A DNA stretch of 64,000 nt, taken from the IMG/VR virus record IMGVR_UViG_3300035670_010691, positions 44,915 through 108,914 of that record; one strand, 5' to 3'. A program made the translations under genes and the position numbers. Below the pieces are notes generated by a model, which was not told where the DNA came from, ran no database searches, and saw only the letters and a program-made list of their open reading frames with translations. The stretch comes from a virus. Within the stretch, counting starts at the first letter, position 1; each line of letters starts with the position of its first letter. Below are positions 1 through 64,000 of this stretch, one piece after another.

Positions 1-300
1 GAACTTATGAATTGTGATTTTGAAGAATTAAGACATTCTAAGCAACTTGCTGCAAATTGGGGATTTTATGAAAAAAATCACATGGTTTTAGAATTTATTT
101 CCAAATGGAAAGAGTGGTGTTTAAATTATGAAGTTGTTAGAAGTCATTATGAGTATGAAATTAATCACCAAGAATTTTCAGCTCATAGATGGGATCAATC
201 TATTTTAACCAATTTACATTTTTTATATAATTTGGAAACATTACCAAACTTAAAAGAATATAGTTGGGAAAAAGACATAAATAATTTTTTACATGAATGA
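1..300 (+). CDS. C-terminal part of a glycosyltransferase-like protein (5' end outside window)
   Basis: The frame is open from the first base of the window, so the ATG at 7 is probably internal and the gene begins upstream. The visible 99 residues carry an HRWDQSIL motif near residue 60. Similar H-R-x-D-Q-S stretches occur near the end of GT-A-type capsule and nucleotide-sugar transferases, where the segment lies close to the active site. The stop overlaps the start of the next gene by 4 bases (ATGA). Function as a sugar transferase is inferred from this motif and from the surrounding sugar genes; the substrate is unknown. Confidence 0.5.
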   Translation, partial: ELMNCDFEELRHSKQLAANWGFYEKNHMVLEFISKWKEWCLNYEVVRSHYEYEINHQEFSAHRWDQSILTNLHFLYNLETLPNLKEYSWEKDINNFLHE

Positions 301-956
301 TAGTCGTTGCAAGTCATAATAATTTAGATACATTAGGTTGGATTGTAGAAGACTTATATAGAATAGATTTAAATAATCATGAAGTTTGTATTATTGATAC
401 AAATTCAAATAATTTGGAATTTAAAGAAAAATTTCATATATTAAGAAATGAGTATCCTTATTTTAAATTTATTAATTTAAATTATACTTGTTGGGATAGT
501 GGAGCTTATATTTGGGCATATAATAATCTAAAATCTGAACGGTATATATTTTTACAAGATTCGTTACGAATATTGGATAAAAATTATATCAAGTTAATAG
601 ACCAAAATTTAGATTTATACGATGTTGTTGCTCATATAAATTTCAAATATCATTACGAAAATGAGGAACAAAAAAATTGGGTAGAAGACGGTATATTATT
701 TAATGAATTACCCGAAGATGCAATATTCGGTCCTATTTTTGGTGTAAAAAAAACAACATTAGATAAGATACCTTCTTATTGGTTAAAACATCCGACAAAT
801 AAAAATGAAGGTTGTGGTATGGAAAGACGATGGAGTTTAATGTTTAATCAAATTGGAGCATCAAAGAAATATTTGGAAATTGAAGATATTCCAAATGAGG
901 TTACTATATATAATACAAGGAAGTATATACATAAATTATTTTATCACAGATTATGA
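297..956 (+). CDS. GT2-like glycosyltransferase (putative)
   Basis: A 219-residue protein with an N-terminal strand ending in SHNN, then an IIDTNSNN segment near residue 35. This is the layout of the nucleotide-binding half of family 2 GT-A glycosyltransferases (first beta strand, then a D-x-x-S/N strand). A clear DxD metal motif is not obvious; the FLQDS segment near residue 85 stands where one would be expected. It is short for a complete GT2 enzyme. It overlaps both neighbours by 4 bases, so it is translationally coupled within the sugar cluster. The acceptor and donor cannot be read from sequence. Confidence 0.5.
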   Translation: MIVVASHNNLDTLGWIVEDLYRIDLNNHEVCIIDTNSNNLEFKEKFHILRNEYPYFKFINLNYTCWDSGAYIWAYNNLKSERYIFLQDSLRILDKNYIKLIDQNLDLYDVVAHINFKYHYENEEQKNWVEDGILFNELPEDAIFGPIFGVKKTTLDKIPSYWLKHPTNKNEGCGMERRWSLMFNQIGASKKYLEIEDIPNEVTIYNTRKYIHKLFYHRL

Positions 957-1969
957 AAATAGAAAATAAAAAATTGGCATTAGTTTTAGGTGGAGGTGGT
1001 TTCATAGGAGGTCATCTGGCAAAACGATTAAAAGAACAAGGATATTGGGTAAGGGTAGTTGATATTAAACCTAAGCACGAATATTATGAATTAGATGAGT
1101 TTTGTCATGAATATATTGAAGGTGATTTGAGAGATTCAAGTTTAGTTTCCCGAATTATGTATTCACCAAATCAAAGAGCAGAGAATGATAAAGAAAATTC
1201 ATTTGATGAAGTTTATCAACTTGCTGCGGACATGGGAGGAGCTGGTTATATCTTTACAGGTGATAATGATGCAAATGTAATGCATAATTCAGGTCTAATT
1301 AACTTTAATGTTGCATACGAAGCAAGTAAAAAAAGTGTAAAGAAAATTTTATACACTTCATCAGCTTGTATATACCCCGAACATAATCAGTTAGACCCTG
1401 ATAACCCGAAATGTGAAGAGTCATCTGCATATCCCGCAAACCCCGACTCCGAGTATGGTTGGGAAAAATTATTGAGTGAAAGATTGTATTTATCTTTTCA
1501 CCGAAATTATGGATTAGATGTAAAGATTGCAAGACTACACAATATATTCGGTCCGTATGGAACGTGGGATGGTGGTAGAGAAAAAGCACCTGCGGCAATT
1601 TGTAGAAAAGTTATTCAAGCACCCGAAGGTGGTGAATTAGAAATTTGGGGTGATGGAAAACAAACCCGGTCTTTTCTTTATATAGATGAGTGTTTAGACG
1701 GATTAAGAATTTTAATGGACTCAAATGAAAATCAACCTTTTAATATTGGTAGTGAAGAAATGATTTCCATAAACGAATTTACCAAAATGATTATCGGTAT
1801 AAGTGGAAAAAATTTAAGTATAAAAAATATACCAGGTCCAGAAGGAGTCAGGGGTAGAAATTCAGATAATAATTTAGTTTATTCCCTTTTAGGTTGGAAA
1901 CCAACAATACCACTTAAAGATGGTATTACAAAAACATACCGATGGATTGAGACACAAGTAAATGAATAA
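953..1969 (+). CDS. gme: GDP-mannose 3,5-epimerase-type SDR enzyme
   Basis: An extended short-chain dehydrogenase/reductase of 338 residues. The Rossmann motif GGGGFIGGHL is near residue 14. Further diagnostic segments are QLAADMGG, SSACIYPE, the catalytic YGWEK (Tyr and Lys four apart), RLHNIFGPYGTW, GREKAPAA and GDGKQTRSF. The combination of ADMGG, SACIYPE and GREKAPAA is characteristic of GDP-mannose 3,5-epimerases, which convert GDP-D-mannose to GDP-L-galactose or GDP-L-gulose. Length matches the family (about 340 to 380). All catalytic residues appear intact. It starts 4 bases inside the preceding gene and probably supplies an unusual GDP-hexose for the cluster. GDP-heptose epimerases are close relatives and remain possible. 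Confidence 0.85.
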   Translation: MKIENKKLALVLGGGGFIGGHLAKRLKEQGYWVRVVDIKPKHEYYELDEFCHEYIEGDLRDSSLVSRIMYSPNQRAENDKENSFDEVYQLAADMGGAGYIFTGDNDANVMHNSGLINFNVAYEASKKSVKKILYTSSACIYPEHNQLDPDNPKCEESSAYPANPDSEYGWEKLLSERLYLSFHRNYGLDVKIARLHNIFGPYGTWDGGREKAPAAICRKVIQAPEGGELEIWGDGKQTRSFLYIDECLDGLRILMDSNENQPFNIGSEEMISINEFTKMIIGISGKNLSIKNIPGPEGVRGRNSDNNLVYSLLGWKPTIPLKDGITKTYRWIETQVNE

Positions 1970-3011
1970 AGAGTATTCACCAAAAATATTAGTTACAACT
2001 GGTGCTGGAAACACAATTAAAGGTGGGGCCGATATTTGGACTAACCATTTTCTAAAATGGGTGTGGCCTACTTTACCTGATAAAAAAGAGTGGTTTTTAC
2101 TTATAGACTCAAAAAGACCTGCTCAATTTGAAGAAAGATATTTACCAAAAGGACTTCGATACCACTTTCATGGTGATGATCCAGAAGTAACAAAAGATTG
2201 GTTGAATAGAGCTTCTGTTATACATTTTTTACATTCTCATTATCATAAAAGACCACACATTTGGCATTTTGAAGATAAGTTTGGAACTATTTTTGTTCAT
2301 GCATATCCAAGAGATATGATTTCGGTTATAGATAAAATACCAGAATTAAAATTATTACAATTTAATACAAAAGTAGATGCCGAGTGGTATGATGATTTTC
2401 TTCTTACATTTAATAGAAGAATTTGGATTGGATGTAATCCAAGTCAAATGTTTGATAATTTTCCAAATTATAGCTATAATGTTCCAAACTTTTATGAATT
2501 TCAACTTAATGCACCCCTAACAAATCATGTAAATAATGGAAAAGTTGGATACGCAGCAAGAATAGAAACTCGTAAGGCATTTCACTGGATGCACGGTGTT
2601 GAGGGATTGGCTTTGGTAGAACAAATGGATTTAGAAAATTTAAGAGCAACCACAACTTATACATTTCCTAAATTGGATGTTTATCAGTATCACCCCGATA
2701 TTCATCAACATTTTATGAATAAAAATTGGGGTATATTTCATGGAGCTCATTTCCAAGAACCATTTGGATATAACATATTTCAAGCAGTAGATTATGGTAA
2801 ATTACCAATAATAAATCATGATTGGTGCCCCGAAGTGGAATACAAATATAGAGCTTCAACTATGAATGATTTTCAAAGGATGATTAAACAAATTCTAAAA
2901 GATTCCCACCAAGAGAGAGAAGAAAATTGGTTGAGATTAAAACAATATATGAAACGATTTGATAATAGGGAAGAGTGGGTTGATAAAGTCAGAACTGCAA
3001 TATTAGCATAA
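1962..3011 (+). CDS. GT-B fold glycosyltransferase (GT4-like, putative)
   Basis: A 349-residue protein. The C-terminal half shows GT-B features: a strand-turn GYAARIETRK near residue 195 (the G-R-x-x-x-K donor-phosphate region) and the segment EPFGYNIFQAVDYGKLPI near residue 265, which matches the E-P-F-G-x-x-x-x-E/Q-A-x-x-x-G pattern of retaining GT4 enzymes. The usual Glu that contacts the nucleotide ribose is replaced by Gln in NIFQA. The gene overlaps the GDP-mannose epimerase gene by 8 bases and is the last gene before a gap with a possible promoter. The sugar transferred is unknown. Confidence 0.6.
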   Translation: MNKEYSPKILVTTGAGNTIKGGADIWTNHFLKWVWPTLPDKKEWFLLIDSKRPAQFEERYLPKGLRYHFHGDDPEVTKDWLNRASVIHFLHSHYHKRPHIWHFEDKFGTIFVHAYPRDMISVIDKIPELKLLQFNTKVDAEWYDDFLLTFNRRIWIGCNPSQMFDNFPNYSYNVPNFYEFQLNAPLTNHVNNGKVGYAARIETRKAFHWMHGVEGLALVEQMDLENLRATTTYTFPKLDVYQYHPDIHQHFMNKNWGIFHGAHFQEPFGYNIFQAVDYGKLPIINHDWCPEVEYKYRASTMNDFQRMIKQILKDSHQEREENWLRLKQYMKRFDNREEWVDKVRTAILA

Positions 3012-3022
3012 TTTTGACTATG

Positions 3023-3032
3023 TATATTTATA
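3023..3032 (+). promoter_or_regulatory. TATATTTATA box, possible late promoter
   Basis: An exact TATATTTATA lies in the 35-base gap before the methyltransferase gene, 14 bases from its ATG. The same ten-base word, exact or with one change, occurs in seven other intergenic gaps of this window. T4-like late promoters are AT-only boxes (TATAAATA); the core TATTTATA here is the reverse complement of that box, so the role is inferred from position and recurrence, not identity. Confidence 0.45.
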
Positions 3033-3046
3033 TATAAACCTCTTGG

Positions 3047-3826
3047 ATGCCACTTTTAAATTTACAAAGAATATACGAGTTTATTACTCATAATCATTCT
3101 TTTAAAAAGGATGTAAAGGGTAAAGAGTATAAAGAATTCCAACCTGTAAAGTATCGTTGGACTCATGGTGCAACGGATTATAATATGGGTGACGGTCTTT
3201 TAGTATATTCCCTTATTCATCATTTACGGGCAAAAACTTGTGTCTGTCTTGGAAGTGGCGGTGGGTTCATTCCAAGAATAATGACCGAAGCTCGTTTGGA
3301 TTTATACGATAGTAAAATATTTGAAGGAGAACGTCTAATAGAATGGGGGGATACTGGAACTACAATTCTTGTTGATGCAAATAATGGAGTTGGTGGTAAT
3401 CCTGATTATCTTGATAAATCTTCTTTTTTTAGAGAATATTATCCAATTCGTTTAATAGTAGATACTACTGAAAACGCGTACTACAACTTTTTTGTCAAAG
3501 AGGATATAAAGATAGATTATTTACATATAGATGCAGGTCACTCTTACGAAGATGTGAAACGAGATTTTGATTTATACACAAAACTCTTACAACCACACGG
3601 AATTGTTTCCATACACGATACAGATTCTTCATATGAAAACGAATATATTGTTACCGAAGATATAAAATCACAAGATTATCATCATGAATTTAACGGCCCT
3701 CAACAGTTGATAAGAGAATTAAAAGACAATCCCGAGTGGGAGATGTTTAATCTTTTCAATCACGGTATCAAAAGAGATAAACCATCAACAACAGGACTAA
3801 CAATATTACAGAGATGCAAAAACTAA
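3047..3826 (+). CDS. Class I SAM-dependent methyltransferase (Methyltransf_24-like)
   Basis: A 259-residue protein with a SAM-binding glycine motif, CLGSGGGFIP, near residue 67, and an acidic strand end TTILVDANNGVGG near residue 105. The segment DYLHIDAGHSYEDVKRDF near residue 165 is typical of the Methyltransf_24/CmcI-like group, in which D-x-x-H-S/T-Y follows the fourth strand. HDTDSSYE near residue 200 continues this pattern. Such enzymes in surface-glycan clusters usually O-methylate a sugar. The gene follows a possible promoter and its end overlaps the next gene by 13 bases. The substrate is inferred only from context. Confidence 0.7.
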   Translation: MPLLNLQRIYEFITHNHSFKKDVKGKEYKEFQPVKYRWTHGATDYNMGDGLLVYSLIHHLRAKTCVCLGSGGGFIPRIMTEARLDLYDSKIFEGERLIEWGDTGTTILVDANNGVGGNPDYLDKSSFFREYYPIRLIVDTTENAYYNFFVKEDIKIDYLHIDAGHSYEDVKRDFDLYTKLLQPHGIVSIHDTDSSYENEYIVTEDIKSQDYHHEFNGPQQLIRELKDNPEWEMFNLFNHGIKRDKPSTTGLTILQRCKN

Positions 3827-4656
3827 ATTTAGTTACAGTTGTGGGTCATAACATTACTATGTTACCTCATATGATAAACCATTATAAAGATACGGTTGAT
3901 GAGATATATGTTGTTGTTTATAAACAACACAATAATGATGGAATTGAAGAACAAGTCAGAGAATTGGGAATAAATCCTTATTTAGTAGTTACCGAACCAA
4001 AATTTAATTGGGAAAAGGTAACAGAATTATATAATCAAGTAAAACAAACCAAACCTGATGAATGGTGGATAGTGAGTGATGACGATGAATTTCATGTTTA
4101 TCCAAAACCAATCAGAGAAATGATAGAAGAATGTGAGGAAAATGGGTGGGATTTTATTACAGGTGGTTTTTTAGATAGAATAGGACCTGATGGAACTTTT
4201 CCAGTTATTACTAATGAAAGTAATATATGGGAAGAATTTACAAACTGCGGATTTTTTAGAAATCCAATGAGTGGGGCTTGTCCAAATAAAGTATGTGTAA
4301 TGAAGGGTTCAGTTGATGTAACAGGGGGTCAGCACTATGTGTCTGTAGGTGATAGCGATACTTGGAGAGAAAGAGGATGGAACCATCCAAAACGATATCC
4401 ACCTAAAAAAGGATTTGTTCAAGTTCATCATTTTAAATGGGATAGTTCGGTTTTAAAAAGATTACAAGATGTCGCAAATACCAAAACTGACTATTCATAT
4501 TGGAAAGAATATAAAAAAATGTATAGAAATATTCAATTAAATAATTTTCGTATTGACATTAATAATAAAAATTATTATATTGTACCTATGTCTAAAAATA
4601 CATATGATGAGTATCCATATTGGAAAATTATAACTCAAAAAATAATTGAAATATGA
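3814..4656 (+). CDS. Glycosyltransferase family 2-like protein
   Basis: A 280-residue protein resembling the Glyco_tranf_2_4 group. The N-terminus reads as a strand followed by GHNITMLPHMINHYK, as in enzymes whose first helix follows an N-x-x-x-x-x-x-x-W/Y-x-x-H pattern. WWIVSDDDEF near residue 88 supplies a clear acidic metal-binding motif. A G-G-F-x-x-R segment (TGGFLDRIG near residue 114) and HHFKWDSSV near residue 207 also fit this group. It overlaps the methyltransferase by 13 bases and the following GT7 gene by 4, consistent with coupled translation. Donor and acceptor are unknown. Confidence 0.65.
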   Translation: MQKLNLVTVVGHNITMLPHMINHYKDTVDEIYVVVYKQHNNDGIEEQVRELGINPYLVVTEPKFNWEKVTELYNQVKQTKPDEWWIVSDDDEFHVYPKPIREMIEECEENGWDFITGGFLDRIGPDGTFPVITNESNIWEEFTNCGFFRNPMSGACPNKVCVMKGSVDVTGGQHYVSVGDSDTWRERGWNHPKRYPPKKGFVQVHHFKWDSSVLKRLQDVANTKTDYSYWKEYKKMYRNIQLNNFRIDINNKNYYIVPMSKNTYDEYPYWKIITQKIIEI

Positions 4657-6116
4657 AAGATAAGTTAGCTATTATAGTTCCTTATCGAGATAGAGAAAAA
4701 CACTTAAATGTGTTTGTACCTCATATTCACAATTTTCTAAAAGACAAGGGAATTGACTATGATATTTTTATCGTTGAGCAAGCAGACGATAGGCCATTTA
4801 ATTATGGTAAGTTGTGTAATGCTGCAGTAAAAGAAGTGGGTGAAGAATATACTTACTTTGCATTTCACGATATTGATATGTTACCTATAAGTGATGAATG
4901 TGATTATGGTTATCCTGATGTTCCAACTCACTTGGCAACAAACGTAGAAGCACATGATAACAAACTTCCATATCCACAATATTTTGGTGGAGTGGTTTTA
5001 ATTAATCGTGAAGATTTTGAAAGAGCAAATGGATATTCAAATGAGTATTGGGGATATGGATTCCAGGATATAGATTTACTTTATAGATTACAAAGAAGTG
5101 GTGCTTATCTTGAAAAATTTTATGATAAAAATAAAACTTATTCAAACTATGATGAACTTGATATTTTACCGTATAGAATAGAAAAAGTTGAAATATCAAG
5201 AAATAAATTATCACAGAAATTTAAAACAAATATTTTTAATAAAGAAAGTTTTTTATATGGAACACTTAACCCATTAACAAAAAAACTTGTAGATGAATCT
5301 TTCACAATTTCATTTTGGTTTAATGACAGATTTGAAAGAAGTATTAATAAAAATTTATTTTGTTTTGAAGGATATGACACTGGATTGTTTTTAAATAATG
5401 GTAATCAAATAATAGGACAAATTTGGAACAATAATAACCAACATAATCAAGTTATTTTAAATTATTCAAGAAATGTATGGAATTATGTTTTGTTTGAATA
5501 TGATAAAGAAAATAATGAAATTAATTTAACCCTAAACAATAAAACAGCAAAAGAAAAATTATCTGATAATTTCAAACTTTTTGATTATAAAGACAAACAT
5601 ATAAAAATATCTGATAAAAATTCTGATATAGAATTATCTGAAATATTTGTTTTTGATACTATTTTGACTGATGATGCTAAAAAACAATTTTATTTTGAAG
5701 GTAATTCTTGTCTTAATAAATTAAAAACTCAGCATGGGGTAAGTCCAGTTTTACATTTTAATTATACTAAAACCTATTCAAAAAATATTCTTTTAGATAA
5801 TGGGTTATTTTTAAATCATATTACTATACAAGGAAATACCGAAACTAATGAAAAAAATATAGAACTTACAGATATTGTATATCTTCCATTTAGAATTCAT
5901 GGAAAATATAAATCACTTTCACATGGTAATGATAGAAATATTATTAATAATTATTATACCTATAATCCTGATATAAGTGAAAATGCCGATATTTTTTTTC
6001 ATGAAGTATTACAAAATAAATTAGATTTAAAAAGTATTGGGTTATTGAATATAAAATACAAATTGTTAGACAAAATTAAAAGAAATGAGTATGAACTTAT
6101 TAGAATTGTTACATAA
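4653..6116 (+). CDS. GT7 (beta-1,4-galactosyltransferase-like) with nested LamG-like domain, copy 1
   Basis: The first of three related proteins (487 residues). Residues 1 to 150 match family GT7: IVPYRDREKHL, EQADDRPFNYGKL, the metal motif HDIDMLP, THLATNVE, YFGGVVLINREDF and NGYSNEYWGYGFQDID. Residues about 190 to 380 look like a concanavalin A/LamG jelly-roll (SFTISFWF, GYDTGLFL, EIFVFDTILTDDAKKQF). The last 60 residues (FRIHGKYKSLSHG to LLNIKYKLLD) resemble the end of GT7 enzymes, so the lectin-like domain appears inserted into the catalytic fold. In this copy the GxEDDD site reads GFQDID, losing the conserved Glu, so activity may be altered. Confidence 0.75.
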   Translation: MKDKLAIIVPYRDREKHLNVFVPHIHNFLKDKGIDYDIFIVEQADDRPFNYGKLCNAAVKEVGEEYTYFAFHDIDMLPISDECDYGYPDVPTHLATNVEAHDNKLPYPQYFGGVVLINREDFERANGYSNEYWGYGFQDIDLLYRLQRSGAYLEKFYDKNKTYSNYDELDILPYRIEKVEISRNKLSQKFKTNIFNKESFLYGTLNPLTKKLVDESFTISFWFNDRFERSINKNLFCFEGYDTGLFLNNGNQIIGQIWNNNNQHNQVILNYSRNVWNYVLFEYDKENNEINLTLNNKTAKEKLSDNFKLFDYKDKHIKISDKNSDIELSEIFVFDTILTDDAKKQFYFEGNSCLNKLKTQHGVSPVLHFNYTKTYSKNILLDNGLFLNHITIQGNTETNEKNIELTDIVYLPFRIHGKYKSLSHGNDRNIINNYYTYNPDISENADIFFHEVLQNKLDLKSIGLLNIKYKLLDKIKRNEYELIRIVT

Positions 6117-6594
6117 TGAAAAAGTGGTAAAATCACTTGAAATAATAGACAATCAATTGAAAGATTTAACAGAAAAATCTGAAAAGGATAATGCTATATT
6201 TTTAAAAATTATTTTAATTGTGGAAACTTTGTTACAAAATTTAAATCATAAAAATTCACATATAGGTAAATATTTTAATAGATGGTATGAAAAACAGCCA
6301 TTAATAGATAATATTTCCGAAGAATTAAAAATGAAAGAAGTCAGAAAAAAAGATATTGAATATGAAATAGAAGAACTTCAATCAAGAATTGAAATTTTAA
6401 AATGGGAACCTGACAAAATTCAAAAAGAAATTGATGAAAAAAAATGGGAACCAATAAAATTGAAAGATTGGATTTCTGAAGCATCATATCCAATAGATAA
6501 AAATAATATTGAAGGTTATATATTTGAAAAATTAAAAGAAGAACTTATTAACAATAAAAAACTAAACTACAACTATGGCAGAGAAGAAAACTGA
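6085..6594 (+). CDS. Hypothetical coiled-coil protein
   Basis: A 169-residue protein of no recognised family. It is rich in Lys and Glu, with heptad-like runs around residues 90 to 125 (KDIEYEIEELQSRIEIL) that suggest a coiled coil, and the repeat-like WEPDKI and WEPIKL segments around residues 114 to 132. It starts 32 bases inside the first GT7 gene (ATG at 6085, with a second in-frame ATG at 6091) and its end overlaps the next small gene by 20 bases. Sandwiched between two GT7-lectin genes, it may help assemble the transferases, but this is only a guess from position. Confidence 0.6.
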   Translation: MSMNLLELLHNEKVVKSLEIIDNQLKDLTEKSEKDNAIFLKIILIVETLLQNLNHKNSHIGKYFNRWYEKQPLIDNISEELKMKEVRKKDIEYEIEELQSRIEILKWEPDKIQKEIDEKKWEPIKLKDWISEASYPIDKNNIEGYIFEKLKEELINNKKLNYNYGREEN

Positions 6595-6820
6595 TAATTT
6601 GGAAGAACGTGGAGTCAAGGCACTTGAGTCCATTGCAAAATCGTTACAAGATATAAACGATTGGGTATATGATTTAGATGCAGATATGTGGCAAGAAAGA
6701 TTGGAATGGTATCTAAATGAGTTTTACCAAATAGCAAAAGCAAAAACAGTAGGTTCAACAAACAGACCACCTCGAGATGCCGAGAGAACATCGGAACAAA
6801 CGGACTCAAACGAAGAGTAA
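6575..6820 (+). CDS. Small hypothetical protein
   Basis: An 81-residue protein with a predicted helical middle (VKALESIAKSLQDINDWVYDL, then WQERLEWYLNEFYQIAK) and a polar, probably disordered tail. No family was recognised. The repeated tryptophans in the helical part suggest a protein-protein contact surface. It overlaps the upstream coiled-coil gene by 20 bases and the downstream GT7 gene by 44 bases, an unusually long overlap that places the GT7 start inside this reading frame. The overlap supports it being a real gene rather than a spacer, since both frames are open and sensible. Confidence 0.55.
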   Translation: MAEKKTDNLEERGVKALESIAKSLQDINDWVYDLDADMWQERLEWYLNEFYQIAKAKTVGSTNRPPRDAERTSEQTDSNEE

Positions 6821-8225
6821 TCATAAACTCGGTATAATTGTTCCATATAGAGACAGACCCCAACAATTAAAAAGGTTTGTCAGTCACATGGAAGATTATT
6901 TAAAAGAGTATGATTATCAGATTTTTGTCATCGAACAAGGTGATGATAAATCGTTTAATCGTGGAAAACTACTAAACGTGGGTTATGAAATTGCATCCAA
7001 AAATGGGTGTGATTATTTCGTATTCCATGATGTGGATATGTTACCAGAAGATGTAGATTATTCTTATTCTGATAAACCACTTCATCTTGCAACTCACTTG
7101 CAAGAACACGATTATGAAACCACTTATTTTGATTATTTTGGTGGGGTTACTCTTTTTAATAGGGAAGATTTTGAAGCAATAAATGGGTACTCAAATGAGT
7201 ATTGGGGGTGGGGTTTTGAAGATGATGACCTTTTAGTCAGATGTTATCAAACAAATTTACCACTTGATTCTGAAATACAAGAAATGGGAAATGTAAATGA
7301 AATTGAGATATTTAACTTTTCAGGAGACAATTCATTTATTAGAGTAACATCAAATGAAAATTCAACCTTAATGGAAGGTGATTTTACTATTTCAGCATTA
7401 GTAAAGCCAACTAATATACAAATAAATCCTAATTCAGATTATGATGAATATCCAATTGTATCTATTCCTGGATATAATACAGGTTTATTTTACAATTCGT
7501 TTCGTAGATTTTTTTGTCAGGTATATGATCAAGATAAAAAACCTTATTCTATAACAACTGATATTCTTGGTGAAAGATGGTCTTTATTGACAATGGTGTA
7601 TGAAAATCAAACTTTATCTTTATATCTAAATGCTGAGTTAGTCAATAGTGTTGAATTGGATAGCCCAATAATGAAACTTGATACTCGTAAGGTCTATGTT
7701 GGTACTTCAAGTGAAAGTGAATTTAAAAAATCATTTTTTAATGGAGTAATATCGGGTATTGAAATATACGATATTGCACTTATAAAAAGTGAAATAAAGT
7801 CTATTTATAATAACCCACTTAAAGTTAAAATTAGGAACTTTGAAGATTTTAGGTCAAGTGAATTTTTATACTCGCAGATTTTACCAAATTTGTGTAATAA
7901 TGAGTTTGGAGTTGATGTTTCGGGTTTAAATAAAATAGAATTAGAAAATGTAAATATACAAAAAATAAATCAATCATTTTCAACTTATTTACCAAAGCCA
8001 TATAGACGAAATAGTAGATTTAAATCTTTAAAACATAAATCAAATTCATCAGAAGGAAACAGGTGGATACATAAAGAAACAAGACAAAATCAAATTAAGT
8101 ATTATAACGAAGTCAGAAGAAATTTTATAGATTTTCATATCGATGGTATTAATACTTTACACTATGATTTATTAGAACAAGAAAATATAACAGACAAAAC
8201 AACCAAAGTTACAGTAAATTTATGA
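6777..8225 (+). CDS. GT7 (beta-1,4-galactosyltransferase-like) with nested LamG-like domain, copy 2
   Basis: A 482-residue paralogue of the proteins at 4653 and 8222. After a basic leader, residues 18 to 165 carry the GT7 set: IVPYRDRPQQL, EQGDDKSFNRGKL, the metal motif HDVDMLP, YFGGVTLFNREDF and NGYSNEYWGWGFEDDD with an intact catalytic acidic cluster. Residues about 190 to 350 form a LamG/concanavalin-like region (LMEGDFTISALV, GYNTGLFY, VYVGTSSE). The last 60 residues (RFKSLKHK, HIDGINTLHYDLL, KVTVNL) match the end of the GT7 fold, whose animal members finish with a DGLNSLTY-type segment. The lectin-like domain is therefore nested. The first residues of this frame lie inside the preceding gene; a later start cannot be excluded. 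Confidence 0.78.
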   Translation: MPREHRNKRTQTKSNHKLGIIVPYRDRPQQLKRFVSHMEDYLKEYDYQIFVIEQGDDKSFNRGKLLNVGYEIASKNGCDYFVFHDVDMLPEDVDYSYSDKPLHLATHLQEHDYETTYFDYFGGVTLFNREDFEAINGYSNEYWGWGFEDDDLLVRCYQTNLPLDSEIQEMGNVNEIEIFNFSGDNSFIRVTSNENSTLMEGDFTISALVKPTNIQINPNSDYDEYPIVSIPGYNTGLFYNSFRRFFCQVYDQDKKPYSITTDILGERWSLLTMVYENQTLSLYLNAELVNSVELDSPIMKLDTRKVYVGTSSESEFKKSFFNGVISGIEIYDIALIKSEIKSIYNNPLKVKIRNFEDFRSSEFLYSQILPNLCNNEFGVDVSGLNKIELENVNIQKINQSFSTYLPKPYRRNSRFKSLKHKSNSSEGNRWIHKETRQNQIKYYNEVRRNFIDFHIDGINTLHYDLLEQENITDKTTKVTVNL

Positions 8226-9661
8226 AATTAGGAGTTTGTGTTCCATACAGAAATAGAGAAGCCCACTTAAAGGAATTCGTACCAACAGTTGGTAAGTATT
8301 TAGAAAGTCAAGGAATTGATTACCAAATATATTTTGGCCATCAAGTTGATGATAAGTTGTTTAATCGTGGTGCAATGAAAAATGTTGCAGCAGAATGGGC
8401 GTTTAAAGAAGGATGTGATTACATTGTATGGCACGACATAGATATGATACCCGAAGAAGGGTGTGATTATTCTTTTCCTGAAAAATACCCCGTTCATATT
8501 GCCACTAACATTTCACAAATGAATTACCAATTGAAGTATGAAGAGTACTTTGGTGGTGCGGTCTTATTCTCAAAAGAACAAGTTGAGAAAACCAACGGGT
8601 ATTCAAATGACTATTGGGATTGGGGTATGGAAGATGATGACCTTTTTTGGAGGTGTGTGTTAGAGGGATATGTTGATCAAAAATATATGAATTTTACCGA
8701 TTTACCAAAAGATTATTTATCATTTGACGGGAAGGGTTCATTTGTCAGAATACCATGTACTCGTTCTATTCGTAATTTAACTTCAAGGTCTCACACAGTT
8801 TCCGTACTCGTTCGTGCTCATCAACAAGAGGAAAAAGTACCAATTTGGTTAGTTGGTGATACAGAAAGAAGATTTTGTGAATATCCTATTTTAAGGAGAC
8901 CTGGATATGATTATGGTTTGAGTTATAATAATTCCCGTACCTATACATCTCAATTGTGGAATAATCAAAAAGACCATATCTATTCTTGGATGAAACGATA
9001 TGAAAACCAATGGTCTTGGGTAACACTTGTTGTTGATGATAACAAAGTTCATTTTTATATGAATGGTAAAGAAAGTGATGCTCGTTGGGGAACAGGAACT
9101 CATTCACCCCAAGAGTTTGAAGGAATGTTAAAACGATATGGCAATGTTGATTACTATTTAGGAACAACAACTTCCGTTGCTGATAATGATGTTTCAAAAT
9201 GGTTTAAAGGTGATATAGCAGATGTTAAATTATATGACAGAGCACTTACCAAATCAGAAGTAGAAGATTTAGCATTATCACCAACATCAGATGGGTTAGT
9301 TCTTCATTACAATTTTCAAAATGGAGAGGCGTATGATTTATCAGGTAACGAAAATGATGGTGAAGTTTTTGACTGTGAACATCACAGAGAAACTATACAA
9401 GTTCCATATACAACTCTTCCTCACCGAAGACCTGGTAGGTTAAGATGTCTTCCACATAAAGACGAAGGTTTAGTAGAAGAGGGCGGTGTTAAAAAATGGG
9501 CAAAAGGAGAAACCACCGCTCGTAATGAAAGAAGGTTCGTTCATCAAATGCAACAAGGTGAGTGGGATTACAAATCCGATGGAATTGCTCAATTAAAATA
9601 TGAATTAGTGGATACCACTATAATTAATGATAGAGTAAAATTAATAAATGTAAAATTATGA
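8222..9661 (+). CDS. GT7 (beta-1,4-galactosyltransferase-like) with nested LamG-like domain, copy 3
   Basis: A 479-residue paralogue. The GT7 motifs are VPYRNREAHL, HQVDDKLFNRGAM, the metal site HDIDMIP, YFGGAVLFSKEQV and NGYSNDYWDWGMEDDDLFWR, all consistent with an active enzyme. Residues about 180 to 390 hold the lectin-like insert, ending in the LamG signature DVKLYDRALTKSEVEDL followed by GLVLHYNFQNGEAYDLSG, typical of LamG_3 jelly-rolls. The C-terminal 75 residues (GRLRCLPH, KSDGIAQLKYELVD) close the GT7 fold. It overlaps both neighbours by 4 bases. It is the least AT-rich and best conserved of the three copies. Substrate is unknown; an N-acetylglucosamine-like acceptor would be usual for the family. 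Confidence 0.8.
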   Translation: MKLGVCVPYRNREAHLKEFVPTVGKYLESQGIDYQIYFGHQVDDKLFNRGAMKNVAAEWAFKEGCDYIVWHDIDMIPEEGCDYSFPEKYPVHIATNISQMNYQLKYEEYFGGAVLFSKEQVEKTNGYSNDYWDWGMEDDDLFWRCVLEGYVDQKYMNFTDLPKDYLSFDGKGSFVRIPCTRSIRNLTSRSHTVSVLVRAHQQEEKVPIWLVGDTERRFCEYPILRRPGYDYGLSYNNSRTYTSQLWNNQKDHIYSWMKRYENQWSWVTLVVDDNKVHFYMNGKESDARWGTGTHSPQEFEGMLKRYGNVDYYLGTTTSVADNDVSKWFKGDIADVKLYDRALTKSEVEDLALSPTSDGLVLHYNFQNGEAYDLSGNENDGEVFDCEHHRETIQVPYTTLPHRRPGRLRCLPHKDEGLVEEGGVKKWAKGETTARNERRFVHQMQQGEWDYKSDGIAQLKYELVDTTIINDRVKLINVKL

Positions 9662-11079
9662 GTGAAGTAATTGGAAATAATTTCCATAAAACAAAACAAC
9701 AATTAGACTCAGTAGGATGTGGATTTTGTCTTGCAAAATGGACACAAGTTACGATGCATCTTCATAATGGAACTACCCATTCATGTCACCATCCTGCACC
9801 ACATAAAATTGGACTTAAAGAAATTGAAAAAAATCACACAGCATTACATAATTCTAAACATAAGAAAAAAGTTAGAAAAGAAATGTTGGAGGGTGGTAGA
9901 CCAGAAGAATGTAATTATTGTTGGAGAGTAGAAGATAGCTCAGAAGCTTATTCAGACCGAGTATTTAAATCAGAAGAACAATGGTCTAAACCTCACTTTG
10001 AAGAAATTAAAAATATTGATTGGAAAGAAGATTATTTACCAAAATATGTTGAGGTAAGTTTTGCAAACACTTGTAATTTTAAGTGTGCGTATTGTGGACC
10101 TGAATATTCATCAACTTGGGTAGAAGAAGTTAGAAATCATGGTGGATATCCAACGTCTCAAAATTTTAATTCATTAGACCCAATTGTAGAAAGAAATACA
10201 CTTTCTATACCACAACGAGAACATAATCCATATATTGAGGCATTTTGGAAATGGTGGCCTCAGTTATACAAAAATATGGATACTTTTAGAATTACAGGTG
10301 GTGAGCCATTATTGTCAAAAGATACTTGGAAAGTATTAGATAATATTATTGAAACTGATGAACCAAATAAAAACTTAAAGTTTTCCATTAATTCAAATTT
10401 AGGTGTGGATGATAAGTTGATTGAAAAACTTATTGAAAAACTTAAAATTATTGAAACCGAAGGTAGAGTAAAAGAAATGATTATTTACACATCGGTTGAT
10501 GCATATGGACAACAAGCTGACTATGTTAGATATGGTTTGGATTTTGAAAAACTTTTTAAAAATATTGATAGAATTTTATCGGAACTTCAAAAAGTAACAG
10601 TTGTTGTTATGTCAACATTTAATATTTTTAGTATTTTTTCTTATGAGAAATTGTTAAAAAAGGTATATGAATTTAAACTAAAACATTTTAATACAGAGAG
10701 ATATTGGAATTCTGCTTTAATTATAGATACTTCTTATTTAAGACATCCAGAATTTTTAAGTTTTAGATTATTAAAAGACTATTTAGACGAAGAATACTTT
10801 GAAAGATGTATAAAATTCATGAAATTTCATTCTACTTATAGGTCTTTAAATTCGTTTCAACCTAAGCATATTTCAGATGTTGGATTTACTTTAAAAGAAA
10901 TAGAAAAAGTATCAAGAATTAGAGATATTTTTGTTAAAGATAGTTTAATAGATGATACAAATTTTGATTTACAAAAGAAAGATTTTTTAAAATTTATAGA
11001 AGAGTATGAAGTAAGAAGACACTTAAAATGTCAAGATTATTTCCCTGAATTAACTAATTTCATAAATAATATAAAATGA
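9658..11079 (+). CDS. Twitch-domain radical SAM protein, copy 1
   Basis: A 473-residue protein. CNFKCAYC near residue 137 is the CxxxCxxC motif that binds the radical-SAM [4Fe-4S] cluster, and ITGGEPLL near residue 218 is the SAM-contacting GGEP motif. The N-terminal region has extra cysteines (CGFCLAKW near residue 20, C-H-H near residue 41, CNYCWRVED near residue 83) as in the twitch-type radical SAM proteins, in which the N-terminal part may hold an auxiliary cluster. Reactions of this group are largely unknown; in glycan clusters radical SAM enzymes often dehydrate or epimerise sugars. It abuts a lectin-like gene and a second copy at 11825. Confidence 0.8.
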   Translation: MSEVIGNNFHKTKQQLDSVGCGFCLAKWTQVTMHLHNGTTHSCHHPAPHKIGLKEIEKNHTALHNSKHKKKVRKEMLEGGRPEECNYCWRVEDSSEAYSDRVFKSEEQWSKPHFEEIKNIDWKEDYLPKYVEVSFANTCNFKCAYCGPEYSSTWVEEVRNHGGYPTSQNFNSLDPIVERNTLSIPQREHNPYIEAFWKWWPQLYKNMDTFRITGGEPLLSKDTWKVLDNIIETDEPNKNLKFSINSNLGVDDKLIEKLIEKLKIIETEGRVKEMIIYTSVDAYGQQADYVRYGLDFEKLFKNIDRILSELQKVTVVVMSTFNIFSIFSYEKLLKKVYEFKLKHFNTERYWNSALIIDTSYLRHPEFLSFRLLKDYLDEEYFERCIKFMKFHSTYRSLNSFQPKHISDVGFTLKEIEKVSRIRDIFVKDSLIDDTNFDLQKKDFLKFIEEYEVRRHLKCQDYFPELTNFINNIK

Positions 11080-11822
11080 ATATATTATATAAACAACCGT
11101 ATTGGATAAAATATAAATGGGATTTGTCATATCACGATGATAATCAATATGTTACTCCATTCAATAAAGAACAAAACTTGGAATTAAATAATTGTTTTCA
11201 TCAAAAAAAATGGACATTGAATGTATTTTTTAAATTAATACCAAATTCATTTACTGATAAAATATTTTGTATCATAGGAAAGCCGGGCAAAAATATGGGA
11301 ATCACATTTAATACTGAAAGTGAATCTCTTGCTTTTGAATTTTGGACGAAGGTTCCAAAAAAAGATGACCAATTTAATTGGGTTGGATTTTATGGAATTA
11401 CTAAAAGTGATTTAGAAAATTTGGATTTAGTCCTTTCAGTTGTTAGAGAAAATAATAAAATATTACTTTATAAAAATTATGATTTAATAAACGAACAGGA
11501 ATTTGAAGGTGAATTAATAGACGATTATAAGGAAGAAGGTATTATAATCGGGGCAGGTAATCCTGGTACATTTGTTGAAGAACACAGATATTTTGGTCAA
11601 TTTGATATTAAGCACTTATCGTTTATTAAAAACAAAACAGATATTAATTTTGCACTTGAGACATTTACAACACCAGTTGAAAAACTGTTGAACAAATCTC
11701 ATTATAACGATATTCTTTTCTTATTTGATTTTAAACATAAAAATAATTTTAACATCATTTTAGATGAATCAAAAAACAATAACTTTATGGAAAAACTTCC
11801 ACTTGAATTTTTAACTAATTAA
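11076..11822 (+). CDS. LamG/concanavalin-like carbohydrate-binding protein (putative)
   Basis: A 248-residue protein consisting of what looks like a single jelly-roll domain. KKWTLNVFFKL near residue 43 and GKPGKNMGITF near residue 66 resemble strands of the LamG-type inserts in the three GT7 proteins upstream, and FGQFDIKHLSFIKNKTDI near residue 170 corresponds to their F-x-G-x-I-x-x-x-x-x-Y segment. It lacks any catalytic domain. It lies between the two radical SAM genes and overlaps the first by 4 bases, so it may present a glycan substrate to them. Function is inferred from fold resemblance only. Confidence 0.5.
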   Translation: MNILYKQPYWIKYKWDLSYHDDNQYVTPFNKEQNLELNNCFHQKKWTLNVFFKLIPNSFTDKIFCIIGKPGKNMGITFNTESESLAFEFWTKVPKKDDQFNWVGFYGITKSDLENLDLVLSVVRENNKILLYKNYDLINEQEFEGELIDDYKEEGIIIGAGNPGTFVEEHRYFGQFDIKHLSFIKNKTDINFALETFTTPVEKLLNKSHYNDILFLFDFKHKNNFNIILDESKNNNFMEKLPLEFLTN

Positions 11823-11824
11823 TT

Positions 11825-13273
11825 ATGTCAGATACAAACGAATTACGAGATTGGCGAAACAAAAATCTTAACTCTATATCACCAAGCTTTTGTGCAGCTA
11901 AATGGTATAATGCTTCTTTACATTTGGGTCATGGATTTACCAACTCCTGTCACTTACCACTTCCCCATCCTGTTGATTTAGAGGAAATTAAAACTAATCC
12001 GGGAGCACTTCATAATACGAAGTTAAAGAAAGAAGCACGTAAAATGATGTTGGATGGTAGAAGACCAGCTGAATGTTCTTATTGTTGGAAAGTGGAGGAT
12101 ATTGGTAGAGATCACATTGCAGATCGTGTTTATAAGTCACGTATTTACAAAGAAGAAGATATTTCTAAATTAAGAGATTTACCTTGGGATGTGGATGTGT
12201 TATTAAAAACAGTAGAGGTTTCATTCGATAGAACTTGTAATTTTGCTTGCTCATATTGCAATTCAGGTTATTCCACGACATGGGGTAAAGAAATCAAAAA
12301 ATTTGGACCTTATCAAAAGTTTAAAACAGTATCCGCGGGCGCTTATTACGCTGACGGAAGTTGGGCTGATAAATTTGGAAAACAAAATGATGATAATCCA
12401 TATGTTCAAGCATTTATTAGATGGTGGCCAGATCTTGTAAAAGAATTAGAAGAAATTAGAATCACAGGTGGAGAACCAACCATGTCTCATAATTTTTGGA
12501 GTTTCTTGGATGTCGTTAAGAGATATCCATCCAACAAATTAAGACTTGCTGTTAATTCTAATTTAGGTGGTACTTTTGATAGAATACAAAGACTAATTGA
12601 CGCTACTCACGAATTACCAATTAAAGAATTTGATTTATATACGTCTAACGAATCTTTTGGTAAGCATGCCGAATATATTAGAGATGGTTTAATTTATCCC
12701 GAGTGGAGATCAAATATGGTTAAGTTTATTGAAAGAGCAGAATTTAGGTCACTAACCGTGATGATGACGATAAATTCTCTTTGTCTTTTCAGTATTACCG
12801 AATTTTTGGACGATATGATTACTCTAAAAGAAAAATATGGTCCAAACAGACCAAATGTCGATTTTAACATTTTAAGATGGCCAGCATTCATGTCTCCACT
12901 CGTATTACCAAATTCTGTAAAAAATGACTTACACCGTAAGTTTAAAACTTGGTATGACGAAAGAAGAAAAAATGAATGGTTTGATGAATTGTTTTCAGTA
13001 GGTGAAAAGGCACAGATTGAAAGATTAATTGACTATATTGAAGTAGTTGAAACAGGTCACGTAACAACAGAAAGAGAAAATGAATTACATTTTCATGACT
13101 TTAAATCATTTTATTCTCAATATGATGAAAGACGTGGTAAGAGTTTTGTTGAAACTTTTCCTGAATTAAAAGATTGGTATGAATCAATTGAAGTTGATAA
13201 AACCATACCTGATGTTGAATTGAGAAGTGGTGAAATTACTCACTTTGAAGACGGTGAATATAATCCAAATTAA
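11825..13273 (+). CDS. Twitch-domain radical SAM protein, copy 2
   Basis: A 482-residue paralogue of the protein at 9658, alignable over nearly its full length. CNFACSYC near residue 138 is the cluster motif and ITGGEPTM near residue 215 the SAM-binding motif. The N-terminal cysteines are also kept: SFCAAKW near residue 22, SCHLPLPHP near residue 40 and CSYCWKVED near residue 80. It ends in an extra acidic tail of about 30 residues. The pair flanks a lectin-like gene, suggesting either two successive reactions or a heterodimer. The gene is noticeably less AT-rich than its lectin-like neighbour. The substrate is unknown. Confidence 0.8.
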   Translation: MSDTNELRDWRNKNLNSISPSFCAAKWYNASLHLGHGFTNSCHLPLPHPVDLEEIKTNPGALHNTKLKKEARKMMLDGRRPAECSYCWKVEDIGRDHIADRVYKSRIYKEEDISKLRDLPWDVDVLLKTVEVSFDRTCNFACSYCNSGYSTTWGKEIKKFGPYQKFKTVSAGAYYADGSWADKFGKQNDDNPYVQAFIRWWPDLVKELEEIRITGGEPTMSHNFWSFLDVVKRYPSNKLRLAVNSNLGGTFDRIQRLIDATHELPIKEFDLYTSNESFGKHAEYIRDGLIYPEWRSNMVKFIERAEFRSLTVMMTINSLCLFSITEFLDDMITLKEKYGPNRPNVDFNILRWPAFMSPLVLPNSVKNDLHRKFKTWYDERRKNEWFDELFSVGEKAQIERLIDYIEVVETGHVTTERENELHFHDFKSFYSQYDERRGKSFVETFPELKDWYESIEVDKTIPDVELRSGEITHFEDGEYNPN

Positions 13274-13276
13274 ATC

Positions 13277-14419
13277 ATGTATGGGTTAGATTATACATTA
13301 AGATGGCAAGAACCATTTGGTGGTTGGGGAAATCATAGTGACTTTTATAAAAGCAAATACCAAAAAATTTTAGATAATAACGATACTGGGTTATGTAATA
13401 GAATTTTTCATTGGGAAATTGCATACGATTTAAATAAAAGACATGATTTCAAATACACAATTCTTTTACCATATCGGTTTTGGCCAGAAATAGAATTGAT
13501 AAACTTACCTTATACAAAACCTGTTTTTTACGGAGAATACGAATTTGGTAGCAATTATATCGTTGAATATGAAAGTCTTAATTTTAAAACCGTCTTTGAT
13601 ATAGAAAGCGATGATGTATATAAAGCAACTCAAATTGATAGAGATTATATACAACAACTTTATTTAGATGAAACTAAAAAATTGAAAGATAATCACTATT
13701 ATTCTGATTTTAGTTATTATAGTTTACGTGAATTGGTTGAACTAAAAAATCCACAATTTTTATACCATTTACCCGATGTTTCACTAAAATACAGACCCCT
13801 TTCGTCTATAAAATTAAAACATAAATTTATGGATGATGTTATAACAAATTTTACAAAAAACGCCATAGGATTTCATATTAGAAGAAATAATGGAGTTAGT
13901 TTTAATGAAGATTCAATTTACAAAAACAATCCACAGTTAAAAAAAGAATTTTTGTCTATTAGAAAAACATCTCATATTCAAAATCCATTATACCAATTCG
14001 TTGATGATGAAAAATATTTTAAAATAATTGATAAAATTTTAAAAATACTTCCTGATCATGATATTTTTATAAGCATGGATTTACCAAAACAATTTTTGGA
14101 ACCTTATTATAAAAATTTTGGAAATATGATATTTTCAAGTCATGATATATTACCAGAAATAAAAAATTATTTATTAGAATCAAAAATAAATGTTGAAAGA
14201 TTAGAAAATTATGCAAATGCTATTTTAAATGTAACTGATTTATTTTGTTTATCTAATTGTAATTATTTAGTGTGTAGTTATCCATCAACTTATAGTGAAT
14301 TTGCATATGAATATAAAAATACACCATATTCGAGTATAAAGTTGGAAGTAGATGATATTGTATCAGATTTTCTAAAACACAAAAATGTTAAATTTAACAA
14401 AAATAAAAAATTATTTTAA
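13277..14419 (+). CDS. Fucosyltransferase-like protein (putative O-FucT/FUT8-type GT-B)
   Basis: A 380-residue protein. GLCNRIFHWEIAY near residue 35 resembles the N-terminal G-x-x-N-x-x-x-x-x-x-x-A segment of O-fucosyltransferase, NodZ and FUT8 enzymes, and GFHIRRNNG near residue 196 matches their donor-binding H-x-R-R motif. DIFISMDLPKQF near residue 258 (usually a strand with S/T-D) and NYLVCSYPSTYSEFA near residue 330 (S-x-S/Y-T-F/Y-S) complete the family pattern. With GDP-mannose-derived sugar genes nearby, a GDP-sugar donor is plausible. The distance from known families is large, so the assignment rests on these spaced motifs. It is followed directly by a TAATG junction. Confidence 0.55.
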   Translation: MYGLDYTLRWQEPFGGWGNHSDFYKSKYQKILDNNDTGLCNRIFHWEIAYDLNKRHDFKYTILLPYRFWPEIELINLPYTKPVFYGEYEFGSNYIVEYESLNFKTVFDIESDDVYKATQIDRDYIQQLYLDETKKLKDNHYYSDFSYYSLRELVELKNPQFLYHLPDVSLKYRPLSSIKLKHKFMDDVITNFTKNAIGFHIRRNNGVSFNEDSIYKNNPQLKKEFLSIRKTSHIQNPLYQFVDDEKYFKIIDKILKILPDHDIFISMDLPKQFLEPYYKNFGNMIFSSHDILPEIKNYLLESKINVERLENYANAILNVTDLFCLSNCNYLVCSYPSTYSEFAYEYKNTPYSSIKLEVDDIVSDFLKHKNVKFNKNKKLF

Positions 14420-15090
14420 TGTTTCAAGAATGGCCAATTGGTAGACCACCAAAAGAATTACAAAGACCTGAATTATCACAATTAGATTTTGAATGGTCTA
14501 ACCCGCAAGAAGTTATAGATTACTTTGAGAAAAAAGTGGCAAAGTTTGCAGGTTCAAAGTACGGAGTTGCGGTTGACTGTTGTACCAATGCTATTTTTCT
14601 CACTCTTAAGTACTTAAACCAACCACAAGAAATTACAATACCCACCCACACTTACATTTCCGTTCCAAACTATATTAAATTAGCGGGTTACGATGTAAAG
14701 TTTGAAGAAAGAGAATGGAGTGGAGTGTATCAACTCAACCCTCTTGATGTATGGGACGGTGCTGGTAGATGGATTGAAGGTATGTTTCAAGGTGAGTTTA
14801 TGTGTTTGTCCTTTCAGTTTAAAAAAAGATTACCAATTGGTAGAGGTGGTATGATACTTACCGACAACGAAGATGCGTATAAGTGGTTGAAGAAAGCACG
14901 GTATGATGGTAGAGACCTCACCAAATCACAAGACGAAGATGATATTGATATGGTGGGATATCATATGTATATGACTCCCGAAGACGCCGCTCGTGGTATT
15001 TTACTTATGGATAAAATTTCGAGTGTTAATAATGACACTCATTCAAATAACTCATACAAAAATATTTTAGAAAATAATGTTAAGTTTTGA
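14419..15090 (+). CDS. Short DegT/DnrJ/EryC1/StrS-type aminotransferase-like protein
   Basis: A 223-residue protein similar to the large PLP-binding domain of sugar aminotransferases. FAGSKYGVAVDCCTNAIFLTL near residue 43 matches the F-x-G-x-K-x-x-x-x-V-x-S-C-T-x-A-L segment, PTHTYISVPN near residue 75 the P-x-x-T-F/Y-x-A motif, and SFQFKKRLPIGRGGMILT near residue 131 the PLP-lysine region; one of the two lysines in FKKR is the presumed Schiff-base residue. The family is normally about 370 residues, so the C-terminal small domain is missing. The Asp that holds the pyridine ring appears kept in DVWDGAG. It may be a minimal active form or act on a carrier-bound sugar. Confidence 0.65.
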   Translation: MFQEWPIGRPPKELQRPELSQLDFEWSNPQEVIDYFEKKVAKFAGSKYGVAVDCCTNAIFLTLKYLNQPQEITIPTHTYISVPNYIKLAGYDVKFEEREWSGVYQLNPLDVWDGAGRWIEGMFQGEFMCLSFQFKKRLPIGRGGMILTDNEDAYKWLKKARYDGRDLTKSQDEDDIDMVGYHMYMTPEDAARGILLMDKISSVNNDTHSNNSYKNILENNVKF

Positions 15091-15898
15091 TAAAAATACA
15101 AAATTATTTATAGACAAAAGATATAAAGATAGACATATAAATTTTTATCAAACTGATTTAGAAGATACCTATTTTCAAAATAAAAATAAAATGGGGGAAT
15201 CTTGGTACTATTTTGATAATCCAATAGATTATAAATTTAACAAATTAGGTTTTAGATTTAAAGAAATAGAAGAAGTGGATGATAATTTTCTACTATCATT
15301 TGGATGTTCTTACACAGAAGGAGTCGGATTGCATTATGAAGATTTGTGGGTTACAAAACTTGCAAATAGTTTAAATTTAGATTTTATGAATTTTGCAAAA
15401 TCAAGTTCTTCTGTTGATAACATTATTTGGCAAACAATATTTATTTCAAATTATTTAAAAAAAAATAATAAAATTCCTAAATTTGTTATTTATCAAATAC
15501 CTTTTTACACTAGAACACAGTTTGTTGATATTTGGGGTGACGAAATTGATATTGTTTCCCAAAACTTGGAGATGAATTATAAAAATTTAAGTTTTATTGA
15601 TGAATATTATAAATATTTTTTTATAGAAACTCAAATTCAACCAAAAATTAATATACTTTTTTTAACTAATATGGCAAGTATTATTTGGGAATCGATGGGT
15701 TCGAAAGTTATATATTTTTCATTGGAACCTGATTCTGAATCAAAAGAAATTAACTCATTTTTAAATAATGAAGTAATTAATATATATGATTACACAGTAC
15801 ATGAAAAAAATAAATTAGCAAGAGACTTATCCCATAATGGGAGATTTGGTCATGATATAATTGTAGAAGAATTACAAAAAATAATTAAAAATGGTTAA
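15077..15898 (+). CDS. SGNH hydrolase-like protein 1
   Basis: A 273-residue protein with the block I motif SFGCSYTEGVGL near residue 75 (nucleophile Ser in G-C-S-Y-T), a following block II NFAKSSSSVDN with a Gly-to-Ser/Ala change, and a C-terminal D-x-x-H in LARDLSHNGRFGHDII near residue 250 supplying the catalytic Asp and His. SGNH enzymes in glycan clusters add or remove acyl groups. It is the first of five such proteins in the window (others at 21495, 25781, 32885, 33793). It overlaps the aminotransferase gene by 14 bases and the amidinotransferase gene by 8. Confidence 0.65.
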   Translation: MLSFDKNTKLFIDKRYKDRHINFYQTDLEDTYFQNKNKMGESWYYFDNPIDYKFNKLGFRFKEIEEVDDNFLLSFGCSYTEGVGLHYEDLWVTKLANSLNLDFMNFAKSSSSVDNIIWQTIFISNYLKKNNKIPKFVIYQIPFYTRTQFVDIWGDEIDIVSQNLEMNYKNLSFIDEYYKYFFIETQIQPKINILFLTNMASIIWESMGSKVIYFSLEPDSESKEINSFLNNEVINIYDYTVHEKNKLARDLSHNGRFGHDIIVEELQKIIKNG

Positions 15899-16904
15899 TG
15901 TTAATAATGAATGGGAACCTCTTAAAGAAGTAATACTTGGTACGGTTACTAACGCAAACATGCCCACACATGGGAAAGATTTACATTGTATAAATTACGC
16001 AGACCAAGATAGTATTCCAATTGACGAAGACGGATTTTGGAATAGTAAAGTTTATTTTGAAACAAATGAAGATTTAGAAAATTTAAAAAATACGTTAGAA
16101 TCAGCTGGTGTAAAAGTTCATAGACCCTCTCCAATTCAAACCAGAAATGTTATTTCAAATGGTTATTGGAAAACAAATCAATACTATACATTTTGCCCAA
16201 GAGATACTGTAACTGTTATTGGTGATACTATTCTTGAGTCACCGATGTCCCTCCGTTCCCGTCAATATGAAACCGATTGTTTTAAAGATATTTTTATACA
16301 AAAAATGAAAGAAGGTGCAAATTGGGTATCTGCTCCAAAACCACGTTTAACAGATGATAGTTACCAAAGAGAAGACTTATCCCAACTCACTTTACGAGAT
16401 ATAGAACCTGTTTTTGATGCCGCTAATATTCTTCGTTGTAATGATGATATTCTGTATCTAAATTCCAACACAGGAAACAAGTTGGGAGCACAATGGTTAC
16501 AGAACTTTTTGGGTTCGAAATATCGGGTACACGTCCTTGAAAACATTTATTCATACATTCACATAGACTCAACTATTGCACTCCTTAGAGAGGGATTATG
16601 TCTTCTAAATCCCGAACGAGTAAACGAAGACAATATGCCTGAATTATTAAAAAGTTGGGATAAAATTTGGTGCCCTCCAATGGTTGATATTGGATATCAT
16701 AAAACTAATAGAGCATCGGTATGGATAGGAGTAAATCTACTTTCCATAGATGAAAACACAGTAGTGGTTGATAATAGACAAACTGAATTGATAAAAGAAC
16801 TTAAAAAGTATGGTATTGACACACTTGATGCACAAATTCGTCACTCACGAACTCTTGGTGGTTCTATGCATTGCGTAACAACAGATTTATGGAGGGGAAA
16901 GTGA
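15891..16904 (+). CDS. Amidinotransferase (glycine/inosamine amidinotransferase-like)
   Basis: A 337-residue member of the guanidino-group-modifying fold. Visible are EWEPLKEVILGT at the N-terminus, EPVFDAANILR near residue 170 (the Asp-containing motif), HIDSTIALL near residue 225 (catalytic His) and GGSMHCVTTDLWR near residue 323 with the catalytic Cys. The family transfers an amidino group from arginine to an amine, forming guanidinoacetate or guanidino-inositols (as in StrB1). In a sugar cluster beside an aminotransferase-like gene, guanidination of an amino sugar is the natural hypothesis. Length and all three catalytic residues are normal. It overlaps the next gene by 4 bases. Confidence 0.85.
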   Translation: MVNVNNEWEPLKEVILGTVTNANMPTHGKDLHCINYADQDSIPIDEDGFWNSKVYFETNEDLENLKNTLESAGVKVHRPSPIQTRNVISNGYWKTNQYYTFCPRDTVTVIGDTILESPMSLRSRQYETDCFKDIFIQKMKEGANWVSAPKPRLTDDSYQREDLSQLTLRDIEPVFDAANILRCNDDILYLNSNTGNKLGAQWLQNFLGSKYRVHVLENIYSYIHIDSTIALLREGLCLLNPERVNEDNMPELLKSWDKIWCPPMVDIGYHKTNRASVWIGVNLLSIDENTVVVDNRQTELIKELKKYGIDTLDAQIRHSRTLGGSMHCVTTDLWRGK

Positions 16905-19042
16905 AATTACTTATAATTGGTGGTGCTGGGTATTTAGGAACGGAATTATGTAAAAGAGCTCTCATAGATGAGCGTGATGTTACTGTTATTGATAATTTTA
17001 CATATAATCAAACTAAATTAAAAAATGTAAAATATATTAATGATGATGTAAAAAATATTTGGAAGTACAAAAAAATAGTCGAACAGTTTGACAAAATTTA
17101 TTATTTAGCATCACCAAGACTTAATGAACTTAACGATAGGAAGTTAATTGACGAACATCTTTTATATTTAGAAAATACAATTAAGATGGTTCCTGAAAAC
17201 TGTGATTTTTATTTTATTAGTAGTTGTAGTGTTTATGGAAAATCAAAAGAAATAGTAAATGAAAATTCACCTGTTCAGATTACTTCCTTATATTCTGAAC
17301 TAAAAATTAGAAGTGAAGAATTAATAAAAAATTTACCAAATAATTTTAAAATATTTAGATTGGCAACTTTGTATGGTGTTGGTCAAAATCAAAGAAATGA
17401 TATTTTAATTAATGAATTGGTTACAGATGTTATTAATAATAAAACTTTACAGATATATGATCCAGATTCTAATAGACCCCATTTAAATGTAAGGGATTGT
17501 GCTTTAATATTAAATAACTTGATGTTTTCGGGGTTTGAAGATAAAATTTTAAATATTGGTTTTGATTTTCAAAACATTTCAAAAAGACAAATAGTAAATT
17601 TAATTGAAGATATATTAGAAAGAAATTTATATGTTACTTTTAATGAAACAAATGACAGTAGAGATTACAAAGTTGATTTTTCTCTTTTAAAAAAAATAAT
17701 TGATATTAAAGATGAGGATATATTATCATTTAGAGATGGGATTTATGAGTTATATGTTGGAAAAATTAATTTTGCAGTTGAGGATTGGGATAGTATAATT
17801 GATTATTATAGACCTAATGGTAGTTCAAAAACTTGGTATATGGAAGAGGAAGGAAAGTTAGATTATCCAAAAATGTGGGGATTTTGGAATATTTTTGATA
17901 CTCACGATTCTCAACATAAAATGTTTTCTATTGAAAATTTTAATTCACTTTCAATTCCATCATTTAGAGACGAACATCATAATTTGTTAAAAGTAAATGA
18001 GGATTCAAATGAAAATTATGTTTATTTTATAAACATTTTTGATCCATCATATTTTAAAAGAAATGAAAAAATTGGATTTTCTACAATTCATAAGAAGTAT
18101 TTGGATGATTGTAGAAGAGGTAAATGTAAAATTATTTTAGGTCTTACGTTAGAAGGATATTCTGGTATAGAAAGTAACAGAGATTTAGAAATTTTAAAAA
18201 AATGGGTGATTTGGCAAAAATTACCAAAAAGTGGAGTTCTTTACATTTCAGGTAATATTAATATTGATAAACTTCAAGAAATCAGAAATTTAAATTTTGA
18301 AGTAGTTGGATTATCTCATTTTGAAATTTGGTTAAATTTTAAGACAATATCAGATAATCCAATTAAATTTAAAAAAGACACCACTTCAAAATTATTTTTA
18401 ATGCATGCCAGAAACACACGTGATCATAGAGTTAAATTTGTTTGTGACCTTATTGAAAAAAATTTATTTGAACGTGGAATGATAAGTATGGAGGCATTTA
18501 CCGCAGACGATGTTTTTGTAGAACATAAGTCACTAAATTCTCTTATTGAAAAATTACCTTTGGTTATCAATGATAATTTAAATCAAAATTTATGTAATGA
18601 TGTAAATTTTAATGATTATGAAAAAACATTTGTTTCCGTAATATCCGAAACTTTAATTGAAAAGGAAACATTGTTTATAACTGAAAAGACGTGGAAAGCT
18701 TTATTTGTTGGGCATCCTTTTATAATGTTTGGAAATCCATTTACTTTAAAAAAATTAAAAGAATGGGGATTTAAAACTTTTGAAAATTGGTGGGATGAAT
18801 CATATGATGAAGAAATAGATTTAGATTTAAGAATTGAAAAGATACAGAAAATTTTATTAGATTTATCTAAAAAAACAGATGAAGAATTGATAAAGATACG
18901 GGAAGAAATGATTCCTGTTTTAAAACATAATATGAATCATTATTATTTATTTTGTGAAAAAAAATATTGTTTAGACCACAATTCTATATACCCAAATAAA
19001 CCCCTACTAAAGATAATAAAAGATTTTTTAATAAAAAAATAA
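16901..19042 (+). CDS. Fusion of SDR epimerase/dehydratase with an unassigned TEK-motif domain
   Basis: A fusion of about 714 residues. I place the start at GTG 16901, where a GGAGG ends 5 bases upstream and the codon overlaps the previous stop as GTGA; an in-frame ATG at 16889 is the alternative. Residues 1 to 290 are an SDR: IIGGAGYLGTEL, SSCSVYGKS, and a Y-S-E-L-K segment (Tyr and Lys four apart), then FRLATLYGVG. The C-terminal 350 residues are a different domain with MHARNTRDHRVKF near residue 500 and FITEKTWKALFVGHPFI near residue 595. That domain recurs in five other proteins here (see 20191) and may be a glycosyltransferase. Linking a sugar-nucleotide enzyme to a transferase would couple synthesis and transfer. 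Confidence 0.65.
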   Translation: MKLLIIGGAGYLGTELCKRALIDERDVTVIDNFTYNQTKLKNVKYINDDVKNIWKYKKIVEQFDKIYYLASPRLNELNDRKLIDEHLLYLENTIKMVPENCDFYFISSCSVYGKSKEIVNENSPVQITSLYSELKIRSEELIKNLPNNFKIFRLATLYGVGQNQRNDILINELVTDVINNKTLQIYDPDSNRPHLNVRDCALILNNLMFSGFEDKILNIGFDFQNISKRQIVNLIEDILERNLYVTFNETNDSRDYKVDFSLLKKIIDIKDEDILSFRDGIYELYVGKINFAVEDWDSIIDYYRPNGSSKTWYMEEEGKLDYPKMWGFWNIFDTHDSQHKMFSIENFNSLSIPSFRDEHHNLLKVNEDSNENYVYFINIFDPSYFKRNEKIGFSTIHKKYLDDCRRGKCKIILGLTLEGYSGIESNRDLEILKKWVIWQKLPKSGVLYISGNINIDKLQEIRNLNFEVVGLSHFEIWLNFKTISDNPIKFKKDTTSKLFLMHARNTRDHRVKFVCDLIEKNLFERGMISMEAFTADDVFVEHKSLNSLIEKLPLVINDNLNQNLCNDVNFNDYEKTFVSVISETLIEKETLFITEKTWKALFVGHPFIMFGNPFTLKKLKEWGFKTFENWWDESYDEEIDLDLRIEKIQKILLDLSKKTDEELIKIREEMIPVLKHNMNHYYLFCEKKYCLDHNSIYPNKPLLKIIKDFLIKK

Positions 19043-19046
19043 AAAC

Positions 19047-20210
19047 ATGAAAATAGGTTTTATAGGAGTAGGAAAATTAGGAAAAGATGCAGCCGAAGTT
19101 ATGGCTGAAAAACACGAAGTTATTGGGTACGATATAAACCAAGTCCAACCTCAAAACTTCCAAATGGTCGGTACGATTGAAGAAGTCGTACAAGACAGGG
19201 AACTCATCTTCATTGCAGTCCCAACCCCACACCATCCAGATTACGATGGCAGAGAACCAACATCACACTTACCAAATAAAGACTTTGATTACTCTATTGT
19301 AAAGTCGGTATTACAAGAAGTAGATAAATACACAACCAAAGAACAACTTGTAGTTCTTATATCAACCGTATTACCTGGTACAATTCGTAGAGAGTTTATT
19401 CAGTACTGTAATAACTTTCGTTTCATATACAACCCTTATCTTATTGCTATGGGTACGGTAAAGTGGGATATGATAAATCCCGAAATGATAATTATCGGAA
19501 CAGAAGATGGAAGTATGACCGGTGATGCCAAACTTCTACTTGATTTCTATAACACCTTCATTACCGAAGGAACAAGATACGAAGTCGGTACTTGGGATGA
19601 AGCAGAAGCAATCAAAATATTTTACAATACTTTCATATCCACCAAAGTTGCTCTCGTAAATATGATACAAGATGTAGCGGAAAAACAAGGTAATATGAAT
19701 GTAGATGTGGTTACGGGTGCACTTGAAAGATCCACCAAAAGAATTATATCAGGAATGTATATGAAAGCAGGTATGGGTGATGGTGGTGGTTGTCACCCAA
19801 GAGATAATATTGCACTTCGGTATATGGCAGAAAAATTAGAGTTGGGTTATGATATATTTGACTCCATTATGACCGCAAGAGAAAAACAGGCAGAAAATCT
19901 TGCTAATAGACTAAAAGAATTATCACAAGAACACAATCTACCAGTTGTTATTTTAGGTAAATCATATAAACCTGATGTAGAGTATTTAGAAGGTTCAACT
20001 TCAATTCTTACAGGTTGTTTTTTAGATAAACACAACATAGAAGTAGATTATGATTGTGAGCCAAAACAAGCAGTCTATTTATTAGGTCACAGAGGAAAGT
20101 TTTATGATTATCCATTTCCTGATGGAAGTATAATACTCGATGTATGGAGGGAGTTTAAAACGGATAATCCAAGTTTAAACGTAATTCAATATGGAAACAC
20201 AAGAAAATAA
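19047..20210 (+). CDS. UDP-glucose/GDP-mannose 6-dehydrogenase family protein
   Basis: A 387-residue NAD-dependent four-electron sugar-nucleotide dehydrogenase. GFIGVGKLGKDAAE at the N-terminus is the Rossmann motif, FIAVPTPHHPDYDG near residue 57 matches the V-P-T-P segment, STVLPGTIR near residue 110 the S-T-V-x-P-G-T motif, and GGGCHPRDNIAL near residue 248 contains the catalytic Cys. GKSYKPDVEYLEGS near residue 305 matches the C-terminal G-x-x-Y-K-P motif. It would oxidise a UDP- or GDP-hexose to the uronate. The gene is strikingly GC-richer than both neighbours. It starts 4 bases after the fusion gene and overlaps the next by 20 bases. Confidence 0.85.
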   Translation: MKIGFIGVGKLGKDAAEVMAEKHEVIGYDINQVQPQNFQMVGTIEEVVQDRELIFIAVPTPHHPDYDGREPTSHLPNKDFDYSIVKSVLQEVDKYTTKEQLVVLISTVLPGTIRREFIQYCNNFRFIYNPYLIAMGTVKWDMINPEMIIIGTEDGSMTGDAKLLLDFYNTFITEGTRYEVGTWDEAEAIKIFYNTFISTKVALVNMIQDVAEKQGNMNVDVVTGALERSTKRIISGMYMKAGMGDGGGCHPRDNIALRYMAEKLELGYDIFDSIMTAREKQAENLANRLKELSQEHNLPVVILGKSYKPDVEYLEGSTSILTGCFLDKHNIEVDYDCEPKQAVYLLGHRGKFYDYPFPDGSIILDVWREFKTDNPSLNVIQYGNTRK

Positions 20211-21495
20211 ATATATTCACCTTGTTTATGAAAAATGGGATGATGAAAATAATCAATATTTTCCAAATATTTTTCCCTTAACAGGGGAATATGAGTTTGG
20301 ATATGAACCTGGTTTTTTAGATTTTTATCAAAGATTTTATAGAGCTCAATTAAATTACAATAAAGATGCCCTTCCATTCAAATCAATTCATATTGACAAT
20401 GTTAATGATGATGGTAAAAAATATTATTATTTTCTCAAAACAAGTAGAGATATAGGTTCAATATTTGAAAATTTAGAATTATCTGAAAGAGTAAAATATT
20501 TAATAAACAACAATAATAATTTCTTTATAGTATTATTAAGAGAACACGAAGCAGATTGGTATAATTCGTTTTTAACATTATATAAATACGTAAATAAAAA
20601 TAATCTTAAAGCTGATAAATTTATTATTATTTCAAATAATGCAGCAGTAGAAAAATATAATTTTAATTTTAAACATTATAAATTAAATTTAATAAGTATG
20701 ACTGCTTCTTCTATTTTTAATGAACTTGTTTCAAATTTTGTTGTTGATAAAAAAGGTAAATTTTTCTTATGTCATAATAGGACAGGAAAACTTCATAGAT
20801 ATTCACTTTTATCTTCACTCGAAATAGAAAATATAATAGAAGATGTTAATTGGTCATTAAATCCTACAACAAATATTATAACAGGTAAGAATAATTTAAT
20901 AGAAATATTTGACAAAGATTATATAAGTAAATATGAACATATTTTTGATAAATTTTTTTCAATAAAAATTAAAGAAAGTGATTTTGAAAAAAATAAAAAT
21001 TTTTACAAAGAAACAGGTGAAATAGATTTATCAAGTATAAATACAAAATTAGGTGGAGCTGGTGGTGAATCAGGAGGATTGATGATTCCTGAATTAAATG
21101 AAACATATGAAAACTCATTTTTTAATTTAGTAACGGAATCCCATTTTCAGGATTTTTTTAAAACAATTCATATAACAGAAAAATCTTTAAGACCTTTTTA
21201 CTTCTATCAATTTCCTTTGATTTTATCAACTCATGGTCATATAAAATACATGAGAAAAGAATTTAAATTAGATTTTTTTGATGATATTATAAATCACAGC
21301 TATGATGAGGAATTCGATCAAAAAATAAGATTTAATAAATTTATAGAAGAAGTAAAAAGAATTAATTCAAATAAAGATTTTTATAAAGATTTTTATATAA
21401 AAAATTTTGATAGGTTTGAGGCTAATAAAAAGATAATTCAAAATTTGCCTAATGACACCCGAGATTTTAATTTTTTAAGAAGTTTGATGAGTTAA
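20191..21495 (+). CDS. Unassigned TEK-motif family protein, possible glycosyltransferase
   Basis: A 434-residue protein of a family present six times in this window (16901 C-terminal part, 20191, 23814, 27446, 28617, 34689). Two conserved points define the family: a segment with H-R followed by a leucine-rich helix (CHNRTGKLHRYSLLSSL near residue 190) and TESHFQDFFKTIHITEKSLRPFYFYQ near residue 315. The second resembles the (S/T)-E-K-x-x-x-A/P pattern found near the nucleotide site of GT10-type and related transferases, which is why I suspect a glycosyltransferase. The N-terminal 170 residues are variable. Very AT-rich. It overlaps the dehydrogenase gene by 20 bases. Confidence 0.5.
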   Translation: METQENKYIHLVYEKWDDENNQYFPNIFPLTGEYEFGYEPGFLDFYQRFYRAQLNYNKDALPFKSIHIDNVNDDGKKYYYFLKTSRDIGSIFENLELSERVKYLINNNNNFFIVLLREHEADWYNSFLTLYKYVNKNNLKADKFIIISNNAAVEKYNFNFKHYKLNLISMTASSIFNELVSNFVVDKKGKFFLCHNRTGKLHRYSLLSSLEIENIIEDVNWSLNPTTNIITGKNNLIEIFDKDYISKYEHIFDKFFSIKIKESDFEKNKNFYKETGEIDLSSINTKLGGAGGESGGLMIPELNETYENSFFNLVTESHFQDFFKTIHITEKSLRPFYFYQFPLILSTHGHIKYMRKEFKLDFFDDIINHSYDEEFDQKIRFNKFIEEVKRINSNKDFYKDFYIKNFDRFEANKKIIQNLPNDTRDFNFLRSLMS

Positions 21496-22121
21496 TGAGA
21501 CTGATATGTTTTGGAGATAGTTGGACAGCCGGACACGGGTTGGAAGAAGACATTCGTTTCAAACATGAAACAAATCCAAATGACTTTGTAGTTAATTATA
21601 GAAATAACAATTCTTATCCAAGATGGTTATCTGATATACTTGGAGTTGAGTTTGTAAATATGGGGGTGGCTGGTTTTGGTAATTTAGATATTTTAGAAAG
21701 AATAAAAGAAGTAAAAGATCAAAGTCTATTTAAAAAAAATGATATAATTATAGTTCAATTTTCATATCCACACAGATATAGAACAAAAAAACCAAATAAT
21801 AATCCACTCTATATTTTTCCACAAATTGAGTCTTTATTAACTCCATATAATCATTTTTATTTTAATGGGTTTTACCCTTTATTTAAAGATGAGGAATTTG
21901 ATATATCCTCTTTGCCAAATTATTTTATAAATGCAAATGAAACATTAGCAGATTTCTTAAGAGATTATGAAATACAACATAATATCGGAGTGTGGGAATA
22001 TGGAAGTCGTAGTGTATGGAATGATGAACGAGGTTTTTGGGAAGGCGATTATCATCCAAATTTGAGAGGATATAAATTGATTGCAAGTCATATCTATGAA
22101 AATATTGCGAGTTTTTTATGA
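21495..22121 (+). CDS. SGNH hydrolase-like protein 2
   Basis: A 208-residue protein with a near-canonical SGNH layout: block I ICFGDSWTAGHGL at residues 4 to 16 (nucleophile Ser9), block II NMGVAGFGNLD near residue 53 with the oxyanion Gly and Asn, and block V YHPNLRGYKLIASHI near residue 182 with catalytic His and an adjacent Asp. It has no visible signal peptide, so it would act in the cytoplasm, probably as an esterase or acyltransferase on an activated glycan. It shares one base with the preceding stop (TAATGA-type junction) and overlaps the next gene by 4 bases. Confidence 0.75.
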   Translation: MRLICFGDSWTAGHGLEEDIRFKHETNPNDFVVNYRNNNSYPRWLSDILGVEFVNMGVAGFGNLDILERIKEVKDQSLFKKNDIIIVQFSYPHRYRTKKPNNNPLYIFPQIESLLTPYNHFYFNGFYPLFKDEEFDISSLPNYFINANETLADFLRDYEIQHNIGVWEYGSRSVWNDERGFWEGDYHPNLRGYKLIASHIYENIASFL

Positions 22122-22852
22122 AACAAAGTGAAGACCATGTATTAATTTGGAATAATCATATTGATAAATTAAAAGACATTTTTTCTGATTATATACCAAA
22201 AATATATGAAGACTCAGATTATCAGGCAATTATAATAGAAACAAGAAATCATTCGAATTTGGAGACTGTAATTAAAAATGTGATGTATTTTTTAAATGAA
22301 ACAAACTCAAATATAAAATGGAGTCTTCGTGTGTTTCATGGAAATAATAATCAAAAATTTATAAAAGAACTAACAAAAAAATGGAGAGGTGTTAGATTAA
22401 CAAATTTATACTGTAATAATTTTACAATAAACGATTATAATGATTTAATGCTTTCAAAAAATTTTTGGGAAGAAATTAAAAATAATGTCCTTATTTTTCA
22501 AACTGATTCTATTTTATTACGAGACGGTATTGACGAGTTTTTAGAATGGGAATATATTGGTGCTCCATGGGTAAAACCAAAGGAGGGTAAGTTAGTCGGT
22601 AACGGTGGGTTATCATTCCGTAAAACACAAAAAATGATTGATATTATTAATAAAAATGTATATTCTGACTTTATTAATGAAGATATATATTTTTGTAAAT
22701 TTTTAGAGGATTTACCACCGCTTTCAGTTGCCAAACGATTTTCTGTAGAAGATATATATTATAGTAATCCTTTGGGTATTCATCAACCAAAAATAGATCC
22801 ACAAAAATTAAAAGAATTATTGGATAAAAGTTTAGAAAGAATAAAGTTATGA
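22118..22852 (+). CDS. DUF5672-like putative glycosyltransferase
   Basis: A 244-residue protein matching the pattern of the DUF5672 family. LIFQTDSILLRDGIDEFLEWEYIGAPW near residue 128 contains the acidic TDS motif and the Y-I-G-A-P-W signature. GNGGLSFRKTQKM near residue 165 and NEDIYFCKFL near residue 188 follow, and RFSVEDIYY near residue 208 completes the set. The family is GT-A-like and found in surface-polysaccharide loci, though its reaction is not established to my knowledge. Length is typical. It overlaps its neighbours by 4 bases each. Start chosen at ATG 22118, which overlaps the upstream stop as ATGA. Confidence 0.7.
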   Translation: MKQSEDHVLIWNNHIDKLKDIFSDYIPKIYEDSDYQAIIIETRNHSNLETVIKNVMYFLNETNSNIKWSLRVFHGNNNQKFIKELTKKWRGVRLTNLYCNNFTINDYNDLMLSKNFWEEIKNNVLIFQTDSILLRDGIDEFLEWEYIGAPWVKPKEGKLVGNGGLSFRKTQKMIDIINKNVYSDFINEDIYFCKFLEDLPPLSVAKRFSVEDIYYSNPLGIHQPKIDPQKLKELLDKSLERIKL

Positions 22853-23817
22853 AAGTTCAAAATAGTAAAGTCCTTGTAACGGGTGGAAATGGAATGATTG
22901 GTCGTTCTCTTGTAGAACTTCTTCTTCAACAAAATAATGAAGTCACAATTGCAGATTTATTTATACCCGAAAACAAAATAGAAGGCGTGACTTATATTCA
23001 AGGTGATTTGAGATATTTTGATTTTACACAAAAAATATGTGAAGGTCAGGACTATGTGTTTCATTTAGCAGGAGTTAAAGGTTCACCCAAAATGTCTTCA
23101 GAAAATCCAGCATCATTTATGGTTCCGATGTTACAATTCAATACCAATATGATGGAGTCTGCAAGATTGGCAGGTGTAAAGTGGTATCTATACACAAGTT
23201 CAGTTGGAGTGTATCATCCAGCAGAAGTATTTTATGAAGATGATGTATGGAAAACATTTCCCTCACCACACGACAAGTTTCCCGGTTGGGCAAAGAGAAT
23301 GGGTGAATTACAATCAGAAGCATATGACATTCAATATGGAATGAAAAATATATCCATAGTTAGACCTGCAAATGTTTATGGTCCGTATGATAATTTTAAT
23401 CCCGAAACTGCAATGGTTATTCCGTCCTTTATTCGTAAAGTAATGGAAAATGATGAAATTGAAGCTTGGGGAGACGGTTCAAACATACGAGATTTTATTT
23501 ATTCAGAAGACGTTGCAAGAGGTATGTTATTCGTGGTAGAAAACGAAATCACAGAACCCGTTAATTTAGGTTCGGGTGAAGGATATACTATAAAAGAAAT
23601 TATGGATACAATTATCCAACTATCAGGAAAAGAAGTAAAGGTAAATTGGTTAGTAGATAAACCTTCGGGTGACATAAAGAGATTATTTGATATATCACGA
23701 ATTTCATCAAAAGGGTTTGAGTTAAAATACGACTTACAAAATGGACTTAAAAATACAATTTCGTATTACTTGAATAATATTGAAATTATTGATAATAGAA
23801 CCCAATATTTTAAATGA
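22849..23817 (+). CDS. NAD-dependent epimerase/dehydratase (SDR), GDP-fucose-synthase-like
   Basis: A 322-residue extended SDR. TGGNGMIGRSL near residue 10 is the cofactor motif, FHLAGVKGSP near residue 66 and TSSVGVYHP near residue 115 are typical strand ends, and RPANVYGPYDNF and WGDGSNIRDFIY follow in the C-terminal half. The segment that should hold Y-x-x-x-K reads FPGWAKRMGE: the Lys is present but the position four before it is Pro, not Tyr. Either another Tyr is used or the enzyme binds without the usual chemistry. A role in GDP-deoxyhexose synthesis is plausible. GC-richer than the gene after it. Confidence 0.7.
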   Translation: MKVQNSKVLVTGGNGMIGRSLVELLLQQNNEVTIADLFIPENKIEGVTYIQGDLRYFDFTQKICEGQDYVFHLAGVKGSPKMSSENPASFMVPMLQFNTNMMESARLAGVKWYLYTSSVGVYHPAEVFYEDDVWKTFPSPHDKFPGWAKRMGELQSEAYDIQYGMKNISIVRPANVYGPYDNFNPETAMVIPSFIRKVMENDEIEAWGDGSNIRDFIYSEDVARGMLFVVENEITEPVNLGSGEGYTIKEIMDTIIQLSGKEVKVNWLVDKPSGDIKRLFDISRISSKGFELKYDLQNGLKNTISYYLNNIEIIDNRTQYFK

Positions 23818-24833
23818 GTAATAAATTATTTTTTGATTATGTTCAGTTTATAAATAATTCAGAGGGTGAAAATTTATCTGAAAAAATTGAGTCATTTATT
23901 AAGAACACTAATATTTGTGATTCAGAAATTTTTATTGTGGGTTTATTGGAACCCTTTACTTGGTATGATATAGATTTTAAAAAGTTGGACAATTTTTTAG
24001 AAAGCAAAAAAGTTAAATTTTATTTATTTTTTGCTAATAAAATCTTTATAAGTGAAAAATTTGAAAATTTAGTTTTTCTTCATTCTCCTTCTTCATTATT
24101 GTTATTTTCAAAATATTGTTTAGAAAAAAATATAGGTAAGAAAATAGACGATATAGAAATTAATTCAAATTTTGAAAAACTGTTTTTACTTTTAATAAAT
24201 AATCCCAAACCACACCGATGTTTATTATTAGACGGATTATGTAAATCTAATTTGTTAGATGCGGGAAACTATTCATTTAATTATGGATTATATGAACATC
24301 CTTACATATTTGAATGTTATGATGGTAAAAATAAATCTTTTGATTTGCATACGAAAAAAGATATTAATGGTTTTTCTTATCTGAATGATGAAATTGTAAA
24401 ATCCAAATCATTTGTAAATTTAGTTGTTGAAACTTTTTTTCATGATAAAAGATTTGAATTTTTATCTGAAAAAACATTTTATAATTTTCTTGTAAAACAA
24501 CCGTTTTTATCATTAGGAATAATTGGACAAAATCATTTAGTTAAAAAATTCGGATTTGAATTAAATGATGAGATATTTGATTATGAATTTGATTTTTGTA
24601 TTGATATCAATGACAGAGTAGATGGTGTAATAAATAACTTAAAAAAAATTCAAGGATTAAATTATAATCTTTTGTATAAAAAAATAGAAAACAAATTAGA
24701 TTATAACAAAAACAGAGCAATTGATATAATTAAAAGAAGGGAATATTGTTCTGAAATGATAGATACTCTATATTTTGAAAATAAAAATTATATAAACAAC
24801 TTAAACGAATTTCAGTTTTATGACAAACACTAA
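23814..24833 (+). CDS. Unassigned TEK-motif family protein, possible glycosyltransferase
   Basis: A 339-residue member of the family described at 20191, the shortest here. NPKPHRCLLLDGLCKSNLL near residue 132 is the H-R motif with its leucine-rich helix, and VVETFFHDKRFEFLSEKTFYNF near residue 205 is the second motif, with Ser in place of Thr before the E-K pair. The variable N-terminal part is rich in Phe, Leu and Asn. Strongly AT-rich, in contrast to the SDR genes on both sides, which suggests a different origin. It overlaps the upstream gene by 4 and the downstream gene by 14 bases. Function is not established. Confidence 0.5.
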   Translation: MSNKLFFDYVQFINNSEGENLSEKIESFIKNTNICDSEIFIVGLLEPFTWYDIDFKKLDNFLESKKVKFYLFFANKIFISEKFENLVFLHSPSSLLLFSKYCLEKNIGKKIDDIEINSNFEKLFLLLINNPKPHRCLLLDGLCKSNLLDAGNYSFNYGLYEHPYIFECYDGKNKSFDLHTKKDINGFSYLNDEIVKSKSFVNLVVETFFHDKRFEFLSEKTFYNFLVKQPFLSLGIIGQNHLVKKFGFELNDEIFDYEFDFCIDINDRVDGVINNLKKIQGLNYNLLYKKIENKLDYNKNRAIDIIKRREYCSEMIDTLYFENKNYINNLNEFQFYDKH

Positions 24834-25791
24834 TAATTTCTATGAAAACAAAAGGATATTGGTAACAGGTGGTTCTGGTTTTTTAGCAACACATTATATA
24901 AATGAACTTGTTAAACGTGGTGCAAAAGTAAGAACAACAACACATATTAATCCTTTACAAGTTTCTTCGGATGTATTAAATCAAATAGAAATATATCACA
25001 ATGCAAATTTAAATAATCCATATGAGTGTTATACTGCAACAAAAGATATTGATTACGTAATTCACTCAGCAGGTACGATACTCCACCCTGCAACAGTAAG
25101 AACTGATGTGCAAGTAACACTTTCACAAATTAATCTTATTTCAAATATACTTGAAGCATCTTATAAAAACGGAGTAAAAAAGTTTTTAGATCTTAACTCA
25201 TCAACTGGTTATCCTGACCGACCATATCCTGTTAAAGAGGAAGAATTTTGGGATGACGAACCTTATATTGCATACTATGGATACGGGTGGATGAGAAGAT
25301 ATAGAGAAAAGATAATGGAACATATTTCTCATATTTCAGATATGGAAATAATCATTGCACGTGGTTCTGCTATCTTCGGCCCACACGACAATTTTGATTT
25401 AAAAACCTGTCATGTTGTTCCTGCTCTCATAAAACGAGTATTAAGTGGTGAAGACCCGTTTGTAGTTTGGGGAAGTCCTGATGTGGTTAGAGATTTTATG
25501 TATGTAAAAGATGTCGTAAATGCAAACCTTCTTCTTTTAGAAAAAGGAGAGTCTATGTCACCCGTAAATGTGGGATATGGTGAAGCAATTACAATCGGTG
25601 GAATTGTAGATACAATATTAAAAGTTACAGGATTATCACCAAAAGTTGAATGGGATAATTCAAAACCAACTACAATACCATTCAGAATGGTAGATACAAC
25701 AAAATTAAAAAATCTTGGATTTACTCCTCAATATACTTTTGAAGATGGAATACGAGAAACAGTAGAATGGTTTAAAGAAAATGGAAAATAA
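24820..25791 (+). CDS. NAD-dependent epimerase/dehydratase (SDR)
   Basis: A 323-residue extended SDR similar to the one at 22849. RILVTGGSGFLATHY near residue 10 is the Rossmann motif, with the third Gly position intact. IHSAGTILHP near residue 78 and LNSSTGYPDRP near residue 125 follow, then ARGSAIFGPHDNF near residue 180 and WGSPDVVRDFMYVKDV near residue 225. The catalytic segment is YGWMRRYRE: the Tyr is kept but the Lys four residues later is Arg, an unusual change for this family. It may still bind a nucleotide sugar. It overlaps the neighbours by 14 and 11 bases. Confidence 0.7.
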   Translation: MTNTNNFYENKRILVTGGSGFLATHYINELVKRGAKVRTTTHINPLQVSSDVLNQIEIYHNANLNNPYECYTATKDIDYVIHSAGTILHPATVRTDVQVTLSQINLISNILEASYKNGVKKFLDLNSSTGYPDRPYPVKEEEFWDDEPYIAYYGYGWMRRYREKIMEHISHISDMEIIIARGSAIFGPHDNFDLKTCHVVPALIKRVLSGEDPFVVWGSPDVVRDFMYVKDVVNANLLLLEKGESMSPVNVGYGEAITIGGIVDTILKVTGLSPKVEWDNSKPTTIPFRMVDTTKLKNLGFTPQYTFEDGIRETVEWFKENGK

Positions 25792-26443
25792 AAACAAGGT
25801 TTGGTTTTTTGGAGATTCATTTACTCAAAATTTAGCCGTCAAATCAGATGGTAATTACCAAAGATACAAACAAAAAAAAATGAAAACATGGACAGAAAGT
25901 GTTTCTCATTTTTTAAATATGGATGAAATAATTGTAGCAAAAGGTGGTGAATCTTCACAATCTATTTATTTTTCTGTTATAAACAATTTCAATAATTTTA
26001 AAAGTGGAGATTGGGTTATAGCAACAAATTCCCCTTATGTAAGAACAGTTGGTGTGGATTTTGAAAAAAAAATAATTTCAACATTTAATAATGAACAAAT
26101 AGTAAATGTTATAAATACTGATAAGGGTTCTGATATAACTTGTGGGTTACCTATTGATGAAAAAAATATAAAAACTCTTATTGATTATGTTTATACATTT
26201 ATTTTACCATATGAGGATGTTTGGAATGATTATTGGGTACAAAATTTTAATAATTTAAAATTTATTTTAAAAGAAAAAAATGTTAATTATATATTTTGGG
26301 ATTATAAATTGTGGTCTGAATTTTCATCAATAACAGAAGAAACGGATGGAAAAGTAATCGATGACCATTGGGGTGAGGATGGAAATAGAGATTTTTCAGA
26401 ATACATAATTAATAGAATAAAAAACATGGTTGAAAATGAATAA
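25781..26443 (+). CDS. SGNH hydrolase-like protein 3
   Basis: A 220-residue protein with VWFFGDSFTQNLA at residues 7 to 19 carrying the block I G-D-S-F motif, a KGGESSQSIYF segment near residue 50 as block II, ATNSPYVR near residue 85 (the block III N is present), and DDHWGEDGNRDFSEYI near residue 195 giving the catalytic Asp and His. All four blocks can be traced. No signal peptide. The gene overlaps an SDR gene by 11 bases and the dehydratase gene by 8, so it is probably part of the same nucleotide-sugar or glycan acylation pathway. Confidence 0.65.
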   Translation: MENKNKVWFFGDSFTQNLAVKSDGNYQRYKQKKMKTWTESVSHFLNMDEIIVAKGGESSQSIYFSVINNFNNFKSGDWVIATNSPYVRTVGVDFEKKIISTFNNEQIVNVINTDKGSDITCGLPIDEKNIKTLIDYVYTFILPYEDVWNDYWVQNFNNLKFILKEKNVNYIFWDYKLWSEFSSITEETDGKVIDDHWGEDGNRDFSEYIINRIKNMVENE

Positions 26444-27449
26444 TAAAAGATGTTTGATAACTGGTGTAACTGGTATGGTTGGTTCTCATTTAGTAGATTT
26501 TCTCATACAAAACACGAATTGGGAGATATATGGATTTCTTCGTTGGTATGATAGGTTGGATAATTTAGAACACCATTTTCAAAAAATTAATAATAAAGAT
26601 AGAATTCATTTAATTTATGGTGATTTGAATGATTATCCTTCCTTACAAAATGCAATTCAAATTTCTAAACCTGATTACGTATTTCACTTAGCCGCTCAAT
26701 CTTACCCACAAACAAGTTTTGATGCTCCAATTGAAACTTTACAAACTAACATAATCGGTACGGCTAATCTACTTGAGTCTTTACGAAAGTCAGAGTATAA
26801 AAACTCAATCATTCATGTTTGTGCAAGTTCAGAAGTGTTCGGTAGAGTTACAAAAGAAGAATTACCTATTAGTGAAGATTGTCGTTTTCACCCAGCATCT
26901 CCATATGCAATATCCAAAGTAGGAACTGACTTGGTTGGTAGGTATTATGCAGAAGCATATGATATGACGATTATGACTACCCGTATGTTTACCCACACCG
27001 GTCCTCGTAGAGGTGATGTATTTGCAGAGTCCACATTTGCTAAACAAATAGCAATGATAGAAGCAGGTCAACAAGAACCCACAATCTATGTTGGTAACTT
27101 GGACTCTTTACGAACATTTGCTGATGTTAGAGACGCAGTACGAGCGTATTATTTGTTAGTTACTCACAATCCAATTAAAGGTGAGTATTATAATATTGGT
27201 GGTAACCATACTTGTTCGATTGGTGAAATGTTAGAGTTTTTAATTTCACAATCTACGGTAGAAGATATAAACGTGGTAGTTGACCAAGAAAGATTAAGAC
27301 CAATAGATGCAAACTTACAAATACCCGATACAACAAAATTCAAAAAACATACAGGGTGGGAACCTCAAATACCATTTGAGAAGACTATGACTGACTTATT
27401 AAATTATTGGAGAGATAAAGTTAAACTAAAATCGTATTTAAAAAGATGA
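26436..27449 (+). CDS. gmd: GDP-mannose 4,6-dehydratase-type SDR
   Basis: About 337 residues. I prefer ATG 26436, which gives an N-terminus MNNKRCLITG directly before the Rossmann motif TGVTGMVGSHLVD; the frame is open back to a TTG at 26430. HLAAQSYPQTSFDAP near residue 78 is the diagnostic GDP-mannose dehydratase segment (H-L-A-A-Q-S-x-V/P-x-x-S-F). SSEVFGRV near residue 125 supplies the Thr/Ser and Glu of the active site, YAISKVGTD near residue 151 the catalytic Tyr and Lys, and TRMFTHTGPRRGDVFAES follows. It would make GDP-4-keto-6-deoxymannose, or the heptose equivalent. GC-richer than its downstream neighbours. Confidence 0.8.
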   Translation: MNNKRCLITGVTGMVGSHLVDFLIQNTNWEIYGFLRWYDRLDNLEHHFQKINNKDRIHLIYGDLNDYPSLQNAIQISKPDYVFHLAAQSYPQTSFDAPIETLQTNIIGTANLLESLRKSEYKNSIIHVCASSEVFGRVTKEELPISEDCRFHPASPYAISKVGTDLVGRYYAEAYDMTIMTTRMFTHTGPRRGDVFAESTFAKQIAMIEAGQQEPTIYVGNLDSLRTFADVRDAVRAYYLLVTHNPIKGEYYNIGGNHTCSIGEMLEFLISQSTVEDINVVVDQERLRPIDANLQIPDTTKFKKHTGWEPQIPFEKTMTDLLNYWRDKVKLKSYLKR

Positions 27450-28627
27450 AAAAAATAAATTTTATATATGAAGGTAATTTAGAAAGATATAAACATTTAA
27501 TTGAATGCTATAAAATACAAAATTATAATTTTATAAATATAGATTCGGATTTTTCAATTGATACGCAACAAAATTATTTTCATTTTATATTTGATGGGTG
27601 GCCTGTTTTACAATTTAAACATAATGAATTTTCAATTAGTGAAAAACTAAAAAATTTATTAGTATCAAATAAAAATATGTTTTTATGTTTTATAACTGAA
27701 CATGAAACTGATTCACCATATAGTTTAACTTATCTTTCGGAATTTTGTCAGTTAAATAGTATTAAAGAAAATCAAATTTTTGTTATTAATGGTAATGAAT
27801 TTTTACCAATATTGAAAGAAAATCAAAAAAGTAATATAAACGTTTATGTAGTAAATAGATTACAAAAGGTATCTACACATAACATGGATTTATTTAATTT
27901 TGAAACATTAGATGACCGTCTTTTTTTATTTCAATCTTACAATAACAGATTTAAAAAACACAGAATAGCGATAATTTCAAAATTAATTGGAAGTGGTTTG
28001 ATAGACTCGGTTGATTGGAGTTTGAATTATTTAGATGAATCCATAATATCAGATAAAAATATAGATGTTGAATTTTTAAGAAATGAAATTGATATTGATA
28101 AAGACATATTAAATGGTTTAAAATTTATTGCAAAAAACGGAATTAGAAAAAGTGAAATGGAAAGTTATGATATTCATGCACAAGGAAGCGATGGGGTCGA
28201 TTTTAACATTCCTTACAGAGAAAATCCTTATAAACATTCATATATAAACATAGTAACTGAATCACAATTTGAAACAAACGATTTAATTCACATTACAGAA
28301 AAATCTTTAATACCATTTTTTTATCATCAAATTCCAATTATAATTTCAACTCCAAATTTAATCAAATTTATGAAAAATAAATACAACCTTGATTTTTATG
28401 AAGATATAATAGATCATTCATATGATGGTGAGTATAATTCTAAAAAGAGATTTAAAATGATATTTGATGAAATAAGAAGATTATCTGACAAAAAAGATGA
28501 AATAAAAGAATACTATTTAAAAAACAAACAAAGATTTGAATCTAACCAAAATATAATTAGAAATATTAAAGACGAGATTCAAGACGAAGTTTTTTTTAAT
28601 TCATTAATTGATTTTTATGTTGAATGA
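27446..28627 (+). CDS. Unassigned TEK-motif family protein, possible glycosyltransferase
   Basis: A 393-residue member of the family described at 20191. NNRFKKHRIAIISKLIGSGLI near residue 168 is the first motif, followed by VDWSLNYLDES, which matches the V-N-W-S-L-N of the 20191 protein closely. TESQFETNDLIHITEKSLIPFFYHQIPII near residue 272 is the second motif, and the tail FYEDIIDHSYDGEYNSKKRF again parallels 20191 (DDIINHSYDEEFDQKIRF). These two are clearly recent paralogues. It overlaps the dehydratase gene by 4 bases and the next paralogue by 11. Confidence 0.55.
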   Translation: MKKINFIYEGNLERYKHLIECYKIQNYNFINIDSDFSIDTQQNYFHFIFDGWPVLQFKHNEFSISEKLKNLLVSNKNMFLCFITEHETDSPYSLTYLSEFCQLNSIKENQIFVINGNEFLPILKENQKSNINVYVVNRLQKVSTHNMDLFNFETLDDRLFLFQSYNNRFKKHRIAIISKLIGSGLIDSVDWSLNYLDESIISDKNIDVEFLRNEIDIDKDILNGLKFIAKNGIRKSEMESYDIHAQGSDGVDFNIPYRENPYKHSYINIVTESQFETNDLIHITEKSLIPFFYHQIPIIISTPNLIKFMKNKYNLDFYEDIIDHSYDGEYNSKKRFKMIFDEIRRLSDKKDEIKEYYLKNKQRFESNQNIIRNIKDEIQDEVFFNSLIDFYVE

Positions 28628-29801
28628 TGAGCAAAGGTTTGAAGTAAATTTAATATGTGATGGATTAGAAAAATTTAATTTTTTTGACAAAAATAACATA
28701 ATTGATTCTATAAATTATATTACTAGAAATCGATGCAATTTTACCTTTCATTCATATGACAATTTAGATGAAAATAAATTGTATTATTTTGTTTTAAATT
28801 TTAATTATTATCCTTTTGACAATTTTTTAAATGATTTAAATGAAAACAAAGAATATAAAAAAATAATTGATATAATAAATCGCAAAAACGTTAAAACAAT
28901 TTTTGTAATATATCATGAATCATCTCCAATAGAACATATAAAATTGTTTAATAAGGTTATCAGAAATAAAAATATTAAAGAAGATAATATTTTTTACATA
29001 TCAAATGATTTAAATATTTTTAATATATTAAATGAGAATGATATAAAAATTAAATCATATAAATCAAATCACTTAGCTCATTCTTTTCCAAATTTATTTC
29101 CAAATTCTGAAATAAAAAATACAAGAAAGTATTTATTTTTAACTAAAAATAATAATCCAAAAATTCATAGATTTTTATTACTTTGTTATTTAAAAAAATT
29201 AAATTTATTAAATGAAACAAATTACTCTTTTTTAAGTAAAATTGATTATACTGGTATTCAAAAAATTTTAAAAAAAAAGGAAATAGAAAATTTAGATTTT
29301 AAATATTTTGAAAATATATTTCCAAAAATGACTGAATTTGAATCAATTAAATTTAAAAATTCATTTATTGATATTCAAAATTTTGCTGGAACTTTTGAAC
29401 AAAATGATTATGAAAGTGCATATATAAATATAACAACAGAAAGTCAATTTTTTGGAAAATGTATTCATATAACAGAAAAGTCATTTAAACCATTTTATTT
29501 TTATCAAATTCCAATTTTTTTAGCCACACATAATCATGTTAAGTCATTAAAAGAATTTTATGGTTTTGATTTGTTTGATGATATAATAGACCATAGTTAT
29601 GATTTAGAAGTTGATGATAGAAAAAGATTTTTTATGGTAATCGAGGAAATACAAAGAATTTCATCTATAAAATCCAAATTAGAGGAAACTTTTATAAACA
29701 TAAAAAATAGATTGGATAACAATAAAAAAATATGTCAATCGTTAAATAAGGATGAATTAGATTTAAAAAATTTTATTGAAATTTATAATACAAAAATATG
29801 A
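28617..29801 (+). CDS. Unassigned TEK-motif family protein, possible glycosyltransferase
   Basis: A protein of about 394 residues, adjacent to its paralogue at 27446. I choose ATG 28617 as start (the frame is open to a TTG at 28608). NNPKIHRFLLLCYLKKLNLL near residue 181 and TESQFFGKCIHITEKSFKPFYFYQIPIF near residue 280 are the two family motifs, and DLFDDIIDHSYDLEVDDRKRF follows. Extremely AT-rich, with long runs of Asn, Lys and Phe codons. The tandem arrangement with 27446 suggests duplication in place, but the N-terminal halves have diverged strongly, which is what is expected if they use different acceptors. Confidence 0.55.
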   Translation: MLNDEQRFEVNLICDGLEKFNFFDKNNIIDSINYITRNRCNFTFHSYDNLDENKLYYFVLNFNYYPFDNFLNDLNENKEYKKIIDIINRKNVKTIFVIYHESSPIEHIKLFNKVIRNKNIKEDNIFYISNDLNIFNILNENDIKIKSYKSNHLAHSFPNLFPNSEIKNTRKYLFLTKNNNPKIHRFLLLCYLKKLNLLNETNYSFLSKIDYTGIQKILKKKEIENLDFKYFENIFPKMTEFESIKFKNSFIDIQNFAGTFEQNDYESAYINITTESQFFGKCIHITEKSFKPFYFYQIPIFLATHNHVKSLKEFYGFDLFDDIIDHSYDLEVDDRKRFFMVIEEIQRISSIKSKLEETFINIKNRLDNNKKICQSLNKDELDLKNFIEIYNTKI

Positions 29802-30199
29802 GAAAATATTTACCAACACTTGGTGAGTTGATTGATAGATTAACCATCTGTCAGTTAAAGGAAGTTAAAATACCACAACACAAAGAAGAATATCAACAAG
29901 AGATTAAAGATATTATACACGATATTAACGAAATTCTTTCTGAATCTGAAGATTTAACTATTGATGGGGATTTTATAAGAGCAATAGTTGTTTTATCTCA
30001 AATGAATACTCATATATGGGTAAATGAAGACAATGCCCGTAGTGGTGATAAAAATGGAAATCAACTTCTTCTTACACACGGTTTAAATGGAATTCGAAAT
30101 ACTGCAAAAAACAAAATACAGGAAAAGGTAGGTGGTAGAAAAGATTATAAAATAGACTGTATAGCTTCTGAATTTAAAGATTGGGAAATCAGTTGGTAA
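29798..30199 (+). CDS. Small conserved hypothetical helical protein
   Basis: A 133-residue, probably all-helical protein. PTLGELIDRLTICQLKEVKIP at the N-terminus and VLSQMNTHIWVNEDNARSG near residue 65 are its most distinctive parts. The N-x-x-x-W-x-x-E-D-x-A-R pattern recalls the DUF4254 group found next to lipopolysaccharide glycosyltransferases, but I am not certain of the relationship. It overlaps the upstream gene by 4 bases and abuts the next gene (TAA then ATG with no gap). GC content is higher than in the genes on either side. Role unknown. Confidence 0.55.
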   Translation: MRKYLPTLGELIDRLTICQLKEVKIPQHKEEYQQEIKDIIHDINEILSESEDLTIDGDFIRAIVVLSQMNTHIWVNEDNARSGDKNGNQLLLTHGLNGIRNTAKNKIQEKVGGRKDYKIDCIASEFKDWEISW

Positions 30200-30934
30200 A
30201 TGAAAATAGCAATTTTGTTATATGGAGAATTAAGAACTTTTGAAAGTGCTGTTAAAACATGGAATGTTTTAAACCTTCCAAATGTTGATTGTTATATCCA
30301 TAGTCAAAATCAAAGTTATAGTAAATTTTATAAAACAGTCACCGATATAAAAAAAGAACAACTATTTAATAATCTCAATATTAAAAAAATTGTTTTAGAA
30401 GATAGACTTGAATTTCAAAAAAATAATCCAAGTAAAGATTTGCATTTAAATCATCGTTCATGGCGATTTTTAAATAATATGATTGAAGGAGAATATGATA
30501 TTGTAATTATTAATAGATTAGATACCACGATGTATATAGATAATTTGGAAAGTCTACTTAACAATTTTGATAATAATAATTTATATACAAGACATGAAGT
30601 ATATTCAGATTTTATAGAAGACCATTTTTTTATGGGTTCTTTTAATGTTATTAAATATTTTTTGAATAATTTACCAAAACCCGATAAACTTATAAATTCT
30701 CATAAAGATATTTTGAAATATATTAAAAGTTTACCTTTTACATATAATACTCATAAAGAGATTGTTGCATTTCATTTGAGAGAAAATATGAATAGTTATA
30801 TTGAAGATTACTTTCATGAAAATCCTAATAAAGTAAAATTAGATGATAAAAAATTTTACGAATATATTTGCAAATTTAATTGGAATACATTTTCAATTCT
30901 TGAAGACGAATATCTTAAAATAGCAAAAAAATGA
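30200..30934 (+). CDS. Putative glycosyltransferase of the GE(L/Y)RTF group, copy 1
   Basis: A 244-residue protein beginning AILLYGELRTFESAVKTW. The same opening (LVLFGEYRTFDIVSKFW) starts the protein at 59695, so the two form a family. YDIVIINRLDTTMYIDNLE near residue 95 gives an R-x-D motif followed by a hydrophobic strand, as in GT-A enzymes where R-x-D or D-x-D sits beside the nucleotide; the equivalent segment in 59695 is LFRLDNVFF. EDHFFMGSFNVI near residue 137 corresponds to WTFCGDTHFYGKKEV there. I infer a glycosyltransferase-like fold; no named family is claimed. Confidence 0.5.
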   Translation: MKIAILLYGELRTFESAVKTWNVLNLPNVDCYIHSQNQSYSKFYKTVTDIKKEQLFNNLNIKKIVLEDRLEFQKNNPSKDLHLNHRSWRFLNNMIEGEYDIVIINRLDTTMYIDNLESLLNNFDNNNLYTRHEVYSDFIEDHFFMGSFNVIKYFLNNLPKPDKLINSHKDILKYIKSLPFTYNTHKEIVAFHLRENMNSYIEDYFHENPNKVKLDDKKFYEYICKFNWNTFSILEDEYLKIAKK

Positions 30935-31692
30935 ATTTTAAAATTTTAATTATTGGTGAAATTTGTCAAGATGTTTTTATTTATGGTGATGTAAATAGAA
31001 TTTCACCCGAAGCTCCAATACCAATTTTAGAACCAAGGTTTTCAAATACCACAGATGGTATGGCAGGAAACGTTCAAAATAATTTGATAAAGTTGGGTGT
31101 AGATACAAAACTAATAACAAATGATGAGATTATTAAAAAAATCAGATATGTTGATGAGTCTTATAATTATATTCTTTTACGTGTAGATGAGCAAGTTGAA
31201 ATAAAAAAAATTAATTTAGAAAATCTATTAAATGAAAATTTTGATGGAATAGTAATATCAGATTATAATAAAGGGTTTCTAACCGAAGAAGATATTCAAT
31301 TTATTTCAAAAAAATATGAAATTCCTGTATTTTTAGATACAAAAAAGAAGTTAGGAGATTGGGCAAGGGGGGTAACCTTTTTGAAAATTAACCATCAAGA
31401 ATACCTAAATAACCAACAATTTTTTAAAAATAACCCCGATGTCTTAAATAAAACTATAATTACAAGAGGAAAATATGGATGTGAATTTCAAGGAAATGTC
31501 TATCCAACAAAAGAGGTAGAAGTTAAAGATGTTGTTGGTGCTGGGGATACTTTTTTGGCCGGATTAGTATTTAAATATATACAGACAAAAAATATAGAAA
31601 CATCAATTCTCTTTGCAAACAAATGTTCCACAAATGTTGTTCAAAAAAGAGGAGTTGCTGTTGTAAATTTAAGTGAAATAAAAGATGATTGA
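30931..31692 (+). CDS. PfkB-family sugar kinase, HldE/RfaE kinase-domain type
   Basis: A 253-residue carbohydrate kinase. GEICQDVFIYGDVNRISPEAPIPI at the N-terminus is characteristic of the D-glycero-beta-D-manno-heptose 7-phosphate kinase domain (HldE N-terminal half, RfaE1), where G-D-x-x-R-I-S-P-E-A-P-V-P is nearly invariant. GMAGNVQNNLIKLG near residue 43, RVDEQ near residue 86, SDYNKGFLT near residue 107 and VVGAGDTFLAGLVF near residue 204 (catalytic Asp of the PfkB signature) complete it. It is shorter than the usual 310 to 320 residues and lacks the nucleotidyltransferase half of HldE. It points to a heptose in the glycan. Confidence 0.8.
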   Translation: MNFKILIIGEICQDVFIYGDVNRISPEAPIPILEPRFSNTTDGMAGNVQNNLIKLGVDTKLITNDEIIKKIRYVDESYNYILLRVDEQVEIKKINLENLLNENFDGIVISDYNKGFLTEEDIQFISKKYEIPVFLDTKKKLGDWARGVTFLKINHQEYLNNQQFFKNNPDVLNKTIITRGKYGCEFQGNVYPTKEVEVKDVVGAGDTFLAGLVFKYIQTKNIETSILFANKCSTNVVQKRGVAVVNLSEIKDD

Positions 31693-32272
31693 AAATAGAA
31701 AAAGTTTGTTTTACAAAGAAAGAAAATGGAATGATTTTCATTATTATAATGGAACTGTTCTTCCTGATTTAAAAATAATTCAACCCTCAGTGTATTATGA
31801 ATATAGAGGTGAAATATCAACTACTTATCATTCTGAATATTATGATAGATTGTTACCTGTTTCAGAAAGAAACGAGGGGTTGTCGTTTAAGCATGACAGA
31901 TATTCAAAATCTAAAATAGGAGTTCTTCGTGGTCTTCATTATGATGATAAAACTTGGAAATTAATAAGTTGTCTTCATGGTAAAATATACTTGGTGGTAT
32001 TAGATGTAAGACCAAAATCCACCACATACGGAAAGTGGGAGTCATTTATCATTTCACCTCATACTCAAACACAAGTATTAGTTCCACCAAACTTTGCAAA
32101 CGGTCATTTTATTATGGAAGATGATTCTATTTTCTTTTATAAATTGGCGTACCAAGGTGAGTATAATGATGAAACAAAACAAAAGACCATATTATTTAAT
32201 GACAGAAGATTTAATATAGACTGGCCAGTTCAAAATCCAATATTATCACAAAGAGACAAAAATGGAAATTAA
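31685..32272 (+). CDS. dTDP-4-dehydrorhamnose 3,5-epimerase-like (RmlC family) cupin
   Basis: A 195-residue RmlC-type protein. SKSKIGVLRGLHYDD near residue 75 is the family's S-x-x-x-x-V-L-R-G-L-H-x-Q/D signature with the catalytic His. LISCLHGKIYLVVLDVRPKSTTYGKW near residue 96 matches L-V-x-x-x-x-G-x-V-x-D-V-x-V-D-x-R-x-x-S-x-T-F/Y-G. VPPNFANGHFIMEDDSIFFYKLA near residue 135 follows. The remaining dTDP-rhamnose genes (rmlA, rmlB, rmlD) are not seen here, so the substrate may be the keto-sugar made by one of the local dehydratases. It overlaps its neighbours by 8 and 11 bases. Confidence 0.8.
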   Translation: MIENRKSLFYKERKWNDFHYYNGTVLPDLKIIQPSVYYEYRGEISTTYHSEYYDRLLPVSERNEGLSFKHDRYSKSKIGVLRGLHYDDKTWKLISCLHGKIYLVVLDVRPKSTTYGKWESFIISPHTQTQVLVPPNFANGHFIMEDDSIFFYKLAYQGEYNDETKQKTILFNDRRFNIDWPVQNPILSQRDKNGN

Positions 32273-32900
32273 AAATTTAGAACATTATCCAAACCGATGG
32301 GAAGGTTCATCTCTCACCATAGATGATTTAATAAAATTTGAAGACGATGTAGTCCAAAAATGGGAAAGTGGAAAGATACGAGGTCCAGTTCACTTATCAA
32401 ATGGAAACGAAGAACAACTTATCCAAATCTTTAAAAAAATCGGTATAAACGATTGGGTATTTTCTACTTGGAGGTCTCATTATCACGCTCTCCTTCATGG
32501 TATTGATAAGAGAGAATTGATGGATATGATAACCGAGGGTAGATCAATCACAATAGTGGATAAAAAATCAAAGTTTTATTCATCAGCTATTGTCACGGGA
32601 ACTCTTCCAATAGCACTTGGAGTTGCACAATCAATCAAATTAAGTGGTGATGATGAAAAGGTATGGGTATTTGTTGGTGATATGGCGTTTGAAAGTGGTA
32701 TATTTTACGAAGTTCACAAATACGCAAGAAACTATGATTTACCAATTCACTTTATAGTAGAAGATAACGGTGTCTCTACTAACACCCCAACGTTAGAAAC
32801 TTGGAATGGAATACAAAGAGAAATACCCGAAGATGTAATCTATTACAAATATAAATCAAAATATCCACACTATGGGACGGGAAAATGGGTAGTATTTTAA
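32262..32900 (+). CDS. Thiamine-diphosphate enzyme, E1-alpha/transketolase N-terminal-type subunit
   Basis: A 212-residue ThDP-binding domain protein. WVFSTWRSHYHALLHGI near residue 65 matches the R-x-H-G/A-x-x-L-x-x-G segment of 2-oxoacid dehydrogenase E1-alpha chains, and GTLPIALGVAQSIK near residue 107 the G-x-x-P-x-A-x-G-x-A. VFVGDMAFESGIFYEVHKYARNYDLPIHFIVEDNG near residue 129 is the magnesium-ThDP motif (G-D-G/M through N). It is about 100 residues shorter than a full E1-alpha. Its likely partner, a pyrimidine-binding domain, is encoded at 35921, separated by three genes. The pair may form a carboligase or decarboxylase acting on a keto-sugar. Confidence 0.75.
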   Translation: MEIKNLEHYPNRWEGSSLTIDDLIKFEDDVVQKWESGKIRGPVHLSNGNEEQLIQIFKKIGINDWVFSTWRSHYHALLHGIDKRELMDMITEGRSITIVDKKSKFYSSAIVTGTLPIALGVAQSIKLSGDDEKVWVFVGDMAFESGIFYEVHKYARNYDLPIHFIVEDNGVSTNTPTLETWNGIQREIPEDVIYYKYKSKYPHYGTGKWVVF

Positions 32901-33796
32901 CACACAATATTAATAATATAGAATTTAAAACCTGCGGTGCAATGATATTTGCAGGTTGTTCTTTTACTTGGGGGCAGGGACTTTGGAGTTATTATCCAAC
33001 AAAATGGTATGTTCCAAAATGTTGGGAATATACAGCTGAAGGTGCCCCCATTCCACCAGCAGCTGAAGAATTCAAAGAAGATAATAGATATCCAGGATTG
33101 GTATCAAAAGAGTTTCATGCAAAACAAATAGTTAAAAAAACAAATGGTGGAACTGATGATGAATCGTTGAGATTTATAGAACAAGTTAGGACTAATGTAG
33201 TTGATAAACATAATATGTTAGTGACAAACACCGATTGGGAGGAAATTCATACTATTATAATTCAAACAACAGATAGTTACAGAAGTCCTTTTTTATTTGA
33301 ATATAAAAATCAAAAATATGAAATTTATTCAAGTCCTGGATATCAATTTTTAACCAGCTTAGTAAAAGTAAAATTTGAAGATAATGTATTGATTCATGAA
33401 GAACAACCAAACTTTGATATTTTTATTGATTGGTTAATTGATAATAATTTAACTGTTGATGATTTTCAACGAATTCATGTAAAAAAAATGATGGATAGGA
33501 TAGAAGAAGCGTTTAAAAATTTAGAAAAAGAAGGAAAAAAAGTTTTACTATTATCATGGACTAATTGTTATTTGGAAGAGATTAAAAAAAGAAATTACTT
33601 TGATGATAAATTTGTAAAATTAAATTATCTTGATCAGGAGTTTGATTCTATTCATGATTTAATGCAAAAATACAAATATTTTATAATTGATTATGATGAT
33701 GAGGTAATACACGATAGTGGTGGTGATGCTCATCCATCATTATTTTGTCATCAAATTATAGCAAATTCAATAATTTCTAAAATAAAATACGGATGA
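32885..33796 (+). CDS. SGNH hydrolase-like protein 4
   Basis: A 303-residue protein. MIFAGCSFTWGQGLW near residue 20 is block I with G-C-S-F-T instead of G-D-S, and SGGDAHPSLFCHQIIANSI near residue 280 is block V with Asp and His. KKTNGGTDDESLRFI near residue 80 stands where block II is expected. A close paralogue follows at 33793. The same G-C-S-F/Y-T-x-G form is found in the 15077 protein, so these three may be one subfamily. It overlaps the ThDP gene by 16 bases and its paralogue by 4. Substrate unknown; acylation or deacylation of a glycan is inferred. Confidence 0.65.
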   Translation: MGSILTHNINNIEFKTCGAMIFAGCSFTWGQGLWSYYPTKWYVPKCWEYTAEGAPIPPAAEEFKEDNRYPGLVSKEFHAKQIVKKTNGGTDDESLRFIEQVRTNVVDKHNMLVTNTDWEEIHTIIIQTTDSYRSPFLFEYKNQKYEIYSSPGYQFLTSLVKVKFEDNVLIHEEQPNFDIFIDWLIDNNLTVDDFQRIHVKKMMDRIEEAFKNLEKEGKKVLLLSWTNCYLEEIKKRNYFDDKFVKLNYLDQEFDSIHDLMQKYKYFIIDYDDEVIHDSGGDAHPSLFCHQIIANSIISKIKYG

Positions 33797-34692
33797 GTAA
33801 TTACATTTTATTTGGAGGTTGTTCATTTACATGGGGACAGGGGTTATGGTCATATACACCAAAATATCTTTGTCATCCTGATTTACATATTCCAACTGTT
33901 GATGAATACATCGAAAAAGAATTTGCGATACCCAAACCCGCTTTTGAATTTAAAAATCATAATAGATTTGCTAAATTAGTAAGTGGTCATTTTAATTCAG
34001 TTCCAATAGTAAAAAGAAGAAATGGTGGTTCTGATGAGGAAACGATAAGATTTTTGTATGAAGCTAAACAAAATTATGTAACAGACGAAAGTCTTCTTGA
34101 AAGAAATTTAGAATTTGAACGAGTAAAATTAATTGTATTTCAAACTACTCAAATATTTAGAAGTCCATTTACCTTTTTTTATAAAAATGAAGAATATCAA
34201 ATTAAATCAAATCCCGAAGAAAGAAATTTTAATCTAATTTTAAAAATTAATAGAAAATCATATAATCTAAATGAATATACAGAAGAAAAGATAGAAAAAT
34301 TTGATGTATTTTATAATTGGTTATACGATAATAATTTAAACATAGATGATTTTGAAAAAATTCATATTTCTCACATTGTTGATATAATAGAAAAATGTTT
34401 ATTAGATTTTCAAAATATGGGAATACCATCAATTATATTACCTTGGACAACAGAACATCTTACAGAAATGAATAAACGAAACTTTTTTCAAAATAAGATT
34501 ATAAAATTAAATTATAAAAATGTTGAATATTCTTCAATTAAACAAATGATGGATGAAAACCATGAATTAATTATAAGATTTGATAAAAAAGTAATTCACC
34601 CTTCAGGAGGTGATGACCACCCTTCTTTGGAATGTCATAAAATATTAGCACAAAATATAATAACTTTTGTAGAGAAAAATAAAATATTATGA
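33793..34692 (+). CDS. SGNH hydrolase-like protein 5
   Basis: A 299-residue paralogue of the protein at 32885, similar throughout: LFGGCSFTWGQGLWSYTPKY against AGCSFTWGQGLWSYYPTK, RRNGGSDEETIRFLYEA against KTNGGTDDESLRFIEQV, and SGGDDHPSLECHKIL against SGGDAHPSLFCHQII. The nucleophile, the block II residues and the terminal Asp-x-His are all preserved, so both copies look functional. The adjacent pair is a tandem duplication. The second copy is more AT-rich. It overlaps both neighbours by 4 bases. Confidence 0.65.
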   Translation: MSNYILFGGCSFTWGQGLWSYTPKYLCHPDLHIPTVDEYIEKEFAIPKPAFEFKNHNRFAKLVSGHFNSVPIVKRRNGGSDEETIRFLYEAKQNYVTDESLLERNLEFERVKLIVFQTTQIFRSPFTFFYKNEEYQIKSNPEERNFNLILKINRKSYNLNEYTEEKIEKFDVFYNWLYDNNLNIDDFEKIHISHIVDIIEKCLLDFQNMGIPSIILPWTTEHLTEMNKRNFFQNKIIKLNYKNVEYSSIKQMMDENHELIIRFDKKVIHPSGGDDHPSLECHKILAQNIITFVEKNKIL

Positions 34693-35918
34693 AAAAATTA
34701 TTGTATATTGAATTTTCTCACAATTCTTTATTTATCATACATTTTTTTAAACATTATTTTGAAGAAATAAATAATGATGTGGAAACTTGGCATCCATTAA
34801 AACCTGCCGATCGTTCACAAATTCAAAAAATGACATTTTCATTTTATTTTGAAGGGGATGAGGTTGATATATGGGTAAAGGATTTATCTTATTTAAAATC
34901 AAATTATTCATTTATTTCAAAAAACTATGATAAAGTAATTTTAATTTCACAACGTTTTTTTCTTGACAAAAATATTAAATTTTTTGAACATTTTTCAATT
35001 CCAAAATCTGTTAAAAAAGTTTATTTAAATATTGAAGAATCTTTTCAAATAAAATACGACCAAAAAGAATTTGATGAACATTCTGTAAAATTTATTTCCA
35101 ATTCTTTAAATAAAGAAAATATTAATTACATTTCTAATGATGATTCAAAGGATTTTAGTTATGAGGTATTTAAAGAAAAAATATTATTAATACCATTTTT
35201 GTCGTTTTATCATTTTTGGTATTTTCATGCTTTGTCATTTTTTGATTTTAGTTGTATTCAAAACAAAAAGGAAAATTTATTTGGAGTATATTACACAGAG
35301 GGATACAAATCACAACGAGATGATATTTTTTCACATATAAAAACTAATATTGATAAAAATAATTTGTTAAATAATTTTAAAATATATCACTCAACTATAC
35401 CATCTAATATCGTTGATAAAATGTATTCATACCATTTTAATGTTTGGGAACGAAATCATATCACTGGTTTTTCCGATTATCAAAGAAGTATTGTAAATTT
35501 TGTATTTGAAAGTGAAATATTATCAAATATTGATAATATATTTTTTACCGAAAAAGTATTAAAGGCGTTATTATTTTCAAATCAAAATATAATTTTTATA
35601 CCTGTAATGTCAATAGGCAACTACATAAAATTAAAAGAAATGGGTTATTGGTTTTTAAATTTTGACTTTTTCGATTTTGAAAATGTTGATAAAGATAATG
35701 TTGATAATAACCTTAAAATAATGATAAATTCAGTCACCAAGTCAATTGATTACATTTCTAATTTATATAAAGAACATGGTGAAAATTTGGAAAATTTAAA
35801 TAATTACTTAAAAGAAGTTTATGGTGAAAAAATGAAAAGAAATTATGAACTAATTATTAATGAATTTAAAAATTCAATAGAAACTGAAAAGATAGTAAAT
35901 TTTATATTAAAAGACTAA
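34689..35918 (+). CDS. Unassigned TEK-motif family protein, divergent member
   Basis: A 409-residue protein, the most divergent of the six described at 20191. FVFESEILSNIDNIFFTEKVLKALLFSNQNIIFIPV near residue 275 is the second motif (the F-T-E-K core kept), closer to the version in the 16901 fusion (FITEKTWKALFVGHPFIMFG) than to the others. The first motif is not clear; VYYTEGYKSQRDDIFSHI near residue 203 is the likely equivalent but lacks the H-R pair. It sits between the SGNH pair and the second half of the ThDP enzyme. Very AT-rich. Function not established. Confidence 0.45.
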   Translation: MKKLLYIEFSHNSLFIIHFFKHYFEEINNDVETWHPLKPADRSQIQKMTFSFYFEGDEVDIWVKDLSYLKSNYSFISKNYDKVILISQRFFLDKNIKFFEHFSIPKSVKKVYLNIEESFQIKYDQKEFDEHSVKFISNSLNKENINYISNDDSKDFSYEVFKEKILLIPFLSFYHFWYFHALSFFDFSCIQNKKENLFGVYYTEGYKSQRDDIFSHIKTNIDKNNLLNNFKIYHSTIPSNIVDKMYSYHFNVWERNHITGFSDYQRSIVNFVFESEILSNIDNIFFTEKVLKALLFSNQNIIFIPVMSIGNYIKLKEMGYWFLNFDFFDFENVDKDNVDNNLKIMINSVTKSIDYISNLYKEHGENLENLNNYLKEVYGEKMKRNYELIINEFKNSIETEKIVNFILKD

Positions 35919-35920
35919 AT

Positions 35921-36466
35921 ATGACAAAACCAGAATTCACACCTTATGTAGATGCACTAACTCACTCCATGAAACTTTGTATGGATGATCCAACCACGGT
36001 ATTCATCGGACAACAAATTCGGTGGTATGGAAATCCTATGTCTAAAACTATAGAAGGTCTTCCAAAAGAAAGAATGATAGAAACACCGGTAATGGAAGAA
36101 ACACAGATGGGAATGTCTATGGGTTTGGCCATGAGAGGACATACCGTAGTAACTTTTTATCCTCGTTGGGATTTTCTCATTCTTGCGGCAAATCAATTAG
36201 TAAATCATCTTGACAAGTTAGATGCAATGTCTGATGGGCAATGGAAACCAAAAGTAATAATTAGAGTTGGTAAAGGTAGTGACAAACCACTTGATCCAGG
36301 TCATCAACACAAAGCTGATTATTCAGATGCATTTAATCAAATACTAAAATATATTCCTATAGTAAAATTAGATAGTTATAATAAAATAATTCCAGCATAT
36401 GAAGATGCACTTCAACGAAATGGTTCTACTATATTGGTGGAATATCCTGAGTTATATTATGTTTAA
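35921..36466 (+). CDS. Thiamine-diphosphate enzyme, pyrimidine-binding (E1-beta/transketolase Pyr-type) subunit
   Basis: A 181-residue protein matching the pyrimidine-binding domain of E1-beta and transketolases. ETPVMEETQMGMSMGLAMRGHTVVTFYPRWDFLILAANQLVNHLDKL (residues 50 to 96) follows the E1-beta order: the Glu that activates the thiamine pyrimidine, then M-G-x-G-L-A-x-x-G, then a Y/F-x-R-x-D-F-x-x-x-x-x-x-Q-x-x-x-x-x segment. The transketolase C-terminal domain is absent. It presumably pairs with the protein at 32262. It is the last gene of the sugar cluster, and is GC-richer than the gene before it. Confidence 0.7.
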   Translation: MTKPEFTPYVDALTHSMKLCMDDPTTVFIGQQIRWYGNPMSKTIEGLPKERMIETPVMEETQMGMSMGLAMRGHTVVTFYPRWDFLILAANQLVNHLDKLDAMSDGQWKPKVIIRVGKGSDKPLDPGHQHKADYSDAFNQILKYIPIVKLDSYNKIIPAYEDALQRNGSTILVEYPELYYV

Positions 36467-36482
36467 ACAATAAAAATAAATT

Positions 36483-36599
36483 ATGAATATTATACAAAAA
36501 ATAAAAGATTATTTTAAAAGAAAAAAATTACACAAAGAATACAAAAAGAAATTAGAAGAACTTCGTAAAAGAGATCCTTTCGTATATAAGAATATGTAA
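36483..36599 (+). CDS. Small basic protein of 38 residues
   Basis: A short open frame between the sugar cluster and the giant multidomain gene. The product begins MNIIQKIKDYFKRKK, is strongly basic and helical, and ends in RDPFVYKNM. Its codon pattern (clear amphipathic helix, full use of the gap between two larger genes, ATG 16 bases after the preceding stop) supports a real gene. I know of no assigned function. It may bind nucleic acid or be a small inner-virion protein. Confidence 0.5.
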   Translation: MNIIQKIKDYFKRKKLHKEYKKKLEELRKRDPFVYKNM

Positions 36600-36610
36600 T
36601 TCTTTTACCT

Positions 36611-36620
36611 TATACTTATA
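36611..36620 (+). promoter_or_regulatory. TATACTTATA box, possible late promoter
   Basis: One base different from the recurrent TATATTTATA. It lies 18 bases before the ATG of the giant multidomain gene, in a 39-base non-coding gap, so it may start the transcription unit that includes that gene. Confidence 0.4.
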
Positions 36621-36638
36621 TAGAGTAAAAGTATATTC

Positions 36639-39600
36639 ATGAATAGTTTATCTAATTTTCTTGTTGAACAAATCCTTTTAGAAGACAAATCACCAATAAA
36701 GGATGTAGTAGTCGTTTATGTGGGTAGGTTTCAACCTATGCACAAAGGACATTATGCCGTCTATGAACACCTAACAAAAAAGTTTGGTAAAAATAATGTG
36801 TTCGTAGGAACATCCGACAAGGTTGAAAAAGATAGGTCTCCATTCTCATTCAAAGAAAAACAAGAAATTATGTATACGATGTTTGGTATTCCAAAAAATC
36901 GTATTGTAAATGTAAAAAACCCTTACGCACCCACCGAAGTTCTTAAAAAGTATAATGAGAAAACCACCGCGTTTGTCACCGTAGTTGGTGAGAAAGACAA
37001 ATCCCGTCTTGGTGGAAAATACTTTCAAAAGTGGGATGGTGAACCAACAGAAGGATATGATGTTAGGGGATATGTGTATGTCGCACCTTCTTTCGGTGGT
37101 GGTATAAGTGGAACTGAAACTCGTAATGGACTTTCACTTGGGTCAGACGAACAGAAAAAAGACTTCTTTAAAAATCGGGTATATGGAAAATATAATGAAA
37201 AGATTTTCCGTATGATTACCGACAAATTAAATGAAAGTTTCGTCATCAGAAAAGAAACCATAGAGGAATGGTTAATTAAAGAACATAATCATATCAACGG
37301 AACACTTGGGTTTTCTGACACAGGTGATATGGAAGTTGATGATGGCCCAAACTCATTCTTGCCAAACTTTGAAGTATTCAACAAAATTAATGTAGAAAGA
37401 GCAGTTAGAATTGGATACGATGTCTTACAGAAAATTACCATGGATGTGATTGAAGATTATCCAATTTATCCTGATGGGCCTGTTGATGCAGTTTCATTTT
37501 ATCCAGCAGGTGTGATTGGTAAATTAACGACAACAAACCAAGTCGATTATTATAATAATGACGCGTATGATGAGTGGTATAAACACGCAACCCGAGTTGC
37601 AGGACAAGCAGGGTATCAATTAGTTCAAACCGAATTAGAAAAAATACACGGTAAAGAAGTCGAAGACCAATCAGAAAAAGATGCAATTAACCTTAAAAAA
37701 TATATTGAAGAAAATATCAATATACCTGTAAAAGTTGGAGATACTATTTTAACAGGAAGATTTAAGAATAAAAAGGTAGTTGTAAAAAATATCGGTAAAG
37801 ATGATCATGGAATGCCCACTATAAACGGTAAAAAAGTAGTCAACTTCAGATTAGTTAAAGAAGGATTTATAGCTGAATTGGTTGGTTCAACCGTTGATTG
37901 TCAAAAATGTGACCATACTTGGGAAATTAGACCTGAAGATAAAACACCATATTTATGCCATTTGTGTGGATATGATAATCAAAAGATGGAATTTGATTAT
38001 GATGAGTGGAATAAGTGGAAAGAAAAAGAAGAAATTAATGAAGTTTCATCCAACGGTGGATATCGAGCAGACGCAGGTGAACCCGATCCAGTTTTTGTCA
38101 CAAATGGAAATATAAGAAAAATAAACTCAAACAAAGGTAGACCTGAATATTGGTTTGAAAACGGAGGGTATACACAACTTCATTTTCCAAAGGGAGATTT
38201 CCCGTTTGGTAAAGGTAAAGGAAAAGATACGGAGTCACAACAAAGAGTAGTAAAATACAAAGTTAAGAATGTAGTGAAGTCCACATTACCACCACCAAAA
38301 TCTAATGATGTAAATGTGGAAAAAATATACGAAACCATTAAAAAAGTAAATGGTAAATATGTTGTATATCCAAAAGGAGGTGGAGACAGGTTAGGAACTC
38401 ACGATACCCTTTCTGCAGCCAAAAAACAATTAGCAGCCATAGAAATTTCCAAACACAAACATGAAAGTCTTTTTGGTGGCGATGGTGGTATGAAACCTTA
38501 CGAAAAACTTCTTATGGGTGGATTGGTTAAATTCATGCAAAACACACTTGGATTTTCAGGTAAAGTAGTAGTAAAGAAAAAGTCATCAAACTCTCTATTC
38601 GGTGATTTAAGTTTAAGTGATGCTGCAATGAGAGGTAAAATCACACTTCACTACAATCCTAACTCTTCTTATGAGATAATGTTGAAGTCTCTTATACACG
38701 AACTCATACACGCTAAACAAGTTGCCAAAGGTGAACTAAAACCTTCATCTGATTACAAGTCATTAGTATGGAAGGGAAACCCTTTTATTTCGGTAAAAGA
38801 TTATAATAATTTTCAAAGAAAAGACATTAACCAATACAAAAAACTTCCTTGGGAGAAAGAAGCGTATGCTGGTATGGACAAATACTACCGTATGTTCTTA
38901 AACTCAAAAGAATTCAAAGAGTTAGTTGGTAAAGACCCTAATTTAGATTATATCTTATCAAATTTAAACGAAGTCGGTATAGGAACAGGTCAAAGTGGTC
39001 TTCGTATGGGATACCCCGATAAAGACCAATTAAAGAAGAGAATGAAGGATGTTGAAAACCAAAGAAAACAAACTGATAGTAATAAAGAGTTTCAGTATGA
39101 ACCGATAAATGAAGGTCAGTTAGAAGATTTAGGTATTACAGACTTCAAATCCCTTTTCCAAAAAATGCCTTCTGACTTACAAAAACGAGTATACAACCTC
39201 AAAAATATTGAGCAAAGAAAAGACACACACCCCGAGGGTAATGTCCTTAAACACACCATTACAGTCGTTAATCGTTCACTTAAAGATGATGATATAGACA
39301 TCGCAATTGCAGCAATGTTTCATGATATTGGTAAAGACGAAACGATGGGTATTCATCCAACAAAAGGACACATTACTCACTTCGGTCACGAAAAAGTATC
39401 TGCAAATTTAGTAAGTAAATACAAAAACTGGATACAAAGTGTTGGTGCTAATCCTGCAAATGTTTTATACATCGTCAAAAATCATATGAGATATAAAGAA
39501 CTATCTAATATGAGACCAAAAAAACAGGAAAAACTTAAATCATTTAGAGCATTTGATAAATTAGATAAGTTTTCTAAACACGATAGAGGTGGTTTAGGTG

Positions 39601-41579
39601 AAGGTATTGATTATGTTGTTTGTCGGGAATGTGGTGAGAAGATGAAACAAGTTCAATACAGACATCTCCAATATAAACACAACATGACGTTGGAAGAATA
39701 CAGAAAAAAACATCCAAGTGCACAACTTGTCTGTGAAACTGCAAAAAGTATTGGTGATAAAAATCCAATGAAAAACACAGAGGTTAGAAAAAAACATCAA
39801 AAATCTGTATCATCTATTGAGTATAAACAAATGATGAGTGAACGGATGACAGGTGTGAACAAAGGAAATAAACGACCTGATTTAGAAAAACTAAACAAAG
39901 ATCCTAATTTTAGAAGAAAAATAAGTGAAGGTGTAAAACGTTCATATCAAAACAACCCAAGTCTTTTAGAAAACAGAACTAATTCGGGTAAAAAATATGG
40001 ATTTGGAAATCAAAAAACAAAAGAAAAAATAGCAAAGATAAAAGGTCACGTTAGTCCACAAGATAAAGACCCATTTTTATTCTATACCGAATTGGTTAGA
40101 AATAAAACAAATGAAAACTATCAAAAACATTTTGATAAAATAGAAAATGCTAAAAAACGAAGTAGAGATTTTCATTTAGATCACAAATACAGTATAAAAG
40201 AAGGATTTGATAATAATATTCCTGTTGAAGTGATTGCACATTATAAAAATCTACGAATACTTGATGGTAGATTGAATGAGAGTAAAGGATCGAAATCTTC
40301 AATAAAACTAAATGAACTCATTGTAGATATACAAAATTCAAATGATCCACTTGATAATAGAATACTTTTATTATGCGGTGGGGCGTACGGCCACATGGCT
40401 CATCCGTTTGATACAGAGATAAACTTAACTTTCGGTGACCTTAAAGATATTGCTAATCGTGCATTAGATGGAACACTTGAACTAACCACCGAGAAAACAG
40501 ACGGACAAGCACTTGCAATTTCTTGGAGAGATGATAGAGGTTTAATTGCTGCAAGAAACAAAGGACACCTTAAAAATCGTGGTGAAAGTGCATTGGATAT
40601 AAATGGTGTATCTGCTAAATTCCAAGGTCGTGGTGGTCTTTCAGACGCTTACAATTTTGCTATGAAAGACCTAACTAAAGCAATAAAAACTTTATCTCCA
40701 AAACAAAGAGAAAAGATTTTCCAAAATGGTAGTTCATTTATGAATTTAGAAGTCATTTACCCAACTTCGGTAAATGTTATTCCTTACGGTCAACCACTTC
40801 TTATTTTCCACGGAACAATGCAATATGACGAAAATGGAATTGCTGTTGGTGAAAATAAAGAAGCAGCAAGAATACTTGCAGGTATGATTAAACAAGTCAA
40901 CCAAGATGTTCAAGACAATTATACTATTCAAGGTCCACCCTTTATTCAATTACCAAAATCACAAACACTTTCTTCTAAAAAAGGAAAGTATTTAGGTCAA
41001 ATTCAAAAATTACAAAGTGAGTTTGGTTTAAAAGATACAGATGGAGTTGCAGAATATCATCAGGCCTGGTGGTCTAATTGGGTAGATAAAAACTCACCTG
41101 TCACATTAGACAATAAAACCAAAATGGGATTGGTTAAGAGATGGGCTTTTGGTGATAAATCTTTTAGTTTAAATAAAAACAATATACCTGACCAAAAATT
41201 ATTAGAGTGGGCACAAAAACACGAAAAAGACAACCATCAAAAAATTTCAAAAGATAATTTAATGAAATTTGAAAATATATTCTTGGGTCTTGGTGCAGAA
41301 GTATTAGAATTTACTTCATCTGCCCTAACTGTAAATCCTGATAAAGCAATTAGGGATATGAAACAAAGATTAGACCAAACTGCTAAGGATGTTCGCAAAT
41401 CAGGTGACCCTAAAAAAATAGCAAAACTTAAATTAGAATTGGAAAGATTAAACTCTATTGGTGGTCCATCTAAAATCGTTCCAATCGAAGGGATAGTTTT
41501 TCAATATAAAGGAAAAACGATGAAACTTACTGGTTCATTTGCTTCTCTCAACCAAATCTTGGGTATTTTTTACGGATGA
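36639..41579 (+). CDS. Giant multidomain protein: NMNAT-like, zinc ribbon, metallopeptidase, HD, HNH/NUMOD, ligase-like
   Basis: A 1646-residue protein with at least six parts. Residues 23 to 195: nucleotidyltransferase of the NMNAT/NadM type (GRFQPMHKGH at 29 to 38, ISGTETRN near 157). 421 to 443: zinc ribbon (Cys421, 424, 440, 443). 574 to 611: small YPKGGG-LGTH module. 650 to 770: zincin (HELIH at 687 to 691, a later Glu near 741). 860 to 985: HD phosphohydrolase (His895-Asp896 in HDIGKD). 989 to 1226: Cys/His finger, NUMOD-like GDKNPMKN, HNH-like LDHKYSI. 1240 to 1646: ligase-like nucleotidyltransferase (KTDG with Lys1286, late PIEGIVFQYKG). The parts are separated by (L/I)NE or LGE motifs after residues 199, 468, 778, 825, 988, 1214 and 1226, resembling prohead-protease sites, and the N-terminus (FLVEQILLED) resembles a capsid-targeting peptide. 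Confidence 0.8.
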   Translation: MNSLSNFLVEQILLEDKSPIKDVVVVYVGRFQPMHKGHYAVYEHLTKKFGKNNVFVGTSDKVEKDRSPFSFKEKQEIMYTMFGIPKNRIVNVKNPYAPTEVLKKYNEKTTAFVTVVGEKDKSRLGGKYFQKWDGEPTEGYDVRGYVYVAPSFGGGISGTETRNGLSLGSDEQKKDFFKNRVYGKYNEKIFRMITDKLNESFVIRKETIEEWLIKEHNHINGTLGFSDTGDMEVDDGPNSFLPNFEVFNKINVERAVRIGYDVLQKITMDVIEDYPIYPDGPVDAVSFYPAGVIGKLTTTNQVDYYNNDAYDEWYKHATRVAGQAGYQLVQTELEKIHGKEVEDQSEKDAINLKKYIEENINIPVKVGDTILTGRFKNKKVVVKNIGKDDHGMPTINGKKVVNFRLVKEGFIAELVGSTVDCQKCDHTWEIRPEDKTPYLCHLCGYDNQKMEFDYDEWNKWKEKEEINEVSSNGGYRADAGEPDPVFVTNGNIRKINSNKGRPEYWFENGGYTQLHFPKGDFPFGKGKGKDTESQQRVVKYKVKNVVKSTLPPPKSNDVNVEKIYETIKKVNGKYVVYPKGGGDRLGTHDTLSAAKKQLAAIEISKHKHESLFGGDGGMKPYEKLLMGGLVKFMQNTLGFSGKVVVKKKSSNSLFGDLSLSDAAMRGKITLHYNPNSSYEIMLKSLIHELIHAKQVAKGELKPSSDYKSLVWKGNPFISVKDYNNFQRKDINQYKKLPWEKEAYAGMDKYYRMFLNSKEFKELVGKDPNLDYILSNLNEVGIGTGQSGLRMGYPDKDQLKKRMKDVENQRKQTDSNKEFQYEPINEGQLEDLGITDFKSLFQKMPSDLQKRVYNLKNIEQRKDTHPEGNVLKHTITVVNRSLKDDDIDIAIAAMFHDIGKDETMGIHPTKGHITHFGHEKVSANLVSKYKNWIQSVGANPANVLYIVKNHMRYKELSNMRPKKQEKLKSFRAFDKLDKFSKHDRGGLGEGIDYVVCRECGEKMKQVQYRHLQYKHNMTLEEYRKKHPSAQLVCETAKSIGDKNPMKNTEVRKKHQKSVSSIEYKQMMSERMTGVNKGNKRPDLEKLNKDPNFRRKISEGVKRSYQNNPSLLENRTNSGKKYGFGNQKTKEKIAKIKGHVSPQDKDPFLFYTELVRNKTNENYQKHFDKIENAKKRSRDFHLDHKYSIKEGFDNNIPVEVIAHYKNLRILDGRLNESKGSKSSIKLNELIVDIQNSNDPLDNRILLLCGGAYGHMAHPFDTEINLTFGDLKDIANRALDGTLELTTEKTDGQALAISWRDDRGLIAARNKGHLKNRGESALDINGVSAKFQGRGGLSDAYNFAMKDLTKAIKTLSPKQREKIFQNGSSFMNLEVIYPTSVNVIPYGQPLLIFHGTMQYDENGIAVGENKEAARILAGMIKQVNQDVQDNYTIQGPPFIQLPKSQTLSSKKGKYLGQIQKLQSEFGLKDTDGVAEYHQAWWSNWVDKNSPVTLDNKTKMGLVKRWAFGDKSFSLNKNNIPDQKLLEWAQKHEKDNHQKISKDNLMKFENIFLGLGAEVLEFTSSALTVNPDKAIRDMKQRLDQTAKDVRKSGDPKKIAKLKLELERLNSIGGPSKIVPIEGIVFQYKGKTMKLTGSFASLNQILGIFYG
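39603..40290 (+). mobile_element. In-frame HNH/NUMOD homing-endonuclease-like module inside the giant gene
   Basis: Residues about 989 to 1215 of the 36639 protein look like a free-standing homing endonuclease fused in frame: a Cys-Cys-His-His finger (CRECGEK, then YRHLQYKH), a T-L-E-E-Y-R-K-K-H-P segment as in MucR-like fingers, NUMOD3-like GDKNPMKN and KISEGVKRSYQ helices, then an HNH-like DFHLDHKYSI with KNLRILDGRLNESKGSKS. Intein borders are absent (no N-terminal Cys/Ser block A at the junction, no His-Asn-Cys/Ser/Thr end) and the frame is uninterrupted, so this is a fusion and not an intron or intein. It lies exactly between the HD and ligase parts. Confidence 0.6.
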
Positions 41580-41580
41580 T

Positions 41581-42402
41581 ATGCAAATAAAAGATGTTAT
41601 TTTAAATATTAAAAATGAATATTTAGAAACTTGTAAACTTTCATCTCCATCAATTAATCATAATCTTAATGAAAAACAAAGATTATGGTCTAATATATCA
41701 AAAAAAATATATGTAATTGGTGATAAACTTGAACATTTTGAAGACCAAGCAAATAAAGTTGGATTGAATGACATTTATTATAAACTAACTTTTCTTGATA
41801 TCAGTAAAAACGAAAGTTTAAAAGAATATCGACATCTTTATGAAGAATATGTAGAAAAAATAGACGAAAATTGGCGTCTTTATTTTTACTATTTTGGTTG
41901 TCATTTATCTCATTATTTTGTTTTAAATGATTTTTTAAAATCAAACGAAACTCATGCAATAGTTTTTGAAAATGATTGTACTTTTAATTTTGAAATTGAA
42001 AATTCATTATTGATAGAACTAAAAAAATTATTAGATAATAGAAAAGATATTGGTTATCTTAATTTGGGATTTGGTGATTTGAAAGAAGATTTTAAATCTG
42101 ATATTAAAATTGGAAATTTTTATATACAAGAATTACGTTCTTCTTCCATGACTCATTCTTATATTATAAATCGAGATGAAGCTTTAAATTTTTGTAATAC
42201 ACTTAATTTTAATATCCCTATGCGACCTCCTAAAGAATGGTGCATTTTTGGAAGAAATAATCAACATTTGGAAATTGGATATAGAACACAAATAGATGAT
42301 TATTTTAGTACATTTGTTAGAAATTTTGGTATTTATTTTCCTCTTACATACCAAGAAAATATTAATATAGCCAGTCAAAAAGGATTTAAATATTTAGATT
42401 AA
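41581..42402 (+). CDS. Glycosyltransferase family 25-like protein, copy 1
   Basis: About 273 residues from ATG 41581, which directly follows the giant gene's stop; the frame also runs upstream but inside that gene. KIYVIGDKLEHFEDQANKVGL near residue 36 is the GT25 opening (strand, then a helix ending in x-x-G-x). FGCHLSHYFVLNDFL near residue 103 matches G-C-x-x-S-H-x-x-x-x-x-x-x-L, and HAIVFENDCTF near residue 125 is the acidic E-D/N-D motif. MTHSYIINRDEA near residue 184 is also typical. GT25 enzymes add galactose or glucose to lipopolysaccharide. A paralogue lies at 43119. Confidence 0.7.
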   Translation: MQIKDVILNIKNEYLETCKLSSPSINHNLNEKQRLWSNISKKIYVIGDKLEHFEDQANKVGLNDIYYKLTFLDISKNESLKEYRHLYEEYVEKIDENWRLYFYYFGCHLSHYFVLNDFLKSNETHAIVFENDCTFNFEIENSLLIELKKLLDNRKDIGYLNLGFGDLKEDFKSDIKIGNFYIQELRSSSMTHSYIINRDEALNFCNTLNFNIPMRPPKEWCIFGRNNQHLEIGYRTQIDDYFSTFVRNFGIYFPLTYQENINIASQKGFKYLD

Positions 42403-42403
42403 T

Positions 42404-42413
42404 TATATTTATA
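42404..42413 (+). promoter_or_regulatory. TATATTTATA box, possible late promoter
   Basis: An exact match to the recurrent ten-base word, in a 37-base gap, 26 bases before the ATG at 42440. It starts one base after the preceding stop codon. Confidence 0.45.
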
Positions 42414-42439
42414 TTAAAATAACCACCTAATGTGTAAAA

Positions 42440-43114
42440 ATGGGAAAAGAACAAAAAGAATTTAGAAAATCATATATGCACCCAACTCGTAGAAAACTTG
42501 TGGATATGGTTTTGACGGGTGAATACGATAAAGATATAAAAGTAGGATACACTTCCGATATTGATAAAAAACAAATTATTAGAAAAGTCGGTGAAAAATG
42601 GGAAGATGATAAGTACATCTACGAACAGAAAGATGGATATGTAACCAAAGCGGGTAAAAACACCGAAGTATTTACAGATTTAAGAAAGTGGTTACAAGAA
42701 CAAACCAAATGTAAAAACACCGAATGTAAATCTAAAAAGAGTACGCAAAAAGATAAAAAACTTATCATAAAAACAGGATATTGTATAAACTGTTTAGCAG
42801 AAATTGAAACCGAAGTTCGTCACAAAGGAGTTTGGCAAGAATATCAAAACTACCGCATTTGGACAAAAATGATTTTAGAAGGTAAAAAAAAATTAGAAGA
42901 TTTAAAAGAAGCACATGATAATTTAAAACAGGAATATGAATATATTAATTCAGATGGTCGACCAGAAAAATGGTCTCTTGATAAACCTGTTGAAGAAGTC
43001 AAAAAAGAAATGTGGGATTTTATTGAAAAAGGTAATGAAGAAATACTTGTTTTAGAAAATAAAAAAAATGAAGCGTTTGAAATTTTAAAACAAAAAGGTT
43101 TCGATATATTTTAA
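42440..43114 (+). CDS. Conserved phage hypothetical protein with a Cys4 motif
   Basis: A 224-residue protein. The N-terminal FRKSYMHPTRRKLVDMVLTGEYD, the middle RKVGEKWEDDKY and the zinc-ribbon-like CKNTECKSKK then YCINCLAE (residues 94 to 118) form a pattern I associate with a late-gene hypothetical protein of marine T4-like phages, found close to the terminase gene. The C-terminal half is a helical, Lys/Glu-rich region likely to form a coiled coil. The Cys pairs (C-x4-C and C-x2-C) suggest metal binding. It follows a possible late promoter. A structural or assembly role is plausible but unproven. Confidence 0.6.
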   Translation: MGKEQKEFRKSYMHPTRRKLVDMVLTGEYDKDIKVGYTSDIDKKQIIRKVGEKWEDDKYIYEQKDGYVTKAGKNTEVFTDLRKWLQEQTKCKNTECKSKKSTQKDKKLIIKTGYCINCLAEIETEVRHKGVWQEYQNYRIWTKMILEGKKKLEDLKEAHDNLKQEYEYINSDGRPEKWSLDKPVEEVKKEMWDFIEKGNEEILVLENKKNEAFEILKQKGFDIF

Positions 43115-43118
43115 TTAT

Positions 43119-43970
43119 ATGGATGAAATTCAAATAAATGCACTGAATAAGATAATTCATTTTTTGAAAACAAATACATTAGTAAAAGAAAAAAAATATT
43201 TTCCAAAAAATCCAAATAAAAAACTATCATTATGGAAAGAAATAACATCAAGTTTATATGTTGTTGGATTTCAAGATTTGGAACATTTTTTTATTGATGA
43301 AGCAAACAAACAGGGTTTTTCTATTTTATTAAATCATGTTAATCCAACCCACGTTTCAGAGTTGGATAATTTTTTAGAAGAAGAAAAAAATATTATTTTG
43401 GATTTATTTGAAAAAAATGATGTTGGACATGAACCTTTGATGGCAATTGGATGTCACACTTCTCATCTTGTAGCTTTGGAACATTTTTTGAAAAATACAA
43501 ATGATGATTTTGCATTTATTTTTGAAGAAGATTGTAAATTCAATTTTATTTTGAGTGATGAATATTTAATAGAATTAGGAAATTTGTTAAAAAGTGATTT
43601 GGGTAAAGATATAAATTTTTTACACTTAGGATATGAACATAGTCATAAAAATAATCTTTTTAATACAAAAAACTTTTCAATAAATTTACTAACTGACAAT
43701 AATATGACTCATTCGTATTTGATAAGTAGGGAACAAGCTAAAAAATTTTGTGATACTCATGATTTTACAAAACCAATCACCAAATTAAATGATTGGGTAT
43801 TTGAAAATTCAGAAACGTATGATAAAGTTAAAAATAAACAAGATATTATTTATAGAACACAGTGTGATGATTATTTTTCATACTTTTGTAAATGTCATGG
43901 TTTTAAAAAATCTGTTACTTTTCAGCAAAATATAGGAGAAAATTCAGAGAAAGGATTTAAGTATGTTTAA
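43119..43970 (+). CDS. Glycosyltransferase family 25-like protein, copy 2
   Basis: A 283-residue paralogue of the protein at 41581. YVVGFQDLEHFFIDEANKQGF near residue 45, IGCHTSHLVALEHFL near residue 108 and FAFIFEEDCKFNF near residue 131 are the GT25 motifs, with the acidic cluster E-E-D intact. MTHSYLISREQA near residue 197 and the ending ENSEKGFKYV parallel copy 1 (ENINIASQKGFKYLD). The two copies flank the Cys4 protein at 42440, suggesting duplication with or insertion around that gene. It overlaps the next gene by 8 bases. Confidence 0.7.
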   Translation: MDEIQINALNKIIHFLKTNTLVKEKKYFPKNPNKKLSLWKEITSSLYVVGFQDLEHFFIDEANKQGFSILLNHVNPTHVSELDNFLEEEKNIILDLFEKNDVGHEPLMAIGCHTSHLVALEHFLKNTNDDFAFIFEEDCKFNFILSDEYLIELGNLLKSDLGKDINFLHLGYEHSHKNNLFNTKNFSINLLTDNNMTHSYLISREQAKKFCDTHDFTKPITKLNDWVFENSETYDKVKNKQDIIYRTQCDDYFSYFCKCHGFKKSVTFQQNIGENSEKGFKYV

Positions 43971-44646
43971 ATTTATTAAAAAAAATATAAAAAATATAAT
44001 AATCATTGCATTAGCAATTAATTTAATTTATTTAAGTGGTATTTTCAGTAAAAAAGGAGATATAGAAACTATAAGAGTTGATGGTAAAGAATATGAATTA
44101 CTATCACAAAAAATAGATACCGTTGTTGTAGAAAAAGAAGTTAAAGTTACAGAGTATGTTCCAAAAACAGTTTTTAGAACAGATACAGTAAGAGTTGCAA
44201 TACCGGCTGATGTAGATACAACAGCTATATTAGAAGATTACTTTGCATCTTACACAGTTGTAGATACACTCAAATTAGATTATGATTTTCCTGATGGGGT
44301 AACAACTGAAAGTGGAGCAAAACCATCAACACTTGGTTATGGTGTTTTAACTGATATACTTTCACAAAATAAAATTCAGTCCCGTAAAGTAGATTGGACG
44401 TTTCAAATACCAACCATTTATAACACCACAATCGTAAAAGAATTACCAAAAAATGAATTTTATTTTGGTGGTGGATTGGGATATAGTAAAGAAAACTTTT
44501 TACAAACCGCAAGTGGTGGTCTTTTATGGAAAACAAAAGGACAAAGAGTAATCGGTTTACAGTTGGGTATAAACAACTCAACTGTTGGTGAAGTAACAGA
44601 ATTTACTCCATTTATTGAAGGATCTTACTTTATAAAAATAAAATAA
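43963..44646 (+). CDS. Single-pass membrane protein of unknown function
   Basis: A 227-residue protein. A basic N-terminus (MFKFIKKNIKN) precedes one hydrophobic segment, residues 12 to 27 (IIIIALAINLIYLSGI), giving an inside-in, outside-out anchor. The outer part has repeats of V-D-T or T-D-T-V-R-V, and the C-terminal third, with alternating hydrophobic residues and many glycines (FYFGGGLGY, GGLLWKTKGQRVIGLQLGINNS), looks like beta strands. It lies directly before the terminase gene. A lysis (spanin-like) or cell-envelope role is possible; the beta-rich end argues for a structured periplasmic or outer-membrane-facing domain. Confidence 0.6.
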   Translation: MFKFIKKNIKNIIIIALAINLIYLSGIFSKKGDIETIRVDGKEYELLSQKIDTVVVEKEVKVTEYVPKTVFRTDTVRVAIPADVDTTAILEDYFASYTVVDTLKLDYDFPDGVTTESGAKPSTLGYGVLTDILSQNKIQSRKVDWTFQIPTIYNTTIVKELPKNEFYFGGGLGYSKENFLQTASGGLLWKTKGQRVIGLQLGINNSTVGEVTEFTPFIEGSYFIKIK

Positions 44647-44648
44647 AA

Positions 44649-46238
44649 ATGAGTACTCAAAAATTAAGTTTAAAAGATATTATTAAAATTGAGTATCAGA
44701 AATGTGCAGGAGATCCTGTATATTTTATGAAAAAATACTGTATGATACAACATCCAGTTCGTGGTAAAATTCCTTTTCACTTATATCCCTTTCAAGACCG
44801 AGTATTAGAACAATTTAAAGATAACCGATATAACATTGTTTTAAAGTCAAGACAGACGGGTATATCGACACTTGTGGCTGGTTTCTCACTTTGGAAGATG
44901 TTGTTTAACTCAGACTTTAATGTATTGGTTATTGCTACCAAACAAGAAGTTGCAAAAAACTTGGTAACCAAAGTTCGTTACATGAATGATAATTTACCTA
45001 CTTGGTTAAAACAAACAACAGTCGAAGATAACAAACTTTCACTTCGTTACTCAAATGGGTCACAGATAAAGGCTACTTCTGCTGCAGGAGACGCAGGTCG
45101 TTCCGAAGCACTATCCTTATTGGTATTTGATGAAGCGGCATTTATTGATAAAATTGAAGAAATTTGGATATCTGCACAATCTACACTTTCAACAGGGGGT
45201 AGTGCAATTATTCTTTCAACTCCAAATGGTGTTGGTAATTTCTTTCACAAAACTTGGGTAGACGCCGAAGAAGAACTTAATGGATTTAATACCATTAGAC
45301 TTCACTGGTCAGTTCATCCCGAAAGAGATCAAAGTTGGAGAGATGAACAAGAAAGACTTTTGGGAACAAAAGGAGCTGCACAAGAATGTGATTGTGATTT
45401 TGTTAGTTCAGGTGATACTGTGATTGACCCACAACTTCTAATGTTTTATAAAGAAACATTTTGTCAAGAACCAAAAGAAAAGGGTGGTTTTGATGGAAAC
45501 TTGTGGAAATGGGAATATCCTGATTATAGTAAATCATATATGGTAGTAGCTGACGTTGCTCGTGGAGATGGTGCCGACTATTCTGCTTGTCAGGTAATTG
45601 AAATAGACAGTGCAACACAAGTAGCTGAATACAAAGGTAAATTAGACACCAAGGACTTTGGAAACTTTTTGGTAGCACTTTCAACAGAGTATAATGAAGC
45701 ACTTTTGGTAATTGAAAATGCAAACATCGGTTGGGCAACAATACAACAGGTTATAGACAGAGGATACAGAAACCTCTTTTACATGAGTAAAGACTTACAG
45801 TATGTAGATGTTGAAAATCAACTTACCAATAGGTATAGAGCAATGGATAGAAATTTAGTAGCAGGGTTTTCAACTACAAATAAGAGTAGACCATTAATTA
45901 TATCTAAATTAGATGAATATTTTAGAGATAAATCAGTAACCATTAGGTCTAATAGAACAATTGAAGAATTATTTACGTTTATTTGGAAAAATCAAAGAGC
46001 AGAAGCTATGCAAGGATACAATGATGACCTAACTATGGCTCTTGCAATTGGACTTTGGGTTAGAGATACTGCACTTCGTTTAAGACAAGAAGGGCAAGAT
46101 TTGACAAAGAGTATGTTAGATAGAATAGGACAATCATCACTTGATTTAGGTGGGTTTTCAGGAAACTCACATTTTGATGAAGACCCTTGGAGTATGAAAG
46201 TTGGTAAAGATGATTTTGATTTGAGAGGATTGTTATAA
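44649..46238 (+). CDS. Terminase large subunit (gp17-like)
   Basis: The 529-residue DNA-packaging motor. Walker A is SRQTGIST at residues 67 to 74 (the deviant A motif of T4-type terminases), Walker B is LLVFDEA at 157 to 163, and STPNG near residue 190 is the coupling motif. The C-terminal RNase H-like nuclease has ADVARGDGADYSACQ with Asp302, an acidic IENANIGWAT near residue 358, and NDDLTMALAI near residue 463. Length is close to cyanophage and pelagiphage gp17 (about 540 to 600). The enzyme cuts concatemers and pumps DNA through the portal encoded at 47984. A small-terminase gene was not recognised in the window. Confidence 0.92.
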   Translation: MSTQKLSLKDIIKIEYQKCAGDPVYFMKKYCMIQHPVRGKIPFHLYPFQDRVLEQFKDNRYNIVLKSRQTGISTLVAGFSLWKMLFNSDFNVLVIATKQEVAKNLVTKVRYMNDNLPTWLKQTTVEDNKLSLRYSNGSQIKATSAAGDAGRSEALSLLVFDEAAFIDKIEEIWISAQSTLSTGGSAIILSTPNGVGNFFHKTWVDAEEELNGFNTIRLHWSVHPERDQSWRDEQERLLGTKGAAQECDCDFVSSGDTVIDPQLLMFYKETFCQEPKEKGGFDGNLWKWEYPDYSKSYMVVADVARGDGADYSACQVIEIDSATQVAEYKGKLDTKDFGNFLVALSTEYNEALLVIENANIGWATIQQVIDRGYRNLFYMSKDLQYVDVENQLTNRYRAMDRNLVAGFSTTNKSRPLIISKLDEYFRDKSVTIRSNRTIEELFTFIWKNQRAEAMQGYNDDLTMALAIGLWVRDTALRLRQEGQDLTKSMLDRIGQSSLDLGGFSGNSHFDEDPWSMKVGKDDFDLRGLL

Positions 46239-46239
46239 T

Positions 46240-47109
46240 ATGTCATATGATTTAATTGAGTTATTGAGTATTGGTGTTTTCAACACAATTATATTAGACG
46301 AAAAAAGAAAAATAATTATATTTGGACATCCAAAGATAGGTAGTAGATTTTTAACTTCTTTTGCTGATGAAAACGATTTAGTATATCTTTACAATTCATC
46401 ATCAGAGTTTTTTGATTTAGAATCGAAATTAAATCCCCATGATGGTAGAATAACAAGTAAACAAGCAAGAATTTTGGTTGAAAATCTCAAACAAGATAAA
46501 GATACAAAAATTTATATTTTTGTCAGGAATGCAAAAGATAGATTTGCATCGGGATTTATACAAGCAATTAATTCACAAAGAGTTTTTGATTTATTATCTA
46601 TGAATTCATTAAATTTAGATATTTTATCAATTGATTATTATCTAAATAAATTTATTAAAAATTTAGATTTTGAAATAGAAGAAAGGATAAAATTAGGATC
46701 TATTTTTAATTTTATTGTCGAAAATTATTCCGATAAATTATTAGAGGATGTTCATATTGATAGTTATCACCAAAATTTATTTTCATTTCTTAAAATTATA
46801 GAAAAAAATAAAGTTTTTGAAAAACAAAATATCAAAGTAAATGATATTTCGAAAATGACAAATGTATTAACTAAAATTTATAATTATAAAAGAACAAATC
46901 AAATAGAAAAAAATTCACATGGTTTGAATGATTACTCAATTTTTTATAATTTGCTAAATCAATCTATGGAAACAGAATATAAATTTTTTGGAACATATAA
47001 AAATTATAAAAGTAAATTAAATCTTTTTTTACATCATATCGAATATTTAATTCAGGTTGAACAACGGTATTATGATTTAATTTTAGAAGAATATGGAGAA
47101 AAAGAATAA
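46240..47109 (+). CDS. Sulfotransferase-like protein (putative)
   Basis: A 289-residue protein. IIIFGHPKIGSRFLTSF near residue 26 resembles the 5'-phosphosulfate-binding loop of sulfotransferases (strand, then P-K/H-x-G-S/T-x-x-L). IYIFVRNAKDRFASGFIQAI near residue 90 resembles the 3'-phosphate-binding segment (R-N/D-P-x-x-R-x-x-S-x-x-x). Both are in the expected order and spacing, as in the Sulfotransfer_2 group that sulfates carbohydrates. It lies 1 base after the terminase gene and is far more AT-rich, which looks like an insertion of an accessory gene into the head module. Substrate unknown. Confidence 0.55.
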   Translation: MSYDLIELLSIGVFNTIILDEKRKIIIFGHPKIGSRFLTSFADENDLVYLYNSSSEFFDLESKLNPHDGRITSKQARILVENLKQDKDTKIYIFVRNAKDRFASGFIQAINSQRVFDLLSMNSLNLDILSIDYYLNKFIKNLDFEIEERIKLGSIFNFIVENYSDKLLEDVHIDSYHQNLFSFLKIIEKNKVFEKQNIKVNDISKMTNVLTKIYNYKRTNQIEKNSHGLNDYSIFYNLLNQSMETEYKFFGTYKNYKSKLNLFLHHIEYLIQVEQRYYDLILEEYGEKE

Positions 47110-47111
47110 TT

Positions 47112-47121
47112 TATATTTATA
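47112..47121 (+). promoter_or_regulatory. TATATTTATA box, possible late promoter
   Basis: An exact match, in a 15-base gap, only 3 bases before the ATG at 47125. A promoter this close would give a nearly leaderless transcript or make an internal start more likely, so this copy also fits an alternative role such as an RNA processing or pausing site. Confidence 0.4.
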
Positions 47122-47124
47122 TAA

Positions 47125-47718
47125 ATGATGAATACTATAAAAGAAACCCAAGAACTTTACGAAGAATATAGAAAACAATTTACTGAAAGGTCGGTAATAA
47201 CGGAAGCAATACAACTTCACCAAGAAACCAAACTTCCTTTTATTGAGAATATTTTTCGTATGTATTCCAAAAATTATTTTAAAACGATAAACGAAGCTCG
47301 TAAACTTTACAACGAAGGAAAACTCAAAAATATCCACGAATGGGACAAAGAGTTATTCAAAACAGACATAGGTAAAGTTGGAGTTTATGAAGGAAAGAAA
47401 GTTCCACTTGATATACCTTTAATGGAAGCGGAGTATCAAGGTAAAGATGTAGACTTAAACCAACCTAAACGAGGTGGTTCCAAAAAGTTTTATGTATATG
47501 TGAAAGACGGTGATAAAGTAAAGAAAGTTTCTTTTGGTGCACAAGGTGGAGGTGGTTCTCTTGCAGTTAAACTAAAAGATCCTGAAGCCAAAAAGGCATT
47601 TAAAGACAGACACAACTGTGAACAGAAAAACGATAAGACCAAAGCAGGATATTGGGCTTGTAGACTTCCTCGTTACGCAAAGTCATTAGGACTTTCTGGT
47701 GGAGGTCAGTGGTGGTAA
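47125..47718 (+). CDS. Conserved phage protein, probable head or prohead-core component
   Basis: A 197-residue protein in two parts. The N-terminal 100 residues are helical and include RSVITEAIQLH near residue 24, whose I-T-E-A fits the prohead-protease cleavage rule. The C-terminal half (KKFYVYVKDGDKVKKVSFG, then DPEAKKAFKDRHNC, KTKAGYWACRLPRYAKSLGL) is a module I recognise from many T4-like marine phages, in which two Cys and the A-R-H and Y-W-x-C-R segments are conserved. Function is not known to me; position between terminase and portal suggests a virion role. It ends with a G-G-G-Q-W-W tail. Confidence 0.6.
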   Translation: MMNTIKETQELYEEYRKQFTERSVITEAIQLHQETKLPFIENIFRMYSKNYFKTINEARKLYNEGKLKNIHEWDKELFKTDIGKVGVYEGKKVPLDIPLMEAEYQGKDVDLNQPKRGGSKKFYVYVKDGDKVKKVSFGAQGGGGSLAVKLKDPEAKKAFKDRHNCEQKNDKTKAGYWACRLPRYAKSLGLSGGGQWW

Positions 47719-47719
47719 T

Positions 47720-47980
47720 ATGAAACCATACAAAGAAAATATAAAAGGAAATATCAAAGAAAGAGTGTTTACTGAAAATGTAGATACTCACGAATTGGTA
47801 TGGCATAGAGATAGAAATGATAGAGAAGTTACAATAGTAGAGGGAAACGGTTGGATGTTTCAAATGGATAATGAACTTCCTGTAGTACTAAACGAAGGAG
47901 ATGTCTTATACATCCCGAAAAACACTTATCACAGAATACTTCGTGGTAATGGTAATTTAAAACTCAAAATTAAAGAATAA
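47720..47980 (+). CDS. Small cupin-fold protein
   Basis: An 86-residue protein from ATG 47720 (the frame is open further upstream inside the previous gene, but the ATG one base after the previous stop is the better start). LVWHRDRNDREVTIVEGNGWMFQMDNELPVVLNEGDVLYIPKNTYHRI (residues 26 to 74) is a minimal beta-barrel cupin: H-x-D-x-x-D-R, then G-x-G-W-x-x-Q-x-D-N, then a second motif G-D-x-x-x-I-P-x-x-x-x-H-R. Proteins of this form occur in the late regions of T4-like cyanophages. No enzyme activity is known to me. It lies 3 bases before the portal gene. Confidence 0.65.
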   Translation: MKPYKENIKGNIKERVFTENVDTHELVWHRDRNDREVTIVEGNGWMFQMDNELPVVLNEGDVLYIPKNTYHRILRGNGNLKLKIKE

Positions 47981-47983
47981 GTA

Positions 47984-49699
47984 ATGGCAGATACAACATT
48001 TTTTGGTAGGTTAAAAAAACTATTTAACTCTCAAGCAATTGTAACCGTAGACAAGGACGGGAAACGAAAAGTTTTTGATGCAAATGAAAATCAACAAACA
48101 AATTTATCTAATTTAAGAGATAGATATACTAAAATTCAGAAGTCTTTCTATGAAATGGCGGGCGGTGCTCAATCAATGGCATACCAACAAGTTCGTAGAG
48201 AAGTTTTCCGTGATTATGATGCAATGGATCAAGACCCGATTATTGCTTCTGCTCTTGATATTTACGCAGACGAGTCCACTCTTAAAAACGAATTCGGTGA
48301 TACACTCACTATTGTTTCAGATAATGAAAGAGTTCAAGAAATTCTTCAAAATCTTTTCTATGATATTCTTAACATAGAGTTTAACCTATGGCCTTGGACA
48401 CGTAATATGTGTAAGTATGGTGATTTCTTCTTAGGTCTTGAAATTGCGGAAGGTAAAGGTATAGTAAATGTTATGCCTCATTCTGTTTACAATACCGAAA
48501 GAATGGAGATGATTGACCCTTCCAATCCTCATGTGGTAAAGTTCAAAATTATGGAAGACCCAAACGGAAAACAAGAGTATGAGGATTTTGAAATCGCTCA
48601 CTTCCGTCTTCTTTCAGATACTAACTGGTTACCATACGGTAAATCTATGATTGAAAATGGTAGAAGATTGTGGAAACAACTTTCACTTATGGAAGATGCG
48701 ATGTTAATCCATAGAATTATGAGAGCACCTGAAAAGAGAGTGTTTAAAATTGATATTGGAACCATACCACCAAATGAAGTTGATAATTATATGCAAAGAA
48801 TTATCAATAAAATGAAAAAGGTTCCATTTCTTGATAAGAACACAGGTGATTACAACTTAAAATATAATATGCAAAATCTTACCGAAGATTTCTACCTACC
48901 CGTTCGTGGTGGTGATAGTGGAACTTCTATTGATAATATCGGTGGGTTAGAATACACAAGTATTGAAGATATTGATTATCTAAAAGGTAAATTATTCTCA
49001 GCTCTTAAAATTCCAAAAGCATACTTGGGATATGAAGAAAACATTAACGGTAAAGCAACACTCGCAGCAGAAGATGTTAGGTTTGCAAGAACAATTGAAA
49101 GAATTCAAAAAACACTTGTATCTGAATTAACTAAAATTGCAGTTATTCACCTTTACGCACAAGGTATACAAGATAGTGAGATGTTAAACTTTGAATTAGC
49201 ACTTGTTAATCCATCTACCATCTACGAACAAGAAAAAGTAAACCTTTGGTCTGAAAAAGTTCGTTTGGCACAGGATATAGCTGGTCTGAATATGTTATCA
49301 AAAGATTGGGTATATGATAATATCTTTAAAATACCTACAAGTGAAAAAGAAGAACAACAGATTAAAGTAATTAATGACCTAAAAGACCGTTTCCGTTATA
49401 ATTCTATTGAAAATGAAGGAAACGACCCTGCACAGGAAGACCAACAACCTACAGACATCGAAGAGGAATTGGAAACACTTAAAACTGAATTAAAAGATAA
49501 AGGTGGAAGACCGAGAGAAGGTAATACTTATAGTAAAGACAAACACCCTTATGGAAGAGATCCATTGGGTGATGACGAAAGAACAAGACCTCGTAGTAGG
49601 ACATCCGAGGAAAAAATCCGTAAATATTTAAACGGCGTTTCATCAAAAAGAACTTATTTACATGAAAATGATACTTTATTAAACAAAAATAAAGTATGA
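47984..49699 (+). CDS. Portal protein (gp20-like)
   Basis: The 571-residue head vertex portal. Diagnostic segments are SFYEMAGGAQSMAYQQVRREVFRDYDAMDQDPIIASALDIYADE (residues 50 to 95), NLFYDILNIEFNLWPWTRNMCKYGDFFL (122 to 150), and LSDTNWLPYGKSMIENGRRLWKQLSLMEDAMLIHRIMRAPEKRVFKIDIG, all strongly kept across T4-like gp20 proteins. IPKAYLGYEENINGKATLAAEDVRFARTIERIQ near residue 340 is also typical. The C-terminal tail is polar and probably disordered. Unlike T4, the genes for sheath and tube (18 and 19) do not separate it from the terminase. Confidence 0.93.
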   Translation: MADTTFFGRLKKLFNSQAIVTVDKDGKRKVFDANENQQTNLSNLRDRYTKIQKSFYEMAGGAQSMAYQQVRREVFRDYDAMDQDPIIASALDIYADESTLKNEFGDTLTIVSDNERVQEILQNLFYDILNIEFNLWPWTRNMCKYGDFFLGLEIAEGKGIVNVMPHSVYNTERMEMIDPSNPHVVKFKIMEDPNGKQEYEDFEIAHFRLLSDTNWLPYGKSMIENGRRLWKQLSLMEDAMLIHRIMRAPEKRVFKIDIGTIPPNEVDNYMQRIINKMKKVPFLDKNTGDYNLKYNMQNLTEDFYLPVRGGDSGTSIDNIGGLEYTSIEDIDYLKGKLFSALKIPKAYLGYEENINGKATLAAEDVRFARTIERIQKTLVSELTKIAVIHLYAQGIQDSEMLNFELALVNPSTIYEQEKVNLWSEKVRLAQDIAGLNMLSKDWVYDNIFKIPTSEKEEQQIKVINDLKDRFRYNSIENEGNDPAQEDQQPTDIEEELETLKTELKDKGGRPREGNTYSKDKHPYGRDPLGDDERTRPRSRTSEEKIRKYLNGVSSKRTYLHENDTLLNKNKV

Positions 49700-49733
49700 T
49701 AATTAATTAAATTAAGGTAATCTTTAATAAAAT

Positions 49734-49743
49734 TATATTTATA
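49734..49743 (+). promoter_or_regulatory. TATATTTATA box, possible late promoter
   Basis: An exact match in the 85-base gap after the portal gene, 41 bases before the ATG at 49785. The rest of the gap is AT-rich with a purine-rich stretch near the start codon. This gap is among the longer non-coding gaps in the head module, consistent with a promoter. Confidence 0.5.
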
Positions 49744-49784
49744 ATAGATATTTTTAGTATATCAAAAAGAAATTATTAGAAAGA

Positions 49785-50645
49785 ATGAAACGAATCAAAC
49801 ACAGCAAATTTAAAAATACAGGTTTTTTATTTGAACTTTTAACAAGACAAGTGACTCTTGAGATTCTTAATGGTTCAGATGAAAAGTCTAAATTTATCGT
49901 TAAAGAATTTTTTAATGGTAAAACAGAATTATCAAAAGAATTACGTTTATTTAATTTACTTTTGAATGAAAAACAGGTAAATGAAAATAAATCAGAAAAA
50001 TTTATTGACTTGATAATTCAAGCACACTCTCACATTAACATTGAAAAACTAAATGAAGAAAAGTATAATTTAGTTAAGAAAATTAAAGAAAACTTTAATG
50101 TTGAGAACTTTTTTGCTTCTCCTATAACAAATTATAAAGTTTTAGCATCTATACACAAATTATTTGAAGCAAAAAAATTAGATGTTAAAAATGTTAAGGA
50201 TGTTTTTGATTCTCGTCAAACTTTGGTAGAACACATTTCCAAAGAAAAAGTTAATAAACAAAAAAATACAGATAAATTAGTTGAAACTTACAAAAAACAA
50301 GAAGAAGATGTAAGATTATTAACTTATAAAATTCTTGTTGAAACTTTTAACAAAAAGTATTCAAAGTTAAATGAAAATCAAAAAGGACTTTTAAAGAATT
50401 ATATTAATAATGTTAATAATTCATCAAAGTTTAAAGATTATTACAAAAAACAATTAAAAGAAGTTATAGTAATAATGACCGAATTATTTAACCAAATGAA
50501 TGATAAAGTCACCAAAATTAAATTAAAAGAAACCATCAACGTATTAAAAAACCAAAAAATATTGAGGGAGGTGAGTGATAATCAAGTATCAGCGTTGATG
50601 ATGGCTTTTGAGTTAGTAAAAGAGATAAAAAATGTTAGAAAGTGA
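49785..50645 (+). CDS. Conserved T4-like late protein, probable prohead assembly
   Basis: A 286-residue, highly charged helical protein. HSKFKNTGFLFELLTRQVTLEILNG at the N-terminus is a pattern I associate with a conserved hypothetical protein that lies between the portal and prohead protease genes in marine T4-like phages. The remainder is a series of Lys/Glu/Asn-rich helices (for example residues 150 to 200) suggesting coiled coil. By position it corresponds to the T4 gene 67/68 prohead-core region, but sequence similarity to those small proteins is not visible. It overlaps the next gene by 14 bases. Confidence 0.6.
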   Translation: MKRIKHSKFKNTGFLFELLTRQVTLEILNGSDEKSKFIVKEFFNGKTELSKELRLFNLLLNEKQVNENKSEKFIDLIIQAHSHINIEKLNEEKYNLVKKIKENFNVENFFASPITNYKVLASIHKLFEAKKLDVKNVKDVFDSRQTLVEHISKEKVNKQKNTDKLVETYKKQEEDVRLLTYKILVETFNKKYSKLNENQKGLLKNYINNVNNSSKFKDYYKKQLKEVIVIMTELFNQMNDKVTKIKLKETINVLKNQKILREVSDNQVSALMMAFELVKEIKNVRK

Positions 50646-50823
50646 ATTAAAGGAGTATATACGAGAACTTGTCAGAGAGATTCAGATGGAGTTAGACGAA
50701 ACTACTACTACTGCTTCTGTTGACGGGTATCAAACTCCCTTCGCTTTTTCAGGTGGTAGAACCAAAGATAAAAAAAAGAAAAAGGATATAATAGACGCTT
50801 CAGGTTATGAAGAAGTTAAATAG
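50632..50823 (+). CDS. Small conserved phage protein
   Basis: A 63-residue protein. The N-terminal third is an amphipathic helix (ELKEYIRELVREIQMELDE), followed by TTTTASVDGYQTPFAFSGG, a T-x-x-x-x-x-x-G-Y-x-T-P-F-A-F motif that I recognise from small late genes of T4-like marine phages, and a basic tail DKKKKKD. Role unknown; the position between two putative core proteins suggests a prohead-core component. Start at ATG 50632 overlaps the previous gene by 14 bases. Confidence 0.6.
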   Translation: MLESELKEYIRELVREIQMELDETTTTASVDGYQTPFAFSGGRTKDKKKKKDIIDASGYEEVK

Positions 50824-50832
50824 GGACTAATT

Positions 50833-51633
50833 ATGAAAATTTCAAAAAACAGATTAAGAGAGATTGTTAAAGAAGTTATTAAAGAAGAGTCAGAATACCA
50901 AGAGTTCTTCAAAAGAGCATTAGAAAAAACAGGTAAATCAATACCACAAATGTCTGATGAAGAGAAAAAGGCTTTCTTTGATAAAATTGAAGCTGCATGG
51001 AAAGGTAAAGGTGAGAAAAATGAAGGTAACGCATTTGGTGCTGCTGTTTCTCAAGCAAAAGAAGAAGGTGATGACTCGTTTGAGGTTGGTGGAAAAACAT
51101 TCAAAGTAAAAGAAGCAACAATGGGTGAATCTGAACTTCCTAATGTTGCTATCCCAAGTAGTGTAAAAACAAAGTTAAATTTGGCTATTGATAAAATTAA
51201 AGATAGTAAATTAACTTACCCACAAAAATTACAAGTGGTTGGTAAAATTATTGATAGTTTAGGTGTTGATAAACAAGAATTGACTAAAATGTCAAGTAGA
51301 TTAAGAGGAACTTTGGAATCCGTAGTAAACGAAGCAAAAGTAATTGTATATAATGAAAAAACTGGTGAACGATATGAGGTTTTATCTGGAAAGGGTAAGG
51401 GTGATTTGTTTATTGCTATGAAAGCTTTACAAAAAGTAGCCCCATCTCATATGAAATATTCTATCAAAGAATCCGTAGTAAAAGAAGGTGCTTCATCAGA
51501 AGAACTTCGTATGGCTAAAAACGCAATTAAAAACTTTGCAAGATATAGAAGAGTTCCAGGTGAACAAGCAATATATGACTTGATGAGAGCTCTTAAAGAT
51601 GTTGAAAGAGAATATAAACAAAAAAAGAAGTGA
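50833..51633 (+). CDS. Modular protein with prohead-protease-like linkers
   Basis: A 266-residue protein built of short modules. It begins with a basic helix (NRLREIVKEVIKEESEYQEFF), then a module AFGAAVSQAKEEGDDSFEVGGKTFKVKE (residues 67 to 94) that recurs in the 53497 protein (AFINAAKKAKEEGKTEFEFNGKTYPVTLKE). Linkers fitting a hydrophobic-x-E then A/G rule follow: VKE-A at 94, VVNE-A at 167 and VVKE-G at 218. I infer an internal head protein processed by the neighbouring protease. The gene overlaps a GTG-started small gene by 4 bases. Confidence 0.6.
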   Translation: MKISKNRLREIVKEVIKEESEYQEFFKRALEKTGKSIPQMSDEEKKAFFDKIEAAWKGKGEKNEGNAFGAAVSQAKEEGDDSFEVGGKTFKVKEATMGESELPNVAIPSSVKTKLNLAIDKIKDSKLTYPQKLQVVGKIIDSLGVDKQELTKMSSRLRGTLESVVNEAKVIVYNEKTGERYEVLSGKGKGDLFIAMKALQKVAPSHMKYSIKESVVKEGASSEELRMAKNAIKNFARYRRVPGEQAIYDLMRALKDVEREYKQKKK

Positions 51634-51806
51634 AAAAATTAGATGAAATACTTAACGAGTTGGTTTTGGAAGAGTTAGAAAAAAACCAAAACCTAAAAGA
51701 AGAAATCACGGGTGTTGATGAAGATAAAATCCGTGATTTAATTCGTTCAGAAGTTTCAGCAATATTTTTTGATTTATTTAAGAAACGTAAAATGTGGGGA
51801 GCGTAA
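51630..51806 (+). CDS. Small late protein with GTG start
   Basis: A 58-residue open frame that fills the gap before the protease gene. The GTG at 51630 overlaps the upstream stop (GTGA), and its TAA at 51804 is immediately followed by the protease ATG, so the gene fits the operon exactly. The product begins KKLDEILNELVLEELEK and ends IRDLIRSEVSAIFFDLFKK then RKMWGA. It is acidic first and amphipathic after, with the look of small prohead-core proteins of T4-like phages. It is easily missed because of its size and start codon. Confidence 0.65.
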   Translation: MKKLDEILNELVLEELEKNQNLKEEITGVDEDKIRDLIRSEVSAIFFDLFKKRKMWGA

Positions 51807-52400
51807 ATGAAACAACTTTTAATAGAAACAAATCTATTTGAAGGTAAAATAAATGAAGATGCAAGTGGTAGAACACTTGTTAAAGGAATTTTACAACGAG
51901 CAGGTGCAGAAAACCAAAATGGTAGAGTGTATCCAAAAGATATTTTAATGCGTGAAGCAAAGAAATATGAAACTCTTATTAATGAAAGAAGAGCACTTGG
52001 TGAATTAGACCACCCTGACTCATCAGTCATTAACTTAAAGAATGTATCCCACAATATTAAAGAAATTCACTGGGAAGGAAATGACTTGATGGGAACCGTA
52101 GAAATCCTTCCAACTCCAAGTGGAAACATTTTAAAAGAATTACTAAAAGCAGGTATCCTTCTTGGTATATCTTCCCGTGGTATGGGTTCAGTAAAACCAA
52201 TTGGAGAAAATAAGGTAGAAGTCGGTGAAGACTTTGAACTAATTGGCTGGGACTTTGTTTCTAACCCGTCAACACACGGAGCATTTATGGTTCCAGTAAA
52301 CGAAAGTGTAAATAGAGGTCAAATGATTGGGTCTGAGCAATGTGATATTTATTGTAAAGCACAAGACTTAATGAGAGAAATTATAACTGAATTAGGATAA
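51807..52400 (+). CDS. Prohead core protease (gp21-like)
   Basis: A 197-residue serine protease of the T4 gp21 type. GILQRAGAENQNGRVYPKDIL near residue 27 is the conserved opening. The catalytic His is in GELDHPDS (His69) and the nucleophile in GISSRGMGSV (Ser122 or Ser123). GWDFVSNPSTHGAFM near residue 147 closes the domain. T4 gp21 cuts core, scaffold and capsid proteins after (L/I)-x-E during head maturation and digests itself. Its own N-terminus (LFEGKINEDASG) contains a similar E-containing site. In this phage it lies directly upstream of several proteins rich in candidate sites. Confidence 0.9.
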   Translation: MKQLLIETNLFEGKINEDASGRTLVKGILQRAGAENQNGRVYPKDILMREAKKYETLINERRALGELDHPDSSVINLKNVSHNIKEIHWEGNDLMGTVEILPTPSGNILKELLKAGILLGISSRGMGSVKPIGENKVEVGEDFELIGWDFVSNPSTHGAFMVPVNESVNRGQMIGSEQCDIYCKAQDLMREIITELG

Positions 52401-52404
52401 AAAA

Positions 52405-52989
52405 ATGAGTAAATTTGATTTAGAAAAATATCTAAAAGAAAATAAAATCGGACTTGGTAAATATAAAACTACCGAAGGTGGTAAAGTTGCCAAAGGAGTT
52501 TCTGATGTCCGTAAAACGAATTACGATGTTCGTATTACCGAAGATGGTAAGTTAGACCTTTATACTCACAAATCAGTTATTGCTGAAGGTGGTAAAGTTC
52601 TTATCAGAGAAAATGAAGAAAGACCTCTTGCAACTGAAGTTAAAAGACACTTTTTAGAAATTATATCCACATACAAAGGTTTCCAAGAACAAATGCAAAG
52701 ACAAAGTGATATTGTTCAGACAGCAGAAACTTTGGGTGGTGTGGTTGAAGCAGCAAAAACTCTTACTCTTTCTGAAGCAGGTGATTGGTTTGATAAAGTC
52801 ACGGTGAAAAGAAATATGAGTGAGTTAGATAAGTTAGATAAAGCATTTGATAAAGTTGCTCAGGAAGCAAAATCATTAGACGAAAGATTACACGCACTTT
52901 ACGAAGATATGGGTAATATCCTCAATCGTTATTATGAAATCAGTGATATTGACCCCCTAACGATGAAAGAAAGATTAGGTCAAAAATGA
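52405..52989 (+). CDS. Hypothetical late protein, possible head component
   Basis: A 194-residue protein without a recognised family. The N-terminal 85 residues contain beta-like segments (NYDVRITEDGKLDLYTH) and the C-terminal half is helical, with ELDKLDKAFDKVAQEAKSLDERLHALYEDMGNILNRYYEI (residues 141 to 180) predicted as a long amphipathic helix. Candidate protease sites are V-I-A-E-G at residue 59 to 63 and L-S-E-A near 122. It lies 4 bases after the protease gene and overlaps the next by 4, as expected for a prohead component. Exact role unknown. Confidence 0.55.
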   Translation: MSKFDLEKYLKENKIGLGKYKTTEGGKVAKGVSDVRKTNYDVRITEDGKLDLYTHKSVIAEGGKVLIRENEERPLATEVKRHFLEIISTYKGFQEQMQRQSDIVQTAETLGGVVEAAKTLTLSEAGDWFDKVTVKRNMSELDKLDKAFDKVAQEAKSLDERLHALYEDMGNILNRYYEISDIDPLTMKERLGQK

Positions 52990-53177
52990 TAAAGTTAAAA
53001 GATATTATATCAGAAGAAGTTTTAGAGGAAAAGAATTGTCCTACTGATTCTTCAAAATGGTCGTATTGGAAAGGACAAGCAAAAAAGAAATTTGATGTAT
53101 ATCCTTCTGCTTACGCAAATGGCTGGGCTTCAAAACAATACAAAGCCGCCGGCGGTGCCTGGAAAAAATGTGATTAA
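52986..53177 (+). CDS. Small module protein with a capsid-targeting-like N-terminus
   Basis: A 63-residue protein. The first part, MIKLKDIISEEVLEE, resembles the T4 internal-protein targeting peptide (a short basic-hydrophobic stretch ending in hydrophobic-x-E). The rest, AKKKFDVYPSAYANGWASKQYKAAGGAWKK, is a module widely seen in tailed phages (K-F-D-V-Y-P-S-A-Y-A-N-G-W). Two Cys (residues 18 and 62) may bind metal or pair. I infer a small internal head protein. Function unknown. It overlaps the upstream gene by 4 bases. Confidence 0.6.
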   Translation: MIKLKDIISEEVLEEKNCPTDSSKWSYWKGQAKKKFDVYPSAYANGWASKQYKAAGGAWKKCD

Positions 53178-53185
53178 TATTTATA
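53176..53185 (+). promoter_or_regulatory. AATATTTATA box, possible late promoter
   Basis: One base different from TATATTTATA. It begins at the stop codon of the preceding gene and ends 3 bases before the ATG at 53189, the same tight spacing as the copy at 47112. Its weight rests on recurrence only. Confidence 0.3.
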
Positions 53186-53188
53186 ACT

Positions 53189-53455
53189 ATGAAAACAAAA
53201 TTAAAATTCTTATTAGAAGGTAATAGATACCAAGAACTTCGTAAATCCGAAGGAACTCCTAATCAAAAAATCGGAGTTGGTATTCGTAATATAAGAAAAC
53301 AACTTACAGAAATGGAAAAGTTTGTTGAGTGGTATTCCAAACTTAAAACTGAAAATGAATTAGGTAGAGATCAGTATTGGAAAAGAACCCAAAAACATTT
53401 ACACGGGGTCAGAGAAAGATTAATGTCTTTGTCAGAAAAAATAAGAAAACTTTAA
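53189..53455 (+). CDS. Small conserved phage protein
   Basis: An 88-residue helical protein. The N-terminus MKTKLKFLLEGNRYQEL ends its basic-hydrophobic start in L-L-E-G, a fit to the prohead-protease rule. The remainder, EGTPNQKIGVGIRNIRKQLTEMEKFVEWYSKLK then YWKRTQKHLHGVRERLMSLSEKIRKL, is a helical-hairpin pattern I associate with T4-like marine phages (E-G-T-P-x-Q-K-I-G). Likely an internal or structural head protein. It is followed by a 41-base gap that ends in an AAGGA Shine-Dalgarno-like element before 53497. Confidence 0.6.
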   Translation: MKTKLKFLLEGNRYQELRKSEGTPNQKIGVGIRNIRKQLTEMEKFVEWYSKLKTENELGRDQYWKRTQKHLHGVRERLMSLSEKIRKL

Positions 53456-53496
53456 GGTAAAAACAATTTAGATTAAATTTAAAAAGGAACAAACTA

Positions 53497-56196
53497 ATGC
53501 CAGCAGTATCACAACAACAACAAAAGATTTTCGGTTTAGCCCTTTCAGTTAAAAGGGGTGAAACTCCTCGTTCAGAAGCATCCCAAGAAGTATTAGATAT
53601 TGTTGATTCTATGACAGAAAAAGACATAGAAGATTTTGCTGGAACAGAACACAAAGGACTTCCTAAAAAAGTAGAACAAAAACTTCGTGAAAAAATTAGA
53701 GAAATTATAAAAAATAATATTAACGAAGTTAGTGAACCCCAAATCATAACACAACTCAAAGATGTTTTAAAAACCGGGTACAAATCTATTAAAGACCCAA
53801 AAACCGGTAAAAAAATGAAAGTAGATAGGTATTCAGCATCCGCAATCGTTGGTGTATATGATAAACTCAATCAATCAAATAAAGAGAAATTTGCTCAACA
53901 AGGTCTTCTAAAAATGCAATCAATTGCATTTAAATTATTGAAGAATGAATCTGTAGTAAGTGAAGGTATTTGGCCGAAATCAAAATTGAGTCCAAGATTT
54001 GAATTTCTATTAGCTCCTGAATTAAAAAAGAAATTTAAAGGCACTTTCCATGTTGATGGGTATGATTTATATCATAATAATAAAATGATTATGAGAATAG
54101 ATAGAGATAAAGATTCCGTAAATTCAATCGTAAATCATATAAGTAGGAATCGTTCAATCCAAAAAAACGAATCAGTAAACGAAGCATCCGATGATTACGA
54201 TTATGCAGGCGAATTACAAGACGCAGTTGAAAAGACATTAAAAGGAAAAAACATTAAAGGATGGAGATTAGATGTAGATTCTCGTTCCGGTACATTTGAA
54301 TATACTAAAAAAGGTATTGATTTAGTAGTATATGCAACTCCAATGTGGGATGGTAACAAGTTTGTTCCATTCAACGTACAAGATATGGAAGGTGATGATG
54401 TTGATATGATACAGAGAGTAATTGGAAACAGATTGACATTCAAACCAACATATGATGTAAAGAAAGATGTTTCTAACTATATTTCAGTAGTAACAAAAAC
54501 ATTAGCAAAAGTAGAACAAGTTTATAGTAAATTAAATATAAAAGGAAACACTCCGGGTGATGTGGGAATGAGAGCATCAATGAAAGACAATGTTGAAAGA
54601 TTGAAAAACGAATCCGTAGTAAACGAACTTAAAAAACTTCCAAACGGAAATTTCTCAATCAAAAAAGGATACAACACCTTTGCTGATTACGAAAAGAACG
54701 CGAAACCAGGCGATACTATCTTAAAGTATGGCAAAAGAGGTAATATGATTAAAACTTTTGTAAATGGTAGTGAATTAAACCAAAATGCTAAAAAGTATTT
54801 AAGTAAGGTTCATAGTATTGTAGGTGATAAAGTAAACCTATCTTTATTTGGAAAGCAAGGAATTTCAACTATACCTGATTATGAAAAGAAAGAAGTTGGT
54901 GTATTAGTATTGGAATCCATAGTAAGTGAAAGGAAACCAAGTAAAATAGTTTGGGATACTAAAAAAATCTCGGATGCAAAAAGAATCAATGTTAGAAAGT
55001 GGTATATGAAAACTTATCCTACCGATGAACTTGGTGGTGAAATAGACAAAAGAATTTCATTATGGGATGTTTACGAATACTTATCACAGGGTCGTGATGC
55101 ATATAAAATTATTGGTGTTGGTGATAGTGTTGTAAGAGAAAGAATATTTGAAAAACTATCTAAGGTCCTTGGTGTTGATTACGATACCATTTACAATATG
55201 TGGGAATCTGTAATAAACGAATTATCTTACGCAGATGGTCCTGCAGTAGGTTGGATTAAAAAGAAAAATGGTAAAAAAGAAGTTGTAAAGGTATTCAATA
55301 CATATAGAGGTGCTTTAATGTGGCAAGCAAAAACAGGATTGAAACTTCTTCACAGAGGCGAAGTTCAAACTGTTGGAGTAGCAAATCAAGAACAATGGGA
55401 AAAACACAAAGCTCAATTCCCAAATCAGTATGTAGAATCCGTAGTAAACGAAGCAGAAAAACCAAAAGTAGTAACCAAAGCAGAGTGGGATAGAACTCAC
55501 AAAGATTTTAAAGGTATGGTAGATGGTAAACCATATATGATGTGGTTAGATAAAAAAACACAAGAAACTATATATGGTCCAGTCACTATAAAAGAAGGGG
55601 TAGTAAGTGAAGGTAAATATGATGATATTTTAGATAAAATACAAAACACAATTCAAAATGCGTCATCTTTTATGAATGTAGGAAAAGAGTTGAAAAACGC
55701 AGGTATTAAATATGATTTTTCAACTTCTATGATACCGATGTATAGAATTAAAGTACCAGGAAACACGATTGCTATTGTTAATAAACGATATGCCGCTGAT
55801 GCTGAAAGAGAAGTGAAAGATATGGCAATTGGTTTATTAGAAGGAAAATTTTTACAAGAAGGACGTGCCTTTATTAACGCAGCTAAAAAAGCAAAAGAAG
55901 AAGGTAAGACAGAGTTTGAGTTTAATGGTAAAACCTATCCTGTAACACTTAAAGAGAATATGATAAACGAGATGAATGATGCTGAGTTTGTGGCAGACCA
56001 ATTAGTAAATCCTGTGGCGGATGGTAGTATGAGTAGAAGTGAGTTTATCAATTTTGTTAGTAAAGAAACAAAGTTTGATAGAAACTCACTTGGTAAAGTA
56101 TATGACGCTTATTTCAAACTTGGTGGTAGAGACAGAGTAAAATTAGATATTACAAAAAACGCACTTTTATTTTTATCAAAATTTGGAATTAAATAA
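53497..56196 (+). CDS. Beads-on-a-string polyprotein 1 (putative internal head protein precursor)
   Basis: An 899-residue chain of about 11 short unrelated modules. Module 1 (1 to 77) resembles DUF3008 proteins (KIFGLALSVKRGE, AGTEHKGLPKK). The modules are separated by linkers with a hydrophobic-(N/S/Q)-E end after residues 77, 156, 229, 377, 478, 575, 652, 705, 788 and 825: NESVVSE, NESVNE, NESVVNE, LESIVSE, WESVINE, VESVVNE, KEGVVSE, FLQE and NMINE. The next residue is usually A, G or L. This matches the T4 gp21 rule (L/I/V-x-E) and the protease gene lies nearby, so I infer cleavage into many small internal proteins. A module at 789 to 818 is shared with the 50833 protein. An AAGGA lies 9 bases before the ATG. 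Confidence 0.75.
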   Translation: MPAVSQQQQKIFGLALSVKRGETPRSEASQEVLDIVDSMTEKDIEDFAGTEHKGLPKKVEQKLREKIREIIKNNINEVSEPQIITQLKDVLKTGYKSIKDPKTGKKMKVDRYSASAIVGVYDKLNQSNKEKFAQQGLLKMQSIAFKLLKNESVVSEGIWPKSKLSPRFEFLLAPELKKKFKGTFHVDGYDLYHNNKMIMRIDRDKDSVNSIVNHISRNRSIQKNESVNEASDDYDYAGELQDAVEKTLKGKNIKGWRLDVDSRSGTFEYTKKGIDLVVYATPMWDGNKFVPFNVQDMEGDDVDMIQRVIGNRLTFKPTYDVKKDVSNYISVVTKTLAKVEQVYSKLNIKGNTPGDVGMRASMKDNVERLKNESVVNELKKLPNGNFSIKKGYNTFADYEKNAKPGDTILKYGKRGNMIKTFVNGSELNQNAKKYLSKVHSIVGDKVNLSLFGKQGISTIPDYEKKEVGVLVLESIVSERKPSKIVWDTKKISDAKRINVRKWYMKTYPTDELGGEIDKRISLWDVYEYLSQGRDAYKIIGVGDSVVRERIFEKLSKVLGVDYDTIYNMWESVINELSYADGPAVGWIKKKNGKKEVVKVFNTYRGALMWQAKTGLKLLHRGEVQTVGVANQEQWEKHKAQFPNQYVESVVNEAEKPKVVTKAEWDRTHKDFKGMVDGKPYMMWLDKKTQETIYGPVTIKEGVVSEGKYDDILDKIQNTIQNASSFMNVGKELKNAGIKYDFSTSMIPMYRIKVPGNTIAIVNKRYAADAEREVKDMAIGLLEGKFLQEGRAFINAAKKAKEEGKTEFEFNGKTYPVTLKENMINEMNDAEFVADQLVNPVADGSMSRSEFINFVSKETKFDRNSLGKVYDAYFKLGGRDRVKLDITKNALLFLSKFGIK

Positions 56197-56197
56197 A

Positions 56198-58921
56198 ATG
56201 AATCTTTCAAAACTTTTACCTTATCTAAATCAAGAATCAAAGGATAATTTAGACATGATGAATAAAATGGGAATTAAATTAGGACAAGTTGTATCTGATC
56301 CGAGAGTAAAAGTTTTTGGTAAAGTGAATGAAGCTGAAGATGATAAATATACTCATATTGGGTATGGTAAGTACAAATTAAAAGGTAAAGAGGATGATGA
56401 GAACTCCCCAACATTTACCAAAGACGATACTGGTAAATATATTCCTACCAAATCTGATAAAGGTGGTAAAGGTCAAGAAAAACCAAAGGTAAACATCTTT
56501 GATAAACCAAAATCTGATGGAATGGATACTGTTAAATCAATTGCAGCAAAAACTGGATTGAGAGCACAGGCACTTGCAGGTTGGGCAGATGAAAATGGGG
56601 TTAATTTATCAAAAGTATCGGATGCTATTAATTCCAAGAAGTTAAAACCAATGGATTTAATGACAGCTATATCAGGAAATCCTGGAAACAAATATGCAAA
56701 AGATATTATTGCAAAATATTCGCAATCAAACGATACTAAATCAGATACAACAAAGGTTCCTTCAAGTAAATTAACAGATGTTCTTCCAAAAGCTAATCCC
56801 GAAACTTTTGAAAAACCATCAGATATAAACAAAATACCTGATAGTCAAAAATTGGAAGTTTCAATGAAGATTGATAAGTTAGCAGAATTAGCAAAACAGG
56901 CAAAAGAAAAAGGAGAAGCTGCTCCTAATTTTAACCTTTGTGAAATTACTATTCCAGGAACCAATTTATATTGTGAAGGAAATGCTGGTATTCCTCGTGA
57001 ACAAATGCCACAATTTAAAGGAACACCAACACCTGGATCACCCGCAGATAAATTACCAAGAGATAATTCTGGTGAAGTAGATACAGAACCAATGTTCCGT
57101 GCAATGTTAAAGAAAAATGGAATCAAAACGGTAGAAACAGAACTTCCATCAGATAGACTTAAAGCAACTCAAAGTGAATTGGTAGGTGCAAAAGTAGCAG
57201 GAATGACAAAGGCGTTAGAAAAAGACCCCAACCACCCAGCAATTACCGCACCAATTTATGTTAGTAGAGATGGGTATGTAGTAGACGGTCACCATCGTTG
57301 GGCGGCAATGACTTCATATGCAATGAAAAGTGGTAAACCTGCAAACATGAGAGTTATCGTTATAGACAAAGATATAAATGAGGTAATACCAATGTCAAAT
57401 AAATTTGCAGAAGATATAGGGGTTGCTGCCAAGAAAGCACAAACTCAAAAAGAAATTAAAAAGGCATTTAAAGAAATTATAGAACTAACAAGGTCTTATG
57501 TAAACGAACAAGAAGAAGGTCAGGTAAATGTCGGTGGATATGAAACACAACACTTTGATGTTTGTCCTGCTGCAACCGCACTTTACAAAGACATAGAGTC
57601 CAAAGGAGTGGATATGGACTTGGCTTCAAGAACAGCGAAACTACAAGATGTTCTTTTCTTTATTGAAAAACACGTCCAAGAACAAGGGTATAAACCAAAT
57701 CCATATTATGGTAAAGTTGCACAAATTCTTGGTGATCAAATTATGACAATGGGTGGTATGATGGAGTTAGGTTCAGAGCACTCATATATTCAAGGACATA
57801 TAGATAAAATACAATCAGCAGTTGAAAATAATTCTATAAAAGAAGCTTCAGAAAAAACAATTGTAAACCCTGAAACTGGTAAGAGAATTAAAGTTTCAAC
57901 CGCATTATCTTACGATAAAAAACATCCTGCATATAAAGCAGCATCAAAACTTTCATCAAAATCTGCACCAAAAAAATCAAGTTATGAAAGAGGTGACACG
58001 GTTAGAATTATCAGTAACCCTAAATTTGTAACTGATAAAAACTTTTGGGGTAAGGCAGGATACGTTAAAAACACCATGGGTAGGGATGTAATGGTGACAT
58101 TCCCTAATGGTAGAACAATTATAGTAGATCCAAGGGACTTACAACCAATTGCAAACGAATCCGTAAACGAAGCAGCAAAACCTTCACAAGTTCGTTCTGT
58201 TATTTCAAGAGTTAAAAAAGACTTGATGAAAAAGTGGAAACAAAAAGGTGGATACGAAAACTTTGGTGATAAAGAAGGTGATATGTTGAGAAAAAAGTTT
58301 AACTTCAATCCATATGGTTCATCAGAGGAAAGAGAAATTGCACAAATGATTCAAGGTTTTGAAGAGTGGGCAATTAATTACGATGGTAATATGAGAGAAA
58401 CCGTAAACGAAGCAAAAGCAATAAGTGGTGGTAAAATACACAAATTCATCACAGGTAAAAACCTCATATATAAGGGGAAGAAATATCCTGATATAGAATT
58501 TGAATTATTGGGTATTGATAATTCTAATCAGTTAGTAAATTTAAAAGTTTTATTCCCAAAAAATATTTTCGGACAAGAAATGAAAGTTCCATTCAAATCA
58601 ATCCGTAGAGGTGGTTTCATCAAAACAGATACTTCCAAAGTAAACGAATCATCAAACTACGAAGTTTATCATAAAAGTTATACATCAGCTATTGATACAG
58701 CATTAGAATATGCAAAGAAAAAAGGATTCACAACAGATCCCGAAGAAGTAGCTGATTTAGTTGGATTGCAATCAAGAAGACCAGGTAAAGGTAAAACTAC
58801 AAGAGTTTCTATTCCACTTTACAAAAACGGAAAACCACAAAGAGCTGGACTTCAAATAGTTGTTTATGGTATGGATGGTAATTCTTCAAGACCATATGAA
58901 TTGACAACTTACATAAGATGA
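56198..58921 (+). CDS. Beads-on-a-string polyprotein 2, with a ParB-like domain
   Basis: About 907 residues from ATG 56198, 1 base after the previous stop. Linkers of the same kind occur after residues 45 (KVNE-A), 395 (DINE-V), 437 (YVNE-Q), 549 (SIKE-A), 658 (ESVNE-A), 738 (ETVNE-A) and 817 (KVNE-S). Residues about 290 to 395 form a ParB/sulfiredoxin-like domain with the DGHHRWAA motif at 363 to 370. Residues about 596 to 650 look like a KOW beta domain (YERGDTVRII, GRDVMVTFPNG). The last module (YEVYHKSYTSAID to QIVVYGM) recurs in many phages. I infer a second cleavable precursor of internal head proteins. Confidence 0.72.
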   Translation: MNLSKLLPYLNQESKDNLDMMNKMGIKLGQVVSDPRVKVFGKVNEAEDDKYTHIGYGKYKLKGKEDDENSPTFTKDDTGKYIPTKSDKGGKGQEKPKVNIFDKPKSDGMDTVKSIAAKTGLRAQALAGWADENGVNLSKVSDAINSKKLKPMDLMTAISGNPGNKYAKDIIAKYSQSNDTKSDTTKVPSSKLTDVLPKANPETFEKPSDINKIPDSQKLEVSMKIDKLAELAKQAKEKGEAAPNFNLCEITIPGTNLYCEGNAGIPREQMPQFKGTPTPGSPADKLPRDNSGEVDTEPMFRAMLKKNGIKTVETELPSDRLKATQSELVGAKVAGMTKALEKDPNHPAITAPIYVSRDGYVVDGHHRWAAMTSYAMKSGKPANMRVIVIDKDINEVIPMSNKFAEDIGVAAKKAQTQKEIKKAFKEIIELTRSYVNEQEEGQVNVGGYETQHFDVCPAATALYKDIESKGVDMDLASRTAKLQDVLFFIEKHVQEQGYKPNPYYGKVAQILGDQIMTMGGMMELGSEHSYIQGHIDKIQSAVENNSIKEASEKTIVNPETGKRIKVSTALSYDKKHPAYKAASKLSSKSAPKKSSYERGDTVRIISNPKFVTDKNFWGKAGYVKNTMGRDVMVTFPNGRTIIVDPRDLQPIANESVNEAAKPSQVRSVISRVKKDLMKKWKQKGGYENFGDKEGDMLRKKFNFNPYGSSEEREIAQMIQGFEEWAINYDGNMRETVNEAKAISGGKIHKFITGKNLIYKGKKYPDIEFELLGIDNSNQLVNLKVLFPKNIFGQEMKVPFKSIRRGGFIKTDTSKVNESSNYEVYHKSYTSAIDTALEYAKKKGFTTDPEEVADLVGLQSRRPGKGKTTRVSIPLYKNGKPQRAGLQIVVYGMDGNSSRPYELTTYIR

Positions 58922-59457
58922 TAAAATTAAAATCTCTTATATCAGAAGATAAAGTATCAGGTGGTCTATCTGATAATATGTCTTTATCTGACATTGCAAA
59001 AAAACATAATGTATCAGTAGAAGAACTCAATAAAGAGTTTGAAATGGGTATGAAAGTAGAAATGGAACATACCACAGATAAAGAGATAGCTAAAGAAATA
59101 GCAAAAGACCACTTATTTGAAGACCCAAAATACTACACTAAATTAGCAACCATAGAAACCAACGAAGACCTCCGTAATTGGTTTAAATCTAAATGGGTAA
59201 ACATCGGTAAAAAAGTAGATGGTAAACACCCACCTTGTGGAACAAGTGGTGAGAAAAGTGGGTATGCTAAATGTGTTCCTGCATCAAAAGCAGCAACAAT
59301 GTCCAAAAAAGAAAAAGAAAGTGCAACACGTAGAAAACGTGCAGCACAAAATAAAGCAAACAGAGGTGGAGTTGATTCACCAGGTCAAGGAAAAAAACCT
59401 ATTAATGTTTCAACCCATCCCTATGGTAAAAAATCAGGAACAGGAAAAGGTTCATAA
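58918..59457 (+). CDS. Modular late protein with capsid-targeting-like N-terminus
   Basis: A 179-residue protein in three parts. MIKLKSLISEDKVSGG parallels MIKLKDIISEE of the 52986 protein, again ending in I-S-E. Residues 20 to 78 (SLSDIAKKHNVSVEELNKEFEMGMKVEMEHTTDKEIAKEIAKDHL) match a DUF5661-like helical module (E-x-G-x-x-V-E-x-E-H-T-x-D-x-x-x-A-x-x-I-A-x-D-H-L). Residues 90 to 179 hold the module WVNIGKKVDGKHPPCGTSG then YAKCVPASKAATMSKKEKESATRRKRAAQNK, seen in many phages. It overlaps the polyprotein gene by 4 bases. I infer a virion internal protein. Confidence 0.62.
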   Translation: MIKLKSLISEDKVSGGLSDNMSLSDIAKKHNVSVEELNKEFEMGMKVEMEHTTDKEIAKEIAKDHLFEDPKYYTKLATIETNEDLRNWFKSKWVNIGKKVDGKHPPCGTSGEKSGYAKCVPASKAATMSKKEKESATRRKRAAQNKANRGGVDSPGQGKKPINVSTHPYGKKSGTGKGS

Positions 59458-59478
59458 CAATTCAAAATTAACAAACAA

Positions 59479-59694
59479 ATGGCACAAAACGTAGCAGTAA
59501 TCGTAAGAAAAGGTGATTTAAATAGAGCACTTAAAATTTTTAAAAGAAAAGTCAGTGAATTAGGTATTCTTGAAGAATATAAATCAAAACAAGAATATAT
59601 CAAACCAACCACAAAAAGAAGAGAAGCAAAAAAGGCTGCAAAAAGAGCTCAACAATTAGAAGTCATTAAAAATAAACCCAAAGCAAAAATATAA
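59479..59694 (+). CDS. rpsU: Ribosomal protein bS21
   Basis: A 71-residue basic protein matching bacterial S21 over its whole length: VAVIVRKGDLNRALKIFKRKVSELGILEEYKSKQEYIKPTTKRREAKKAAKR. The features are an N-terminal strand, a helix with R-A-L-K/R-x-F-K-R, a G-I/V-L then a K-P-T/S-x-K-R-R basic tail. S21 sits near the anti-Shine-Dalgarno end of 16S rRNA and affects initiation. Phage copies are known in some marine and very large phages and are thought to bias host ribosomes toward phage messages. It sits among late genes. The capsid and polyprotein genes here do have AAGGA-type Shine-Dalgarno elements. Confidence 0.9.
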   Translation: MAQNVAVIVRKGDLNRALKIFKRKVSELGILEEYKSKQEYIKPTTKRREAKKAAKRAQQLEVIKNKPKAKI

Positions 59695-60570
59695 ATGAAA
59701 CACGCTCTTGTATTATTTGGAGAGTACAGGACTTTTGACATTGTTAGTAAATTTTGGGATATACCAGAAAATGTTGATGTTTATATATCAACTTGGGACT
59801 TTAGTGAGGAAAATAGAACTTGTTGGTTAGAATTTGATAAAAATACCAATGATTGGGAAATGAAATCAATCCCTGGTTTCAATCCTCTTGGTTTAGACTT
59901 AACAGAATTTTATAAAAACGGTCAATTTTTTGGTTCTCCAAATAAATTTATGCATTATTCTTATAAGGAAATTGTTACTCCTGAATCATTTTCTAATATA
60001 AAATACAAAAGTTTAAAAATTAATAATTCTGAAAATTTATTTTTAAATTCAAATACATCCAAAATGATTTTTCATTGGAAAACGGCTTTACAGGATATTG
60101 TTAGTAGTGATAATTGGAATTTGTATGAAAATATTTATCTTTTTAGATTAGATAATGTTTTTTTCCATTCACCAAATACAACAAACATATTTGATAAAGA
60201 ATGTGCAAATTTAGAACCAAATACTCTTTATTCTCCTTCAGATGAGGATATGTTAAATTGGACATTTTGTGGAGATACTCATTTTTATGGAAAAAAGGAA
60301 GTTATAAAAAAATGGATTGATTACCTTGATGTTGACAAACACACATTTACACATTTAGATTTAGCAATAGCAACTGGAGAGTTGGTAAAACAAAATAAAA
60401 TAAATCATAAAAGTTCATTTATTAATCAAATAACGGTAAGAAGGGGGATGGGTGAATTTTTAAATTTTTATTATAATATATGGTTGGAAAATGGAAAACC
60501 ATGGTTATTTGATATTCATCCAAAAATGTACGATTTTATTAGTGTTTGTAATATTGAAATAAAAATTTAG
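59695..60570 (+). CDS. Putative glycosyltransferase of the GE(L/Y)RTF group, copy 2
   Basis: A 291-residue protein homologous to the one at 30200, opening with HALVLFGEYRTFDIVSKFW. Shared points are the strand before VDVYISTWD, the R-L-D motif in YLFRLDNVFFHSPN near residue 153, and the FCGDTHFYGKKEV segment near residue 200. It is AT-rich and sits as a lone sugar-type gene between bS21 and the scaffold gene, which looks like a separate insertion into the head module. The ATG immediately follows the bS21 stop. Substrate and family are not established. Confidence 0.5.
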   Translation: MKHALVLFGEYRTFDIVSKFWDIPENVDVYISTWDFSEENRTCWLEFDKNTNDWEMKSIPGFNPLGLDLTEFYKNGQFFGSPNKFMHYSYKEIVTPESFSNIKYKSLKINNSENLFLNSNTSKMIFHWKTALQDIVSSDNWNLYENIYLFRLDNVFFHSPNTTNIFDKECANLEPNTLYSPSDEDMLNWTFCGDTHFYGKKEVIKKWIDYLDVDKHTFTHLDLAIATGELVKQNKINHKSSFINQITVRRGMGEFLNFYYNIWLENGKPWLFDIHPKMYDFISVCNIEIKI

Positions 60571-60628
60571 AAAATAAAATTACAAAACATACTGAAATAC
60601 AAAAATTTAACGTTTTTATTTAAAATTT

Positions 60629-60638
60629 TATATTTATT
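60629..60638 (+). promoter_or_regulatory. TATATTTATT box, possible late promoter of the scaffold-capsid operon
   Basis: One base different from TATATTTATA, in the 218-base gap before the scaffold gene. It precedes two inverted repeats, so it is well placed to start a transcript with a structured leader. Confidence 0.45.
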
Positions 60639-60788
60639 TCTATAATAACCTAATTCATTTAGGTTTAATCATATTATTTGGTTAGTGAATACCCTCCCAT
60701 CTAATGAGCGGTGAACGAAAAACCTATAATTCAATTTAATATTGAAATTCCTAATAATTTCACACGCAAAACCAAAAAGGTAATAATA
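60639..60788 (+). promoter_or_regulatory. Structured 5' leader of the scaffold-capsid operon
   Basis: A non-coding leader of about 150 bases, among the longest here. Pairings visible by eye: AACCTAA (60647 to 60653) with TTAGGTT (60659 to 60665); TTCAAT (60730 to 60735) with ATTGAA (60741 to 60746); and a longer-range stem GCG plus TGAA (60708 to 60715) with TTCA plus CGC (60759 to 60767) enclosing the second hairpin. A purine-rich AAAAAGG lies 8 bases before the ATG. The frame is open back to a GTG at 60711, but the ATG at 60789 gives the expected scaffold N-terminus. No known riboswitch was recognised. Confidence 0.5.
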
Positions 60789-61931
60789 ATGGCAAATTCA
60801 AAATTATTAAAAGAAGCAATTGCTGACGCAAAAGCTGTACGTGAGACTGCCATCGCTAACGCCAAAATCGCTCTTGAAGAAGCGTTTACTCCAAGACTTC
60901 AATCAATTCTTTCACAGAAGCTTCGTGCTGAAATGGAAGGTGATGAAGAGGAAGTAGAACTTGAAGAAGAATACGGTGCAGACGATGTTTCTGCAGCAGA
61001 CTCTTCTGAACTCGGAGCAGGTGAAGGTGATACAGAATCCGGTACAGACAATGCTGAACCAAAAAGTGGCGCAGTACAGTCAGCCACCGACGCTCATACA
61101 AAATTAGATCCTGAAACTGATTCAGAAACAGCAGAACCTGGCAAAGAAGATGAAAATATGCCAATCGCTGAAGGTGATGATGAAGAAGAAATGTATGAAG
61201 AAGAAGGTGAAGAAGAAGTATACGAAGAAGAAGACGAAGACGAACTCGACCTTGAATCAATCATTCGTGAATTAGAATCAGAACTTGAAGATGATGATGA
61301 CGATGATGAAGAAGAAATGGAAGAAGACGTTGATGATGTTGATGTTGTAAACAAAGCAGGTACAGACGCACTTGCATACAACGAAGAAGAGGAAGAAGAA
61401 GTTCATACAGAGGAAGAACACGAAGAAGAGTTATCTGAAGAAGATGACGAAGAAGAAATCGACCTCGAAGAAATTCTTCGCGAAATGGGATACGGTGAGG
61501 ATGAAGAAGAAGTAACAGAAGAAGAGGAAGAAGACCATTCAGCTCATGTAGCAGAAATGGAAGACGAACTCGAAGAAGCTTACAAAACTATTCGTTCACT
61601 AAAATCTACAATCAACGAAGTTAATCTTCTAAACGCTAAACTTCTATATGCAAACAAATTATTCCGTTCTTATAACTTAACAAACGAACAAAAAATGAAA
61701 GTTGTTGAGACATTAGACAGAACAGGAAATGTTCGTGAAGTAAAATTAGTTTATAGCACACTTGCTGAATCTTTCAAATACACAGGTTCAGTTTCAAGAA
61801 AACCAAAAACAAAAATAACCGAATCATACGCATCAAAAGCAGTTCGTTCAACCGCTCCGAAAAAAGAAATTATTTCAGAGAGTAGCAATGCTTTAGCAGA
61901 AAGATTCAAAAAACTTGCTAATATCAAATAA
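60789..61931 (+). CDS. Prohead core scaffolding protein (gp22-like)
   Basis: About 380 residues from ATG 60789. The N-terminus (NSKLLKEAIADAKAVRETAIANAKIALEEAFTPRLQSIL) is a pattern conserved in gp22 proteins of marine T4-like phages. The middle (residues about 45 to 260) is extremely acidic, with long runs of Glu and Asp, and the C-terminal third is helical (ESFKYTGSVSRKPKTK, then LAERFKKLANIK). T4 gp22 forms the core around which the capsid assembles and is destroyed by gp21 to peptides. Its gene lies directly before the capsid gene, the usual order. The acidic repeats make codon-level repeats of GAAGAA that can be mistaken for tandem repeats. Confidence 0.82.
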   Translation: MANSKLLKEAIADAKAVRETAIANAKIALEEAFTPRLQSILSQKLRAEMEGDEEEVELEEEYGADDVSAADSSELGAGEGDTESGTDNAEPKSGAVQSATDAHTKLDPETDSETAEPGKEDENMPIAEGDDEEEMYEEEGEEEVYEEEDEDELDLESIIRELESELEDDDDDDEEEMEEDVDDVDVVNKAGTDALAYNEEEEEEVHTEEEHEEELSEEDDEEEIDLEEILREMGYGEDEEEVTEEEEEDHSAHVAEMEDELEEAYKTIRSLKSTINEVNLLNAKLLYANKLFRSYNLTNEQKMKVVETLDRTGNVREVKLVYSTLAESFKYTGSVSRKPKTKITESYASKAVRSTAPKKEIISESSNALAERFKKLANIK

Positions 61932-61951
61932 ATTTAAGGAGAGATAATAAA

Positions 61952-63571
61952 ATGGCAAATTTCGATTTATCAAAACTTATGGCAGGCAAGAATCCACAAG
62001 CAGTAATGCTTCAGGAAACTCGTCAACTTCGCAATAAGTGGGAAAAAACAGGTCTTTTAGAAGGACTTGCAGAGAGAGAACAATCTCAAATCTCTGTTCT
62101 TTTAGAAAACCAAGCAAAGCAATTACTTGATGAGGCAACTCAAACAGGTACATCTGCTGGTTCAGAAGAGTGGTCAGGCGTTGCCCTTCCACTTGTAAGA
62201 CGTATCTTTGGTGAAATTGCAGCGAAAGAATTCGTTTCAGTTCAACCAATGAACTTACCATCAGGTCTTATTTTCTATCTAGACTTCAAATACGGTTCAG
62301 GTCAACCAGGTAACCCATCATTCGTATCACAATCACTTTTCGGTGGTACAGGTGCAGACCTTGGTTCAACAGACTCAGCTGTAAATGGTCTTTATGGTGA
62401 AGGACGTTATGGTTATTCAGTAAACGATCAAGCAGTAACAGTAGCATCTGGTTCTTATACAGTTGCAACTGCTTCTTGGGCAGAAGTTGGTTACGATGCA
62501 TCACTTTCCGCATCCGTAGCTGCTAACCAATTAGCAAAAATCACAGTTGCTGGTGGTCAGTTCACACGTCCAGACCTTGAGTCAGTACGTTCATTCTACA
62601 TTTCATCATCTGCATTCGCAGCTGCTGATACATTCTATCCTGCACACTCTGACAAATCAGGTACAAGTGCAGTATTCTACGCAAAAGTAACAGACTTAAC
62701 AAGTGCAACATCTTCACTTGCTATCAATTATTCACAACAACCAGTTGCTGAAAATCGTGGTGACTTCGAAGACAGAAATCCAGTTGTAGGTGGTTCTTCA
62801 CCTGCAGGTACAGCTCTTGATATTCCTGAAATCGACCTCGAACTTCGTTCAGAAGCTATCGTAGCGAAAACAAGAAAACTCAAAGCAGTATGGACACCTG
62901 AATTAGCTCAAGACTTGAATGCATATCACTCAATCGACGCTGAAGCTGAATTAACATCAATGCTTTCTGAGTACATTTCACTTGAAATCGACCTCGAAAT
63001 CCTTGATATGTTAAAGACAAATGCTCTTACAACAGAGTATTGGTCAGTTTCTATCGGTGAAGAGTACAACTCTGCAACAAGTGCTTGGGTAGCTGCTACA
63101 AACGCACAGGCTTACACTAAAAACACATGGTTCCAAACACTTGGTGCCAAAATTAACAAAGTATCCAACAAGATTCACCAATTAACACTTCGTGGTGGTG
63201 CTAACTTCATCGTTGCATCTCCTGATGTATGTACAATTCTTGAGTCAATTCCAGGATTCGTTGTTAATGCTGACAAAGACGCAATGTCTTATGCAGCTGG
63301 TGTAACACAAATTGGTGCTATGTCAAACAGATACCAAGTTTACAAAAACCCATACATGACTTCTAACGAAATCTTGTTAGGTTTCCGTGGAAATAACTTC
63401 CTCGAAACAGGTGCTGTTTACGCTCCATACGTACCGCTTATCATGACACCGTTGGTATATGACCCAACAAACTTCACACCAAGACGCGGCGTGATGACAA
63501 GATACGCTAAGAAGATGGTTAGGCCAGAATTTTATGGTCGTATCTTCATTAAAGATTTGGCTAACGTCTAA
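61952..63571 (+). CDS. Major capsid protein (gp23-like)
   Basis: The 539-residue HK97-fold capsid subunit. The N-terminal 61 residues are a removable delta domain, and LLDE at 58 to 61 followed by ATQTGTSAG is a good match to the prohead-protease site of T4 gp23 (which is cut after Glu65). EEWSGVALPLVRRIFGEIAAKEFVSVQPMNLPSGLIFYLDFKYG (residues 72 to 115) and AVWTPELAQDLNAYHSIDAEAELTSMLSEYISLEIDLEIL are strongly conserved in gp23. An AAGGAGAG lies 8 bases before the ATG, the best Shine-Dalgarno in the window, as expected for the most abundant protein. Codons are GC-richer than elsewhere. Confidence 0.95.
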   Translation: MANFDLSKLMAGKNPQAVMLQETRQLRNKWEKTGLLEGLAEREQSQISVLLENQAKQLLDEATQTGTSAGSEEWSGVALPLVRRIFGEIAAKEFVSVQPMNLPSGLIFYLDFKYGSGQPGNPSFVSQSLFGGTGADLGSTDSAVNGLYGEGRYGYSVNDQAVTVASGSYTVATASWAEVGYDASLSASVAANQLAKITVAGGQFTRPDLESVRSFYISSSAFAAADTFYPAHSDKSGTSAVFYAKVTDLTSATSSLAINYSQQPVAENRGDFEDRNPVVGGSSPAGTALDIPEIDLELRSEAIVAKTRKLKAVWTPELAQDLNAYHSIDAEAELTSMLSEYISLEIDLEILDMLKTNALTTEYWSVSIGEEYNSATSAWVAATNAQAYTKNTWFQTLGAKINKVSNKIHQLTLRGGANFIVASPDVCTILESIPGFVVNADKDAMSYAAGVTQIGAMSNRYQVYKNPYMTSNEILLGFRGNNFLETGAVYAPYVPLIMTPLVYDPTNFTPRRGVMTRYAKKMVRPEFYGRIFIKDLANV

Positions 63572-63603
63572 TCTTTACTTAGTTATCTTAAGTGAAAATA
63601 TAA

Positions 63604-63637
63604 GGGAAGGAACTTCGGTTTCTTCCCTTTTTTTTTT
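63604..63637 (+). terminator. Rho-independent terminator after the capsid gene
   Basis: A ten-base stem (GGGAAGGAAC with GTTTCTTCCC, one G-U pair) closed by a TTCG tetraloop and followed by ten T residues. UUCG loops are exceptionally stable. It starts 32 bases after the capsid stop codon and is the clearest terminator in the window. Confidence 0.92.
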
Positions 63638-63645
63638 ATGTATAC

Positions 63646-63674
63646 TTGACTTTGACTGTCTATTTTCATATTTT
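63646..63674 (+). promoter_or_regulatory. Possible sigma70-type promoter
   Basis: TTGACT at 63646, a 17-base spacer and TATTTT at 63669 form a recognisable -35/-10 pair right after the terminator, 13 bases before the ATG at 63688. In contrast to the AT-only boxes elsewhere, this resembles a host-type early or middle promoter. Confidence 0.4.
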
Positions 63675-63687
63675 TAAAGTAAAAACT

Positions 63688-63873
63688 ATGGAAAATCCTC
63701 TAAAACCAAATTTAACCTTTTCGGAATATATGGAATTGCGTAAAGAAAAAAGTGACCTCACATTTCAAATGGGAATTGGTGCAATGAAAAAAAAAGATAT
63801 TGAGAGATTAGTTTATCTTACCAAGGTTTTACTTCCCTATGATGATGTAATTGATGACATAGAAGAATATTAA
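63688..63873 (+). CDS. Small hypothetical protein
   Basis: A 61-residue acidic helical protein starting at ATG 63688 (MENPLKPNLTFSEYMELRKEK); the frame extends upstream through the terminator-promoter region to a TTG, but the ATG is the sensible start. The pattern KKKDIERLVYLTKVLLPYDDVIDDIEEY suggests two helices. No family recognised. It is the first gene after the capsid terminator and is probably expressed from the promoter at 63646. Confidence 0.5.
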   Translation: MENPLKPNLTFSEYMELRKEKSDLTFQMGIGAMKKKDIERLVYLTKVLLPYDDVIDDIEEY

Positions 63874-63897
63874 AAATTTACCCAAAGAAATAAATGG

Positions 63898-63907
63898 TAT
63901 ATTTATA
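63898..63907 (+). promoter_or_regulatory. TATATTTATA box, possible late promoter
   Basis: An exact match, 28 bases before the ATG at 63936, in a 62-base gap that also holds an AAAAAGGA purine stretch near the start codon. Confidence 0.45.
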
Positions 63908-63935
63908 ATAGGTAATAAAAAAAGGATTACTTATT

Positions 63936-64000
63936 ATGGGAAGAAGAAGGCCAACTTCAAGAGAGTTTAAAAAATTAAATAGAACCAAATGGGGTTTATA
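63936..64000 (+). CDS. Start of a basic protein, cut by the window end
   Basis: An open frame from ATG 63936 to the window edge (21 complete codons). The product begins MGRRRPTSREFKKLNR and is strongly basic. AAAAAGGA about 11 bases upstream and the TATATTTATA box support expression. Too short for assignment. Confidence 0.45.
   Translation, partial: MGRRRPTSREFKKLNRTKWGL

Follow-up and report, generated by a model that had tools for sequence, protein, structure and literature searches.

In bacteriophage T4, capsid targeting acts mainly through residues 4 and 7 of a ten-residue N-terminal sequence and its processing through residues 8 and 10, with the phage protease cutting after L/I-x-E (PMC9026906). 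The T4 internal proteins IPII and IPIII (100 and 193 aa) both begin MKTYQEFIAE, as the initial annotation of the DNA studied here had held in giving them a targeting peptide that ends in I-A-E. The first 10 residues of T4 gp24 are removed by the protease (PMC9958956), and Alt, a large enzyme in the T4 head, is processed by gp21 (PMC9026906) and injected. Polyvalent proteins (Iyer et al. 2017, PMC5512222) combine many unrelated enzymatic domains in one polypeptide; 131 domains have been catalogued, the proteins are predicted to be injected, and release of their domains by proteolysis has been proposed. A term search of the text available for that paper returned no 'NMNAT', 'HD domain' or 'capsid targeting'. 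NMNAT-like proteins have been reported in cyanomyovirus virions (PMC10665884, PMC9602691), where the authors of the S-CREM2 study left co-purification of such proteins possible (PMC10665884). The available sections of the cyanomyovirus virion papers on these NMNAT-like proteins do not mention a targeting sequence, and the literature searched contained no printed record linking a capsid-targeting leader to cyanophage virion proteins.

The stretch analysed here (the window, 64,000 nucleotides) covers bases 44915-108914 of the 108,914-base virus record IMGVR_UViG_3300035670_010691. It encodes a giant multi-enzyme (Table 1) whose N-terminus, by ORF translation, is MNSLSNFLVEQILLEDKSPIKDVVVVYVGRFQP. 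The start codon is safe because the reading frame is closed by a stop six codons upstream, and no further Met occurs in frame before residue 34, which falls within the GRFQPM nucleotidyltransferase motif. The decapeptide M-N-S-L4-S-N-F7-L8-V-E10 is hydrophobic at positions 4 and 7 (L4, F7) and has L8 and E10; IPII and IPIII likewise show hydrophobic residues at 4 and 7, L/I at 8 and E10 within their ten N-terminal residues. L-V-E occupies residues 8-10, and in contrast to IPII and IPIII a second L-x-E site, L-L-E at residues 13-15, follows the leader. The T4 proteins are also small single cargoes, whereas the 1646-aa giant has fixed ends and a variable middle. In an AlphaFold model of residues 1-230 a separate helix spans residues 3-14 at lower confidence (pLDDT about 66-70 per block), while the NMNAT fold begins at residue 22 with a strand at 22-28. 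The hydrophobic helix ahead of the NMNAT strand described in the initial annotation is thus borne out, as are its L-V-E and L-L-E; the peptide itself had been given without the initial Met, and its 15 residues were counted as 16. The exact T4-register motif arose in 159 of 200,000 random starts drawn with the giant's own composition. A capsid-targeting-like peptide at the start of the giant is confirmed as real, beyond chance.

Table 1. Positions in the window of the giant gene, its parts and the head-associated genes discussed in the text
Feature	Coordinates	Strand	Size or residues	Basis
Giant multi-enzyme gene	36639..41579	+	1646 aa	ORF; relatives in IMG/VR and phages
Capsid-targeting-like leader MNSLSNFLVE	36639..36668	+	ten residues	exact T4 register, conserved in relatives; predicted cleavage after E10
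Second L-x-E site of leader, QILLE	36669..36683	+	residues 11-15	E15 nearly invariant, 42-row alignment A3
NMNAT-like nucleotidyltransferase domain	36702..37238	+	residues 22-200	PF01467 E 7.8e-8
Small mobile domain mid2, VKVGDTILTGRFKNKK, I-E-E before it	37707..37898	+		context in relatives, free-standing relatives
HExxH-containing domain	38556..38966	+	residues about 640-776	phrog_16532 E 3.7e-13
HD domain	39273..39533	+	residues 879-965	PF01966 E 1.3e-7
MucR zinc finger and HNH-like insert	39591..40343	+	residues 985-1235	PF05443 E 6.8e-8; phrog_5104 E 1.7e-11
LLLC in place of [LI]-x-E before GG	40365..40376	+		family comparison
C-terminal KxDG nucleotidyltransferase / RNA-ligase-like domain	40380..41576	+	residues 1248-1646	K-x-D-G and E-G motifs
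Small protein, exact-register leader MKKLDEILNE, GTG start	51630..51806	+		motif census
gp21-type prohead protease	51807..52400	+		phrog_207 E 3.3e-51; Peptidase_S77 E 3.8e-27
Small protein, exact-register leader MIKLKDIISE	52986..53177	+		motif census
DUF5661 protein, exact-register leader MIKLKSLISE	58918..59457	+		motif census, domain scans
gp23-type major capsid protein	61952..63571	+		PF07068 E 2.6e-76

Domains of disparate biochemistry are joined in this one chain: NMNAT-like, HD, MucR/HNH-like and ligase-like. The NMNAT-like domain resembles NadM (profile match to 2qjt, E 4.4e-5; best Foldseek match 2qjt, E 1.2e-5). The HD domain matches the tRNA nucleotidyltransferase family phrog_2244 weakly (E 0.0011), and the HExxH domain has a free-standing relative in record G010 with a leader-like start. 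The HNH label of the insert comes from reading the sequence; an intein was considered for it and dropped, as no intein splice-junction residues were seen by eye at its borders. For the C-terminal domain, VIA-align placed DNA and RNA ligases at the head of its list at Z 5-6, mixed with unrelated rows; Foldseek gave T4 Rnl1 weakly (E 0.13), Pfam RNA_ligase matched weakly in one of seven members (E 0.011), and a search of the ligase profile against PDB sequences yielded nothing convincing. The K-x-D-G motif of this domain is invariant across 41 rows of the matches listed, and its E-G motif is invariant as well. Both ends of the giants are constant, an NMNAT-like start and a KxDG ligase-like end, the ligase fold matches being moderate. 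HD and poly(A)-polymerase domains co-occur in CCA-adding enzymes, and CCA-enzyme-type domains together with a ligase point to a role in RNA repair. RNA repair in phages has been discussed (PMC9503650, PMC7824862), and nicotinamide phosphoribosyltransferase has been linked to every phage NadM (PMC9503650).

Scans of IMG/VR for relatives confirmed at least 530 and at least 553 stretches, and the best 80 of each were used. Once sequences with identical first 60 residues had been removed, 73 full-length proteins containing both an NMNAT and a ligase part remained, the window's included. A 639-aa version is encoded by Microcystis phage Mel-JY01. Among these listed matches, 31 leaders are exact, 31 show the same spacing in another register, mostly of the MGKLIKEWVKGILTE type, and 11 show neither; most of these last either have no leader or begin with a different region. 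Taken at 90% NMNAT identity, 18 of 50 listed matches have the exact leader, 26 more have L/I-x-E within the leader, four are leaderless and two have neither. A leader is kept in most of the relatives listed down to about 50% NMNAT identity. Position 10 is D, Q or N in L124, L136, L197 and L218, all of which keep a later L-x-E. No leader is present in L271/L273 or in L258, L260, L261, L266, L267 and L268, which start with the MDKPxVKKTVVVY type. Since L260 lives in record G012, which contains the protease, universal packaging of the giants is disfavoured.

The cargo between the NMNAT and ligase ends is hypervariable. Middles in 71 of the matches listed are between 78 and 1371 residues long, and Pfam domains in 61 listed middles include DUF5661 (8), HD (6), the poly(A) polymerase head (5), MucR (4) and acetyltransferase (3). 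Free-standing relatives of middle domains, 14 in all, were found in 14 T4-like records. Four of these 14 carry the exact leader, compared with 35 of 2959 other proteins (P = 2.3e-5), and the DUF5661 protein of the window is one of the four. In several of the 12 relatives compared (of 14), likeness to the fused copy begins at or next to the final E of the leader; in the others it begins elsewhere.

To count the leader across genomes, the pattern was fixed from T4 (hydrophobic residues at 4 and 7, L or I at 8, E at 10) and scored at gene starts; the expectation was taken from how often the same spacing occurs within proteins. Of the 264 genes called in T4 itself, 4 match the exact motif where 0.33 would be expected: ipII and ipIII, annotated as internal virion proteins, 61.1, and a 427-aa protein which, by gene order, we take to be gp24. 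Other known T4 core proteins are missed, so the motif is specific rather than sensitive; Alt, an ADP-ribosyltransferase that may be likened to the giant as a large head enzyme, is not among the T4 matches. T4 61.1 (18966-19130), annotated as hypothetical, begins MKTFKEFIKE and is a candidate T4 internal protein. In the full 108.9-kb record studied here the motif starts 5 of 99 called genes (0.19 expected, P = 1.6e-6), and it is shared by unrelated proteins. Four of the five sit in the head-gene end; one match, at record 3539-3796 and so beyond the window, could be a coincidence. Seven T4-like records pooled gave 24 of 1654 genes compared with 2.3 expected; this pool excludes G005, a fragment with no protease match and exact starts in 0 of 45 genes. 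Four control phages without a phrog_207 match (SPO1, crAss001, phi38:1 and N4) gave 0 of 460 (0.6 expected), and the two sets differ with Fisher P = 0.0027. Starts in the T4-like pool peak at E10, with 24 compared with 7 at E9 and 4 at E11. KVP40 alone had no excess of the motif (1 of 397 genes). Six further records, picked for carrying the giant, gave 19 of 1284 genes (1.66 expected), three of the 19 being giants themselves. A clustering of tagged genes near the protease was considered and not retained: 14 of 348 versus 10 of 1035 gives P = 5e-4, but P = 0.012 without the giants, and in most single genomes the difference is not significant. T4-like phages repeatedly show a second class of starts as well, in which E stands near position 14 (12 cases at E14), and in G004 (31898-38198, loci L045) seven small proteins near head genes start with MKLTKxxLKEMIREEL or similar.

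The record encodes a gp17-type terminase, a gp20-type portal, a gp21-type protease (Peptidase_S77) and a gp23 capsid protein, and therefore the phage builds a T4-like head. T4 and the phage of the window thus have in common a gp21-type protease and a tag shared by unrelated proteins. By eye, the capsid protein has QLLDE-A where T4 gp23 is cut at FLTE-A, and two relatives have LISE-A and LISE-N. The head module also contains a second multidomain protein of 907 aa (56198-58921), in which DKYTHIGYG- and SGGKIHKFITGKN-type modules common to the cargo of other giants come after N-E-A or V-N-E-A. A ribosomal protein S21 homologue lies among the head genes (59479-59694, PF01165 E 4.1e-11); Microcystis phage Mel-JY01 has one annotated in a comparable position. 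About forty co-directional genes between tail and head genes fill positions 1-36466, where many glycosyltransferase-, sugar-epimerase- or SGNH-like sequences were noted by eye.

Published virion proteomes of cyanophages allowed a further comparison. For S-CREM2, the 52 proteins of the available virion table (PMC10665884) were set against 156 other genes. The exact motif starts 4 of the 52 and none of the 156 (P = 0.0036). The four are a SAM hydrolase, an APH/ChoK-like kinase, a cytidylyltransferase (NMNAT-like) and a small hypothetical protein. Because starts were annotated for the virion proteins and called for the other genes, the count was repeated with every possible start allowed for all genes, giving 4 of 50 versus 1 of 156 (P = 0.013). 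The exact motif is missing from all 24 structural proteins of the virion table. In S-SCSM1, where 220 kb yielded 246 called genes, the sole exact match is an NMNAT annotated as a virion protein, and the virion cytidylyltransferase of S-SZBM1 (PMC9146016) begins MRFRQFIIE, with the same spacing and one residue fewer. P-SSM2 PSSM2_194 has the exact motif by sequence. Like the giant, S-CREM2 ORF154, S-SCSM1 ORF91, S-SZBM1_140 and PSSM2_194 therefore place an NMNAT-like domain behind a T4-register leader (one residue shorter in S-SZBM1), but they measure 286-424 aa and lack both the cargo and a ligase-like end. Between the NMNAT profile of the window and the S-CREM2 enzyme, 141 columns could be aligned (hhalign E 9.5e-6), a kinship confined to the NMNAT domain. 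S-CREM2 ORF154, S-SCSM1 ORF91 and S-SZBM1_140 have been detected in virions; published data on other phages thus support a virion location for tagged NMNAT-like proteins and, by analogy, suggest one for the giant. The leader on the S-CREM2 virion proteins argues for real packaging over co-purification. S-CREM2 ORF12 (record 7704-10313, minus strand), listed as a virion-detected Cas9-like nuclease, has a displaced leader-like RFASFMAE stretch near its start.

The initial annotation had proposed, by analogy with T4, that the giant is delivered into the host with the DNA. This analogy is supported by the exact register, the gp21-type protease (Peptidase_S77 E 3.8e-27) and a tag common to unrelated proteins, and further by the leader in most relatives, its absence from the control phages and its agreement with the cyanophage virion proteomes. 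We consider an account running from a T4-type leader through packaging, gp21-type cutting and injection to counter-defence to be likely. Residues 1-10 would be a T4-type capsid-targeting sequence whose amphipathic helix, late in infection, would bind the giant to the prohead core, so that it is packed. The gp21-type protease would cut it after E10 and/or E15, and the cut giant would be injected with the DNA into a new host. There, the NMNAT-like and RNA-ligase-like ends with their variable cargo (here HD, HExxH and others) would most likely act against defences that deplete NAD or cut RNA, at a time when phage genes are not yet expressed. Register match, protease gene, leader sharing, conservation and modularity were computed here; we infer the packaging, cleavage, delivery and host function of the giant.

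It is also conceivable, if unlikely, that the leader is a packaging tag and the giant acts in head assembly only or stays in the empty capsid, with no delivery to a host. The same exact-register leader stands on the T4 protein whose gene order makes it presumably gp24, a shell protein, and an uncut chain of the giant's size would be hard to eject; the N4 virion RNA polymerase is a precedent for very large ejected proteins. However, the giant's domains are variable metabolic and nucleic-acid enzymes and not conserved assembly parts, and T4 IPII and IPIII, with the same tag, are described as acting in the host against GmrSD enzymes (PMC12373910, PMC9391042). That the leader is a mere N-terminal helix of the NMNAT-like enzyme, serving oligomerisation or folding and resembling T4 by coincidence, we regard as improbable: leaderless members retain the NMNAT core, so the leader is separable and not needed for the fold, and the same register occurs on unrelated proteins with a peak at E10, is absent from the control phages (0/460) and tracks virion location in the S-CREM2 table, even though L-x-x-F-L-x-E is short and helix-like and [LI]-x-E is not enriched in the middles. 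We give very little credence to use of the giant solely within the infected cell, for ordinary NAD salvage or RNA repair with the leader as a relic, since, despite the other register in 31 of 73 listed relatives and the leaderless members, most listed relatives retain a leader to about 50% NMNAT identity and PF04095, the nicotinamide phosphoribosyltransferase tied to every phage NadM (PMC9503650), turned up in just 2 of the 11 records with the giant or ligase (several may be incomplete).

Returning to the packaged and injected giant, we also considered whether it is cut into pieces. [LI]-x-E-GG, with x variable, directly precedes the ligase in 68 of 73 listed members, which suggests that in these relatives the prohead protease may cleave a polyprotein of the head. 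The claim is a weaker one, and the window's copy lacks the site: it is one of five exceptions, with LLLC-GG, and four (the window, L233, L250 and L269) share LLLC. The pre-ligase stretch of the window falls below pLDDT 50 in the model of the ligase part. L004 has a copy of EGGA on each side of its insert. In the middles, L/I-x-E is not enriched over the reversed pattern (481 to 492), and with the last 15 residues set aside, L/I-x-E followed by G, S, A or N counts 128 versus 134 reversed, where shuffling expects 76. Processing at every domain border is therefore not claimed. The giant contains six L/I-N-E sites versus 1.0 expected (P = 5.9e-4, chosen post hoc and uncorrected for 99 proteins). 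An E ahead of the small VKVGD domain also occurs in HTVC008M without L (PGQENIN), so it may belong to the domain. Packaging is accordingly rated high and cutting into pieces possible, given the middles without L/I-x-E enrichment and the missing pre-ligase site of the window. Polyvalent proteins have been proposed to release their domains through embedded peptidase domains, whereas for the giant a tag and the phage's own prohead protease would be implicated.

A broader reading, which we hold tentatively and with some doubt, is that hundreds of aquatic T4-like phages make one capsid-targeted polyprotein with fixed ends and, between them, a hypervariable set of domains for counter-defence (HD, CCA-enzyme-like, acetyltransferase, DUF5661, HExxH and others). 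A single leader would load it, the protease would cut at L/I-x-E between domains, the repair kit would be injected, and domains would swap with leader-bearing free genes. If so, the protease that matures the capsid would also set free, ready to be injected, a kit for the repair of NAD and RNA.

New here are the extension of the capsid-targeting hypothesis to a family of giant multi-enzymes, the observation that cargo bearing the leader is shared and exchanged, and the comparison with virion proteomes. The giant of this aquatic T4-like phage probably travels inside the virion and enters the host together with the DNA, and once injected it could protect the infection from its first moment. NMNAT-like and kinase-like proteins have been reported repeatedly from cyanophage virions, and the leader offers a mechanism for their presence there. 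That phages inject enzymes for NAD and RNA repair before their genes are expressed becomes a directly testable idea, and many hypothetical proteins with the leader become candidate anti-defence factors.

Follow-up and report, generated by a model that had tools for sequence, protein, structure and literature searches.

The closest described systems are the internal proteins of phage T4, IPI, IPII and IPIII, and Alt, which are products of variable cargo genes and are processed by the prohead protease gp21, a protease that cleaves after L/I-x-E (PMC9026906). In T4, one gene makes one internal protein with one leader; the targeting sequence of IPIII is its first 10 residues, and processing is set by residues 8 and 10 (PMC9026906). 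The T4 scaffold proteins gp22, gp67 and gp68 are likewise cut by gp21, each into several fragments, which are mostly removed from the head (PMC9026906). In phiKZ/SPN3US, the gp21-family proteases gp175/gp245 follow an x-x-Glu-type rule, act on many head substrates and make several cuts in long propeptides; according to the available part of the source (PMC10052503), these N-terminal propeptides are removed to leave one mature protein each, and serial release of modules is not reported there. DarB of phage P1 and related head-internal proteins are very large and carry an N-terminal capsid signal, and the accessible portion of PMC9024508 does not describe repeated linkers or a chain of modules in them. 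Finally, the polyvalent proteins of phages and conjugative elements are large, comprise several domains and travel with the DNA; DdrB-like ParB domains occur in them and processing by an internal metallopeptidase domain has been proposed for them. Iyer et al. (2017; PMC5512222) likened them to viral polyproteins. Thus a gp21-type protease, leader-targeted internal proteins and the comparison of polyvalent proteins with polyproteins are already known, and a search of the open full-text literature found no polyprotein with prohead-protease sites between its modules and module exchange at these sites.

The locus analysed here lies in a window of 64,000 nucleotides (44915-108914 in a viral contig of 108.9 kb; G+C 29.5%), which by gene order and Pfam matches contains a T4-like head block (Table 1). 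Two polyproteins, PolyA and PolyB, and the single-module genes at 52986 and 53189 are encoded between the Peptidase_S77 protease gene and the scaffold-like gene, while p50833 is encoded immediately upstream of the protease gene. The open reading frames had been described correctly from the letters alone (266 residues at 50833, 899 at 53497 and 907 from the ATG at 56198), and so had the gp21-like gene, which ends 1.1 kb before the start of PolyA. A protease of the gp21 family is thus encoded inside the head gene block, as would be expected if the linkers were its substrates. As in the T4 internal protein system, the locus combines such a protease with aliphatic-x-Glu sites, variable cargo genes and, on single-module genes, short leaders whose residue 8 is aliphatic and residue 10 is Glu; unlike in T4, many modules share one reading frame, a site is predicted between modules, and the joints are re-used for module exchange. 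PolyA, PolyB and p50833 gave no Pfam or PHROG match to IPI-III or Alt, nor to the core proteins gp22, gp67 and gp68, and they do not have the acidic composition of a scaffold; with these core proteins they share several gp21 cuts (here predicted) in one protein, whereas those scaffold proteins lack shuffled, separately conserved modules. Like polyvalent proteins, these products of the structural region combine several distinct domains, but the sites here are predicted to serve a separate prohead protease. A gene for ribosomal protein S21 (59479-59694; PF01165, E 4.9e-15) also lies inside the head block, as it does in that of Microcystis phage Mel-JY01, and PADLOC detected no defence-related family.

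Table 1. Features of the head gene block and predicted modules of the polyproteins. Positions refer to the window unless a related locus (L number) is named; residue ranges are in parentheses.
Feature	Position	Strand	Basis, relatives
Candidate third precursor, 1646 aa, upstream of terminase	36639..41579	+	NMNAT-like nucleotidyltransferase, HExxH, HD domain, ligase-like KTDG module
Terminase-like gene	44649		Head block
Portal	47984		PF07230
p50833, predicted small precursor, leader helix MKISKNRLREIVKEVIKE	50833..51633	+	Modules end at ESVVNE (162-167), ESVVKE (213-218)
Prohead protease, gp21-like (Peptidase_S77), predicted linker cutter	51807..52400	+	PF03420 E 3.8e-27; phrog_207 E 3.3e-51; conserved among relatives
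Single-module gene, leader MIKLKDIISE	52986..53177	+	Module is C-terminal part of longer L016 protein
Single-module gene, leader MKTKLKFLLE	53189..53455	+	Module is C-terminal part of 431-aa L016 protein
PolyA, 899-aa polyprotein	53497..56196	+	About 10 predicted sites, 11 predicted products
PolyA module 1 (1-80), DUF3008	53497..53736	+	PF11450 E 2.7e-13
PolyA module 2 (81-156), ends ESVVSE	53737..53964	+	Also within L041, L011 polyproteins
PolyA module 3 (157-229), ends ESVNE	53965..54183	+	Linker count; no homologue found
PolyA module 4 (230-377), ends ESVVNE	54184..54627	+	Behind ESVNE in L003 polyprotein; L052 single gene with 12-aa leader MKNIKLKSLLKE
PolyA module 5 (378-478), ends ESIVSE	54628..54930	+	Relative L059:4057-4611 after leader MIKLKELLSE
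PolyA module 6 (479-575), ends ESVINE	54931..55221	+	85% identity in L002, L005; flanks there ESVVNE and ESV/INE
PolyA module 7 (576-652), ends ESVVNE	55222..55452	+	Module comparison
PolyA module 8 (653-705), ends EGVVSE	55453..55611	+	Module comparison
PolyA module 9 (706-788), ends FLQE	55612..55860	+	L078, L022, L032, order differs
PolyA module 10 (789-825), ends ENMINE	55861..55971	+	91% identity in L032, L005, L002 after SLTE, YVNE, ESVNE respectively
PolyA module 11 (826-899)	55972..56193	+	No homologue found
PolyB, 907-aa polyprotein	56198..58921	+	About 6 predicted sites, 7 predicted products
PolyB 46-437, after KVNE↓AEDD; ParB/sulfiredoxin-like domain 181-437	56333..57508	+	phrog_2859 E 2e-19; phrog_2159 E 8e-4; AlphaFold2 model
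PolyB module (438-549), ends SIKE, with more tentative boundaries	57509..57844	+	Module comparison
PolyB module(s) (550-658), end ESVNE	57845..58171	+	Module comparison
PolyB module (659-738), ends ETVNE	58172..58411	+	L026, L035, L011, L015 behind other modules
PolyB module (739-817), ends KVNE	58412..58648	+	L036 after GGGISE, L093 after QGLSE, L081 after KIMKE
PolyB last module (818-907)	58649..58918	+	L055 after ESVNE, L059 after ESLNE
p58918, leader MIKLKSLISE, DUF5661 domain and DUF5872-like tail	58918..59457	+	PF18905 E 1.1e-16
Acidic scaffold-like protein, gp22 position	60711..61931	+	Precedes capsid gene; acidic composition; homologues likewise placed
Major capsid protein, gp23-like	61952..63571	+	PF07068 E 2.6e-76; maturation cut predicted after residue 61 (LLDE↓ATQ)
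Polyproteins with differing module content, two different metagenomes	L002:9389-11731; L005:5169-7229

Altogether, our results favour, with a probability that we put at about 0.77, a reading of mechanism and ALTERNATIVES in which PolyA, PolyB and p50833 are precursors of internal capsid proteins that are cut by the prohead protease. In this model, the precursors would be incorporated into the prohead core as the head is built, probably via an N-terminal element, for example the DUF3008 module or a leader helix, and the gp21-like protease would cut after the last Glu of (V/I/L)-x-E linkers, in most cases ESV(V)NE followed by Ala or Gly, thereby releasing approximately 20 modules, most of them of about 40-150 residues, that would stay with the DNA and probably be injected into the host. 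The near-invariant 15-18-bp linker DNA would in addition serve as a joint for the gain, loss and swap of modules, such that an insertion at a joint would place a module in frame and with its own processing site. The sequence-only reading had proposed such a precursor system; protease-site matches and module shuffling now speak for it, while for cleavage, packaging and injection we infer from established T4 biology. It had not noted three further features treated below: the linkers as DNA joints, the single genes that carry the same modules behind capsid-targeting-like leaders, and a large candidate precursor at 36639-41579, beyond the stretch that it covered.

The linker repeat itself is far from chance. 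The strict form E[SGT][VI]{1,2}[NS]E occurs seven times in PolyA, twice in PolyB and once in p50833, and this total of 10 compares with 0.04 expected in shuffled sequences (P ≤ 0.0002). Earlier counts of about ten linkers in PolyA and seven in PolyB were too high for the strict form and come close, at about 10 and 6, once looser (V/I/L)-x-E sites are included (PolyA residues 80, 156, 229, 377, 478, 575, 652, 705, 788 and 825; PolyB residues 45, 437, 549, 658, 738 and 817). The looser sites at PolyA 80 and 788 and at PolyB 45 and 817 are module boundaries in other phages too, while those at PolyB 437 and 549 are weaker. Because the generic (ILVM)-x-E motif is not enriched in PolyB (13 versus 12.8 in shuffles) and only slightly in PolyA (22 versus 15.6), the signal is carried by the specific linker. 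A degenerate-codon search of the whole 108.9-kb contig for ES[VI]NE and a six-residue form gave exact matches at eight places, each of them on the + strand and inside PolyA, PolyB or p50833, and none on the reverse strand or with a reversed-pattern control. In the non-core proteins of about 170 head loci, no 5-mer recurs in more different contexts than ESVNE, with 81, and it has 83 occurrences in head-cassette proteins versus five in approximately twice as much other protein.

Several lines of comparison strongly support the idea, put forward in the sequence-only reading, that the linkers are protease sites. The T4 rule had been said to fit the capsid protein, and it does at LLDE↓ATQ (arrow, predicted cut); in relatives, the capsid sites have L, I, V or M at P3 and E at P1 (LDE and IDE, more rarely MLE, IKE, VTE, VSE and others) followed by A, S, T or a similar residue. 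Valine at P3, as in the linker, is outside the T4 consensus, yet it is present at capsid sites of these relatives. Among 36 ESVNE variants in cassette proteins that differ at P3, V is replaced by I in 26, by L in 7, by M in one and by other residues in two, while P1 changes at about the background rate (0.42 versus 0.28 per 10,000 residues), and P1' is A in 40% and G in 28% of cases, together 68%. Modules that stand behind unrelated sequence keep the aliphatic-x-E motif followed by a small residue, as in GGGISE↓ANAV, KIMKE↓AFAV, QGLSE↓AFAV, ESLNE↓ANDL and EEPVNE↓GPST. The proposed sites thus have the aliphatic-x-Glu form with a constant Glu that is typical of gp21-family substrates, although P3 is not aliphatic at some boundaries, including GKGEKNE↓G in p50833. 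In a broad unfiltered logo of all alignment starts, P3 enrichment was weak (0.36 versus 0.28), as it was swamped by acidic scaffold proteins; linker-projected sites and the substitution counts were therefore used, and since they were chosen after this logo they are to be weighed together with it. At projected sites without ESV, the motif was found exactly in 292/777 and within three residues in 471/777 versus 24% at random positions, in a list that is not free of false positives, among them p49785 homologues and positions within leader helices.

The modules between these sites are exchanged among phages. Searches of viral contigs gave 173 related loci, nearly all of them T4-like head regions, and at least 100 related genes in other aquatic phages carry modules strung by the linker. 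By capsid protein, the closest named isolates are Microcystis phage Mel-JY01 (53.5%) and Flavobacterium phage immuto (51.7%); the 780-residue L002 polyprotein and p50833, used as queries, matched nothing in 50,697 phage records, which gave no cultured linker-bearing member; nor was a virion proteome found for this phage or for another with the linkers. Within the scaffold-like protein of immuto (L176:9955-11196), a stretch of about 55 residues (EGFEQWLDSVSAQMDKFG...) is duplicated almost exactly. Over all loci, two or more linkers are present in each of at least 114 non-redundant reading frames, and these comprise at least 440 modules of at least 239 families. With linkers masked before alignment, 107-109 of 141 linkers had an alignment end no more than six residues away, as opposed to 16-33 of 111-126 identically masked decoys, and rotating the linkers gave 53 expected versus 133 observed. 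Among 22 families with at least four members, the left neighbour varies in 13 and the right neighbour in 16, with at least two different ones in each case; in one family, present at 12 loci, there are 10 different neighbours on the left and eight on the right. Homologues of PolyA modules 5-7 are few among the compared loci. The predicted shuffling of modules between conserved linkers is strongly supported by the boundaries, neighbours and orders seen in the alignment of relatives.

Modules also exchange with single genes that bear leaders. A leader of about ten residues ending in aliphatic-x-E is present in the genes at 52986, 53189 and 58918 and absent from PolyA, which starts with DUF3008, and from PolyB, which has an unrelated N-terminus; leaders with L, I, V or M at position 8 and E at position 10 occur in 76/465 cassette genes versus 29/616 others. 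Modules found as single genes follow leaders such as MKNIKLKSLLKE↓S, ..EEPVNE↓G and MIKLKELLSE. The genes at 50632 and 53189 correspond to opposite ends of one 431-residue protein in L016, the DUF5661 part of p58918 lies inside proteins of 1350-1430 residues in L007 and L010, and the last module of p50833 (48 residues) recurs elsewhere behind other upstream sequences and, in L034, as a gene of its own. In L163, a polyprotein (L163:1287-3293) has internal leaders, one of which includes the start Met (MKITKSQLREMIREEIQKLNE↓S), and it therefore likely reads as a fusion of leader-bearing genes. ESVNE probably derives from the last residues of a capsid-targeting leader at the N-terminus (EELQSVNE, EELSKVNE), upon fusion of such genes. 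In the 484-kb phage LR756508 (L177), positions 3804-5880 hold five consecutive small genes, each with an N-terminal basic helix of the MKxxKLRKIIREE type, and this run looks like a single-gene counterpart of the polyproteins.

The candidate third precursor has the candidate sites LNE↓S, PINE↓G and ISE↓G and a ligase-like module (GGAYGHMAHPFD...EKTDGQ). Relatives of some of its domains in L007 and L010 sit in one protein with ParB and DUF5661 modules of the kind present in PolyB and p58918. Because it contains HExxH, which is absent from PolyA, PolyB and p50833, it is a closer fit to the polyvalent proteins. NMNAT proteins have been detected in virions of cyanophages (PMC9602691). Two glycosyltransferase family 25-like genes (41539-42402 and 43119-43970, the second below the Pfam cut-off) adjoin this gene.

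Nearly all modules are without a functional assignment. The ParB-like domain suspected from the sequence is real: PolyB 181-437 matches phrog_2159, and its AlphaFold2 model (pLDDT 78.5) has a predicted sulfiredoxin/ParB-like fold, with sulfiredoxin 3cyi and ParB-N 5k5d as the closest solved folds (E ~0.01) and an E value of 2e-29 against the viral ParB/sulfiredoxin model A0A6J5MIF4. A DUF3008 protein of 69 residues, gp93 from the cyanophage S-SCSM1, carries a virion-protein annotation, and virion proteins in that study were assigned by mass spectrometry (PMC9602691). The predicted fold of p50833 is poor (pLDDT 53, pTM 0.24), with only the last module (~222-264, pLDDT ~80) folding well. Partial Pfam matches to RNase_J_C (PolyA 681-731) and DUF2760 (PolyB) had no single stretch that passed, and we regard them as spurious.

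The linker is conserved beyond the minimal L/I-x-E motif, with Glu at P5, Ser at P4 and a marked codon choice, and cleavage alone does not explain this. The 101 distinct occurrences of ESV(V)NE DNA use only 17 spellings, and 44 of the occurrences read GAATCAGTAAACGAA; Val is encoded by GTA in 95% (44% overall) and Asn by AAC in 65% (28% overall). L002 and L005 are 99.2% identical over 6 kb and yet differ by whole modules, that is, by the gain of one module, an extra-module block and a further insertion, with joints within or beside linker DNA. We consider an assembly artefact an unlikely source of these differences, as the loci come from different metagenomes and the frames are open; the 18-23-bp repeats could mislead assembly in single cases. 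Between related polyproteins, 203/276 breakpoints lie within 15 nt of a linker versus 12.4% of random positions, a count in which not all breakpoints are independent because reciprocal pairs are included, and we infer that recombination uses short linker homology. Restricted spelling, codon choice and breakpoints would all be expected if the linker were mainly a selfish or mechanistic DNA repeat, a recombination hot spot whose peptide has no role, but we consider this very unlikely. In the first locus set, 92/93 linker-DNA matches lie on the coding strand in the single frame that translates as ESV(V)NE, from which it follows that the peptide matters; in a second scan of viral contigs, some of which are shared with the first set, 135/148 of the matches listed are in frame, and 60/97 in-frame loci among the matches listed have a head-cassette homologue on the same stretch. 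Moreover, P3 changes are conservative and P1 is fixed.

Conservation past P3 and P1 could be a sign that the linkers remain uncut, as flexible joints or as docking peptides for scaffold or shell in long polyvalent proteins that are injected whole, and large multi-domain injected proteins are indeed known (PMC5512222), some being packaged uncut (N4 vRNAP). That Glu at P1 and an aliphatic P3 persist where all other linker residues are different, and that single-gene leaders and the capsid propeptide end in the same motif, makes this quite unlikely. If the linkers are cut, cutting might instead serve to shred core or scaffold proteins for exit from the head, in the way of T4 gp22, gp67 and gp68, and the location of the polyprotein genes between the protease and the scaffold and capsid genes would suit this explanation. 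We find it unlikely because modules are kept as units, at about 30-91% identity, in different orders and also as single genes; internal modules are domain-sized, with a median of 81 residues (quartiles 67-111 over all loci); one of them has a predicted ParB/sulfiredoxin fold; and a separate acidic scaffold-like gene is present at 60711.

The precursor reading combined with the properties of the joints leads to a suggestion towards which we lean slightly: that one and the same linker works as a prohead-protease site in the protein and as an in-frame recombination joint in the DNA, by which T4-like phages that infect uncultured aquatic bacteria can add, lose or exchange single injected proteins while packaging and processing are kept. 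If true, this would explain how many small injected proteins come from few genes in uncultured T4-like phages, and it would give a simple rule for finding them, namely to cut at (V/I/L)-x-E linkers. It would also provide a large set of candidate host-takeover or anti-defence proteins of about 80 residues. Protease sites that coincide with recombination joints would represent a testable mechanism of rapid cargo turnover.
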